Of a stretch of 35,814 nucleotides of DNA, positions 1-35,814 are shown piece after piece. Each line of letters starts with the position of its first letter. Position 1 is the first letter of the stretch. The stretch covers positions 1-35,814 of the forward strand of contig JAPWTS010000010.1 of the NCBI GenBank assembly GCA_028275925.1, written 5' to 3'. This stretch comes from Thermofilales archaeon. GTDB taxonomy: Archaea > Thermoproteota > Thermoprotei > Thermofilales > Thermofilaceae. The translations under genes were made by a program, and so were the position numbers. The notes beneath the pieces are model-generated. The model searched no databases and was not told where the DNA came from. It saw only the letters and a list, made by a program, of their open reading frames with translations.

Positions 1-197
1 TGTACGTCCTCGGAGAGGCGAAGTCGAGGATCTACGGCGACGACGTGTGGAGATTCTACAGCGCGGCGAGCAAGGTCGCGAGGCTCCTTAAGGACGGCGA
101 CGTGTACATGCTCATGTTCGGCTTCTATATTCACCCCACCGCCGAGAAGGCCGCGGAGAGGCTCGGCGTGAGGCTGATCGCATCCTACATGCGGTAA
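1..197 (+). CDS. C-terminal end of a probable PD-(D/E)XK nuclease-like protein (partial)
   Basis: Open reading frame entering from the left edge, frame starting at base 3, ending at TAA 195-197; about 65 residues are visible. The visible part begins YVLGEAKSRI, where G-E-A-K fits the E-x-K half of a PD-(D/E)XK nuclease core after a beta strand. It continues with a helix and ends VYMLMFGFYIHPTAEKAAERLG, a pattern I associate with the C-terminal half of the crenarchaeal coiled-coil/DUF3782-type family, often numerous in Thermoproteales. The N-terminal part and the Asp of the nuclease motif lie outside the window, so activity cannot be judged. The family assignment is from pattern memory only. 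Confidence 0.6.
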   Translation, partial: YVLGEAKSRIYGDDVWRFYSAASKVARLLKDGDVYMLMFGFYIHPTAEKAAERLGVRLIASYMR

Positions 198-302
198 CTC
201 CGCGGGGCGCCCGGCTGCGCCCTAAATTATCTTAATCGTGAGTGGTGAAAGTTTCATCATTCAACAAAAAAATAAGAGGGGTGCAAGTCGGTTCACTACT
301 TG

Positions 303-737
303 ATGAGGCCGAAAGATCGCCTGCGAGCTCTAGCGCTGATACCCATCCTGGTGGCGTTAGCCGCAGCGGTTCTAGTCCACTCGGTCGCGTGTAGCGACTC
401 CGACTCGAGAACGATAACCTCAGTGACCGCGTACGCCCAAATCGAAGGAACTTCGCCCGACAACTCCTACGGCCTCGCGAAAGGGACTTCCTCGGGTGTA
501 AGTTACCTTTGCTGGGCGTGTGTTTGGAACGCGGCGTACTTCGAAACGTACTCTAGCAAAACAGGGCGGTACTGGACCATTATCAACGCATGCCCGAGCG
601 GCTCAGCGAGCAGGACCTACCAGGTAGGTCAAGCCGGAAGCTACGTGTATTCGTACATAAAAAGCTACTGCGATGGACCTGAAGCGAGCGTAACGGCGTT
701 CCTCGGCGGCTACTGCGCGTTCGCGGTGAAACCGTAA
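303..737 (+). CDS. Small secreted cysteine-containing protein, function unknown
   Basis: 144 residues from ATG 303; a TTG lies immediately before it at 300 and could also serve. The N-terminus has basic residues (MRPKDRLR) followed by a hydrophobic stretch of about 20 residues, a typical signal peptide, with a Cys near its end (HSVACSDSDS) that might be a lipobox-like anchor. The mature part is rich in Ser, Tyr, Gly and Thr and has several cysteines (CWAC pair, then three more spaced cysteines), suggesting disulfides outside the cell. There is no C-terminal membrane anchor. An A-rich element (aaaaaataag, 266-275) lies about 30 bases upstream and may be the promoter. Base composition is less GC-rich than the neighbours. 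I do not recognise a family. Confidence 0.7.
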   Translation: MRPKDRLRALALIPILVALAAAVLVHSVACSDSDSRTITSVTAYAQIEGTSPDNSYGLAKGTSSGVSYLCWACVWNAAYFETYSSKTGRYWTIINACPSGSASRTYQVGQAGSYVYSYIKSYCDGPEASVTAFLGGYCAFAVKP

Positions 738-738
738 A

Positions 739-760
739 CCTTTTTTATTTCCTTTATTTT
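739..760 (+). terminator. T-rich terminator overlapping the next promoter
   Basis: Right after the TAA of the secreted protein comes an almost pure pyrimidine/AT tract (ttttttattt, then cctttatttt). Archaeal transcription ends at T-runs without a needed hairpin, so this probably terminates the upstream gene. The segment ttttttattt (741-750) is centred 26 bases before ATG 771, so it may also be the TATA element of the next, leaderless gene. Confidence 0.5.
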
Positions 761-770
761 GGTTTCCCGT

Positions 771-2066
771 ATGAGGGCTCTGCCGCTCTTTCCCACGCTC
801 CTAGTCGCCCTAGCGCTAGCCAGCGCGGTTTGCGCGCTTCCTCCAGCGCGGTTGAAGTACGAAGTTCTAGCAACTACTCAGGAGAGGTTCAAGCCTACTC
901 CCTCCGCGATAGCCATGTACCGCGAAGCTCGCAGGGTTTTCGGAGCGGTTAACGCATCGCCCCTCTTCGTCACGTCCCTATGCGTGAGCAGAGGCGGGTA
1001 CGCCGAGTGCGCCTTCATCGGTTTCGACAAGCTCGAGGTGATCGTGGAAACCGACGGGCGCGCCGCGAGCGTGACCCTGGCGCTTTACAATTTCGCTGCC
1101 GCGTACAGGGAGGAGTACAGGGGCGTGTTCGAGGGCCTGCTACCCGGCTTGGAGGCCTTCGGGACGTTCGAAGGGTACGCGTACTCCGTGGCAGGGGCAA
1201 CCGCGTTCACGAAGGTTTTCCAGCTGGATCCCGCGGGCGCTGCGGGCGAGTGGCTCTTCTGGCTCCGCCCGGAGGAGCTGAAGCTTAACGCTACGGTGGT
1301 CTTAGCGCACGTCCTGCCGATACCGTACGCGTTGGAGCAGCTCGAGTTCAACGGGTCCGCCAACGTGGTTTACGTGAACATGAGCCAGGTGGGCGGGGTG
1401 AGCTACGAGCTGAACGGCGGCGCGGTCGTTGTCGATAGGTCGCGGACCGCTGTTGGGAGCTCGCGCTACTCCACCAGGTACGCCTCAGTTTTCAAGCTGA
1501 AGGGGTTAGACGTCGAGCAGGTGAAGCGGATGGTTCCCGAACCCTTCCGCTTCGTAGACTTCGGCAACGGGACGTACGCGCTCGTCTGCAGCTACGTCTA
1601 CGACGCTTACGAGCGGGTCAAGGACGCCAAACCGTGGAAGCTTACCAAGGTTAGGCTGGCGCTCGTGCACGAGGGGGAGGAGGTTTCGGCCGATATAGAA
1701 GGGGTCGTCGAGCTCGCTGGAGCCCGCTACATTGTCAGTCCTTTGGAGCCGGTAACGCTCGTCTACGACCGGGTTACGGGCGTCTTGCTGGAGTCGTCGC
1801 CTGGGACCCCGGCGCTGCCGGCCTTCCTTACGACCTTCGGGGTTCTCCCGCCGCCTCTAACCAACTTCTTCGGCTTCGACACCGTGTGGAGCGTGCTGGG
1901 GGAGGGCGAAGCCCCGCTGCTGTCCCTCAAGCTGGTGGAATCCTCGCTCCACAAGGGCGAGGAGAGGCTGGGGGGTCCGGGCAGCGTCGACACTACCGCT
2001 CACGCGGCCGCGCTCTTGGCGGCCGCCGCGCTGCTAGCCGCCGCGGCGGGGGTGAGGAGGAAGTGA
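771..2066 (+). CDS. Secreted, C-terminally membrane-anchored protein of an ABC-exporter operon
   Basis: 431 residues from ATG 771. A TTG at 759 is possible, but the TATA-like element at 741-750 fits a leaderless start at 771. The protein starts with a clear signal peptide (MRALPLFPTLLVALALASAVCA) and ends with an Ala/Leu-rich transmembrane segment followed by GVRRK, so the bulk (about residues 25-405) should sit outside the cell, anchored at the C-terminus. The ectodomain is beta-rich with many Val/Tyr residues and matches no family I know. Its stop codon overlaps the next gene by 4 bases (GTGA), and a membrane protein, a permease and an ABC ATPase follow. It may be a substrate-interacting or accessory surface protein of that transporter (inference). 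Confidence 0.75.
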   Translation: MRALPLFPTLLVALALASAVCALPPARLKYEVLATTQERFKPTPSAIAMYREARRVFGAVNASPLFVTSLCVSRGGYAECAFIGFDKLEVIVETDGRAASVTLALYNFAAAYREEYRGVFEGLLPGLEAFGTFEGYAYSVAGATAFTKVFQLDPAGAAGEWLFWLRPEELKLNATVVLAHVLPIPYALEQLEFNGSANVVYVNMSQVGGVSYELNGGAVVVDRSRTAVGSSRYSTRYASVFKLKGLDVEQVKRMVPEPFRFVDFGNGTYALVCSYVYDAYERVKDAKPWKLTKVRLALVHEGEEVSADIEGVVELAGARYIVSPLEPVTLVYDRVTGVLLESSPGTPALPAFLTTFGVLPPPLTNFFGFDTVWSVLGEGEAPLLSLKLVESSLHKGEERLGGPGSVDTTAHAAALLAAAALLAAAAGVRRK

Positions 2067-2599
2067 GGGTGGAGCTCGCGCTCGCCGTCTCGCTGGCGCT
2101 TCTCCTGATCCCGCTGTCCTTCATCGACGACATCGTGAACCCCAGCCCGCACGCTCTGGTGTACACTAGCGAGGCTTCAGGGCAGTTCCCCTCTTGGCTG
2201 CACCGAGAGTGGTACGAGCTGTACAGTGGCAGCTTGCTTCTCCACGTCAACGACACCGTAACCATCGAGCTGCGCGTCTCCGGCTGCGAGCTGAGGAGGG
2301 GGGTGTACGAGTACCGCGTGGTCCACCACTCGAGCGGCAAGGATTACGCGGCGAGGGGCGAGGTAGGCGCGCTGACGCTCCTGCCCATCTTCACGGCCGA
2401 GCTGGGCGGGGTTCACGCTCTTCAAGTGCGCGTGAAGCTGGAGGGCGAGGGCGTGTGCGAGTACCAGTTGAGGGTCACCGCGGTGCGGGGCGATAAGAGC
2501 GGGTACGCGAGGGTTTACTCGCTCGAGGCAGCGGCCGGCTTGATCTCAGTTTCGGCGGTTGCCGCCTACGTTGCGGTGAGGAGGCGTGAAGCTGCTTAA
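2063..2599 (+). CDS. Small membrane-anchored protein of the ABC-exporter operon
   Basis: 178 residues from GTG 2063, which overlaps the preceding stop codon (GTGA); this coupling decides the start against a much longer frame that would run back inside the upstream gene. It has an N-terminal hydrophobic segment (ELALAVSLALLLIPLSF), an extracytoplasmic beta-rich region with two Cys (SGCELRRG and GEGVCEYQLRV), and a C-terminal hydrophobic segment ending VAVRRREAA. The topology, anchors at both ends with a small outside domain, resembles its larger neighbour. It overlaps the permease gene by 14 bases. No family recognised; an accessory subunit of the ABC system is the likeliest role. Confidence 0.7.
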   Translation: MRVELALAVSLALLLIPLSFIDDIVNPSPHALVYTSEASGQFPSWLHREWYELYSGSLLLHVNDTVTIELRVSGCELRRGVYEYRVVHHSSGKDYAARGEVGALTLLPIFTAELGGVHALQVRVKLEGEGVCEYQLRVTAVRGDKSGYARVYSLEAAAGLISVSAVAAYVAVRRREAA

Positions 2600-3293
2600 G
2601 CTGGTTAAGTGGTACCTGGGATTTTTCCACGTGTGGGCCTTCTCGCTGGCCTTCTTCTTCGCCTACGTCTTCACGTACGACCGGTTCGCGATCCTGACCG
2701 TCAGCCCCTCTTGGGATTCCCTAGTGAACAGCGCGTGGAGCCTGCAGGAGCCCGTGCTGATGGCGGCGCACGCCGCCCTCGTGGCAGCCGTCCTCTTCTC
2801 CTTCGAGGAGGGTGAAGGCTACTCGTACTTGAGGCATCTGGCGGGGGCGGGCCGCCTTCAGGTTTTCGCCGCAAAGTGGCTGGCCTACCTCCTGCTAACG
2901 GCGCCGCCCCTCGCCGCCGCTAGGTCCCTGCTGGCGGCCTCGTGGGATTACAGGATGCTGGCGCGCCCCGGCTTCGCGCAAGCTTTGGCCAAGCTGCTGG
3001 CTGGGGCGGCTCTCCAAGCGTCCTACCTCTTCCCCTTCTACGCCTTCTGGGCCCTAGCCTCCAAGCGGGCCACGTACTTCGTCGTGGGGGCGTTCCTCGA
3101 GCTCTACCTCCTGGAGAGCTTTTGGGGCGGCCCTCTGCTCGTGTACAGGAGCCACCTCATGCTCCTCAGGCTGCCGTTCGACCCGGCGCTGGGTTGGCTA
3201 GCTCGGGACCTCGGAGCCAGAATCGCCGCCTCGCTCGCGCACTTGGTGGCTGCCGCGTACCTCGAGGCGAGGGGTGAGGTGAAGTGGAGGTAG
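2586..3293 (+). CDS. ABC transporter permease subunit (ABC-2-like)
   Basis: 235 residues from GTG 2586, overlapping the upstream gene. It is very hydrophobic with about six membrane segments (for example WAFSLAFFFAYVFTY near 17-31, MAAHAALVAAVLFSF near 59-73, LLLTAPPLAAA near 102-112, YLFPFYAFWAL near 147-157). A charged stretch EEGEGYSYLRHLAGAGR between the second and third segments resembles the cytosolic coupling region of ABC-2 type exporters. The ATPase gene begins inside its 3' end (10-base overlap), so the two probably form one transporter. The substrate is unknown; the co-encoded surface proteins suggest export or envelope work. Sequence similarity to named permease families is weak, and the call rests on topology and context. 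Confidence 0.7.
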   Translation: MKLLKLVKWYLGFFHVWAFSLAFFFAYVFTYDRFAILTVSPSWDSLVNSAWSLQEPVLMAAHAALVAAVLFSFEEGEGYSYLRHLAGAGRLQVFAAKWLAYLLLTAPPLAAARSLLAASWDYRMLARPGFAQALAKLLAGAALQASYLFPFYAFWALASKRATYFVVGAFLELYLLESFWGGPLLVYRSHLMLLRLPFDPALGWLARDLGARIAASLAHLVAAAYLEARGEVKWR

Positions 3294-3925
3294 TGGTCGC
3301 CGAGAACCTCTCGAAGCGCTTCGGCTTCACGTGGGCTTTGAGGGGCGTGAGCTTGAAGCTGGGCGGGGGTTTGCACCTGCTCCTCGGCCCCAACGGGTCG
3401 GGGAAGACGACGTTCCTCAAGCTCGCGGTCGGGATGCTGAAGCCCACGAGCGGGCTCGTGCGCGTGCTCGGCCTCGACCCCTGGCGCGAGTGGCCGGAGC
3501 TCTCAAAGCGCGTGGCCTTCGCGATGGAGGGCGCCCCGCTGCCGTGGTGGATGAGCGGTCGCTCCCTCCTCGCGGAGCTGTGCTCGATGAGGGGTTCGCC
3601 CTTCTCCGGCGTCGAGAGGCTGGCTGGGGAGCTGGGGGTAGCCGGCTACTGGGAGAGGCCTATTCTCACGTACTCGAGTGGGATGGCTAAGCGCTTGCAC
3701 CTCCTCGCGGCCCTGGGCTTCGAGGCGGATCTCTACGCGCTCGACGAACCCTTCACGCTCGTGGATAAAGCCACGATCGCCAAGCTGGTGCAGCTGCTCG
3801 AGGAGCTTAGGAGCGGAGGGCGCACGCTGCTCGTAGCCACCCACTACCTGCCGGAGGGGCTGGAAGCGGACACGATAGTGAGGTTCGAGGACGGCAGAGT
3901 GGTTTCCGTGGAGAAAGCCGGTTAG
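3284..3925 (+). CDS. ABC transporter ATP-binding protein
   Basis: 213 residues from GTG 3284. The cytosolic nucleotide-binding subunit has Walker A GPNGSGKTT (about residue 35), signature YSSGMAKRLHLLAAL, Walker B DLYALDEPF and switch His in LVATHYLPEG. The signature is SSGMA rather than the classic LSGGQ, which is common in small ABC-2 ATPases. The Q-loop region reads VAFAMEGAPLPWW, lacking an obvious Gln. It is somewhat shorter than the usual 230-300 residues because the C-terminal extension is missing. It is the last gene of the 771-3925 operon and should power the preceding permease. Confidence 0.9.
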   Translation: MEVVVAENLSKRFGFTWALRGVSLKLGGGLHLLLGPNGSGKTTFLKLAVGMLKPTSGLVRVLGLDPWREWPELSKRVAFAMEGAPLPWWMSGRSLLAELCSMRGSPFSGVERLAGELGVAGYWERPILTYSSGMAKRLHLLAALGFEADLYALDEPFTLVDKATIAKLVQLLEELRSGGRTLLVATHYLPEGLEADTIVRFEDGRVVSVEKAG

Positions 3926-3981
3926 AGCGGCGGAAGCCTCCGCGCATCCCTTATCGCCAGCGAGAGGGGGGTTCGGATGCG

Positions 3982-4668
3982 ATGGCGCACGGCGCGGCCA
4001 AGGCCGCGGCTGCCAGCCTCCTGGCGGCGGTCACGGGCCTCCTCGCCCAGCTGAGCTTCCGCGCGGGGCCGGTGCCCTACACGATGCAGAACGCCGGCTT
4101 CATCCTCGCGGGTCTCCTGCTGCCGCCCAAGTGGGCTTTCGCCTCGCAGCTCCTCTACCTGTCGGTGATCGCCACGGGCATCCCCCTCGCCAGCGGCTTC
4201 AGGGGAGGGGTCGCCGTGCTCCTCGGCCCGACGGGCGGCTACCTGGCCGGCTTCCCCCTCGCCGCCCTCCTGATGAGCGCCCTCCGCGAGCGCTACCTGC
4301 GGAGGGCCGGGAGGGGCTTCGCGGAGCTGGGCGCGCGGGACCTGGCGGCGCTCTGGCTGCTCTCGGCCGTTGCGGCGGCGCCGGTCTACGCGCTCGGCTT
4401 CCTCGCCTTCTCCTACTGGGTCTCCGCGGACCCCTCGCTCCTCGCTTGGACCCTGCGGGCGGCCGGGCTCCTCGGGCTGGCAAAAGACCTCAGGCTGGCG
4501 GTGGCGACCGCCTCCGTGATCGTGTTTGTCCCGCAGGACCTCCTCGTCGACCACCCGCTCGCGCTGCTGGTGGCGCACCGGGTTGCGCGGGCCGCGCCGA
4601 GCGTGTACGAGGCGCTCGCCGGCTCGGCGAAGGCTGGGGGTGGGGCCGGGCGTGGGGCTCGAGGATAG
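3982..4668 (+). CDS. bioY: BioY, biotin ECF transporter substrate-binding (S) component
   Basis: 228 residues from ATG 3982; a TATA-like cccttatcg near 3949-3957 lies at leaderless distance. It is an integral membrane protein with about six segments that captures biotin for an energy-coupling-factor transporter. Family hallmarks are visible: FRAGPVPYTMQNAGFILAG near residue 30, a following GLLLPP, then GIPLASGF-RGG and LLGPTGGYLAGF near 85, the conserved BioY core. The C-terminal tail (GSAKAGGGAGRGARG) is Gly/Ala-rich and overlaps birA. No EcfA or EcfT genes are adjacent, so it is either a solitary BioY or uses a shared module such as the YkoC/YkoD pair at 26641-28939 (inference). Pairing with birA suggests biotin auxotrophy. 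Confidence 0.9.
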   Translation: MAHGAAKAAAASLLAAVTGLLAQLSFRAGPVPYTMQNAGFILAGLLLPPKWAFASQLLYLSVIATGIPLASGFRGGVAVLLGPTGGYLAGFPLAALLMSALRERYLRRAGRGFAELGARDLAALWLLSAVAAAPVYALGFLAFSYWVSADPSLLAWTLRAAGLLGLAKDLRLAVATASVIVFVPQDLLVDHPLALLVAHRVARAAPSVYEALAGSAKAGGGAGRGARG

Positions 4669-5599
4669 GCTGCTCGCGGCGCTGCTGCTCGGCGGGGGCC
4701 GCGCCCCGCTCAAGCGCCTGTCCGAGGAGCTGGGAGTGCCCGAAAGCGACCTCCTGGGGGCCGCGATGTCCCTGGCGGCGCGGGGTTACCCCCTCAGGGT
4801 GGAGCGGGGGCTGCTGGAGCTGCGGCCGGCCGACGACCTCAGCGTAGCTGGCGCCTGCGCGGCCCGGCTGGGCACCTCCCTGCGGTTCTCGGTGATCTAC
4901 CTGGAGCGGTGCGGCTCCACGCAGGACGCCGCGAGGGAGCTGGCCGAGAGGGGGGTTGCGGAGGGCGCGGTGGTGGTCGCCGAGGTGCAGGAGGCAGGGA
5001 GGGGGAGGCTGGGGAGGAGCTGGCACTCGGCCGCCGGCGGCATTTACGCGACGGTCGTGCTCAGGCCCCCGCCGCGAGCGCTGCGGGCGCTCAGCCTCGC
5101 CGCGAGCGTCGCCGTAGCCCGGGTCCTGGGGCTGCTCGGGCTCGACGCGAAGGTGAAGTGGCCCAACGACGTGCAGGTTTCGGGGAGGAAGGTCTGCGGG
5201 GTGCTCGTGGAGGCGGCGGCGGAGCCCGGAGGGGCGGTGTACGCGCTCGTGGGCATCGGCCTCAACGTCAACAACGAGCTGCCCCCCGAGCTCGCCGGCG
5301 CGGCCGCCACCCTGAGGGGGCTGCTGGGCAAGCCCGTGCCGCGCCTCCCCCTTTTCCTCAAGCTCCTCGAGGAGCTGGGCGACGTCTACGCCCGGGTGAG
5401 GGAGGGGCGGTGGAGCGAGGTCCTCCGCGAGTGGAGGGGCAGGTCCTCGACGCTCGGCAGGATCGTGCGCGTCGAAACCCCGGAGGGAGCGTTCACGGGC
5501 TTGGCGGTGGACGTGAGCGAGGACGGCGCCCTACTCGTCCGGCTGGAGAGCGGCGAGCTCAGGGAGTTCCACGCCGGCGACGTCGTCCACCTGAGGTAG
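4652..5599 (+). CDS. birA: BirA, biotin-[acetyl-CoA-carboxylase] ligase with N-terminal winged helix
   Basis: 315 residues from GTG 4652 (GTG 4640 is an alternative); the gene overlaps bioY. The enzyme makes biotinyl-AMP and transfers biotin to a carrier-protein lysine. About residues 1-60 form a winged helix (LEDRLLAALLLGG...LSEELGVPESDLLGAAMSLAARGY), so this is a group II BirA able to act as a biotin-responsive repressor. The catalytic domain shows EAGRGRLGRSW (about 114-124), KVKWPNDVQV with the biotin-contacting KWPND (169-173), GRKVCGVLVE and GIGLNVNN. A C-terminal SH3-like domain follows (about 265-315). Co-transcription with bioY couples uptake and use of biotin; autoregulation of the bioY promoter is plausible but no operator was identified. 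Confidence 0.92.
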   Translation: MGLEDRLLAALLLGGGRAPLKRLSEELGVPESDLLGAAMSLAARGYPLRVERGLLELRPADDLSVAGACAARLGTSLRFSVIYLERCGSTQDAARELAERGVAEGAVVVAEVQEAGRGRLGRSWHSAAGGIYATVVLRPPPRALRALSLAASVAVARVLGLLGLDAKVKWPNDVQVSGRKVCGVLVEAAAEPGGAVYALVGIGLNVNNELPPELAGAAATLRGLLGKPVPRLPLFLKLLEELGDVYARVREGRWSEVLREWRGRSSTLGRIVRVETPEGAFTGLAVDVSEDGALLVRLESGELREFHAGDVVHLR

Positions 5600-5643
5600 C
5601 GCGCAGCGGAAACGATAATAGGCTCCGCGCCCCCTTTCCCTGG

Positions 5644-6645
5644 ATGATCACCAGGCTGCACCTCAGGAACTTCAAAGGCGTGCAGAGGGGGGAGGTCCCC
5701 CTCTCGAGGGTCACGGTCCTGGTCGGGCCCAACGGCTCCGGGAAGACGACGGTCCTCGAAGCCCTCTTCCTCGCGCACGGCTTGTCCCAGCCGGTCGTCG
5801 GCAACCTGGCGGCCTGGGAGGTCCTCTCGGAGATCCACCGCACGCTGGGCTCGGCCGGCCTCCTCCACCTGCTGCACAAGTACTCGGGTAAAGCTGCCGC
5901 GCTCTACGAGGCGCAGGATGGGCGCCGCGCGGTCCTGCTGAGGCGCGCCGGCGCCTCCCTGGAGGTCTTCTACCTGGCGAAGGCGCCGGGCAGCGCGGAG
6001 GAGCTGATGGAGCTCGAGCCGAGCGCGGTCGCCGCGGGGGCTCGCGAGGAGTACGGTCCAGCGCCGCAGGCGGGCGGCGCGAAGGCCCAGTTCCTCAAGG
6101 CGTTCTTCTTCAAGCACGGGGTGAGGGAGCGCGTCTTGAGCGAGCTCTACAGCGCGTGGGCCGACGTGGTTCTCTCCGGCGCCACGAGGAGGGTCGCCCA
6201 GCGCGTTTCGAAGGCGTGCGAGGAGGCGTACCTCGACCTGCTGGCGGAACCCTTCGTGGGCGGCGCGCCAGCGCTGTTCGCCTACCGCGACGACGGCTAC
6301 AGGGTCAGGCTGGGGGACTTGGGCGACGGGGTCGCCGACGCGGCCGCCGCGATGCTGGCGGTGGAGGTCGCGAAGCCCCAGCTCCTCCTCTGGGACTGCG
6401 TAGAGGCGTTCATGCACCCCAGGGCTCTACAGGTGCTGGCGCTCTGGTTCTCCGAGCTGGCGGAGAGGGGCGTCCAGGTGGTGGTTTCGACGCACAGCCT
6501 CGACGCGGCGCTGCTGGTGGCCGAGCTCTGCGAGGGCGCGAGCTTCGTCAGGCTCTCGCTCGCGAAGGGGGCTTTGAGCGCGACCAGCTACACGGCCGAG
6601 GACCTGGAGGAGCTGAGGAGCCGGGGGCTGGACATCAGGGCTTGA
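5644..6645 (+). CDS. AAA-family (OLD/RecF-like) ATPase, solitary
   Basis: 333 residues from ATG 5644; a TATA-like cgataata (5613-5620) is centred about 27 bases upstream, indicating a leaderless start. ABC/SMC-type split ATPase of the AAA_21/OLD group: MITRLHLRNFKGV start, Walker A GPNGSGKTT (28-36), signature LGDLGDGV (223-230), Walker B LLLWDCVEAFMHP (248-259, D251 and E254) and switch His in VSTHS (about 284). The usual DEPE of OLD proteins is changed to D-C-V-E. The middle section (60-210) is helical. No Toprim or nuclease domain is attached, and no partner gene follows, unlike the related protein at 10266-11300, which shares the order of motifs and the LWD..E..HP form. Role unknown; a DNA-repair or defence ATPase is possible. 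Confidence 0.8.
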   Translation: MITRLHLRNFKGVQRGEVPLSRVTVLVGPNGSGKTTVLEALFLAHGLSQPVVGNLAAWEVLSEIHRTLGSAGLLHLLHKYSGKAAALYEAQDGRRAVLLRRAGASLEVFYLAKAPGSAEELMELEPSAVAAGAREEYGPAPQAGGAKAQFLKAFFFKHGVRERVLSELYSAWADVVLSGATRRVAQRVSKACEEAYLDLLAEPFVGGAPALFAYRDDGYRVRLGDLGDGVADAAAAMLAVEVAKPQLLLWDCVEAFMHPRALQVLALWFSELAERGVQVVVSTHSLDAALLVAELCEGASFVRLSLAKGALSATSYTAEDLEELRSRGLDIRA

Positions 6646-6684
6646 GCCGCTAGCGTTTTTAGCGCGAGCCCGCGCGCGGCGGCG

Positions 6685-8184
6685 ATGGAGGTTTGGATGG
6701 TGAGCTTCGAGTACAGCGGCGTGGTGAAGGTGGGCGGGCTGGGGGAGGCGGTCCGCGGCTTCGCGGAGGGCTTAGCGGCGATGGGCTGCGACGTGAGGGT
6801 TCTGATGCCGAGCCACGGCGCCCGCGGCGAGCCGCTCGGCGAGGCGGGGGGCTTCACCTTCTACGCGAGGCGCTCGGGCGGGGTAGAGGTGGTGCTCGCC
6901 TCCAACCCCGTGCTCGACGAGCCGACCGTGTACGCGGACGGGCTCATCGAGGCGAAGAGCGCGGCGCTCACCTGGGCGGCGAGGGCGCTCCTGCGGCTGG
7001 AGGGCGCCCCCGACGTCGTCCACGCGAACGACTGGCACGCGGTCCCGCCGGCCCTCGCGATCGCGTGCGCCGGCGCGGCGCTGGTCTTCCACGTCCACCT
7101 ATACGTAGGGAGGTGGGTGGGCTGGGACTTCCTCTTCCGCGACTGCGGCTTGGACCCCGGCTGCCGGCTGAGGGGGGTGGGCCTCGGCGAGGCTTACGCG
7201 AGGGCCGGCGGCGTCCTCGAAGCCGTGGCCGCGCAGGTCGCCGACGCGGTGGTGACCGTGAGCAGAGCCTACATGGAGGAGGCCTTGAGGCCGGCTGTCG
7301 GCTGGGCCGCCGGCGACCGCTTGACGTACGTCCACAACGGGACGAGCTGGAGCCTGGAGGGGCTCTGGCTCGCGGTCGAGCGGCTCCACGGCCCGAGGCT
7401 GCTCGAGCTCTACGGCTCGAGGAGGCCGGCGCGCAGGGAGCTGAGGAGGTACCTGCTGCTCGAGGCGCTGGGCGCCGCCCGGCCGGAGGTGCGCGACCCC
7501 TCCCTCGCTTGGGCAGCCGCCGGCGCGGAGCCGTTCCCCTCCGACGGCCCCCTCGTGCTCGCGACCGGCAGGGCCAGCTGGCAGAAGGGCTTCGACGTCC
7601 TGCTCCGGGCCTCCGACGCGCTCGCTAGCGTCATCCCCAACCTCAGGCTGCTCCTTCTGCTCCTGCCCGTGAGGGGGGAGGAGGGCCACCTCAGCTGGCT
7701 GCTGGGGGAGGCGAGGCGCAGGCCCCACGTGAGGGTCGTCGTGGGCCACGCCGCCAGCGTCTACGAGCTCGCCCACCTGGCTGCGGACGCGTTCGCGGTG
7801 CCCAGCAGGTGGGAGCCCTTCGGGCTGGCGGCGGTCGAGGCGATGGCGGCCGGCGTGCCGGTGGCGGCCAGCAGGACCGGGGGGCTCAAGGAGACGGTCG
7901 TCGACCTCCGGGAGGATCCCGGCGGCGGCACGGGCTACCTCGTGCGGCCCGAGGACCCGGAGGAGCTGGCTCGGGCGCTCGCCTCCCTGCTCCTCGCGAC
8001 GGCGAGGGGCGACCTCGAGGAGGCGGGGGTCCTCGAGCGGGCGAGGAGTTTCGCCCTGCACGACCCGGGCGTGAGCGGGGAGGAGCTCAGGCTGCGCTGC
8101 GCCAAGCGGGCCGGGGAGTTCAGCTGGGCTAGGGCGGCCGAGCGCATGCTCGGCGTCTACAAGCGGGCGCTGGAGAGCCGCTAG
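6685..8184 (+). CDS. glgA: Glycogen/starch synthase, glycosyltransferase family 5
   Basis: 499 residues from ATG 6685; TATA-like gttttta (6654-6660) lies about 27 bases upstream. A cytosolic enzyme extending alpha-1,4-glucan from a nucleotide sugar. The N-terminal GT-B lobe has the family K-x-G-G motif (KVGGLG, K15) and HANDWHA (113-119). The C-terminal lobe has ATGRASWQKGFDVLL (292-307, with R295 and K301 expected near the sugar-nucleotide phosphates) and the E-x7-E motif WEPFGLAAVEAM (E377, E385) followed by GVPVAASRTGGLKETV. Length is normal for GT5. Its 3' end meets the convergent isomerase gene with a 4-base overlap. Polysaccharide storage is inferred; whether ADP- or UDP-glucose is used cannot be read from the sequence. 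Confidence 0.88.
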   Translation: MEVWMVSFEYSGVVKVGGLGEAVRGFAEGLAAMGCDVRVLMPSHGARGEPLGEAGGFTFYARRSGGVEVVLASNPVLDEPTVYADGLIEAKSAALTWAARALLRLEGAPDVVHANDWHAVPPALAIACAGAALVFHVHLYVGRWVGWDFLFRDCGLDPGCRLRGVGLGEAYARAGGVLEAVAAQVADAVVTVSRAYMEEALRPAVGWAAGDRLTYVHNGTSWSLEGLWLAVERLHGPRLLELYGSRRPARRELRRYLLLEALGAARPEVRDPSLAWAAAGAEPFPSDGPLVLATGRASWQKGFDVLLRASDALASVIPNLRLLLLLLPVRGEEGHLSWLLGEARRRPHVRVVVGHAASVYELAHLAADAFAVPSRWEPFGLAAVEAMAAGVPVAASRTGGLKETVVDLREDPGGGTGYLVRPEDPEELARALASLLLATARGDLEEAGVLERARSFALHDPGVSGEELRLRCAKRAGEFSWARAAERMLGVYKRALESR

Positions 8185-8918
8185 CGCTGGAGCGCGAGGT
8201 GGGTGGGGCCCACCTGGAAGCGCTCGAAGCCGGGCTTCACGGTCGCCCGCAAGCTCTTCTCGCCGCGAACCTGGCAGAGGATCCAGAGGTAGCAGATGCG
8301 GTAGCCGGGCGCCGCGGCGTTCGGGTGGTAGCCGCGCAGGATGAGGACGGCGTCGTAGTCCCCCACCACGTAGGCGTCGGCGCCGTCCTCGTCCTCGACC
8401 ACTTGCACGCCGAAGCCCCCCTCGAGCCCGTAGTACACGTAGACCTCGACCTTGTCGTCGTGCTTGTGGGGCGGGTAGCTCGTCCACTCGCCGGGGAAGC
8501 CCTCCGTGAAGCCGGCGAGGAGGCTCGCGCTCGGGTCCTCGGCGCCCAGCGCCGTGTAGACGTAGCGCCTGTAGCCCTCGGCGCCGACGAAGAGCGGCTT
8601 GAGCTCGGCGAAGCGGCGGACGAGCCAGAGCCTCTTTCTCGAGGACGGGGCTTCGCCCACCACCACGAGGCTCCCGCGCCCCCTCAGCTCGAGGGTCGCG
8701 GGGCCCGACGCGTAAGCGAGGTCCTTCGCCGCCAGCTCCGCCGAGCCGAGCTCGCAGCCGACGCTGCAGGACCCCCTCAAGCAGGCGACGACAGCCTCGC
8801 GCCCCGCCTCGAGCTCCACCGCCTCCTCCCCGTCGAGGAGGGCCCACTTGAATGAGTAGGGGCCGGACCCCCAGAGCTCGATCAGCGGCGTGGGCGCGCT
8901 CAAGGCCTTGTAGAGCAT
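8181..8918 (-). CDS. IolB/KduI-type cupin isomerase (5-deoxy-glucuronate isomerase-like)
   Basis: 245 residues from ATG 8918. A GTG at 8957 would lie only a few bases after the TATA-like gatttta (8962-8968 on the minus strand), whereas 8918 has a gaggt element just upstream, so I prefer 8918. The bicupin family interconverts aldose and ketose acids of inositol or uronate breakdown. The C-terminal cupin has the metal-site motif SYPPHKHDDKVEVYVYY (H151, H153, E158) and LRGYHPNAAAPGYRICYLW (H198), matching IolB closely. No other iol genes are seen, so the substrate could be another sugar acid or free sugar. It is divergent from the iron alcohol dehydrogenase and convergent with glgA. Confidence 0.82.
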   Translation of the reverse strand: MLYKALSAPTPLIELWGSGPYSFKWALLDGEEAVELEAGREAVVACLRGSCSVGCELGSAELAAKDLAYASGPATLELRGRGSLVVVGEAPSSRKRLWLVRRFAELKPLFVGAEGYRRYVYTALGAEDPSASLLAGFTEGFPGEWTSYPPHKHDDKVEVYVYYGLEGGFGVQVVEDEDGADAYVVGDYDAVLILRGYHPNAAAPGYRICYLWILCQVRGEKSLRATVKPGFERFQVGPTHLALQR

Positions 8919-8957
8919 CGACCTCGGCCCCCGCACGGGGCTGCCGCCGGGCGGCAC

Positions 8958-9019
8958 GCTAAAATCGGTAGCGGCGCCCGAGCGCTAAGCGTTAATACGT
9001 CTCCTTCGGAGGAGGCAGC
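8958..9019. promoter_or_regulatory. Divergent promoter region between the IolB-like and Fe-ADH genes
   Basis: On the plus strand gcgttaatacg (about 8989-8999) is centred 26 bases before GTG 9020, a leaderless TATA box. On the minus strand gatttta (8962-8968) would start transcription near 8939, leaving a short leader with a gaggt element before ATG 8918. Also present is an AGCGCT element (8980-8985) between the two TATA boxes; nothing shows it to be an operator. Confidence 0.5.
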
Positions 9020-10153
9020 GTGAGCGAGGGCCTGCCGAGGTTCACCCTGAAGTACGCGTCGGTGAAGCTCTACTTCGGGCCCAACGCGATCGGCGAGCTG
9101 GAGAGGGAGCTGAAGGGGTGCGAGCGCGTCCTCGTCGCGACCGGCAAGCGCTCGGCGAAGGAGAGCGGCGCCCTCGACGAGGCTCTCTCCCTGCTGGCGA
9201 AGCTGGGCGTATCCTACGAGGTGTTCGACGGCGTCACGCCGAACCCGTGGGCCAGCCAGGCGGACGCGATGGCGCAGAGGGCCTGGTCCTTCGGGGCCGA
9301 CGCGATCCTCGCCATCGGCGGGGGCAGCGTGATCGACGCGGCGAAGGCTGCAGCGATGGTGGCGGTGAGCGGGGGCAGGGCGGCCGACTACGTCTACGGG
9401 AGGCGGAGGGCGAGGGGCTGGCTGCCGGTCTACGCCGTCAACATCACCCACGGGACGGGGACCGAGGTCGACAGGTACTCGGTCCTCACGGTGGAGGAGA
9501 CGGGCGAGAAGCGCGGCTTCGTCTCCATCTACCCCGCAGCCTCGGTCGACGACCCGAGGTACACGCTAACCCTCCCCCGCAACCAGACGGTCTACACGGC
9601 GCTCGACGCGTTCTACCACGCTTACGAGTCGGCAACCCAGCCCGGCTCCTCGCCCTTCACCGAGATGCTGAGCAGGGAGGCTGTGAGGCTGCTGCGCGCG
9701 TGGCTGCCGCGAGCCGTCGAGAACCCCCGCGACCTGGAGGCTAGGTACTGGCTGCTCTACGCTTCGATGCTCGCGGGGATAGCGATCGACCTCAACGGGA
9801 CCCACGTGGTGCACCTAATCGAGCACGTGCTGAGCGCAATGAACCCGAAGCTCGCCCACGGCTGCGGCCTCGCCCTGCTAGGGCCGCGCGCCGCCTACTA
9901 CATACACAGGATAAACCCGAGGGCCTCCGCCGCCGTGCTCGCCGCCCTCGACCCCACGATAAAGCCCGTTCCGGAGGACGCGGAGAAGGCCGAGAAGGCG
10001 GTTAGGGAGTTCCAGAGGCTCGTAGGGTTCGAGGAGAGGCTCAGCGACTACGGCTTCACGGAGAGCGACCTGCCGAAGATAGCGGAGAAGTCCGGGAGCC
10101 CGCTGGGACTCAAAACCCCCGAGATACTCGACATCCTCAAGCATTGCCTCTAA
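9020..10153 (+). CDS. Iron-containing alcohol dehydrogenase family protein
   Basis: 377 residues from GTG 9020, placed by the TATA box 26 bases upstream. NAD(P)-dependent group III dehydrogenase. The N-terminal nucleotide-binding domain has AIGGGSVIDAAKA (99-111) and HGTGTEVDRYSV (144-155). The C-terminal helical domain carries the metal ligands D196 and H200 (ALDAFYHAYES), H265 (HVVHLIEH) and H280 (KLAHGCGLALL). All four ligands are present, so it should be active. The substrate is unknown: alcohols or aldehydes in peptide/sugar fermentation are usual. The gene is single and is followed by a T-run at 10162-10167. Confidence 0.92.
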   Translation: MSEGLPRFTLKYASVKLYFGPNAIGELERELKGCERVLVATGKRSAKESGALDEALSLLAKLGVSYEVFDGVTPNPWASQADAMAQRAWSFGADAILAIGGGSVIDAAKAAAMVAVSGGRAADYVYGRRRARGWLPVYAVNITHGTGTEVDRYSVLTVEETGEKRGFVSIYPAASVDDPRYTLTLPRNQTVYTALDAFYHAYESATQPGSSPFTEMLSREAVRLLRAWLPRAVENPRDLEARYWLLYASMLAGIAIDLNGTHVVHLIEHVLSAMNPKLAHGCGLALLGPRAAYYIHRINPRASAAVLAALDPTIKPVPEDAEKAEKAVREFQRLVGFEERLSDYGFTESDLPKIAEKSGSPLGLKTPEILDILKHCL

Positions 10154-10160
10154 CGTAATC

Positions 10161-10170
10161 ATTTTTTATT
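10161..10170 (+). terminator. T-run terminator after the Fe-ADH gene
   Basis: attttttatt lies 8-17 bases after the TAA of the dehydrogenase, in otherwise GC-rich DNA. This fits a simple archaeal T-tract terminator. Confidence 0.5.
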
Positions 10171-10265
10171 CGCACGTCAACGCGGCGCGCCTACTGCGCG
10201 GTCTGGTGCACGGAGAACGTTAATAGGAGGTGCGTAATCCGATTTCAGCGGGTGGCGCGCGCTCG

Positions 10266-11300
10266 ATGAGGCTCGTGAAGAGCGTCGACATCAGGGATTT
10301 CAGGGGGATTAGGCGGCTCGAGAAGCCGCTCGAGCTGGGAGACTTCAACGTGCTGCTCGGGAGGAACTGCTCCGGCAAATCGTCCATTTTGCAGGCGCTC
10401 TTCCTGCTAACAATGCCTTTCCGCGGCGCCTCCGTTCCACCCTACGCCTCATCGGCTATCGAGCTTATCGAACACTTAGTTGGAGGTTCGAACCGCCTGG
10501 TTTACGGTTACTCGGGTAAGGCTGAAGCAGGTTTCGAGCTCGGAGTAAAAGGAGTCATTGAAATTTTTACCGAGAAAGTGGTTGTGGAGCGGCTCAGGCT
10601 CCTTATATCATCGGAGGGAAGCGTTGCTGTCGAAACCGAGCTGCCTTTCACTAAGGCGGCCGAAAGATACAGCTTTGGTGTGGATCGGTATCTCGCGCTC
10701 GTAGGCTCGCTTAATCCGACTGGTTCGGTTTTGGCGCTTTACATACCGAGCGGTAGCTACGCCTGCGAACGCTTCCACGAGTTCTCTTACAAGAACATAG
10801 ATGGTATTGTTAAGAAAGGTCTTCACGTGAAAGTTTTTAAAGATTTATTGAATGGAGTTGTTTACGATAAGTTTACAGAAGTGTTCCCGAGGGAGAACGA
10901 GCTTTACGTTAGGAAAGAGCTGGAGGATAACGTGGTCTACATCCGCCTCAACGACCTCGGCGAGGGGGTTAAGAGGTTCGTCCTCACATACTTCGCCGTA
11001 GAGTACCTGAACCCCGCGCTCATCCTGTGGGACGACATCGAGTTCGCCGCGCACCCCAGCCTCCTGGACACCTTGATGAGGTGGCTCGCCGGGTCCGGGA
11101 GGCAGGTGGTCGTAGCCACGCACAGCGTGGACGTGCTGGAGAGCGTTGTGCGGGTCGAGCCTAAGGACGCCAGGGTGATACTCCTGAAGAAGGATGCCGG
11201 CGACGTGGTCCACTACAGGTCCCTCGAGCTCGACGAGCTGGAGGGGCTCCTCAGCAAGGGCCTCGACCCTCGGGCGCTGGTCGAGGGGCTCGTGCCGTGA
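10266..11300 (+). CDS. AAA-family OLD-like ATPase with a coupled downstream partner
   Basis: 344 residues from ATG 10266; a TATA-like acgttaata (about 10217-10225) and a gggtgg element before the ATG support this over GTG 10230. Motifs: MRLVKSVDIRDFRGI start, Walker A GRNCSGKSS (32-40), signature LNDLGEGV (228-235), Walker B ALILWDDIEFAAHP (251-264, D256 and E259), switch His in VATHS (286). The ATP-site motifs are therefore complete although divergent. The middle region (about 70-215) is helical and unlike other proteins I know, and its DNA (10500-10920) is clearly less GC-rich than both ends. The 3' end overlaps the next gene by GTGA, so the two proteins are probably made together, as in OLD/Gabija/PARIS-like ATPase-Toprim pairs (comparison, not proof). 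Confidence 0.82.
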   Translation: MRLVKSVDIRDFRGIRRLEKPLELGDFNVLLGRNCSGKSSILQALFLLTMPFRGASVPPYASSAIELIEHLVGGSNRLVYGYSGKAEAGFELGVKGVIEIFTEKVVVERLRLLISSEGSVAVETELPFTKAAERYSFGVDRYLALVGSLNPTGSVLALYIPSGSYACERFHEFSYKNIDGIVKKGLHVKVFKDLLNGVVYDKFTEVFPRENELYVRKELEDNVVYIRLNDLGEGVKRFVLTYFAVEYLNPALILWDDIEFAAHPSLLDTLMRWLAGSGRQVVVATHSVDVLESVVRVEPKDARVILLKKDAGDVVHYRSLELDELEGLLSKGLDPRALVEGLVP

Positions 11301-11902
11301 AGCTGGCTGCGGCGGGGGGCGCGGCGGAGCCTCTAGCGTACGTCCTCACGGGCGACGGCGTTACGGACGAGAAGGTGCTCGGGGCAATCTGCGAGAAGTA
11401 CGACCACAGCTTCGTGCTCGCGGCCGCGGGAGCGCCCTTGCGCAGGAGCACCGGTTTAGCCGTCGTCGACTCGCTAGCGTTTCTTTTCGAGAAGATCGTA
11501 AGGGAGCGCATCACGGTTCTCGTACTCTTGGACAGGGAGCACCTGACAGGGGTTGAAGATTTCGTAAACAGGCTGCGCGAAAGGGGGTTCCGCGTGGTCA
11601 GCACGGAGAGGTGCAGCCATGAGGGATGCCTTTTGGTCAGAGCTGAGAGGGGCGGCAAGCGGGGGGTGGTCGTCCTCTCCGTTCAGGGGAGGGAGAAGTG
11701 CATTGAGGAGGACCTCGCCGAGCTGGTGAGGCTCGTCGCAGGAGAGAGGGTGGAGCCGGAAGAGGTCCACGAGTGGCTCAAGGCGCGCGGCTACCGCGTG
11801 AGCGACCTGATAAGAAGAGCCAGCGTGAACGCGCTCGAGGAGGCTTTCCCAGCGCTAACTAGCGCCTTAAAGGCGCTGAGGGCCCTCGCCGCTCCCCGCT
11901 AG
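11297..11902 (+). CDS. Possible Toprim-fold partner of the OLD-like ATPase
   Basis: 201 residues from GTG 11297, overlapping the ATPase stop by 4 bases. Three pieces fit a small Toprim domain: a strand-turn-helix YVLTGDGVTDEKVLGAI (15-31) where the glutamate motif is expected, a strand ending in an acid pair ITVLVLLDREHLTG (72-85, D79 and E81) in place of DxD, and a late acid cluster CIEEDLAELV (135-144), as in DUF3226/DUF4276-type archaeal Toprim proteins. The first Glu of the classic EGxxD is not conserved, so catalysis is uncertain. A basic Cys-containing region (STERCSHEGC) lies in the middle. The coupling to an OLD-like ATPase is the strongest clue to a nuclease or effector role. It could also be a family of unknown function. 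Confidence 0.6.
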   Translation: MKLAAAGGAAEPLAYVLTGDGVTDEKVLGAICEKYDHSFVLAAAGAPLRRSTGLAVVDSLAFLFEKIVRERITVLVLLDREHLTGVEDFVNRLRERGFRVVSTERCSHEGCLLVRAERGGKRGVVVLSVQGREKCIEEDLAELVRLVAGERVEPEEVHEWLKARGYRVSDLIRRASVNALEEAFPALTSALKALRALAAPR

Positions 11903-12182
11903 CGCCCTCTTCCAGCAGAGCGGGTGTTCGCCAAGGTCGCAGGTCTGGCGGAGGTCTTCCTGTATATCGGCGGCTGCGTGCTGCCCGAGGAAGAAACCGC
12001 GAGTGCCGAGACCCGGCGGAGGATGCGATCATCGGGTTGAGCGCGATGGAGCTTCGAGATGCGCGCCGAAGGTGGTGAGGTAAAGTTCGAGTCTTCAACC
12101 TCCAGCAACGGTAAGCCTCTGAGGCGACCGGGACCGAGCGCACGCCTTTCGAGCGACTCCCGGCGAGCGCGCAGCGCCCCGG
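11903..12182. other. Intergenic region between convergent genes, with a tRNA-like fragment
   Basis: 280 bases without a credible reading frame between the Toprim-like gene and the convergent DMT permease gene. It contains at 12047-12104 a 58-base segment whose ends can pair as a tRNA acceptor stem (tggagct with acctcca, 6 of 7) around a T-arm-like TTCGAGT loop with a 4 of 5 stem. It is too short to hold both a D-arm and an anticodon arm and has no A-box. It may be chance, a decayed tRNA or a 3' tRNA half. I see no clear terminator. Confidence 0.35.
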
Positions 12183-13025
12183 TCACGCCGCGTACGAGAC
12201 CACCGCTACGCCGGCCGTCGCCGCAAGCACGCCGAGCCAGCGCTTCCGGTTCATCTCCTCTCCGAGGAGCAGCGACGAGAGCATCGCGGCGAAGACGGGG
12301 GTCGTGGCGCTGACCGTCGCGGCCACAGCCAAGCTGCCCACCTTCAGCGAGAGCAGCCAGAGCAGCGCGCCGAGGAAGTCCGAAACGAGGCCCGCAGCGG
12401 CAGCCGCTGCCAAAGCCCCCCTGCTCAGCTCGAGACCCCTAGCGAGCGCGAGGGGGGCTGCCGGGATCGCGGCGAAGAGCACGCGGAGCAGGCTGAGGGT
12501 CATCGGGTCGCTCTCCCCGGCCGCCGCCTTGGCCACAACCTGGTTCACGCCCCAGAGGACGGACGTAGCGCCGGCCAGCAGCGCCGCCTTCCTCCTATCC
12601 TCGCCGCTATTCCCGCTGAGGAGCAGCCGGACTCCAGCCACAACGAGCAGCGCGCCCGCTACGTGGTTGGGTTTCGGCGCGCTGCCGAGCAGGTAAGCGG
12701 CCGCAACCGCGACAAGGGGGTAGGTGTTCGCGATGGTCGACGCCACGCTGACCCCGCCGAGCGAGAGCGCCTTGATGTACAGGTACCAGCCGAGCAGCGG
12801 CCCCGTGAGCCCGACGTAGGCCATTCGGATCGCGACAGCGGTGCTGGGAGGCTCGAACCCCAGCGCGAGCGCGGCGACTGCGAGGCTAGCGGAGCCCGCG
12901 GCAAGCTTCACGAAGTTGACAGCGAAGGCGTCTGCGCCGCCGGTAGCCTTCCTCAGCAGTATCGCCGAAACCCCACCTAAAGCGGCCGAGGCTAGCGCCG
13001 GCGGCAGCGCTGGATCGACGAACAT
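12183..13025 (-). CDS. DMT-superfamily (EamA-type) permease
   Basis: 280 residues from ATG 13025. Upstream GTG 13061 and ATG 13043 are in frame, but the minus-strand TATA-like gtttatc (13050-13057) would lie inside the gene for those starts and is centred 28 bases before 13025. About ten membrane segments in two homologous EamA halves: the first starts PALASAALGGVSAILLRKA and the second starts AALLAGATSVLWGVNQVVAKAAA, each the usual start of a five-helix repeat. Typical features include LGGVSVASTIANTYPLVAVAAAYLL and ATVSATTPVFAAMLSSLLLGEEMNRKRWLG. The substrate (amino acid, sugar or metabolite) is not predictable. Stands alone, convergent with the Toprim-like gene. Confidence 0.85.
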   Translation of the reverse strand: MFVDPALPPALASAALGGVSAILLRKATGGADAFAVNFVKLAAGSASLAVAALALGFEPPSTAVAIRMAYVGLTGPLLGWYLYIKALSLGGVSVASTIANTYPLVAVAAAYLLGSAPKPNHVAGALLVVAGVRLLLSGNSGEDRRKAALLAGATSVLWGVNQVVAKAAAGESDPMTLSLLRVLFAAIPAAPLALARGLELSRGALAAAAAAGLVSDFLGALLWLLSLKVGSLAVAATVSATTPVFAAMLSSLLLGEEMNRKRWLGVLAATAGVAVVSYAA

Positions 13026-13197
13026 GAGGGTGCCCCCGCCCATCTCCCTGATAAACTTCACCCGCTTCTCCGCGGCCTTGACCGAGGGGGAGAACCCGAA
13101 AGGAAGCCGGGAACCTCAACAGTCGATCGCCCCAGCGGCGCCGGGGGCGAAAGGTGCTTGACGGCTTCAGCAAAGGGGGCGCGCGCTCCGCTGGAGC

Positions 13198-13300
13198 ACC
13201 CTATATAGTATACCTGCGTATTCTATATTCTTTTCTTTAACTTTCAGTTTAGAAAAGATTACTTTCGGGCTTCTTAACATCGAATTTATAAACCCCCGCC
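13198..13300 (+). promoter_or_regulatory. AT-rich block with strong TATA box before a GC-rich non-coding segment
   Basis: About 90 AT-rich bases in a very GC-rich setting. It includes ctatatagtatac (13201-13213), an inverted repeat cttttct...agaaaag (13230-13236 and 13251-13257), and a near-consensus archaeal TATA box gaatttataaa (13282-13292) on the plus strand. Transcription would start near 13313, in DNA that has no reading frame but many strong hairpins. Such promoters are typical of stable RNA genes. Confidence 0.45.
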
Positions 13301-13304
13301 TCGC

Positions 13305-13690
13305 TCTTCAACCCGTGAGCCGCGGAAACGGCGCGGCGGGAGAGAACGCAATGAGGGGGCTTGAGCCCCGGGCCCCCGAGCTCGGTATTTGCTAGCGAGT
13401 TGGCGGGGTTGCGCCTCTGGCGCCGCCCCGCTGCCCGTGCGCGCGCCGGGCGCACCCGGCCGATTAAATGAGGCTGGGGGCTGAGCCGAGGGGTCCAGCA
13501 CTGATCTCGGGCGGTGAGGGGTTGCACCCCCGTGGGCCCGCCGGATCGGTGACAGGCGGGCCAGAGGGGGCAGAAAAGCGCGGGCCTACCCGCGCGGGCG
13601 CGCGCAAAGGGGGAGGTAGTCCTCACCGGTCGGGCGGGGACAGCGGATCATCACCGTAAATGCCGGTGGCGCGCGGGGCGCTTATACTCT
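13305..13690 (+). ncRNA. Candidate structured non-coding RNA (unidentified)
   Basis: Within the 650 bases free of credible genes (13062-13714), this GC-rich stretch follows a strong TATA box. It can form a row of stable hairpins: gccg-cggaaa-cggc (13319-13332); gcggggttgcgcc paired with ggcgccgccccgc (about 13403-13431); gccggg-cgca-cccggc (13445-13460); gggg-ttgca-cccc with outer gggcgg/ccgcc (13509-13542); gcgcggg-ccta-cccgcgc (13578-13595); gagg-tagt-cctc (13613-13624); caccg-taaatgc-cggtg (13652-13668). Size (about 350 bases) fits RNase P RNA or 7S RNA, but I could not find the SRP GGAAGG/AGCA core, and only fragments resemble RNase P (cagaaa, 13571-13576). A guide RNA cluster or long leader is also possible. 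Bases 13062-13197 hold nothing I can name. Confidence 0.4.
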
Positions 13691-13714
13691 ACGCTGAGCG
13701 CGCGCTGCGGAGGC

Positions 13715-14272
13715 TTAGGTGCTGCGCGCGCTGACCAGAGCTGTAGCGAGCGGCGCAGGCGCCTCCCCCTCCGGCGCCTTGCGCTCTAGGATTTGGTAGC
13801 GGATGACGCAGTAGCCGTCCCGCTGCTCGACCGGTAGCTCGCCGTTGGCGACGTTGAACTTCTCCTTCAGCTTCGCTAAGCCCAGCTCCTCTAGGAAACC
13901 CTTCACGAAGCCCACGTTGGGGCAGGCGGGGCCCGGCAGCTCGAGCCCGCCGATGTTCCTCGGGCAGATCTTGCAGGTGTCCTTGCTGAACGCCACCTCG
14001 AGGGTGCCGCCGTCCACAACCCTCGCTCGAACCTCGTCCGAGAAGCCCAGCGTGAGGTTCAGGAGCTCCAGCGCCTCCTCGACGCTGCCGAGCTTTACCC
14101 CGAGCGCGGTGAAGTACTGGGCCACCCTCCTCCCAGTGTCTTCGGAGGCCCTCAGGATCACGCCGAACTTGAGCAGCCCCAGATCCCTGAACCTAGCGAT
14201 CATGCTCGCGATGTACACGTGGTACACGTTAGCGCCAACCCCCAGAGCCCTGTTCACGTCCCACATGCCCAC
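13715..14272 (-). CDS. Hypothetical protein with conserved-looking cysteine cluster
   Basis: 185 residues from GTG 14272 (ATG 14266 is two codons later). The minus-strand TATA-like cttaaag (14296-14302) is centred about 27 bases before 14272. The protein seems soluble and mixed alpha/beta. Residues 97-120 contain DTCKICPRNIGGLELPGPACPNV, giving C100, C103 and C117, and a fourth Cys lies at C155 (DGYCVIRYQI). The four cysteines could bind zinc or an iron-sulfur cluster, and the C-terminal pattern faintly recalls V4R-type ligand domains, but I would not assign a family. The C-terminal 25 residues are Ala/Pro-rich and probably disordered. Single gene, divergent from the ABC operon at 14482. Confidence 0.65.
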   Translation of the reverse strand: MGMWDVNRALGVGANVYHVYIASMIARFRDLGLLKFGVILRASEDTGRRVAQYFTALGVKLGSVEEALELLNLTLGFSDEVRARVVDGGTLEVAFSKDTCKICPRNIGGLELPGPACPNVGFVKGFLEELGLAKLKEKFNVANGELPVEQRDGYCVIRYQILERKAPEGEAPAPLATALVSARST

Positions 14273-14353
14273 CGCCGCGCGGACGCAGCCCCGCCCTTTA
14301 AGAGGCGTTTAGTTCAAAGAGTCTTCAAAGCCTTAAACGCAGCCGTTGAATTT

Positions 14354-14396
14354 CCAGCAAATCCCTGCTGGGCCCTCTAAACGAGTTCAAGAGGGC
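14354..14396. repeat. Two adjacent perfect inverted repeats in the intergenic region
   Basis: ccagca-aatccc-tgctgg (14354-14371, 6-bp stem) is directly followed by gccctct...agagggc (14372-14378 and 14390-14396, 7-bp stem, 11-base loop). They lie about 90-130 bases before the ABC exporter operon and 80-125 bases before the divergent hypothetical gene. A TATA-like ccttaaac (14329-14336) is just upstream. They could be an operator, a small RNA or a leader structure. Confidence 0.45.
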
Positions 14397-14481
14397 TATC
14401 GCTTCTCGCCATCTCCAACTTTCCGCTTGCGCGCAAAGCTTAAGATAAACGTCCGCTACTAGCGGGAGCAAGGGTGTTCCG

Positions 14482-15381
14482 ATGGGCGGGCCCTATGTCC
14501 TCACAGAGGGGCTCGTCAAGGTCTACCCGAAGGACGTTGTCGCGTTGGACGGGGTCTCCCTCTCCATCGAGCGCAAGGGAATCGTGGGCTTGGTGGGCCC
14601 GAACGGGGCTGGGAAGACGACGCTGATCAAGGTTCTGACGACGCTAACCAAGCCGACGAGGGGTAGGGCCGAGGTGCTCGGGTACGACGTGGTGAGGAAC
14701 TACGAGGAAGTGAGGAAGCGCGTCTCGCTCGTGCCGCAGGACGCGAGCCCGGAGCTTTACCTCACGCCCTACGAGCACGTTTACTGGTACCTGAGGAGCA
14801 GGGGCTTGGCGAAAGGGGACGCGGCGAAGCTGGCGAGGGAGGCGCTGGAGAAGCTGGGTCTCTGGGAGGTCAGGAACAGGGTCTGCGCTAAGCTCAGCGG
14901 AGGGATGCGGCAGAGGGTCCTGATAGCTTCGGCGCTCGCCGTGCCGGCGGAGGTGTACTTCCTCGACGAGCCCACCGTGGGGCTGGACCCCATCGCCAGG
15001 AGGGAGGTGTGGAAGGTGCTGAGGGACGCCGCCGAGAGCTCGCTCGTCTTCCTCACGACCCACTACATGGAGGAGGCGGAGAGCTTGAGCGACCTGGTAG
15101 TGATGATCAACAAGGGGAGGATTGTGGAGATGGGTAGCCCGCGGGAGCTCCTCGGGAAGGTGAGGCACAGGTACAGGGTTGTGCTGGACAGGGACGCTGA
15201 CACGAGTGACCTCGGCTTCGGTGTTGTGGAGGCCGAGTATGGGAAGATCATCTACGCGGGGAGCGAGAGCGAGCTGTCCGAGGTTGTGGGGGGGCTCGCG
15301 AGGAGGGGGTTAAGCTTCTCCGTGAGGGCTACCTCTCTCGAGGACCTCTTCATCATGAGGGTGAGCGGGTATGAGGGCTAG
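14482..15381 (+). CDS. ABC-2 exporter ATP-binding protein (CcmA/NodI/drug-export type)
   Basis: 299 residues from ATG 14482, preceded by a gggtg ribosome-binding element (14472-14476) and an AT-rich cttaagataaac (14439-14450). Motifs: Walker A GPNGAGKTT near residue 38, Q-loop SLVPQDASPELYLTPYEHV, signature KLSGGMRQRVLIASALAVP, Walker B VYFLDEPTVGLDP, switch FLTTHYMEEAE. After about residue 225 comes the extra C-terminal domain typical of the multidrug/CcmA class, ending ATSLEDLFIMRVSG. It overlaps the permease gene by 11 bases, so the pair forms one exporter. The substrate (lipid, drug, polysaccharide) is not predictable. Confidence 0.93.
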   Translation: MGGPYVLTEGLVKVYPKDVVALDGVSLSIERKGIVGLVGPNGAGKTTLIKVLTTLTKPTRGRAEVLGYDVVRNYEEVRKRVSLVPQDASPELYLTPYEHVYWYLRSRGLAKGDAAKLAREALEKLGLWEVRNRVCAKLSGGMRQRVLIASALAVPAEVYFLDEPTVGLDPIARREVWKVLRDAAESSLVFLTTHYMEEAESLSDLVVMINKGRIVEMGSPRELLGKVRHRYRVVLDRDADTSDLGFGVVEAEYGKIIYAGSESELSEVVGGLARRGLSFSVRATSLEDLFIMRVSGYEG

Positions 15382-16087
15382 CAGGGTGGTTGGTGCCGCG
15401 GTGTTCATGACGCTGAGCTACATGAAGGAGCCCCTGGCCTTCGTGAGCGACCTGATCATCCCCCTCGTGATCTTCATGGTCGTACAGCTGGGGACAGGTA
15501 GGGGCATGGAGTCGCTCCTCGGGATCCTCGTGGCGGTCGCGTGGAGCTCGGGCAGCTTCGCGCTGGCAAGGAAGCTGGCCACGTACAGGATGTGGAGGCT
15601 CCTGGACATGTTCGTGGCAAGCCCTCTCAAGCCGATCGAGTTCGCGGTTGCATCCGCGCTAGCCCACCTGGTTGTCATCATCGCGCCGGCAACGGTCGTG
15701 CTGGCGATCATGGCTCTGACCGTGGGCGTCAGCCTGGTCTCGCTGCCGCCCATCGCCGCCTCAATATTGCTGGCCTGGTTCGCTGGAACAGCCTTTGGCC
15801 TCTACGTGTACGGCAAGCTCGCAGACCCCATGAGAGTTTCCAGCGCGGCGAGCCTCCTCAACCTCCTCCTCATCCTACTGCCACCAGTCATCTACCCGGT
15901 CTCCATCCTTCCGCGCGAGCTCCAGCCGATGAGCACGCTTATACCCACCGTGGCCCTGAAGCTCGTAGCCCAGCACTTGGTGGGGGTACCGACCGAGGTG
16001 CCCCCGCTGCTACCAGCCGCGGTCACCGCAACCTACACCGCGCTCTTCACAGCCCTAGCGCTGAGGCAGAGGCTGACGGTCGAGTAG
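15371..16087 (+). CDS. ABC-2 type transporter permease
   Basis: 238 residues from ATG 15371, which lies inside the ATPase gene's end. Six membrane segments can be traced, including LAFVSDLIIPLVIFMVVQLG, GILVAVAWSSGSFALARKL, HLVVIIAPATVVLAIMAL and SAASLLNLLLILLPPVIYPVSILP, the last being the ABC-2 signature region (L-P-P-V-x-Y-P-x-S-x-L-P) near the C-terminus. RLLDMFVASPLKPIEFAVA between the second and third segments is the usual cytosolic coupling loop (M-x-x-x-P-x-x-x-x-E). Partner of the preceding ATPase. Confidence 0.9.
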   Translation: MRASRVVGAAVFMTLSYMKEPLAFVSDLIIPLVIFMVVQLGTGRGMESLLGILVAVAWSSGSFALARKLATYRMWRLLDMFVASPLKPIEFAVASALAHLVVIIAPATVVLAIMALTVGVSLVSLPPIAASILLAWFAGTAFGLYVYGKLADPMRVSSAASLLNLLLILLPPVIYPVSILPRELQPMSTLIPTVALKLVAQHLVGVPTEVPPLLPAAVTATYTALFTALALRQRLTVE

Positions 16088-16149
16088 CTTAGCGCTGCTC
16101 CCGCGCTGGCGCGATAGGCTTATAGCGCCGCATTACGGAATGGTAATAC

Positions 16150-16377
16150 GTGAGTGTCGTATCGGTGCGCGTGCCGAGGGAGCTCAAAGAGAGGATGGAC
16201 GCTTTCAGGGGCGCTGTCAACTGGAGCGAGGAAATAAGGGCGTTCATAGAGAGGAGGGTGGCGGAGCTGGAGCAGGAGAAAGCCATCGAGGAGCTCGAGC
16301 GGCTGATCGAAAAGCTTCCGCCAGCCCCGAAGGGGCTAGCCCTCAAGTACGTGAGGGAAGACCGTGATCGTGGTTGA
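16150..16377 (+). CDS. vapB: VapB-type ribbon-helix-helix antitoxin
   Basis: 75 residues from GTG 16150; the TATA-like gcttatagc (16118-16126) is centred 27 bases upstream, making it leaderless. The N-terminal MSVVSVRVPRELKERMDAF fits the DNA-binding strand and first helix of a ribbon-helix-helix, followed by NWSEEIRAFIERRVAELEQE as helix two. The C-terminal tail (ELERLIEKLPPAPKGLALKYVREDRDRG) would wrap the toxin. It overlaps vapC by 14 bases. Like other VapB proteins it should repress its own promoter together with VapC. Confidence 0.88.
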   Translation: MSVVSVRVPRELKERMDAFRGAVNWSEEIRAFIERRVAELEQEKAIEELERLIEKLPPAPKGLALKYVREDRDRG

Positions 16378-16774
16378 CGCCTCAGCGCTGGCCAAGTACG
16401 TGTTGAGGGAAGAGGGCTGGAAGGTGGTAGCCGGTTACCTGAGGAGGGCGAGACCGCTGTACTCGGTCGACCACTTACTGAAGGAGGTCGCCAACGCCCT
16501 GTGGAAGCACGCCTACCTCGCGAGGGCGGTGGACGCCGAGACCGCGCTGAAGCTGTGCGAAGCTATCGTCAGGCTCGCCGAAACCAGAGCGATCGTGCTC
16601 GAGAGCGAGCTGAAGTACTTGGAAAGAGCCTTCGCGATCGCCCTCGAGCACGGCTTGACGGTGTACGACGCCTTGTACGTAGCGCAAGCGGAAAAGCTCG
16701 GAGAGCTGCTAACCTCCGACAGGGAGCAGGGGAGGGTTGCGGAAAAGCTCGGAGTCGCCGTCCACTTGGTTTAG
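16364..16774 (+). CDS. vapC: VapC-type PIN-domain ribonuclease toxin
   Basis: 136 residues from GTG 16364, overlapping vapB. The PIN-domain acidic residues are all visible: D5 (MIVVDASALAKYV), E41 (DHLLKEVANALWK), D102 (GLTVYDALYVAQA) and D119 (LLTSDREQ), so the magnesium-dependent nuclease site looks intact. Length is standard. Archaeal VapC proteins cleave tRNA, rRNA or mRNA when freed from VapB; the target here is unknown. The pair is compact and has the same GC-rich composition as its surroundings, so it may be long resident. Confidence 0.9.
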   Translation: MIVVDASALAKYVLREEGWKVVAGYLRRARPLYSVDHLLKEVANALWKHAYLARAVDAETALKLCEAIVRLAETRAIVLESELKYLERAFAIALEHGLTVYDALYVAQAEKLGELLTSDREQGRVAEKLGVAVHLV

Positions 16775-16844
16775 GGACGCGAGCGACGGCGCGTACGCTT
16801 CGGCGCCAAAGCTGGTTAAGCTGGAGGTGCGCCACGAAAGATCT

Positions 16845-17750
16845 TCAGCCCAAGTACTTTGCAGCCATCCTCTCGAGGAACTCCCTCGCCGTTACCACCT
16901 CCTCGTCGAGCCTCGCGGCGATGTCGGGCCCTCCCACGTCCACCGCGATGGGGCCTCGGAAGCCGTGCTTCCTGAGCGCTTCGAACACGCCGTCCCAGTC
17001 CACGGTCCCCCTGCCCGGCGCCCAGTGGTAGTTGTCGCGCCCGTCGTTGTCGGAGGCGTGGACGTAGAAGATCCTGCCGCCCAGCTTCTCCACCGAGAGC
17101 GGGATCAGCTCCTTCGCCGCGTGCAGGTGGCCCACGTCCAGCACCGCGCCGAAGTTGTCCTCGCCCACCTCGTCGATCAGCCGGAGCATCGCGTCGCTGT
17201 TGCTCACCGTCTCCCCGATCCTCGGCTCGACGACGAACTTGAGCCCGCGGGCGGCCGCGATCCGGGAAGCCCTCCTCATCGCCTCCACTAGGGTGGACCA
17301 GAACTTCCTCCAGGAGAAAGCGGGGTCCACCCTGACCCTGTACCGCTCGCCGAAGACGACCGCGGAGGAGTAGGGGCGCGCCCCCACGAACTCGAGCGGG
17401 GGCGTGAACGTGTCCGTCTGCAGCATCTCGGCCCCGAAGTAGGCGGCGAGCTCCGCGGCCCGCTCGAGCATCGCCAACCCCCTCTCCCTCTCCGAGACGT
17501 CCGGCGAGACGATCTCGCGGAAGATCCCGGCGAAGTTCACCACCTCGAGCCCCAGCTCCCCCAGCTTGGCTCTCAGCTCGCCCCGCCTCTCCTCGACTTC
17601 CCTCAGGTTCCGCTCGCCGACGGCCTCCACCTCCACGTACCTGAAGCCCAGCCCAGCCGCGTCATCGAACGCGCTCAGCATCTTGTCGACGGGCGTCGGG
17701 TAACCGTACTTCGTTATCGCGTAGAGCCAAGCGAGGCAGATCCTCGCCAC
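16845..17750 (-). CDS. Sugar phosphate isomerase/epimerase, AP endonuclease 2-like TIM barrel
   Basis: 301 residues from GTG 17750; the minus-strand TATA-like gctttttcta (17773-17782) sits about 27 bases upstream. TIM-barrel protein of the xylose-isomerase-like family. Metal-site features in order: GFRYVEVEAVG near residue 35, AEMLQTDTFTP near 107, GLKFVVEPRIGET near 170 (Glu ligand), NFGAVLDVGHLHAAKE (Asp and His ligands), FYVHASDNDGRDNYHWAPGRGTVDW (His, Asp) and PIAVDVGGPDIAARLDEEV. The D-N-D...H-x-x-x-G-x-G pattern is typical of sugar isomerases/epimerases rather than DNA nucleases. The exact sugar is unknown. Its 5' side abuts thiR (30-base gap, same strand), but its own TATA box suggests independent expression. 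Confidence 0.85.
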   Translation of the reverse strand: MARICLAWLYAITKYGYPTPVDKMLSAFDDAAGLGFRYVEVEAVGERNLREVEERRGELRAKLGELGLEVVNFAGIFREIVSPDVSERERGLAMLERAAELAAYFGAEMLQTDTFTPPLEFVGARPYSSAVVFGERYRVRVDPAFSWRKFWSTLVEAMRRASRIAAARGLKFVVEPRIGETVSNSDAMLRLIDEVGEDNFGAVLDVGHLHAAKELIPLSVEKLGGRIFYVHASDNDGRDNYHWAPGRGTVDWDGVFEALRKHGFRGPIAVDVGGPDIAARLDEEVVTAREFLERMAAKYLG

Positions 17751-17780
17751 GCGGTCGCGAGCAGCGGGAGGTAGAAAAAG

Positions 17781-18695
17781 CTAGCTTCCCCAGCTCCTGA
17801 CCAACCGCGCAACCCGCTCGGCCGCGAGCACCACCTCGACGGCGCTGCCCCCGAAGATGTACGTGACCGGCTCCACGCCGCGCCCGCCGAGGTCCACCGC
17901 CACCCTCGGCAGCTTGCCTTTCTCTTTAGCCTCCCTCACGGCGGCGGCTGCGGGGTTGGGCTCCCGGTACCTTTCGCTCGAGAACGCGAACTTCTCGAAG
18001 CCCAGCTCCTCGAGCGCGCGCTCGACCGCTTCGTCGTACTTCACGTTGATGCAGGCCGCGTAGCCCGAGGCCAGCAGGACCTCGGCTAGGTGGCGCGAAG
18101 CCCCGAACCTCGGCCGCCTCCGGGCGACGAGCCTCCCGCCCACTCTCGCCAGCCTGCCGGGCACCGCCGCCACGTCCCTCAAGCTCACCGCGCCGGGAGC
18201 CGCCCGCGCCACGTTCACGAGAACTTCCGGCGCCAGCGCGGCCAGGTTGGGCGAGAGCTCGGCCAGCAGCACGGCCCTCTCGAGGTCGGCCAGAGCCACC
18301 GCCCTCGCCGGCGCGAGCTTCGGGTGAAGGGCCCTCGCGCAGGCCGCGCACTCGAGCAGCACCCACCCCATCCTCCGGTGCGCATCGCACGCGCCGCCGG
18401 AGGCGGAGACGAGCAGCCAGTACCTGTGGAGGAGGGCTGAAGCCATCTCGAGCTCCCCCCTTTCGATCAAGTCGACGGCGGCGGCGACCAGCAGCTCGGC
18501 CTCCAAGTCGTCGATCCCAACCTCCCTCAACCTGCCTTTCCTCGCCTCGCGGAGGAGCTTGCTGACCGCAACCTGCGTGACCCCCAGAACCTTCGCGATC
18601 TCGCTCTGGCTCCACCCCCTCAGCCTCAGCGCGGCGGCGATCTCCGAGCGCAGCGGCGAGAGGAAGCACTCCCTAGCGATCTCGAGAGGGATCAT
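17781..18695 (-). CDS. thiR: ThiR, HTH-ThiN transcriptional regulator of thiamine genes
   Basis: 304 residues from ATG 18695; minus-strand TATA gcttataagg (18717-18726) is 26 bases upstream. Residues 1-60 contain an HTH (RLRGWSQSEIAKVLGVTQVAVSKLLREA, 24-51). A helical, Cys-containing linker (60-150) follows. Residues 150-304 form a ThiN domain with RFGASRHLAEVLL (196-208), INVKYDEAVERALEELGFE (216-234), and VAVDLGGRGVEPVTYIFG. In archaea such fusions use the thiamine-phosphate-synthase-like domain to sense a thiamine phosphate and repress thiamine genes. It is divergent from thiT, and the pseudo-palindrome ATAACC-T-GGTTAT (18698-18710) lies between its TATA box and start codon, indicating autoregulation. 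Confidence 0.9.
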   Translation of the reverse strand: MIPLEIARECFLSPLRSEIAAALRLRGWSQSEIAKVLGVTQVAVSKLLREARKGRLREVGIDDLEAELLVAAAVDLIERGELEMASALLHRYWLLVSASGGACDAHRRMGWVLLECAACARALHPKLAPARAVALADLERAVLLAELSPNLAALAPEVLVNVARAAPGAVSLRDVAAVPGRLARVGGRLVARRRPRFGASRHLAEVLLASGYAACINVKYDEAVERALEELGFEKFAFSSERYREPNPAAAAVREAKEKGKLPRVAVDLGGRGVEPVTYIFGGSAVEVVLAAERVARLVRSWGS

Positions 18696-18697
18696 CG

Positions 18698-18710
18698 ATA
18701 ACCTGGTTAT
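18698..18710. promoter_or_regulatory. Predicted ThiR operator A (thiR)
   Basis: ATAACC-T-GGTTAT, perfect 6-bp arms around one base. It starts 3 bases before the thiR ATG on the minus strand. The same 13 bases, read on the other strand, are found at 29608-29620 next to the ThiN-fusion gene. Confidence 0.7.
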
Positions 18711-18767
18711 GCCTAACCTTATAAGCGTTCCGCTTTTCCGCGCGAGTGAAGGAAGTTTTATAAATTG

Positions 18768-18784
18768 GGTTATAACCGGGTTTG
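18768..18784. promoter_or_regulatory. Predicted ThiR operator B (thiT)
   Basis: GGTTATAACC-GGGTTTG lies just before ATG 18786. It contains TTATAACCGGGTT (18770-18782), exactly repeated on the minus strand at the ykoE promoter (29547-29559). Confidence 0.7.
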
Positions 18785-18785
18785 C

Positions 18786-19310
18786 ATGAGCGCCTCGAAG
18801 GGGGCTGGTAGGGTTAAGGTGCTTGCCGAAGCTGCGGTGCTCATCGCGCTAGCCACCGTGTTGAGCATGTTCAAGGTGTACAGGATGCCGCAGGGCGGCT
18901 CCGTAACCCCCGGCTCGATGGTCCCCATGATCGTCTTCGCGTTGAGGAGGGGTGTGGGCTACGGTTTCGCTGCCGGAGCCGTGTTCGGGCTCGTGCGCCT
19001 CTACCTCGGCCCCTACGTCGTCCACCCGGTTCAGCTCCTCCTCGACTACCCGCTGGCCTTCGGCGCGCTCGGGCTTGCGGGCCTGCTGAGAAAGAGACCT
19101 GTGGCGGCGACCGCGCTCGGCATCTTCGGGAGGTTCCTCTGCCACTGGCTCTCCGGAGTAATCTTCTTCGCCGAGTACGCTCCCGCCGGCCAGCACCCCG
19201 CCCTCTACTCGGCCATATACAACGGCAGCTACCTCGGCGTGGAGCTGGTGATCAGCGCCGCGCTAGTCTACTTGCTGGCGCGATCCGGAGCGCTGAAGGC
19301 TTTCCTCTAA
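18786..19310 (+). CDS. thiT: ThiT, thiamine ECF transporter S-component
   Basis: 174 residues from ATG 18786, fixed by the TATA box 26 bases upstream. A six-helix membrane protein that binds thiamine for an ECF transporter. Family signatures: YRMPQGGSVTPGSMVPMIVFALRRGVGYG (about 32-60; M-P-Q-G-G-S is the ThiT hallmark), LLLDYPLAFGALG (about 88-100), GRFLCHWLSGVIFFAEYAPAG (about 117-137) and the late YNGSYLGVE thiamine-contact region. No EcfA/EcfT gene adjoins, so it needs a shared energising module. Divergent from thiR with an operator over its start, so it should be repressed when thiamine is plentiful. Confidence 0.92.
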   Translation: MSASKGAGRVKVLAEAAVLIALATVLSMFKVYRMPQGGSVTPGSMVPMIVFALRRGVGYGFAAGAVFGLVRLYLGPYVVHPVQLLLDYPLAFGALGLAGLLRKRPVAATALGIFGRFLCHWLSGVIFFAEYAPAGQHPALYSAIYNGSYLGVELVISAALVYLLARSGALKAFL

Positions 19311-19338
19311 GATCCCGAGGAACGATCGATTTAATAGC

Positions 19339-19370
19339 GCTTTTGGGTGAAAAGCCGTTTTATTAAAAAG
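19339..19370. terminator. Bidirectional terminator between thiT and the Zn-dehydrogenase gene
   Basis: gctttt-gggtg-aaaagc (19339-19355) forms a 6-bp hairpin followed by gttttatt on the plus strand; on the minus strand the same site offers ctttttaataaaa. It lies between two convergent genes and can end transcripts from both sides. Confidence 0.5.
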
Positions 19371-19438
19371 TTCGGTGCACGGTTAGAACGAGCTGTGGTT
19401 GCGCGAAGATTCCAAGCTTTGAAGCGTTCGGAAGCGCG

Positions 19439-20461
19439 CTAAGGCTTTAGAACGACCTTTACGGTTTCCTCTTTCCTTTCGTCCAGCATCCTGAAGGCTT
19501 CCGGCCCCTTCTCGAGCGGGAACACGTGGCTGATTATCGGCTTCAGCGCGATCCTCCCGGAGGAGGCTATGCGGACAGCGCGCTGGAACGTGAACGGGCT
19601 CCTGTACGAGCTGACGAGCGTCAGCTCCTTCTCGTAGAGCTCGAAGGGCCTGACCGCCAGCACGTCCTCCTCCGGCGCGACGCCGAACACCAGGACCCTC
19701 CCGCCCCGCCTCGCCAAGGCTATCGCCGTGGATATCGCCTTCGAGCTGCCGACAGCCTCGATCGCCACGTCGACCCCCAAGCCGCCCGTGTCCGCCTTCA
19801 CCGCCTCGACCGGGTTCTCCCTCGCGGCGTTCACCACCACGTCCGCGCCCAGCTGCTTGGCGAGGCTCAGCCTCCGCTCGATCAGGTCGATCGCGTAGAC
19901 GCGGGAGGCCCCCCACATCTTCGCCAGCTGGACCATGAGGAGGCCCACCGGCCCGGCGCCGACGACCGCCACGGTATCGCCCGGCTCGATCCCCACGTTG
20001 TAGAGGCCCCTGACGCAGCACGCGAGAGGCTCGATGAGCGCCGCCTCCTCGAAGCTCATCCAGTCGGGGAAACGGTAGACGTTGGCGGCTGGGACCTTCA
20101 CGTACTCGGCGAAAGCCCCGTTGACGTCGACGCCGACCGCCTTGACGTTCGGGCAGTAGAAGTTCCTCTTCTCCATCCTGCAGTAGTAGCAGCGGCCGCA
20201 CGTGACGTTCGGCTCGGCGACGACGCGGGAGCCGACCTCGACCCACTCGGCGCCCGGCCCCACCTCCTCCACGACGCCGCTGAACTCGTGGCCGGGCACG
20301 AGCGGCGTCTTGACCCTCCACTCGCCCCTGTAGAAGTGGAGGTCGGTGCCGCAGATCCCGCACGCGCCCACCCGGATCAGCACCTCCCCCTCCGAGACCT
20401 TCGGCTCCTCCACCTCCTCCAGCCGCAGATCCCTAACCCCTCTGAGGACGAGGGCCCTCAC
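19439..20461 (-). CDS. Zinc-dependent medium-chain alcohol/sugar dehydrogenase
   Basis: 340 residues from GTG 20461; longer readings extend into the helicase gene, but a minus-strand TATA-like gatatta (20484-20490) is 26 bases before 20461. NAD(P)-dependent MDR enzyme. Catalytic zinc motif GACGICGTDLHFYRGEW and PGHEFSGVVEEVG; structural zinc lobe with four Cys, NVTCGRCYYCRMEKRNFYC; Rossmann motif VAVVGAGPVGLLMVQLAK; then YAIDLIERRLSLAKQLGADVVVNA, where the Asp after YAI favours NAD+. Resembles sorbitol, threonine or glucose dehydrogenases; the substrate is not decided. The start overlaps the helicase stop codon (4 bases), but the internal promoter allows separate expression. Confidence 0.9.
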   Translation of the reverse strand: MRALVLRGVRDLRLEEVEEPKVSEGEVLIRVGACGICGTDLHFYRGEWRVKTPLVPGHEFSGVVEEVGPGAEWVEVGSRVVAEPNVTCGRCYYCRMEKRNFYCPNVKAVGVDVNGAFAEYVKVPAANVYRFPDWMSFEEAALIEPLACCVRGLYNVGIEPGDTVAVVGAGPVGLLMVQLAKMWGASRVYAIDLIERRLSLAKQLGADVVVNAARENPVEAVKADTGGLGVDVAIEAVGSSKAISTAIALARRGGRVLVFGVAPEEDVLAVRPFELYEKELTLVSSYRSPFTFQRAVRIASSGRIALKPIISHVFPLEKGPEAFRMLDERKEETVKVVLKP

Positions 20462-22485
20462 GGGCTGGAGGGCCTGCCGCCGGCTAATATCCCTGCTCTC
20501 GCGCGGAGGAGGCGGTCGCAGTGGCCGAGCCCCTCCGAGCCCGAAGCGAGGCTGAGGACGAGGTTCCACAGCGCAGCTGTGTTCTTGAGCGCGAACTCGA
20601 TCTGCTTCGCGTTCTTCGCCATGAAGGGGCCGTAGTCGGCCGCGAGCGTGAGGCGCACCTCCCTCCCGTCGACGGGGATGAGCGCTGCCTCGACCCTGAA
20701 CCTCCACTTGACCATCGCCGCCGGGTTCTCGAGGGCGAGGAGGCGGATCGCCTCGGCGAAGTCGCGCGGCTTCGCGGAGGACGCGAGGAGCCTGAGCAGC
20801 TCGACCCTCAGCCTGTGCGCGGCCCCCTCGCTCGCGCCCTTCACCTTGAGGTCGTTGAGGGGGTCGAAGCAGGGGGTCGCGTCGGCGAAGCTCTCGGGCG
20901 AAGCCCTAGCCCCCTCCTCCGCCTCCTCGACGGGGATGAACCTCCTGTGCCCGGCGCCGAGCCTCACGTAGGCTTCGGGCGCGCCTGCCTCCACCCAGCT
21001 CTGGAGCTCCGCGTAGACTTCGCTCACGTCGTAGTACGGGAGCAGGGCGCCGACCCTCACGCTCTCGTCCAGCTCCCTCGCAACCCTCCTGTAGGCCCGG
21101 AGGCCGCGGGCGCCCGCGAGCGCGCTGATGATGACCTCCCCGCTCACGCCCCTCGCTCCCAGGCTTTCGGCGAGCTCCTTCACCTTGCGCGCCATCAAGA
21201 GCCCCTCCCCCAGCACCTGCGAGCTGACCTCGTCGAAGATGCCCGACACGTCGATGCCCTCGCGGGCTAGCGCCACGAGGCTCTCGGGGAGGGCGTCGTA
21301 GTCGCGGGTGCCCGGCGTCACGATGAACACCGTGTACTTTATCTTGTCGGGCGCCGGCCGCAGCCCCCTGCCGAGGCGCTGGTAGAGCCTCAGGGGCGAA
21401 GATACGTGGGACCAGAAGATCAGGAGGTCGACCTCGGGGATGTCGATGCCCTCGTCGCCCGCCGACGTCGCGATGATCAGCTTCGCCTCCGGCCTCCTCG
21501 CCTCCTCGAGCGCGCTCCTGCGCGCCTCCGGGTCCGCGGCCCCCCTGCCGCCGACGATCTTGACCGGGTTCAGCTCCTTGAACCGCTCGGCGAGGAGGTC
21601 GGCCGTGCACCTCCTGTTCACGAACACGATTGCCTTCTCGAAGTTGCCCTCGTAGTCGGCTAGCACGCTCTCGAGCACGGGCAGCTTGTGGGGCTCCGGC
21701 GGGATCGGCGCGAGCGGGGCGATCGCCTGGAGGAAGTTGGCGAAGGCGGTCGGCCGGGCTGCGGAGTCCAGCAGCGCGTCGCTCCCGTCCCTGCTCAGCG
21801 TCGTCAGCGCGAGGGCCGCGAAGTGCGAGTCGGGGCTCCCGCTCAGCCAGACTTCGTAGAGCCTCTCGTAGAGCTCCTCCTCCTCGCGCCTGAAGGGCGC
21901 CTCGTACACCTCAGCGATCATGTACGGCTTCTCGTACCCCTTCCCCTCGAGCTCGCTGAAGTCCCACTTCCTGATGGGGCCGATGTACCGCTCGATCTCC
22001 CAAGCCCTGCTCTTCGGCACGAGCGCCGAGAGCCCGAGCTTCACCGACTGCTCCAGGTAGCGCATCACCTGCGCGAACGGGTCCCTCCCCACCGTATGGT
22101 GGCACTCGTCCACGATCACGACGGGGAACTCGCTCGACGCGTCGCCGCCCTCCCCGTACCGCTGCTGCAGGTAGCTGAGCGCCGACTCGGGCGTCGCGAC
22201 GACGACCCGCTTGCCCCAATCCCTCTCCCTGACGCCGGAGTGCACCATCGACGCGTCCAACCCCTCGTACCTGAACTTCCTGGCCGTCTGCTCGACGAGG
22301 AAGCGGGTCGGCTCCAGCACGAGGACCCTCGCCCCCCGCTGCGCGTACCGCTCGGCGAACGCGACGGCGACCAGCGTCTTCCCCGTGCCGGTGGGCAAGC
22401 TGACGACCGCGCCGCCGCGAGCCTCCGCTACCCTCAACGCCCACTCGAGGGCTTCGCGCTGGTACGGTCTCAGCTTGCTTCTCAT
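20458..22485 (-). CDS. SF2 DEAD/DEAH helicase (Hef/XPB-like)
   Basis: 675 residues from ATG 22485; minus-strand TATA-like agtataat (about 22521-22530) stands 40 bases upstream, giving a short leader. Two RecA-like domains: YQREAL Q-motif region, motif I LPTGTGKTLVA (30-40), Ia LVLEPTRFLVEQ, II VIVDECHH (123-130), then in domain 2 KAIVFVNRRCTADLLAERF (284-302), IIATSAGDEGIDIPEVDLLIFW (337-358) and VI QRLGRGLRP (369-377). Motifs resemble archaeal Hef/FANCM and XPB helicases. The C-terminal 280 residues are mainly helical and carry no visible ERCC4 nuclease domain. The expected role is remodelling of branched DNA or RNA. Coding-sequence neighbours are metabolic. Confidence 0.88.
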   Translation of the reverse strand: MRSKLRPYQREALEWALRVAEARGGAVVSLPTGTGKTLVAVAFAERYAQRGARVLVLEPTRFLVEQTARKFRYEGLDASMVHSGVRERDWGKRVVVATPESALSYLQQRYGEGGDASSEFPVVIVDECHHTVGRDPFAQVMRYLEQSVKLGLSALVPKSRAWEIERYIGPIRKWDFSELEGKGYEKPYMIAEVYEAPFRREEEELYERLYEVWLSGSPDSHFAALALTTLSRDGSDALLDSAARPTAFANFLQAIAPLAPIPPEPHKLPVLESVLADYEGNFEKAIVFVNRRCTADLLAERFKELNPVKIVGGRGAADPEARRSALEEARRPEAKLIIATSAGDEGIDIPEVDLLIFWSHVSSPLRLYQRLGRGLRPAPDKIKYTVFIVTPGTRDYDALPESLVALAREGIDVSGIFDEVSSQVLGEGLLMARKVKELAESLGARGVSGEVIISALAGARGLRAYRRVARELDESVRVGALLPYYDVSEVYAELQSWVEAGAPEAYVRLGAGHRRFIPVEEAEEGARASPESFADATPCFDPLNDLKVKGASEGAAHRLRVELLRLLASSAKPRDFAEAIRLLALENPAAMVKWRFRVEAALIPVDGREVRLTLAADYGPFMAKNAKQIEFALKNTAALWNLVLSLASGSEGLGHCDRLLRARAGILAGGRPSSP

Positions 22486-22537
22486 GCCCCCTTTTTCCCA
22501 GAGACCGCGCGCCGAGAGCTATTATACTTAGCGCGCG

Positions 22538-23539
22538 CTAACCTCTCTCAGCGCTGCGCTCGTTGAGCGCGCGCACGGCCTCGGCGAGGTTCCTGAGCTT
22601 GGCGAGAGCCACCCTGTAGGCGTCGGGGACCCCCCTGAGGCCCCCCAAACCGCAGTCGCCGCTGAACAGGTTCACGCGCTCCGGCCCCACGGCCTCGAGG
22701 ATGCGGGTCGCCAGATCCAGCATCTCCCCCACGCTCTCGACCTCGGCCTTCTTCGTGCTGAAGACGCCGGGGCTGAGGAACTTGTCGCCCCTTTCCAGGA
22801 CCCTGCGCCAGGGGATGGAGAGGTTGGCTGGCGTGTCGTGGAACTCGTGGTTGAGGAAGTCGAGGCTCTCCGACTCGGCCAGCAGCGAGGCGAGCCTCTC
22901 GTTCACCTGCCCGCAAACGTGGGTCCCCCGCGGCAGCCCGGCGGCCGGCTTGAGCTCGCGCGCGTAGGCTTCGAGGATGTCCTCGTCGCGGTAGCCGAAC
23001 AGCGTCACCCTGCCCCCCACCACCGTCCCCAGCACCGGCTCGTCGATCACCACGACGGCGCCGGGCAGCTCGGCGGCAGCCCTGACGGCGTTGGCCACGT
23101 AGCCGGCCAGCGCGTCGGCCACCAGCTCCCTGTCGGCGAGCGCCGTGCTGCGCATCCCGCGGGAGGGGTCGCCCACGTACACGCGGGACGCGAGCGTGAA
23201 CGCGCCCGTAACCGGAACCCGCATCCGCTTGACGCCCAGCTCCCTCGCGAGCTTAGAAACCACCTCGAACTCCGGTAGCTTGGGGCGGACCTTGGCGGCC
23301 TCCTCGAGATCCTCGCGCCTCGCCTTGAAGACTGTGCCCGAGGCCTCGACAATGCCGGCGTCGGCGAGCGGCTGGAGGTACATCGAGACGAAGTCCCTCA
23401 GCTGCGGGACGGGCGGCACGTCCAGGCCGGCGGCGGCGAGGTCGCGGAAAGCCCGCTCGAAGCTCTCCGGGCTGTACTCGAGGGGTAGGCTGCCCACGTG
23501 GCTCGAAACGTACCTGTCGAAGAACTTCTCCCAAGCCAT
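22538..23539 (-). CDS. Archaeal core MetE-type methionine synthase
   Basis: 333 residues from ATG 23539; minus-strand TATA tttatat (23564-23571) lies 28 bases upstream, favouring this over GTG 23548. It corresponds to the catalytic C-terminal half of cobalamin-independent methionine synthase. The four zinc ligands are all found at family spacing: H207 and C209 (GTHVCGQVN), E232 (DFLNHEFHDT) and C296 (FSGDCGLGG). Other family marks are SSHVGSLP at the start and VVVIDEPVLG. Archaeal short MetE proteins methylate homocysteine with a still debated methyl donor. No corrinoid protein or folate gene adjoins. Single gene. Confidence 0.88.
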   Translation of the reverse strand: MAWEKFFDRYVSSHVGSLPLEYSPESFERAFRDLAAAGLDVPPVPQLRDFVSMYLQPLADAGIVEASGTVFKARREDLEEAAKVRPKLPEFEVVSKLARELGVKRMRVPVTGAFTLASRVYVGDPSRGMRSTALADRELVADALAGYVANAVRAAAELPGAVVVIDEPVLGTVVGGRVTLFGYRDEDILEAYARELKPAAGLPRGTHVCGQVNERLASLLAESESLDFLNHEFHDTPANLSIPWRRVLERGDKFLSPGVFSTKKAEVESVGEMLDLATRILEAVGPERVNLFSGDCGLGGLRGVPDAYRVALAKLRNLAEAVRALNERSAERG

Positions 23540-23637
23540 CCGGGCCACCCGCGCAAGCTCGCGATATAAACTGAGCGCTTGGCAGGGCGTTGGTTTCGCG
23601 CGCTACAGGGTGCTGGGGGGCCGTGCGCGAGAGCGCG

Positions 23638-25128
23638 CTAAGAGGCCACGTCCCTCGAGTACAGCAGCTCCGCGGCCACCTCGACCCCCACGAAGAGCAC
23701 GAGCGCCGCAAGCGCGAAGCTCGCGGCGAGGTACAGCGGCAGCCAGGGGCTCCCCGTCTCCACGAGCGAGCCGAAAAGCGCGGCGGCGAGCAGCAGGGGG
23801 GCCGCGGAGGCTAGGGCGGCTGACAGGAGCCACTCCTCGGGCACCGTGAGCCCCTCCTGCGTGTGCTTGACCAGCCTCTTCCTGGGGATTATGAGCGCGA
23901 CCGCGGCGAGGGTGCCGACCGACGAAGCGCAGGCGAAGGGGAGGTTGGCTAGCGGGAAGAGCAGGTACTCGAGCCGCCCCGAGAGCGCCGCGGCGAAGGC
24001 GGAGAGCGCCAGCGCCGCCTCGCTCAGGTAAACCGTTTGCTTGAGCGCCACAGCCGCCGCCAGGGCCCTCAGGTCCGCGCAGTTGACCCTGTAGAACCAG
24101 AGGGGGCCGAGGTCGAACGCCGCAACCCCCAGCAACATCCCGACGGATACCGACGCGAACCACACCAGAACCATGCCCGGCTTGATCGCCTCGGCCAGCC
24201 CGAAGCGGGCGAGCGCGAACCCCAGCGCGGCGAGGGAGGCTGTAGCCGCGGCGACGAGGGCCGCGTGCCTCCTCGTGGCGAAGGCCCGCTTGAGGTGGAG
24301 CTCGAAGATCGCCGAGCGGGGGTCGCTCGAAAAGGACAGCTCCGGGCCCCCAACCTCCTCGGCGGCGACCTCGCTCAGTAGCTTCATCATCTCCGGGTGC
24401 GCGAACCTCTCCGAGAGTAGCGCGTATGCCGCCGAGGAGGCGGCGCAGGCGGCGGCGAGCGGCAGGCTCTCGGCCAGCACCTGCCACCACGGCTCGCTTA
24501 GCGTGAAGCAGAGCACGATGGGGCGGGCGATCCACCTCAGCGGGGCGGTGAGGAGGGGCGAGAGGGAGCGGAGGGCGGCGGAGTGCAGCACCCCCGCCGC
24601 CAGGTAGGCGAGGAGCGGCGCCGAAACCCAGCGCGCGCCCGCGAGGGCGGCCGCGAGCCCCAGGACCCCCGTCGCGGTCTCCAGGAAGAGGTGGGCTAGC
24701 GCGAGCGTCGGCAGCAGGAGCGCGGCTTTAGCGCCGGGGCCCAGGAAGGGGGCCGCGAACGCGAGCGAGAACGCGAAGCTCGCCCCTCCCTCGAGGGCCT
24801 CCCTCACCGAGCTAGCTAAGAGGTACGCGCGCACGCTGACCGGCTGGGTTAGGAGGAGGTCGCGCTCCGCCGCCTTCTTGACGACGAGCTGCCCGCGCCC
24901 AGGGGCGCCGACGAGCGCGGTTACCGCCAGGTACGCCAGCAGGGCGGCGCTCGCGTACTCCTCGGCCTCCCGCTTGGTGATGCCCAGCGCGCTCGGCTGG
25001 AGGAGCCTGATGGGGGGAGCCAGCGCCGCGATGGCGACCGTGGCGGCGGTCAGGGCTGCCAGCACGTAGTGGGCCCGGTCGTCCTTCAGGAGGGCTTCCA
25101 GCACCGCGAGGAAGGTCCTAGCCGGCAC
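23638..25128 (-). CDS. ABC transporter permease, large ABC-2-like membrane protein
   Basis: 496 residues from GTG 25128, overlapping the upstream ATPase gene by 11 bases. Strongly hydrophobic with roughly 12 membrane segments, suggesting two six-helix halves in one chain. A central soluble part (about residues 240-285: RFAHPEMMKLLSEVAAEEVGGPELSFSSDPRSAIFELHLKRAFATRR) is cytosolic and links the halves. The first loop has VVKKAAERDLLLTQPVSVRAYLL, typical of the coupling segment in ABC-2 exporters of archaea, where a large permease gene follows its ATPase gene. The substrate is unknown. Confidence 0.8.
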   Translation of the reverse strand: MPARTFLAVLEALLKDDRAHYVLAALTAATVAIAALAPPIRLLQPSALGITKREAEEYASAALLAYLAVTALVGAPGRGQLVVKKAAERDLLLTQPVSVRAYLLASSVREALEGGASFAFSLAFAAPFLGPGAKAALLLPTLALAHLFLETATGVLGLAAALAGARWVSAPLLAYLAAGVLHSAALRSLSPLLTAPLRWIARPIVLCFTLSEPWWQVLAESLPLAAACAASSAAYALLSERFAHPEMMKLLSEVAAEEVGGPELSFSSDPRSAIFELHLKRAFATRRHAALVAAATASLAALGFALARFGLAEAIKPGMVLVWFASVSVGMLLGVAAFDLGPLWFYRVNCADLRALAAAVALKQTVYLSEAALALSAFAAALSGRLEYLLFPLANLPFACASSVGTLAAVALIIPRKRLVKHTQEGLTVPEEWLLSAALASAAPLLLAAALFGSLVETGSPWLPLYLAASFALAALVLFVGVEVAAELLYSRDVAS

Positions 25129-25864
25129 CGCCGCCCACCAGCTTCAGGTAAACCTCCTCGAGCGCCGCGTCCGCGCCGGCCCCCACCCTGCTCCTGATCT
25201 CGTCGAGCGCGCCCTCCGCCAGCAGCCTCCCCCCGCTGATGATGCCGACCCTCGTGCAGAGCCGCTCGACCATGGGAAGCTGGTGGCTCGAGATGATCAC
25301 CGCAGCGCCCTTTCTCGCGAACCTCGCAACCTCCTCCCTGAACGCGCGCTGAGCCTCCGGGTCCATCCCGGACATCGGCTCGTCCATCACGAGCACGTCG
25401 GGCTCCGGCAGGAAGGCGGCTACGGCCAAAACCTTCTGCGCGTTACCCCTCGAGAGCTTCCCCATCCTCTTCCCCAGCTCCCCCTCGAGGTCGAACAGCT
25501 GGACGTAGCGCTTCAACCTTTCCTCGAAAACCTCGCGGGGGATCCCCCTCAGCGAGGCGACGAGCCTGAAGAACTCGATCACCTTCAGGTTCTCGAAGAC
25601 CACGGGGTTCTCGGGCACGTAGCCCACGCGCCGGAGAGCCCGCTCGCGCTCCGCTACCACGTCGACCCCGCAAACCCTCACGAGGCCGCTGTCCGGCCTC
25701 AGGAGGCCGACGATGATCTTCAGCGCGGTCGTCTTGCCGGCCCCGTTCGGCCCCAGCAGCCCGTAGATCTCGCCCGGCCTGACGGTCAGCGTGACCCCCC
25801 TCAGCGCGCGGAGCCGGCCGTACGACTTCGAGACGTTGACTAGCTCGATGCCGCCGCAGGCCAC
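25118..25864 (-). CDS. ABC transporter ATP-binding protein
   Basis: 248 residues from GTG 25864; the minus-strand gcttttccc (25887-25895) fits a leaderless start. Motifs: Walker A GLLGPNGAGKTTALK (about residue 36), Q-loop replaced by GYVPENPVVFENLKVIEFF (Glu instead of Gln), signature KLSRGNAQKVLAVAAFL (S-R-G-N rather than S-G-G-Q), Walker B VLVMDEPMSGMDP, switch IISSHQL. The deviating signature is common among archaeal export ATPases. Together with the permease at 23638-25128 it makes one exporter. Confidence 0.92.
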   Translation of the reverse strand: MACGGIELVNVSKSYGRLRALRGVTLTVRPGEIYGLLGPNGAGKTTALKIIVGLLRPDSGLVRVCGVDVVAERERALRRVGYVPENPVVFENLKVIEFFRLVASLRGIPREVFEERLKRYVQLFDLEGELGKRMGKLSRGNAQKVLAVAAFLPEPDVLVMDEPMSGMDPEAQRAFREEVARFARKGAAVIISSHQLPMVERLCTRVGIISGGRLLAEGALDEIRSRVGAGADAALEEVYLKLVGGGAG

Positions 25865-25900
25865 GCGCGCACCTTAAAAGGTGGAGGGAAAAGCCTTGCC
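25865..25900. promoter_or_regulatory. Short divergent promoter region
   Basis: Thirty-six bases separate the divergent ABC ATPase gene and the small gene at 25901. accttaaaaggt (25871-25882) is a near palindrome whose ttaaaa core is 25 bases before GTG 25901. On the other strand gcttttccc (25887-25895) is 26 bases before GTG 25864. The two core promoters are interleaved, so the two transcripts probably compete. Confidence 0.45.
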
Positions 25901-26170
25901 GTGGCTTGGCGTCTCTCCAAGCCGGCGGCAAGGATCGAGCTGGCGCGCAGGCTGAGGGAGAGGGGCTTCTACGTCCGGTGGCACGCCTACGAGTTCCTCC
26001 TCGGCTACCGCGGCCGGCTGGTCGGCACGCTCCTCCTCGAGCCCAGCAGGGGGCGGGCAACGCTCTACTGCAGGCGGGGAGCCCCGCTCGCCGAGATCGA
26101 GCGCGCGCTAAGGGAGGCGCTGAGCGAGGTGGCGGGTGGCGTGGAGCTTGAGGTCGGCGAAGTCGGCTAA
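25901..26170 (+). CDS. Small hypothetical protein upstream of a DUF123 gene
   Basis: 89 residues from GTG 25901, placed by the TATA element 25 bases upstream. Basic N-terminal half (PAARIELARRLRERGFYVRWHAYEFLLGYRGRLVGTLLLEP) that predicts helix then strands, followed by LYCRRGAPLAEIERALREALSEV. It might be a small nucleic-acid-binding or nuclease-helper protein. It overlaps the DUF123 gene by 35 bases, so the two probably form one operon. I do not recognise a family. Confidence 0.65.
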   Translation: MAWRLSKPAARIELARRLRERGFYVRWHAYEFLLGYRGRLVGTLLLEPSRGRATLYCRRGAPLAEIERALREALSEVAGGVELEVGEVG

Positions 26171-26636
26171 ACCGGCGGTCGGAGAGCTGCCGAGGATCCC
26201 GGGGGTTTACGCTCTGCTGCTGCTCCTGAGGGGGCCAGCCACCGTCAGGGTCCGCGGGCGCGCTTGGAGGCTGGAGCCGGGCTGCTACGTGTACGTCGGC
26301 TCGGCGAGGGGGCCTGGGGGGCTGCGAGCCAGGGTCGCGAGGCACGCGGCATCCGAGAAGCGGGTCAGGTGGCACGTGGACCAGCTCACCAGCGGAGCAG
26401 CCGAGCTCGCCTGCGTCGTCTACGCGGAAGCGGCGGCGAGGGAGTGTGTCCTGGTCCCCCACCTCGAGCGGCTCGGCTTCGGGCACCCGGTTCCCGGCTT
26501 CGGCTCGAGCGACTGCGGGAACTGCCGCTCGCACCTGCTGCGCTGCCCCCGCGGCTGCGGGGGGTGCGCCGAGCTGGTGGAGGAGGCCTTCAGGAGAGCA
26601 GGCCTCGAGCCGAGGCCCCTCCAGCTCGAAGCGTAG
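26136..26636 (+). CDS. DUF123 (GIY-YIG-like) nuclease-family protein
   Basis: 166 residues from GTG 26136. DUF123 proteins of archaea are related to GIY-YIG nucleases: here PGVYALLLLLRG (23-34) supplies the first strand (G-V-Y), and PGCYVYVGSARGPGGLRARVARH the second (Y-V-Y-V-G-S-A then Arg). The following KRVRWHVDQLTSGAAELACVVYAEAAARECVL has the W-H-V-D-x-L motif and the Glu-rich region typical of the family. C-terminal GSSDCGNCRSHLLRCPRGCGGCAE contains six cysteines, more than usual, and could hold zinc or an iron-sulfur cluster. Cellular role unknown; DNA processing is assumed from the fold. Convergent with ykoC, 4 bases apart. Confidence 0.85.
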   Translation: MAWSLRSAKSAKPAVGELPRIPGVYALLLLLRGPATVRVRGRAWRLEPGCYVYVGSARGPGGLRARVARHAASEKRVRWHVDQLTSGAAELACVVYAEAAARECVLVPHLERLGFGHPVPGFGSSDCGNCRSHLLRCPRGCGGCAELVEEAFRRAGLEPRPLQLEA

Positions 26637-26640
26637 CACA

Positions 26641-27357
26641 CTACTGAAAGAGAGACACGGCTGTCGCTAGGGCGATCGCCGCGCCGTAGAGCCCAGCGAA
26701 AACCCAGTCGCGCTTGTGCACCTTCGTGGGTCTCACGTACGTGCGGTGCGGGAGCTTGCCGAAGCCCCTCGACTCCATCGCGATCGCCAGCAGAGTGGCC
26801 CTCCTAACGGAAAGGTAGAGGAGGGGCATAGAGAGCGAGAGCAGGTAGCGGTGAGGGTGCTTCCAGCTCGTGTAGCCTTTAACCCGCCTGAACGCCACCA
26901 TGTTCTCGAGATCCCCGAGGACGATGGGGGCGGACCTGAGGGTCACGAACGACATGAAGGCGTAGACGTAGGGGACCTTCAGCTGCAGCGAGAGGGAGCT
27001 CGCGAGCGCGGCTGGGTCCGTCGTGCCGGCGAAGAACGCCGAGTAGAGGATTATCGCGGCGATCCTGGCGTCCAGCAGCAGCACCCTGGCCAGTGCCTCG
27101 CCGGGGGCCAAGCCCAGGTTGGCCACGAACAGCACGAAGTTGACCCACGTGTACCCGGCGAGCGTCGCGAGCGCGCCCAGCGCGAAGACGCGCCGGACCC
27201 TCACCCTCCCCAGGGCTACGAGCGCCGCGGCGACGAGCAGGTGGGCGAGCAGCACCGCCGCGCTAGAGAGCAGCGCCGCGTGCAAGACCCCGGCTAGCAC
27301 CGCGAGCAGCTTCACGGAGGGGTTCAGCTCCCTCAGCTCACGCTCCAAGGTCCTCAT
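26641..27357 (-). CDS. ykoC: YkoC, ECF transporter transmembrane (T) component
   Basis: 238 residues from ATG 27357. EcfT-like energy-coupling membrane subunit with about five or six segments (LLAVLAGVLHAALLSSAAVLLAHLL near 18-42; TLAGYTWVNFVLFVANLG near 63-80; IAAIILYSAFFAGT near 98-111). Two cytosolic coupling helices end in charged motifs: YVYAFMSFVTLRSAPIVLGDLENMV and LLAIAMESRGFGKLPHRTYVRP, the latter carrying the conserved A-x-E-x-R-G-F. It overlaps the ATPase gene by 20 bases as the third gene of the ykoE-ykoD-ykoC operon, and should couple ATP hydrolysis to thiamine/HMP uptake. Confidence 0.88.
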   Translation of the reverse strand: MRTLERELRELNPSVKLLAVLAGVLHAALLSSAAVLLAHLLVAAALVALGRVRVRRVFALGALATLAGYTWVNFVLFVANLGLAPGEALARVLLLDARIAAIILYSAFFAGTTDPAALASSLSLQLKVPYVYAFMSFVTLRSAPIVLGDLENMVAFRRVKGYTSWKHPHRYLLSLSMPLLYLSVRRATLLAIAMESRGFGKLPHRTYVRPTKVHKRDWVFAGLYGAAIALATAVSLFQ

Positions 27358-28939
27358 GGAGGCACCCGAGCCGGGCGGAGTACTCGGAGACCGCCTCCTC
27401 CGGGCCGTGCTCCTCGAGGAGCTTGAGCGCGTACCTCGGCGGGAGGAAGCCCAGCTCGCCCCAGAGGCCTCTGCGCGCGAGGAGCTCGCGCAAGTCGCCC
27501 TCGAACACGACTCGGCCCTTTGACAGCCCGTAGACCCTCGGGTTCAGGAGGAAGAGCAGCCACGAGTCGTGCGTCACCAGCACCACGGTCTTGCCCCGCT
27601 TCACGAGCCCCCCGATCTCGGCGGCGACGAGCGAGCTGTACTTCATGTCCAAGCCGAACGTCGGCTCGTCCAGGAGGTAGACCCTCCTCTCGAGGAGCTC
27701 CATCTCGAGGAACGACACGAGCCTCTTCTCGCCCTGGCTCAGCTCGTACACGACCGCTTCGGAGAGCTCGCCCAAGCCCCTCGCCTCGAGCAGCTCGCGG
27801 GCCCTCCGCAGCGCCTCACCCCCCCTCAAGCCCTGCGACCGCAGCGCGGAGGCGAGCTCCTCCGCCACCGTGCGCTCCGTGAACTGCAGCTCCGGGACCT
27901 GGGCGACGAAGGCCACCTTGCTGGGGTGCGGGGGCCCTCCCGCGACGCTCACGCGCCCGGAGTACCTGCGGACGAGGCCCGCGAGGACTTTCAGCAGCGT
28001 GGTCTTCCCGCTCCCGTTAGGCCCCAGAACCGCTACCAGCTCCCCCCTCCTCGCCTCGAGGCTCACATCCGAGAGGGCGGTGATAGAGCCGAACCTCACC
28101 GTTAACCCTTCGACCTTGACGTCGAGGTCGCCCCCCGGCCCGCCGGCGCCGGCGACCCGGCTGCCGCGCGCGCACGGCGCGTACTCCGGGGGGATCCAGA
28201 CCCCCTCTGCGGCGAGCCTCTCGGCGCCCACCTCCCCCACGAGGTCGCGGATCGAGGGGTAGACCCTGCTAGTCCCATCGCCGCGGATGTACACGACCTT
28301 GTCCGCGAGCTCCTCCGCCAGCTCGACCCTGTGCTCCACGACGACCACGGTCTTGCCCTCCCGCTTGAGCTCCCCGAGAACCCCGTAGATCTCCCTGGCG
28401 GTGCGCATGTCGATGTGCGCTGTGGGCTCGTCGAGGAGCAGCACCTCAGGGTCCAGCACGAGCGCGCTGGCGATCGCGAGCCTCTGCTTCAAGCCCGTGG
28501 ACAGCGTCTCCACCCTGCGGTCGCTGTACTCCTCCAAGCCCACGAGCTCGAGCGCCCGGCGGGCCCGCCTCTCCACCTCGCTGGGGGGTAGCGCCAGGTT
28601 CTCGCCCGGGAAGTACGCCTCCTCGATCACCGTGGGCATGACGTACTGGGACTCGGGGTCCTGGAAGACCACCCCAACGGTCCCCGCCAAGCCGGCGAGC
28701 CCCTCCTCGGCCGGGGAGCGCCCGGCCACCTTGACCAGCCCCTCGACCCTCGCCGGGATGAGCGAGGGGATGGCGCCGGCCAGCGTCAGGAGGAGCGTGG
28801 TCTTGCCGCTGCCCGTGGGGCCCACGACGAGCACGAACTCGCCCCTACGGGCTTCGAACGAAACCCCGCTCAGCGCGTAACCCTTGGCCAGGGGGTAGGC
28901 GACCTTGAGGTCGCGCACGAGCACTACGGGCTCGCTCAT
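27338..28939 (-). CDS. ykoD: YkoD, duplicated ECF ATP-binding protein
   Basis: 533 residues from ATG 28939, overlapping the ykoE stop (4 bases). Two complete ABC cassettes in one chain. First: Walker A GPTGSGKTT near residue 39, signature LSTGLKQRLAIA, Walker B VLLLDEPTAHID, switch VVVEHRVE. Second, starting near 275 (KVEGLTVRFGSITALSDVSL): Walker A GPNGSGKTT, signature LSQGEKRLVSFLE, Walker B VYLLDEPTFGLD, switch LVTHDSW. This fused EcfA1-EcfA2 arrangement is characteristic of YkoD. The first cassette's signature has Thr for the first Gly (S-T-G). It powers transport together with YkoC and YkoE. Confidence 0.93.
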   Translation of the reverse strand: MSEPVVLVRDLKVAYPLAKGYALSGVSFEARRGEFVLVVGPTGSGKTTLLLTLAGAIPSLIPARVEGLVKVAGRSPAEEGLAGLAGTVGVVFQDPESQYVMPTVIEEAYFPGENLALPPSEVERRARRALELVGLEEYSDRRVETLSTGLKQRLAIASALVLDPEVLLLDEPTAHIDMRTAREIYGVLGELKREGKTVVVVEHRVELAEELADKVVYIRGDGTSRVYPSIRDLVGEVGAERLAAEGVWIPPEYAPCARGSRVAGAGGPGGDLDVKVEGLTVRFGSITALSDVSLEARRGELVAVLGPNGSGKTTLLKVLAGLVRRYSGRVSVAGGPPHPSKVAFVAQVPELQFTERTVAEELASALRSQGLRGGEALRRARELLEARGLGELSEAVVYELSQGEKRLVSFLEMELLERRVYLLDEPTFGLDMKYSSLVAAEIGGLVKRGKTVVLVTHDSWLLFLLNPRVYGLSKGRVVFEGDLRELLARRGLWGELGFLPPRYALKLLEEHGPEEAVSEYSARLGCLHEDLGA

Positions 28940-29532
28940 CGCGCGATGCCCTTCACCTCCCTGCCCACCGCGAACGCGTCCAGGATAGAGGAGCTCCTCG
29001 CGACGTAGTCCACGAGGGCCTTCACCAGAACTCCCGCGATCAGCGCGCCGCTCACGAAGTAGAGCGACCAGAACACGAGGCGCTGCTCGCCCGTCAGCGG
29101 CTCAACGATGCCGTAGAGCAGCGCGTCGGCGGGCGCCGCCCAGAGCGCCGGCGCGGCGCCGGCTGCCGCCATCGCGGCCCACCCCCACCTCCTGTACCCG
29201 GTAGCCGCCAGCGCGAGCTCCGACATCAAGCCCTGCATGAAGCCGTAGAGGAGCACGGTGGAGGCGAACTGGCTCCCGTACGCCAGCTCGAACACGGCGG
29301 CGAGGAACTCGCCGAGGAGCGCCACGCCGGGCTTCCGGATGATGTAGGCGGGCAGCGTGGCGCCGATGAACCACACCCCGTAGATCACCGGCGTGTAGAG
29401 CAGCCCGAGCGTAAGCTGAGCGAGATCCCACACTACGTTGGACCAGAACAGGAACACTGCGCCGACCAGCGCTGAGAGCACCGCCGTGAACGTGAGCTCC
29501 ACCGTTGTGAGCTTCCGGCCCCCGCTGGCCAC
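28936..29532 (-). CDS. ykoE: YkoE, thiamine/HMP ECF transporter S-component
   Basis: 198 residues from GTG 29532; minus-strand TATA gtttataacc (29553-29562) is 26 bases upstream. Membrane protein with about six segments. YkoE hallmarks are VFLFWSNVVWDLAQLT, the run VIYGVWFIGATLPAYIIRKPGVALLGEFLAAVFELAYGSQFAS (about 49-91), and LLYGFMQGLMSELALAATGYRRWG (about 94-117). The family takes up thiamine or its pyrimidine precursor HMP. The predicted ThiR operator ACAACC-C-GGTTAT (29545-29557) overlaps its TATA box. First gene of the ykoEDC operon and divergent from the ThiN-fusion gene. Confidence 0.9.
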   Translation of the reverse strand: MASGGRKLTTVELTFTAVLSALVGAVFLFWSNVVWDLAQLTLGLLYTPVIYGVWFIGATLPAYIIRKPGVALLGEFLAAVFELAYGSQFASTVLLYGFMQGLMSELALAATGYRRWGWAAMAAAGAAPALWAAPADALLYGIVEPLTGEQRLVFWSLYFVSGALIAGVLVKALVDYVARSSSILDAFAVGREVKGIAR

Positions 29533-29544
29533 GGCCCCCTCTCG

Positions 29545-29557
29545 ACAACCCGGTTAT
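29545..29557. promoter_or_regulatory. Predicted ThiR operator C (ykoE)
   Basis: Plus-strand ACAACC-C-GGTTAT, one mismatch from the perfect palindrome. On the minus strand it sits within TTATAACCGGGTT (29559-29547), identical to the thiT site. It overlaps the ykoE TATA box and lies 13 bases before its start codon. Confidence 0.7.
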
Positions 29558-29607
29558 AAACCTGCCCGCGTTGTCGGCGGGAAGAGGGAACGACTCGCGA
29601 GTACCAT

Positions 29608-29620
29608 ATAACCAGGTTAT
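29608..29620. promoter_or_regulatory. Predicted ThiR operator D (ThiN-fusion gene)
   Basis: ATAACC-A-GGTTAT, the exact reverse complement of operator A at thiR. It overlaps the TATA-like ccatataacc (29604-29613) and stands upstream of the fusion gene, 71 bases before GTG 29692. Confidence 0.7.
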
Positions 29621-29691
29621 TGGGTCAGCTCCCGCGGCGCGCTGCAAAGCTTGAAAATCGGTCGACGCCGGTAGCCGAGGGGGTGCCGGCC

Positions 29692-31074
29692 GTGGAGGTG
29701 GGTAAGCTGGGTTTCGCCGCGCTGAGGAGGGTTCTCGAGGAGGCCGGCGTGAAGCCGGAGCTCGACGCGAACGAGGTGGACGGGCTCCTCGCCGCGGTGA
29801 ACCCCGCCGTCGGCGTCCCGGACGAGCTCCTGGGCTTCTTCGCCTTCCACTACTCCGCCTCGAACGTCGCAGCCGCCTTCGGCAAGCCGGAGTTCGCTTT
29901 GCTGGACCTCGTGCTCCCGCCCGGCTACCCGGAGGAGAAGGCCCTCTCCATCGTCCGAGCCTTCGCCAGCGAGTGCAAGAGGTACGGGGTCAAGCTTGTG
30001 GGCGGGCACACGGGCCGCTACGAGGGCGCGGAGTACCCCATAGCCTCGTCCACCGTGCTCGGGAGGCGGGTTAGGGTGAGGAGGGCGCCGGGGGAGGGTG
30101 ACGAGGTCTACCTGGTGGGGGTCGTGGGGGCGGAGGCCGCGTGGCTCGCGGGGGCTGAGGTGGAGGTTGAGGAGCTGACGCCGCTGCCCAAGGCGCTGAA
30201 GCTGCACGGAGCGGAGCGCCTCAAGCTGCTCCACGACGTGTCCGAGGGAGGGCTGCTCGGGGCGCTGCTGGAGGTGAGCGCGTTCTACCGCCGCGTGCTG
30301 AGCGTCGAGAGGGGCAGGGTGCCGATCCACCCGCGCGCGCCGAGGCTGGGGGAGCCGCTGTCGCTGCCCAGCTACGGGGCGCTGGTGGCGGTGGCGGAGG
30401 AGGGCTCGCGGCTCGAGGACTTCTGCGTGGGGGAGGGCCTCGAGTGCCGCTTAATCGGGCGGGTCGGCGGGGAGGGGGTGGGGGTCGAGGTCGACGGGGT
30501 GCTGCTCCGCGCCGCCCCCCAGAGCGAGCTCGTAGCCCTCTACGCGCCCTCCGTCGCCGGCAAGGGGGAGGCAGCCGCTGTGGCGCTCGCGGCGAGCAAG
30601 CTGGTCAAGCTGAGCGGCTTGGAGAGGTTCGTGCCGGAAGTGGGGGCGAACATCGCCTACGCGAAGCCCGGCGCCCAGGTCGAGGAGGACGTGGCAGCGA
30701 TCGAGGGGAGGATCGTCAGGACGGCGCGCGGCCTGCGCGTCTGCGGCAAACCGGCTTACGGGGCTTCCAGGCACCTCGCGCGCGTGCTCATCGAAGCGGC
30801 GCAGCGGGACCCGCGGCGGAGAGCCGCCGTCAACCTGAAGCCGGCGCCGGAGCTCATCGGCGCGCTGGAGAAGCTCGGCTTGAGGGTGGCGAGGGTGGAG
30901 CCGCGCGGCGCGTGCCCCGTCGCGGAAGCGATCGCCGCCGGGGTCGAGGCGGACGCCTACTATTACGAAGCGGCGCTGGGGCTGGAGCCCTCGCTCGTGA
31001 TCCTGGCGGAGGACCCCTTGAGCCTGGTGTCGCTGCTCGAGAAAGCCCTCTCGCTGCTCCAGCGCGGGGCTTGA
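29692..31074 (+). CDS. PurM/ThiL-like domain fused to ThiN (thiamine-phosphate synthase-like) domain
   Basis: 460 residues from GTG 29692, with a gaggggg element 8 bases before it (29677-29683); GTG 29683 and 29698 are alternatives. Residues 1-300 resemble AIR-synthase/HypE/ThiL proteins: FAFHYSASNVAAAFGKPEF (51-69), YGVKLVGGHTGRYEG (98-112), HDVSEGGLLGALLEV (181-195) and PSYGALVAVAEEG. The N-terminal GDDAA metal/ATP motif of ThiL is not visible, so ATP use is uncertain. Residues about 305-460 form a ThiN domain with VPEVGANIAYAKPGAQ, AYGASRHLARVLIEA (355-369) and AVNLKPAPELIGALEKLG. ThiN can join HMP-PP and thiazole phosphate to thiamine phosphate. Location beside ykoEDC and the operator place it in thiamine salvage or synthesis; the N-terminal reaction is unknown. 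Confidence 0.82.
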   Translation: MEVGKLGFAALRRVLEEAGVKPELDANEVDGLLAAVNPAVGVPDELLGFFAFHYSASNVAAAFGKPEFALLDLVLPPGYPEEKALSIVRAFASECKRYGVKLVGGHTGRYEGAEYPIASSTVLGRRVRVRRAPGEGDEVYLVGVVGAEAAWLAGAEVEVEELTPLPKALKLHGAERLKLLHDVSEGGLLGALLEVSAFYRRVLSVERGRVPIHPRAPRLGEPLSLPSYGALVAVAEEGSRLEDFCVGEGLECRLIGRVGGEGVGVEVDGVLLRAAPQSELVALYAPSVAGKGEAAAVALAASKLVKLSGLERFVPEVGANIAYAKPGAQVEEDVAAIEGRIVRTARGLRVCGKPAYGASRHLARVLIEAAQRDPRRRAAVNLKPAPELIGALEKLGLRVARVEPRGACPVAEAIAAGVEADAYYYEAALGLEPSLVILAEDPLSLVSLLEKALSLLQRGA

Positions 31075-31135
31075 CGCCCCGGGCGCCGCGGCGAGGGCGC
31101 AAAGCCTTATCCCGTCTCTCTATGCGCGGGCCCTC

Positions 31136-31807
31136 GTGGGAGCCCGCAAGCGCGTGGTCGAGCTGTTCGATAGCGTAGCGAAGAGCTACGACGAGTGGTA
31201 CGCCCAACCGGCCGGGCGGGTCGTGCTGCGGACGGAGGCCAGGATGCTCGACGCGGTGCTGCCGGAGGGCGTCGGGGCGGAGGTGGGAGCTGGCACGTGC
31301 GTCTTCCCGCCCCTGCTCTCCCGCGGCAGGGAGATCGTCTGCCTCGAGCCCTCGCTGGGCATGCTCGGCTTGGGCCGCGGCAGATGCCTCCACCCGGTCG
31401 CCGGCACGGCGGAGGAGCCCCCCGTCCGGCCCGGCTCCCTGGACTTCGCCTACATGGTGACCGTGCTCGAGTTCCTCGAGGACCCGCTGGAAGCCGTCCA
31501 AGCTGTGCGGGGCTTGCTGAAGCGGGGCGGCGTGCTGGCCGTTCTCTTCATCGAAAGGGAGAGCCGGTGGGGGAGGCTCTACGCGGAGCTCGCGGAGAAG
31601 CGCGCGGACCCCGTCCTCGCCGCTGCCCGCTTCCTGACGCTGAGGGAGGTGCTCGAGCTAGTGGAGCGCGCGGGCCTCAGGGTGAAGCGCGTCCTGCAGG
31701 CGCTCGACTACGAGCCGCTCACCGTGCCGGAGGCCGAACCGCCTGTATACGAGGGAGGCTCGTGCGGCGATTGCGGGGTAGCCCTCGTCGCTGCCGCGCG
31801 AGAGTAG
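31136..31807 (+). CDS. SAM-dependent class I methyltransferase
   Basis: 223 residues from GTG 31136, 28 bases after the TATA-like ccttatcc (31104-31112). Starts VVELFDSVAKSYDEWYAQPAGRVV, common in UbiE/Methyltransf_11 proteins. Motif I GAEVGAGTCVFPPLL (near 48-62), acidic end of strand two VCLEPSLGML, motif III/IV LDFAYMVTVLEFLEDP (about 102-117) and post-motif LKRGGVLAVLFIERES. The end contains SCGDCGVALV, two Cys that might bind metal. The substrate is unknown. Separated by 60 bases from the ThiN-fusion gene, with its own promoter. Confidence 0.87.
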   Translation: MGARKRVVELFDSVAKSYDEWYAQPAGRVVLRTEARMLDAVLPEGVGAEVGAGTCVFPPLLSRGREIVCLEPSLGMLGLGRGRCLHPVAGTAEEPPVRPGSLDFAYMVTVLEFLEDPLEAVQAVRGLLKRGGVLAVLFIERESRWGRLYAELAEKRADPVLAAARFLTLREVLELVERAGLRVKRVLQALDYEPLTVPEAEPPVYEGGSCGDCGVALVAAARE

Positions 31808-31878
31808 GTTCCCGCGCTTCGGCTCCGCTTCAGTTTACGCGTGGGAACTCCTTTTAAATCGCGCTCCCCTCGGCTTGC

Positions 31879-32406
31879 GTGGAGCCTCGCGTACTCGGCG
31901 ACGAGGTGGTCGCTGTCGGGAGGCGCGTGAAGCTGCTGAAGCGCAGGTTCGAGTTCGGAGGCGGCGTGTTCGAGAAGGACGTTGTGGCGTTCGGCGAAGC
32001 GGCTATCGTGGTCCCCCTGCTCGAGAGCGGGAAGGTCGTGATGGTGAGGCAGTGGAGGCCTGCGGTCAAGGCGTGGGTGCTGGAGGTGCCGGCTGGGAGG
32101 GTGGAGCCGGGCGAGAGTCCCGAGCAAGCTGCGCGGCGGGAGCTGGAGGAGGAGGTCGGCTACGCGGCGGGCGAGCTGGTGAAGCTCGCCACCGCTTACG
32201 CGACGCCCGGGTACAGCGATGAGGTGATGCACTTCTTCGCCGCTCTGGAGCTCGAGAGGCGGAGGGCCCACCCCGAAGCCGGCGAGATCCTGAATGTGGT
32301 CGAGGTGGACCCGGACGCCTACTTCGCCTCGGCCGGCCGCGAGGTCCTCGACCTGAAGACCGTGGCCGCGCTCGCCCTCTGCAAGGCTCGGGGTCTGCTG
32401 CGATAG
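31879..32406 (+). CDS. NUDIX hydrolase, ADP-ribose pyrophosphatase-like
   Basis: 175 residues from GTG 31879, 24 bases after the TATA-like cttttaaatcg (31851-31861). The full Nudix box is present: GRVEPGESPEQAARRELEEEVGY (G-x5-E-x7-R-E-L-x-E-E-x-G; about residues 73-95). Upstream VVMVRQWRPAVKAWVLEVPAG and downstream YATPGYSDEVMHFFAALEL match the ADP-ribose pyrophosphatase subgroup (E-V-P-A-G, then S-x-G-x-x-D/E). It should hydrolyse ADP-ribose or related nucleoside diphosphate sugars. The flippase gene follows 3 bases after its stop. Confidence 0.92.
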   Translation: MEPRVLGDEVVAVGRRVKLLKRRFEFGGGVFEKDVVAFGEAAIVVPLLESGKVVMVRQWRPAVKAWVLEVPAGRVEPGESPEQAARRELEEEVGYAAGELVKLATAYATPGYSDEVMHFFAALELERRRAHPEAGEILNVVEVDPDAYFASAGREVLDLKTVAALALCKARGLLR

Positions 32407-32409
32407 CCG

Positions 32410-33906
32410 GTGAGGGGCGTGGGGCTGAAGCTGACGGGCGCGCTGTTCTACGCGGCGAAGCTGTACGGGCTGGTCGTCGGCGCCGCTTTCATCCTGCTCA
32501 TCACGAGGAACCTTGCACCCGAGGAGTACGGGGCTTGGAGCGTGATCTCGTCCCTGCTCGCCTACGCGACCGCTGGAACTGTGGTGAACTACTGGGTGAC
32601 GAGGTTCAGGGCTTACGGCGACGCGAGCGCGACGAGCACCGGCCTCGCGCTGGCCGCTGGCTTCTCGCTGGCGGCGCTCGCCGCCTTCGCCGCGCTGGCG
32701 GGGAGCCTGCCGAGGCTGTTCGGAATTCCGCTGGCAGCCGCTTGGCTCGCGCTGCCCTACATCCCCGTGCTCTACGCCAACTCTGCGCTTTACGCGGCCG
32801 TTTACGCGGTTAAGCCGCGGGCTGCAGCCCTCTCGGAGTTCGCGTTCGAGACGGCGAAGCTGGCCGCCGCTCTAGTGTTCGCGCTCGGCGGTCGGGTGAC
32901 GCTGTGGGAGGCGATGCTCTCAGTTCTCGCTGGGTACGCGGCGCAGCTGACCAGCCTAGCGTTGGCAGCCGGCGGCGAGGCTTTGAGGAGGCCGAGCGCC
33001 GGCACAGCCGGAAGAATGCTCTCCTACTCCTGGCTGAGCGCGATGTCGCTACTCGCCTCGCTGATCGGCACGGCGGACGCCCTCCTAATCTCCCACTTCT
33101 CCTCCAACGAGGCTGTCGCGTACTACACGGTCGTCCTTGTGTACTCCAACGCTATCGCCTACTCCTACCTCCTCGCCAGGGGTCTGTACCAGCGATTGCT
33201 CTCCGCCGGCAACCGGCCGGAGCTTGTCGAGGAGTCGCTGAGGGCGGTGCTCCTCCTCGCCATACCCTCAACAGTTGGCGCGGTCGCGCTAGCGCCGAAC
33301 CTCCTCTACCTCCTCAACCCCCTGTACGCGAGAGGGGCTGACGTGCTGCGGGCAGCCGCGCTAACCGCTATGCTCGGCACCGTCAATGGAGTTCTCCTCG
33401 ACGCTGTCCAGGGCGCTGAGAGGGTTGACGCAGCGGCTGTCTCCCACAGGGAGCTGGTCAAATCGAAGCTGTTCAAGGTCGTAGCGTTGAGCTACGCGAA
33501 GGACGCTGTGGCGCTACCGGGGATAGCCCTTTCTATAGCCTTGGCGAGGGACCCGGTGAGTGTCGCTGCGGGGGCCAGGCTCTCCTGGCTCGCCGCCGAG
33601 CTCCTCGCGACCGCAGCGCTCGCCGGGTGGGCGAAGAGCTTGGGCGTGCGCGCGCCCGCCAGGGAGGCTCTCGAGTTCGCGATCGCCGCCCTCGCAGCCA
33701 GCCTCCCCGCCCTCCTGATCAACCCGCTGAGGATCAGGGAGGCTCTCCTAACACTGCTCGCCGCCGCCCTAACGTACTTCGCCACACTCTACCTCTTGAG
33801 CCGCTGGTTCCGCCTCCAAGTCTCTCAAGCGCTCAAGCTCCTCGCGAAAGCGCCGGAAAAAGGTGAAACGGGTCGTTTCTGTATCAGCCCCTTTTCTTTC
33901 CGTTAG
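32410..33906 (+). CDS. Oligosaccharide/polysaccharide flippase-like membrane protein (MOP superfamily)
   Basis: 498 residues from GTG 32410, 3 bases after the NUDIX stop, so probably co-transcribed. About 12-14 membrane segments with the start typical of Wzx/polysaccharide-export proteins: LYGLVVGAAFILLITRNLAPEEYGAWSVISSLLAYA (18-53, with R-x-L-x-P-x-E-Y-G). Mid region ADALLISHFSSNEAVAYYTVVLVYSNAI (about 220-247) and late LAPNLLYLLNPLYARGADVLR match the family's repeats. Presumably moves lipid-linked sugars or other lipid intermediates across the membrane for S-layer glycosylation or envelope polymers. No glycosyltransferase is adjacent. Tail after about 475 (EKGETGRFCISPFSFR) is unusual and may be disordered. 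Confidence 0.85.
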   Translation: MRGVGLKLTGALFYAAKLYGLVVGAAFILLITRNLAPEEYGAWSVISSLLAYATAGTVVNYWVTRFRAYGDASATSTGLALAAGFSLAALAAFAALAGSLPRLFGIPLAAAWLALPYIPVLYANSALYAAVYAVKPRAAALSEFAFETAKLAAALVFALGGRVTLWEAMLSVLAGYAAQLTSLALAAGGEALRRPSAGTAGRMLSYSWLSAMSLLASLIGTADALLISHFSSNEAVAYYTVVLVYSNAIAYSYLLARGLYQRLLSAGNRPELVEESLRAVLLLAIPSTVGAVALAPNLLYLLNPLYARGADVLRAAALTAMLGTVNGVLLDAVQGAERVDAAAVSHRELVKSKLFKVVALSYAKDAVALPGIALSIALARDPVSVAAGARLSWLAAELLATAALAGWAKSLGVRAPAREALEFAIAALAASLPALLINPLRIREALLTLLAAALTYFATLYLLSRWFRLQVSQALKLLAKAPEKGETGRFCISPFSFR

Positions 33907-33967
33907 CTAGAAATAACACAAATAAAGCATATATAGCGGCGAGGCTAAGAGGAAGCGGCATCTAGAG

Positions 33968-34651
33968 ATGAGGTGCTCCGCCGTTACGGCCGTAGAGCTC
34001 TTTAACGAGCTATCCGGACGCTTCGAAAAATTAGAGGAGGAGGTAAAGGATTCAGCCACAAAATTCATAGAAGGCGTATGGGAAGATTTCCTAGAAGAAT
34101 TGGAAGCCGCGTTCGGAGATGCATTCGAGCTTGGTTTGGAGGGCAGGAACCTGCAGGAGACCTTTGCCTTGCTTGACAGGCTGGTAGTCCAGTACAGGGG
34201 CAGGCTTGAAGCTTTAGTGGAGGAGCTTAAGCGTAGGCTGTCGGAAGAGCTGCTCAGGGAGCTGGAGTCGAAGGTTAAACTCGCGCTGGAAGCTTTCGAG
34301 CAGGTATTAAGGCTCCTTCACATGTTCTACCTCCACTCGGGTGACGAGTGGTTCCTCTACTTGGCGATGCTGCTGTACGCGCTGTACAAGTCGCGCTACC
34401 CAGACTCTATTTACGCAATAGCGGGTCTCGGCAAGTTCCTGAGGAACGAGCTCGAGGAGGCATTCGCGCTGGCGGCGTACGCTGCCCGCGAGAGGTTGCC
34501 CCGGCGACCGCCAGCGGCGAATCCGTGGGAGAACCCTAAGGAGTGGGCTAAGGCGCTGGAGCTCTCATACCACTACGAGATAGGGATGAACGTTGCCGCC
34601 GAGCTGATGCGCGAGTGGGGCATCGCCGATGCGCTCCGCGAGCCAGAATGA
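33968..34651 (+). CDS. Helical hypothetical protein coupled to a PIN-domain gene
   Basis: 227 residues from ATG 33968; a strong TATA gcatatatagc (33928-33938) precedes it. N-terminal 125 residues are charged and heptad-like (ELFNELSGRFEKLEEEVKDSATKF; VVQYRGRLEALVEELKRRLSEELLRELESKVKLALEAFE), predicting long coiled coils. A hydrophobic patch follows (LHMFYLHSGDEWFLYLAMLLYALYK, 117-141), which could be a buried helix pair rather than a membrane anchor. The end is helical. The first 350 bases are clearly less GC-rich than the window. It overlaps the PIN gene by 23 bases. No family recognised. As the upstream partner of a PIN protein it could be an antitoxin or targeting subunit, although it is larger than known VapB antitoxins. 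Confidence 0.72.
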   Translation: MRCSAVTAVELFNELSGRFEKLEEEVKDSATKFIEGVWEDFLEELEAAFGDAFELGLEGRNLQETFALLDRLVVQYRGRLEALVEELKRRLSEELLRELESKVKLALEAFEQVLRLLHMFYLHSGDEWFLYLAMLLYALYKSRYPDSIYAIAGLGKFLRNELEEAFALAAYAARERLPRRPPAANPWENPKEWAKALELSYHYEIGMNVAAELMREWGIADALREPE

Positions 34652-35234
34652 GACGTGTATCCTTCTCGACACGAACATCCTGGTGGATTTCGCTCTAGAT
34701 GTCATCCACGAGCAGCTCAGCGAGGAGGAGCGGGCGGCAGCCGAGTTCGCCCGTAAGCTCGTGCTGCTAAGCGAATGCAAGCTCCTGATCCCCGAGATCG
34801 CTGTAAGCGTCGAATTCCCGCGCGCATTCTCACGCGCGGTGCTCGAACACCACGTGACGAGCGAGGATAAGCTTCGGGCGTGCGTGAACATGCTCAAGTA
34901 CATCGAGCGCATCTTGAAAGTTGCCGGTCACGAAATCGTAAAATGCTGGGACGTTAACGTGCTTAAGATTGCAGCCGGTTGGTACTACAGGATAGAAAAA
35001 GTGAAAGGGTCTGATTGGATTAAGAGGCGGCATCAAGATTTGATAATTTTGGCAACGGCGAAAGCGAACGATGCGTGCTTGATAACCAAGAACCCCAAAG
35101 ATTTCGAGGAAATGATGAAGGTCGTTTCCAGCGCGATCCCCCTCTGCTCCGTTGGGGTGTCGGGATCGCGAGTGCGCGTAAGCTGGTTGAACACCGATCC
35201 GGTAAAATGCGTCGAGAGCTTGACCGGAGCTTAG
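34629..35234 (+). CDS. PIN-domain protein, possible toxin of a two-gene unit
   Basis: 201 residues from ATG 34629, overlapping the helical gene. PIN fold: CILLDTNILVDFALD (10-24, D14), LLIPEIAVSVEF (52-63, E56 or E62), RRHQDLIILATAKAND (133-148, D137) and ACLITKNPKDFEEM (149-162, D158). The Asp often found at the position of N155 is replaced, as in many PilT-type proteins with LVTRN-x-x-D-F. A helical insert (about 65-130) makes it longer than the usual 130-140-residue VapC. The DNA between 34880 and 35110 is AT-rich for this genome, suggesting recent acquisition with its partner. Expected activity: magnesium-dependent RNA cleavage. Confidence 0.82.
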   Translation: MRSASQNETCILLDTNILVDFALDVIHEQLSEEERAAAEFARKLVLLSECKLLIPEIAVSVEFPRAFSRAVLEHHVTSEDKLRACVNMLKYIERILKVAGHEIVKCWDVNVLKIAAGWYYRIEKVKGSDWIKRRHQDLIILATAKANDACLITKNPKDFEEMMKVVSSAIPLCSVGVSGSRVRVSWLNTDPVKCVESLTGA

Positions 35235-35238
35235 CGCG

Positions 35239-35475
35239 CTACGTTACCCAGACGTTCGCCTTCCTGAGAACCTCGATGAAGTCCTCGAGGTCGAGGCCCG
35301 AAAGCTTCTGGCAGAGCCTGAGGTCCCCGCTCTCTATGAACAGCACCACGGCTGCCCTGACCCGGGGCGGCAGCGAGTTTATGTAGCTCCAGTCGGCCCC
35401 CTGCCTCCTCATCTCCCTAGCTTCCTTCTCCCTCTCCTCTAGCTCCTTCAGCACGTCGTTCACGCTATATCCCAC
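35239..35475 (-). CDS. Small hypothetical protein, possible antitoxin-like
   Basis: 78 residues from GTG 35475 (GTG 35463 is also possible). N-terminal charged helix (VNDVLKELEEREKEAREMRRQG) and then INSLPPRVRAAVVLFIESGDLRLCQKLSGLDLEDFIEVLRKANVWVT. The last 25 residues resemble the C-terminal helices of UPF0175-type archaeal antitoxins (A-x-x-L-x-G-L-x-x-x-x-F-x-x-x-L-x-x-x-x-V). No toxin gene adjoins on the same strand; the PIN gene is convergent with 4 bases between stops. The assignment is weak. Confidence 0.6.
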   Translation of the reverse strand: MGYSVNDVLKELEEREKEAREMRRQGADWSYINSLPPRVRAAVVLFIESGDLRLCQKLSGLDLEDFIEVLRKANVWVT

Positions 35476-35507
35476 AGGTCAGCTCAACCCATCTTTCTGG
35501 AAGTAGC

Positions 35508-35814
35508 CTAAAGCTTCCTCCTCCGTTTAACAAATATCGCGAGCGCGATCGCTGCGGCAACGGCTGCCAAGAGCTCCGGGGGTGGAAGAGGCCACGCTTC
35601 AACTTCCGCGGGCTCGGCCCTGTAGCCGGGGTGGGGGACGGAGACCAGCACCCTCAGCTGGCAGGGCAGGAGCTGGGGCTCCAGCAGCGCCTCCGCGACC
35701 CCCCGCTCGTCCGTCGCCAGCGAGAGCTGCTCGACCGCGTAGCAGCTGGCGGCGGTGAGCCGCACCGGCACGCCGGCGACGGGCGGGCTCACCCTCACGG
35801 TGACGCGGGGCCGC
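35508..35814 (-). CDS. C-terminal end of a surface-anchored protein (partial)
   Basis: The reading frame continues past the right edge of the window with no start visible, so only the last ~101 residues are seen. A beta-rich Ig-like/CARDB-type pattern (TVRVSPPVAGVPVRLTAASCYAVEQLSLATDERGVAEALLEPQ) with two Cys (SCYAV and LPCQLRV) is followed by a proline-rich spacer (EVEAWPLPPPE) and a single C-terminal membrane helix (LLAAVAAAIALAIFVKRRRKL). This indicates an outside domain held by a C-terminal anchor. The topology resembles the protein at 771-2066. Confidence 0.7.
   Translation of the reverse strand, partial: RPRVTVRVSPPVAGVPVRLTAASCYAVEQLSLATDERGVAEALLEPQLLPCQLRVLVSVPHPGYRAEPAEVEAWPLPPPELLAAVAAAIALAIFVKRRRKL

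Follow-up and report, generated by a model that had tools for sequence, protein, structure and literature searches.

The closest described systems are the ThiR regulons of archaea. Rodionov and colleagues reportedly described in 2017 an archaeal regulator that combines a helix-turn-helix (HTH) with a ThiN domain, and palindromic operators at genes for the transport and synthesis of thiamine. Work on Haloferax volcanii ThiR by Hwang and colleagues from the same year is said to have found leaderless targets, an operator shared by different archaeal phyla and a ThiN helix that is shorter in ThiR than in ThiDN. ThiN domains of the non-catalytic type are distinguished by a shorter helix following the GASxH motif. 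In other organisms, thiamine genes commonly have TPP riboswitches. Two papers cite ThiR control of thiamine genes in archaea as established (PMC12029414, PMC10746257), and a third describes Haloferax volcanii ThiR as a repressor of thi4 and thiC (PMC8305020). The Thermofilales genome analyzed here, that of a heat-loving member of the Thermofilaceae, carries a comparable locus within a stretch of 35,814 nucleotides (the window; contig JAPWTS010000010.1), and a ThiR regulon with autoregulation that comprises thiR, thiT and ykoE is strongly supported by the sequence features reported below. An HTH-ThiN regulator and palindromic operators at thiamine genes are common to this locus and the regulons of Rodionov and colleagues. 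In contrast to those, the Thermofilaceae possess a family-wide operator and paired sites, and the Thermofilales genome has a doubled thiT site, lacks sites at thi4 and thiDN and acquired its regulated transporter operon by transfer. The HTH-ThiN architecture, leaderless targets and short ThiN helix of the Haloferax volcanii repressor likewise resemble the Thermofilales protein, whose predicted targets are however transporters and thiR itself instead of thi4 and thiC. Control by ThiR has been known in archaea before; the exact Thermofilaceae operator, its paired layout and the evidence for an acquired transporter are added here, and provide this family with a minimal vitamin B1 uptake regulon and an operator that can be tested.

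The thiR gene (17781..18695, minus strand) encodes an N-terminal HTH, a CxxH...CxxC linker and a C-terminal ThiN-like domain. Pfam matches were obtained for HTH_3 (1.6e-5) and ThiN (1.3e-37), and the protein thus shows the combination of N-terminal HTH and C-terminal ThiN domain expected of ThiR. In the AlphaFold model (pLDDT 91) the ThiN fold matches 2php and helices span residues 30-37 and 41-49. The ThiN domain carries a five-residue deletion relative to ThiDN and to the AIRS-ThiN fusion protein and fits the non-catalytic type by its shortened helix. ThiDN, a thiD-ThiN fusion encoded on another contig of this genome (C129), has the ThiN domain in common with ThiR but is an enzyme made up of a kinase and ThiN and not a regulator, and its gene has no upstream operator. 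A CxxH-x(6-16)-CxxC motif is located between the HTH and ThiN domains (18339-18389, minus strand). The motif is also found in 83 of 89 distant thiR loci and is kept across archaeal phyla, with C103, H106, C116 and C119 invariant within the family. This conservation suggests that it represents a structural metal site.

The operator word is rare in the genome and concentrated in the window. All four words described by the initial annotation were found in place, with ATAACCTGGTTAT at 18698-18710, ATAACCAGGTTAT at 29608-29620 and TTATAACCGGGTT at 18770-18782 (plus strand) and again at 29547-29559 (minus strand). Allowing up to 3 mismatches, ATAACCNGGTTAT has 7 matches in the window against 1.7 expected, a number reached by 0 of 100 shuffled windows. 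Pattern searches of the genome (1.95 Mb in 142 contigs, 95% complete) returned 5 sites for AACCNGGTTAT and 0 for the reversed control. Four of the five are those of the initial annotation, and the fifth (C32:100138) was set aside as coding, being located within a small ORF without a link to thiamine. With up to 1 mismatch, ATAACNNNGTTAT occurs at 9 sites in the whole genome compared to 4 for the control, and none of the sites beyond the window resembles a thiamine promoter. We also ran a matrix over the window for which 13 relatives supplied 36 operator sites and the genome under study supplied 0. Its five top 13-mers are those at 29608, 18698, 18761, 29545 and 18772, while first-order Markov windows contain a mean of 0.12 matches that score as high as the lowest-ranked of the five. 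The third-best match, at 18761, is a second thiT operator that the initial annotation had overlooked.

Operators at thiR, thiT and ykoE are located at or directly after the TATA box. The thiR operator (ATAACCAGGTTAT read on the minus strand, 18698..18710) occupies positions -15 to -3 from the ATG, downstream of a TATA box at 18719-18724 (minus strand), and is also there in the two sister genomes (G001, G002). The thiT gene (18786..19310, plus strand; PF09515 1.2e-49; TIGR02357 over its cut-off) encodes the S component of a thiamine ECF transporter and is preceded by two overlapping operators standing 11 bp or one helical turn apart. The upstream copy (TAAATTGGGTTAT, 18761..18773, -25 to -13) overlaps the TATA box at 18757-18762, an arrangement resembling ykoE of two relatives (G004, G007), and is positioned as the proximal sites of relatives are; the downstream copy (ATAACCGGGTTTG, 18772..18784) covers -14 to -2. 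ykoE (28936..29532, minus strand; PF09819 2.8e-31) encodes the substrate-binding component of a predicted HMP/thiamine ECF transporter and is accompanied by genes for a ykoD-like double ATPase (27338..28939, minus strand; two PF00005 stretches; 75% identity to the relative G016) and a ykoC-like ECF T component of the CbiQ family (26641..27357, minus strand; PF02361; 82% identity to the G016 copy). The proximal ykoE operator (ATAACCGGGTTGT on the minus strand, 29545..29557, -25 to -13) overlaps the TATA box at 29555-29560 (minus strand) and is kept in relatives. The centre of the TATA box precedes the start codon by 26.5 bp in both thiR and thiT and by 25.5 bp in ykoE, and the three transcripts are therefore probably leaderless.

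The remaining site, 29608..29620 (ATAACCAGGTTAT), has its centre 63 bp from that of the proximal ykoE operator and was assigned by the initial annotation to a fourth regulated promoter, that of a divergent gene encoding an AIRS-AIRS_C-ThiN fusion (29692..31074, plus strand; probable start GTG 29692 by alignment with relatives). The site is a perfect palindrome in the region between the two genes, ATATAA is found on its plus strand side, the fusion gene itself encodes a ThiN domain, and ThiR bound there could contact both the ykoE and fusion promoters. An operator of the fusion gene, possibly shared with ykoE, is nevertheless an unlikely reading. The site sits 72 bp upstream of the probable fusion start, outside the TATA-to-start interval, and no operator with up to 1 mismatch was found upstream of nine fusion orthologues with readable upstream DNA, one of them in a genome without thiR (G008); incomplete gene matches left G005, G007 and G010 out of this count. 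In addition, all ten relatives with ykoE possess a further site, located upstream and separated from the proximal one by 53-55 bp in eight and 74-75 bp in two, so that the simplest reading of 29608 is a distal operator of ykoE. Membership of the fusion gene in the predicted regulon is consequently not supported, and of the four promoters originally proposed those of thiR, thiT and ykoE stand.

The operator accompanies thiR throughout the family. Each of the other 13 thiR-carrying genomes of the family has at least two ATAACNNNGTTAT-like words (up to 2 mismatches) before this gene. thiR is divergent from thiT in four genomes (the Thermofilales genome, G001, G002 and G006) and from ykoE in ten other family genomes, and operators of the ATAACNNNGTTAT type are also present at the promoter of the divergent partner. 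Two well-covered genomes without thiR (G003, G008) likewise lack thiT and ykoE. Exact ATAACNNNGTTAT matches at unrelated places occur in AT-rich relatives, in several at about the frequency of the reversed control. These further matches are mostly coding or belong to a repeated element and were set aside, with the cytX operon of G013 as the only plausible additional regulon member. The repeated, mostly non-coding element of G015 and G012 (L126, L127, L129, L131-L134) contains ATAACNNNGTTAT embedded in a longer conserved block, TATTTTAAA.GTTCGCA ... GTTCCA, and is probably unrelated to ThiR. Outside the family, among 160 palindrome arms with one G/C compared in 89 thiR upstream regions, the arm ATAAC is found at 11 of 89 loci and the next best arm at 4, which is to be read as enrichment and not as a probability because the loci are related. 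The 11 loci include Thorarchaeota, Thermoplasmata, Haloarcula and others, and the operator is therefore not particular to this lineage.

Judged by gene order and trees, ykoC, ykoD, ykoE, the AIRS-ThiN gene and a methyltransferase gene (31136-31807) form a horizontally acquired insert (26637..31878) between the DUF123 and NUDIX genes. In the sister genomes G001 and G002 DUF123 is directly beside NUDIX, and the order thiR-thiT-ADH-helicase-metE-DUF123-NUDIX-flippase is kept. In trees, thiR clusters with its own genus, whereas ykoE and AIRS-ThiN cluster with a genus-g7 genome, G016, to which they are 86% and 84% identical. A chimeric contig was considered as the source of the g7-like block and is unlikely because native genes flank it on each side. 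The acquired ykoE operators are retained and the spacer between them aligns poorly with G016, indicating that the operators persisted while the intervening DNA changed after gene transfer. A second block, 23638-25864, encoding a putative permease and an ABC ATPase, is also absent from the otherwise collinear G001 and G002.

Distances within proximal/distal operator pairs, the thiR/thiT pairs included, fall into the ranges 53-55, 63-66 and 74-76 bp, corresponding to about 5, 6 and 7 helical turns. With relatives collapsed to five (or six) independent spacings, the phase coherence for a period of 10.5 bp is 0.88 (p about 0.01 versus uniform spacing). In the Thermofilales genome the ykoE and thiR/thiT pairs are each exactly 63 bp apart if the upstream thiT copy is used; the thiR/thiT distance is 74 with the downstream copy. 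No helical phase was seen over all intersite distances in genus g7 (R 0.12), and the spacing pattern, which is suggestive only, is for this reason confined to the proximal/distal pair. A tentative extension, on balance doubtful, is that two ThiR dimers interact on one DNA face through operators in register and that the acquired ykoE pair was re-spaced from the 54 bp of the donor lineage to the 63 bp found in the host's thiR/thiT pair. If true, the foreign ykoE operon would represent a case of regulatory capture tuned by spacing. The spacing rule is open to direct in vitro testing.

Taken together, ThiR is very probably a thiamine-phosphate-sensing repressor that acts on ATAACNNNGTTAT at thiR, thiT and ykoE-ykoD-ykoC. 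We infer that ThiR, probably as a dimer, binds the palindrome between the TATA box and start codon of these genes and that the ligand-bound protein would keep the transcription machinery from assembling, acting by repression rather than activation. The uptake genes and thiR would then be expressed only at low thiamine phosphate levels. Operator pairs standing about 5, 6 or 7 turns apart suggest that two dimers on the same DNA face could cooperate. The word is tied to ThiR by co-occurrence and by its autoregulatory position, and the operators could in principle belong to another regulator of the same genes. This is very unlikely given that the word is present at thiR in every family genome with thiR, is found at differing partners (thiT, ykoE and, in G013, cytX) and is enriched at thiR in other phyla.

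The proximal operators overlap or adjoin TATA boxes, as would be expected if the words were extended TATA/BRE promoter elements that need no regulator. The other TATA-like words of the window (16 TATA-like hexamers; matrix scan) are however not accompanied by the operator word, the distal sites have no TATA role, and the two-fold symmetry has been conserved while the spacer has not, making this explanation still less probable than a different regulator. Control of thiR, thiT and ykoE by a thiamine riboswitch, the common arrangement elsewhere, has a negligible likelihood here, as no TPP riboswitch (THI element) or other Rfam riboswitch match was obtained within the window and the leaderless-looking promoters leave no space for one. 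ThiR acting at the palindromes is thus the preferred reading.

Regulon content suggests that uptake would be the controlled step. ThiC was found in 1 of 17 family genomes and was not found in the Thermofilales genome, and most Thermofilaceae therefore probably have to import pyrimidine or thiamine. The predicted regulon would accordingly act on uptake of thiamine through ThiT and probably of HMP through the Yko system, as judged by its family. The initial annotation had named enrichment at other thiamine genes such as thiD and thi4 as support for the regulon. In the Thermofilales genome no operator was found at thiDN or at a gene presumed from its sequence to be thi4, and searches at thi4/thiDN of G000, G002 and G003 and at thiC of G001 were likewise negative. 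Operator-marked biosynthesis genes (thi4, thiC, thiDN) are consequently missing from the Thermofilales genome, while in G013 an exact operator precedes a cytX-thiDN-thiW operon, all of whose members are salvage genes. Regulon content varies, and unmarked thi4 and thiDN thus do not exclude membership of the Thermofilales protein in the ThiR family. Another vitamin transporter gene of the window, a BioY family biotin transporter, overlaps an ORF resembling biotin-protein ligase (3982-5599).

The AIRS-ThiN fusion was also considered as a ThiL-ThiN thiamine-phosphate kinase/synthase and rejected, its AIRS domain scoring far below the cut-off for the ThiL kinase (TIGR01379, 43 bits versus 184). AIRS-ThiN and the SAM methyltransferase (29692-31807) are conserved neighbours in the family, separated by 11-62 bp in G008, G004 and the Thermofilales genome and by about 0.9 kb in g7, and the pair may have a role other than thiamine synthesis.
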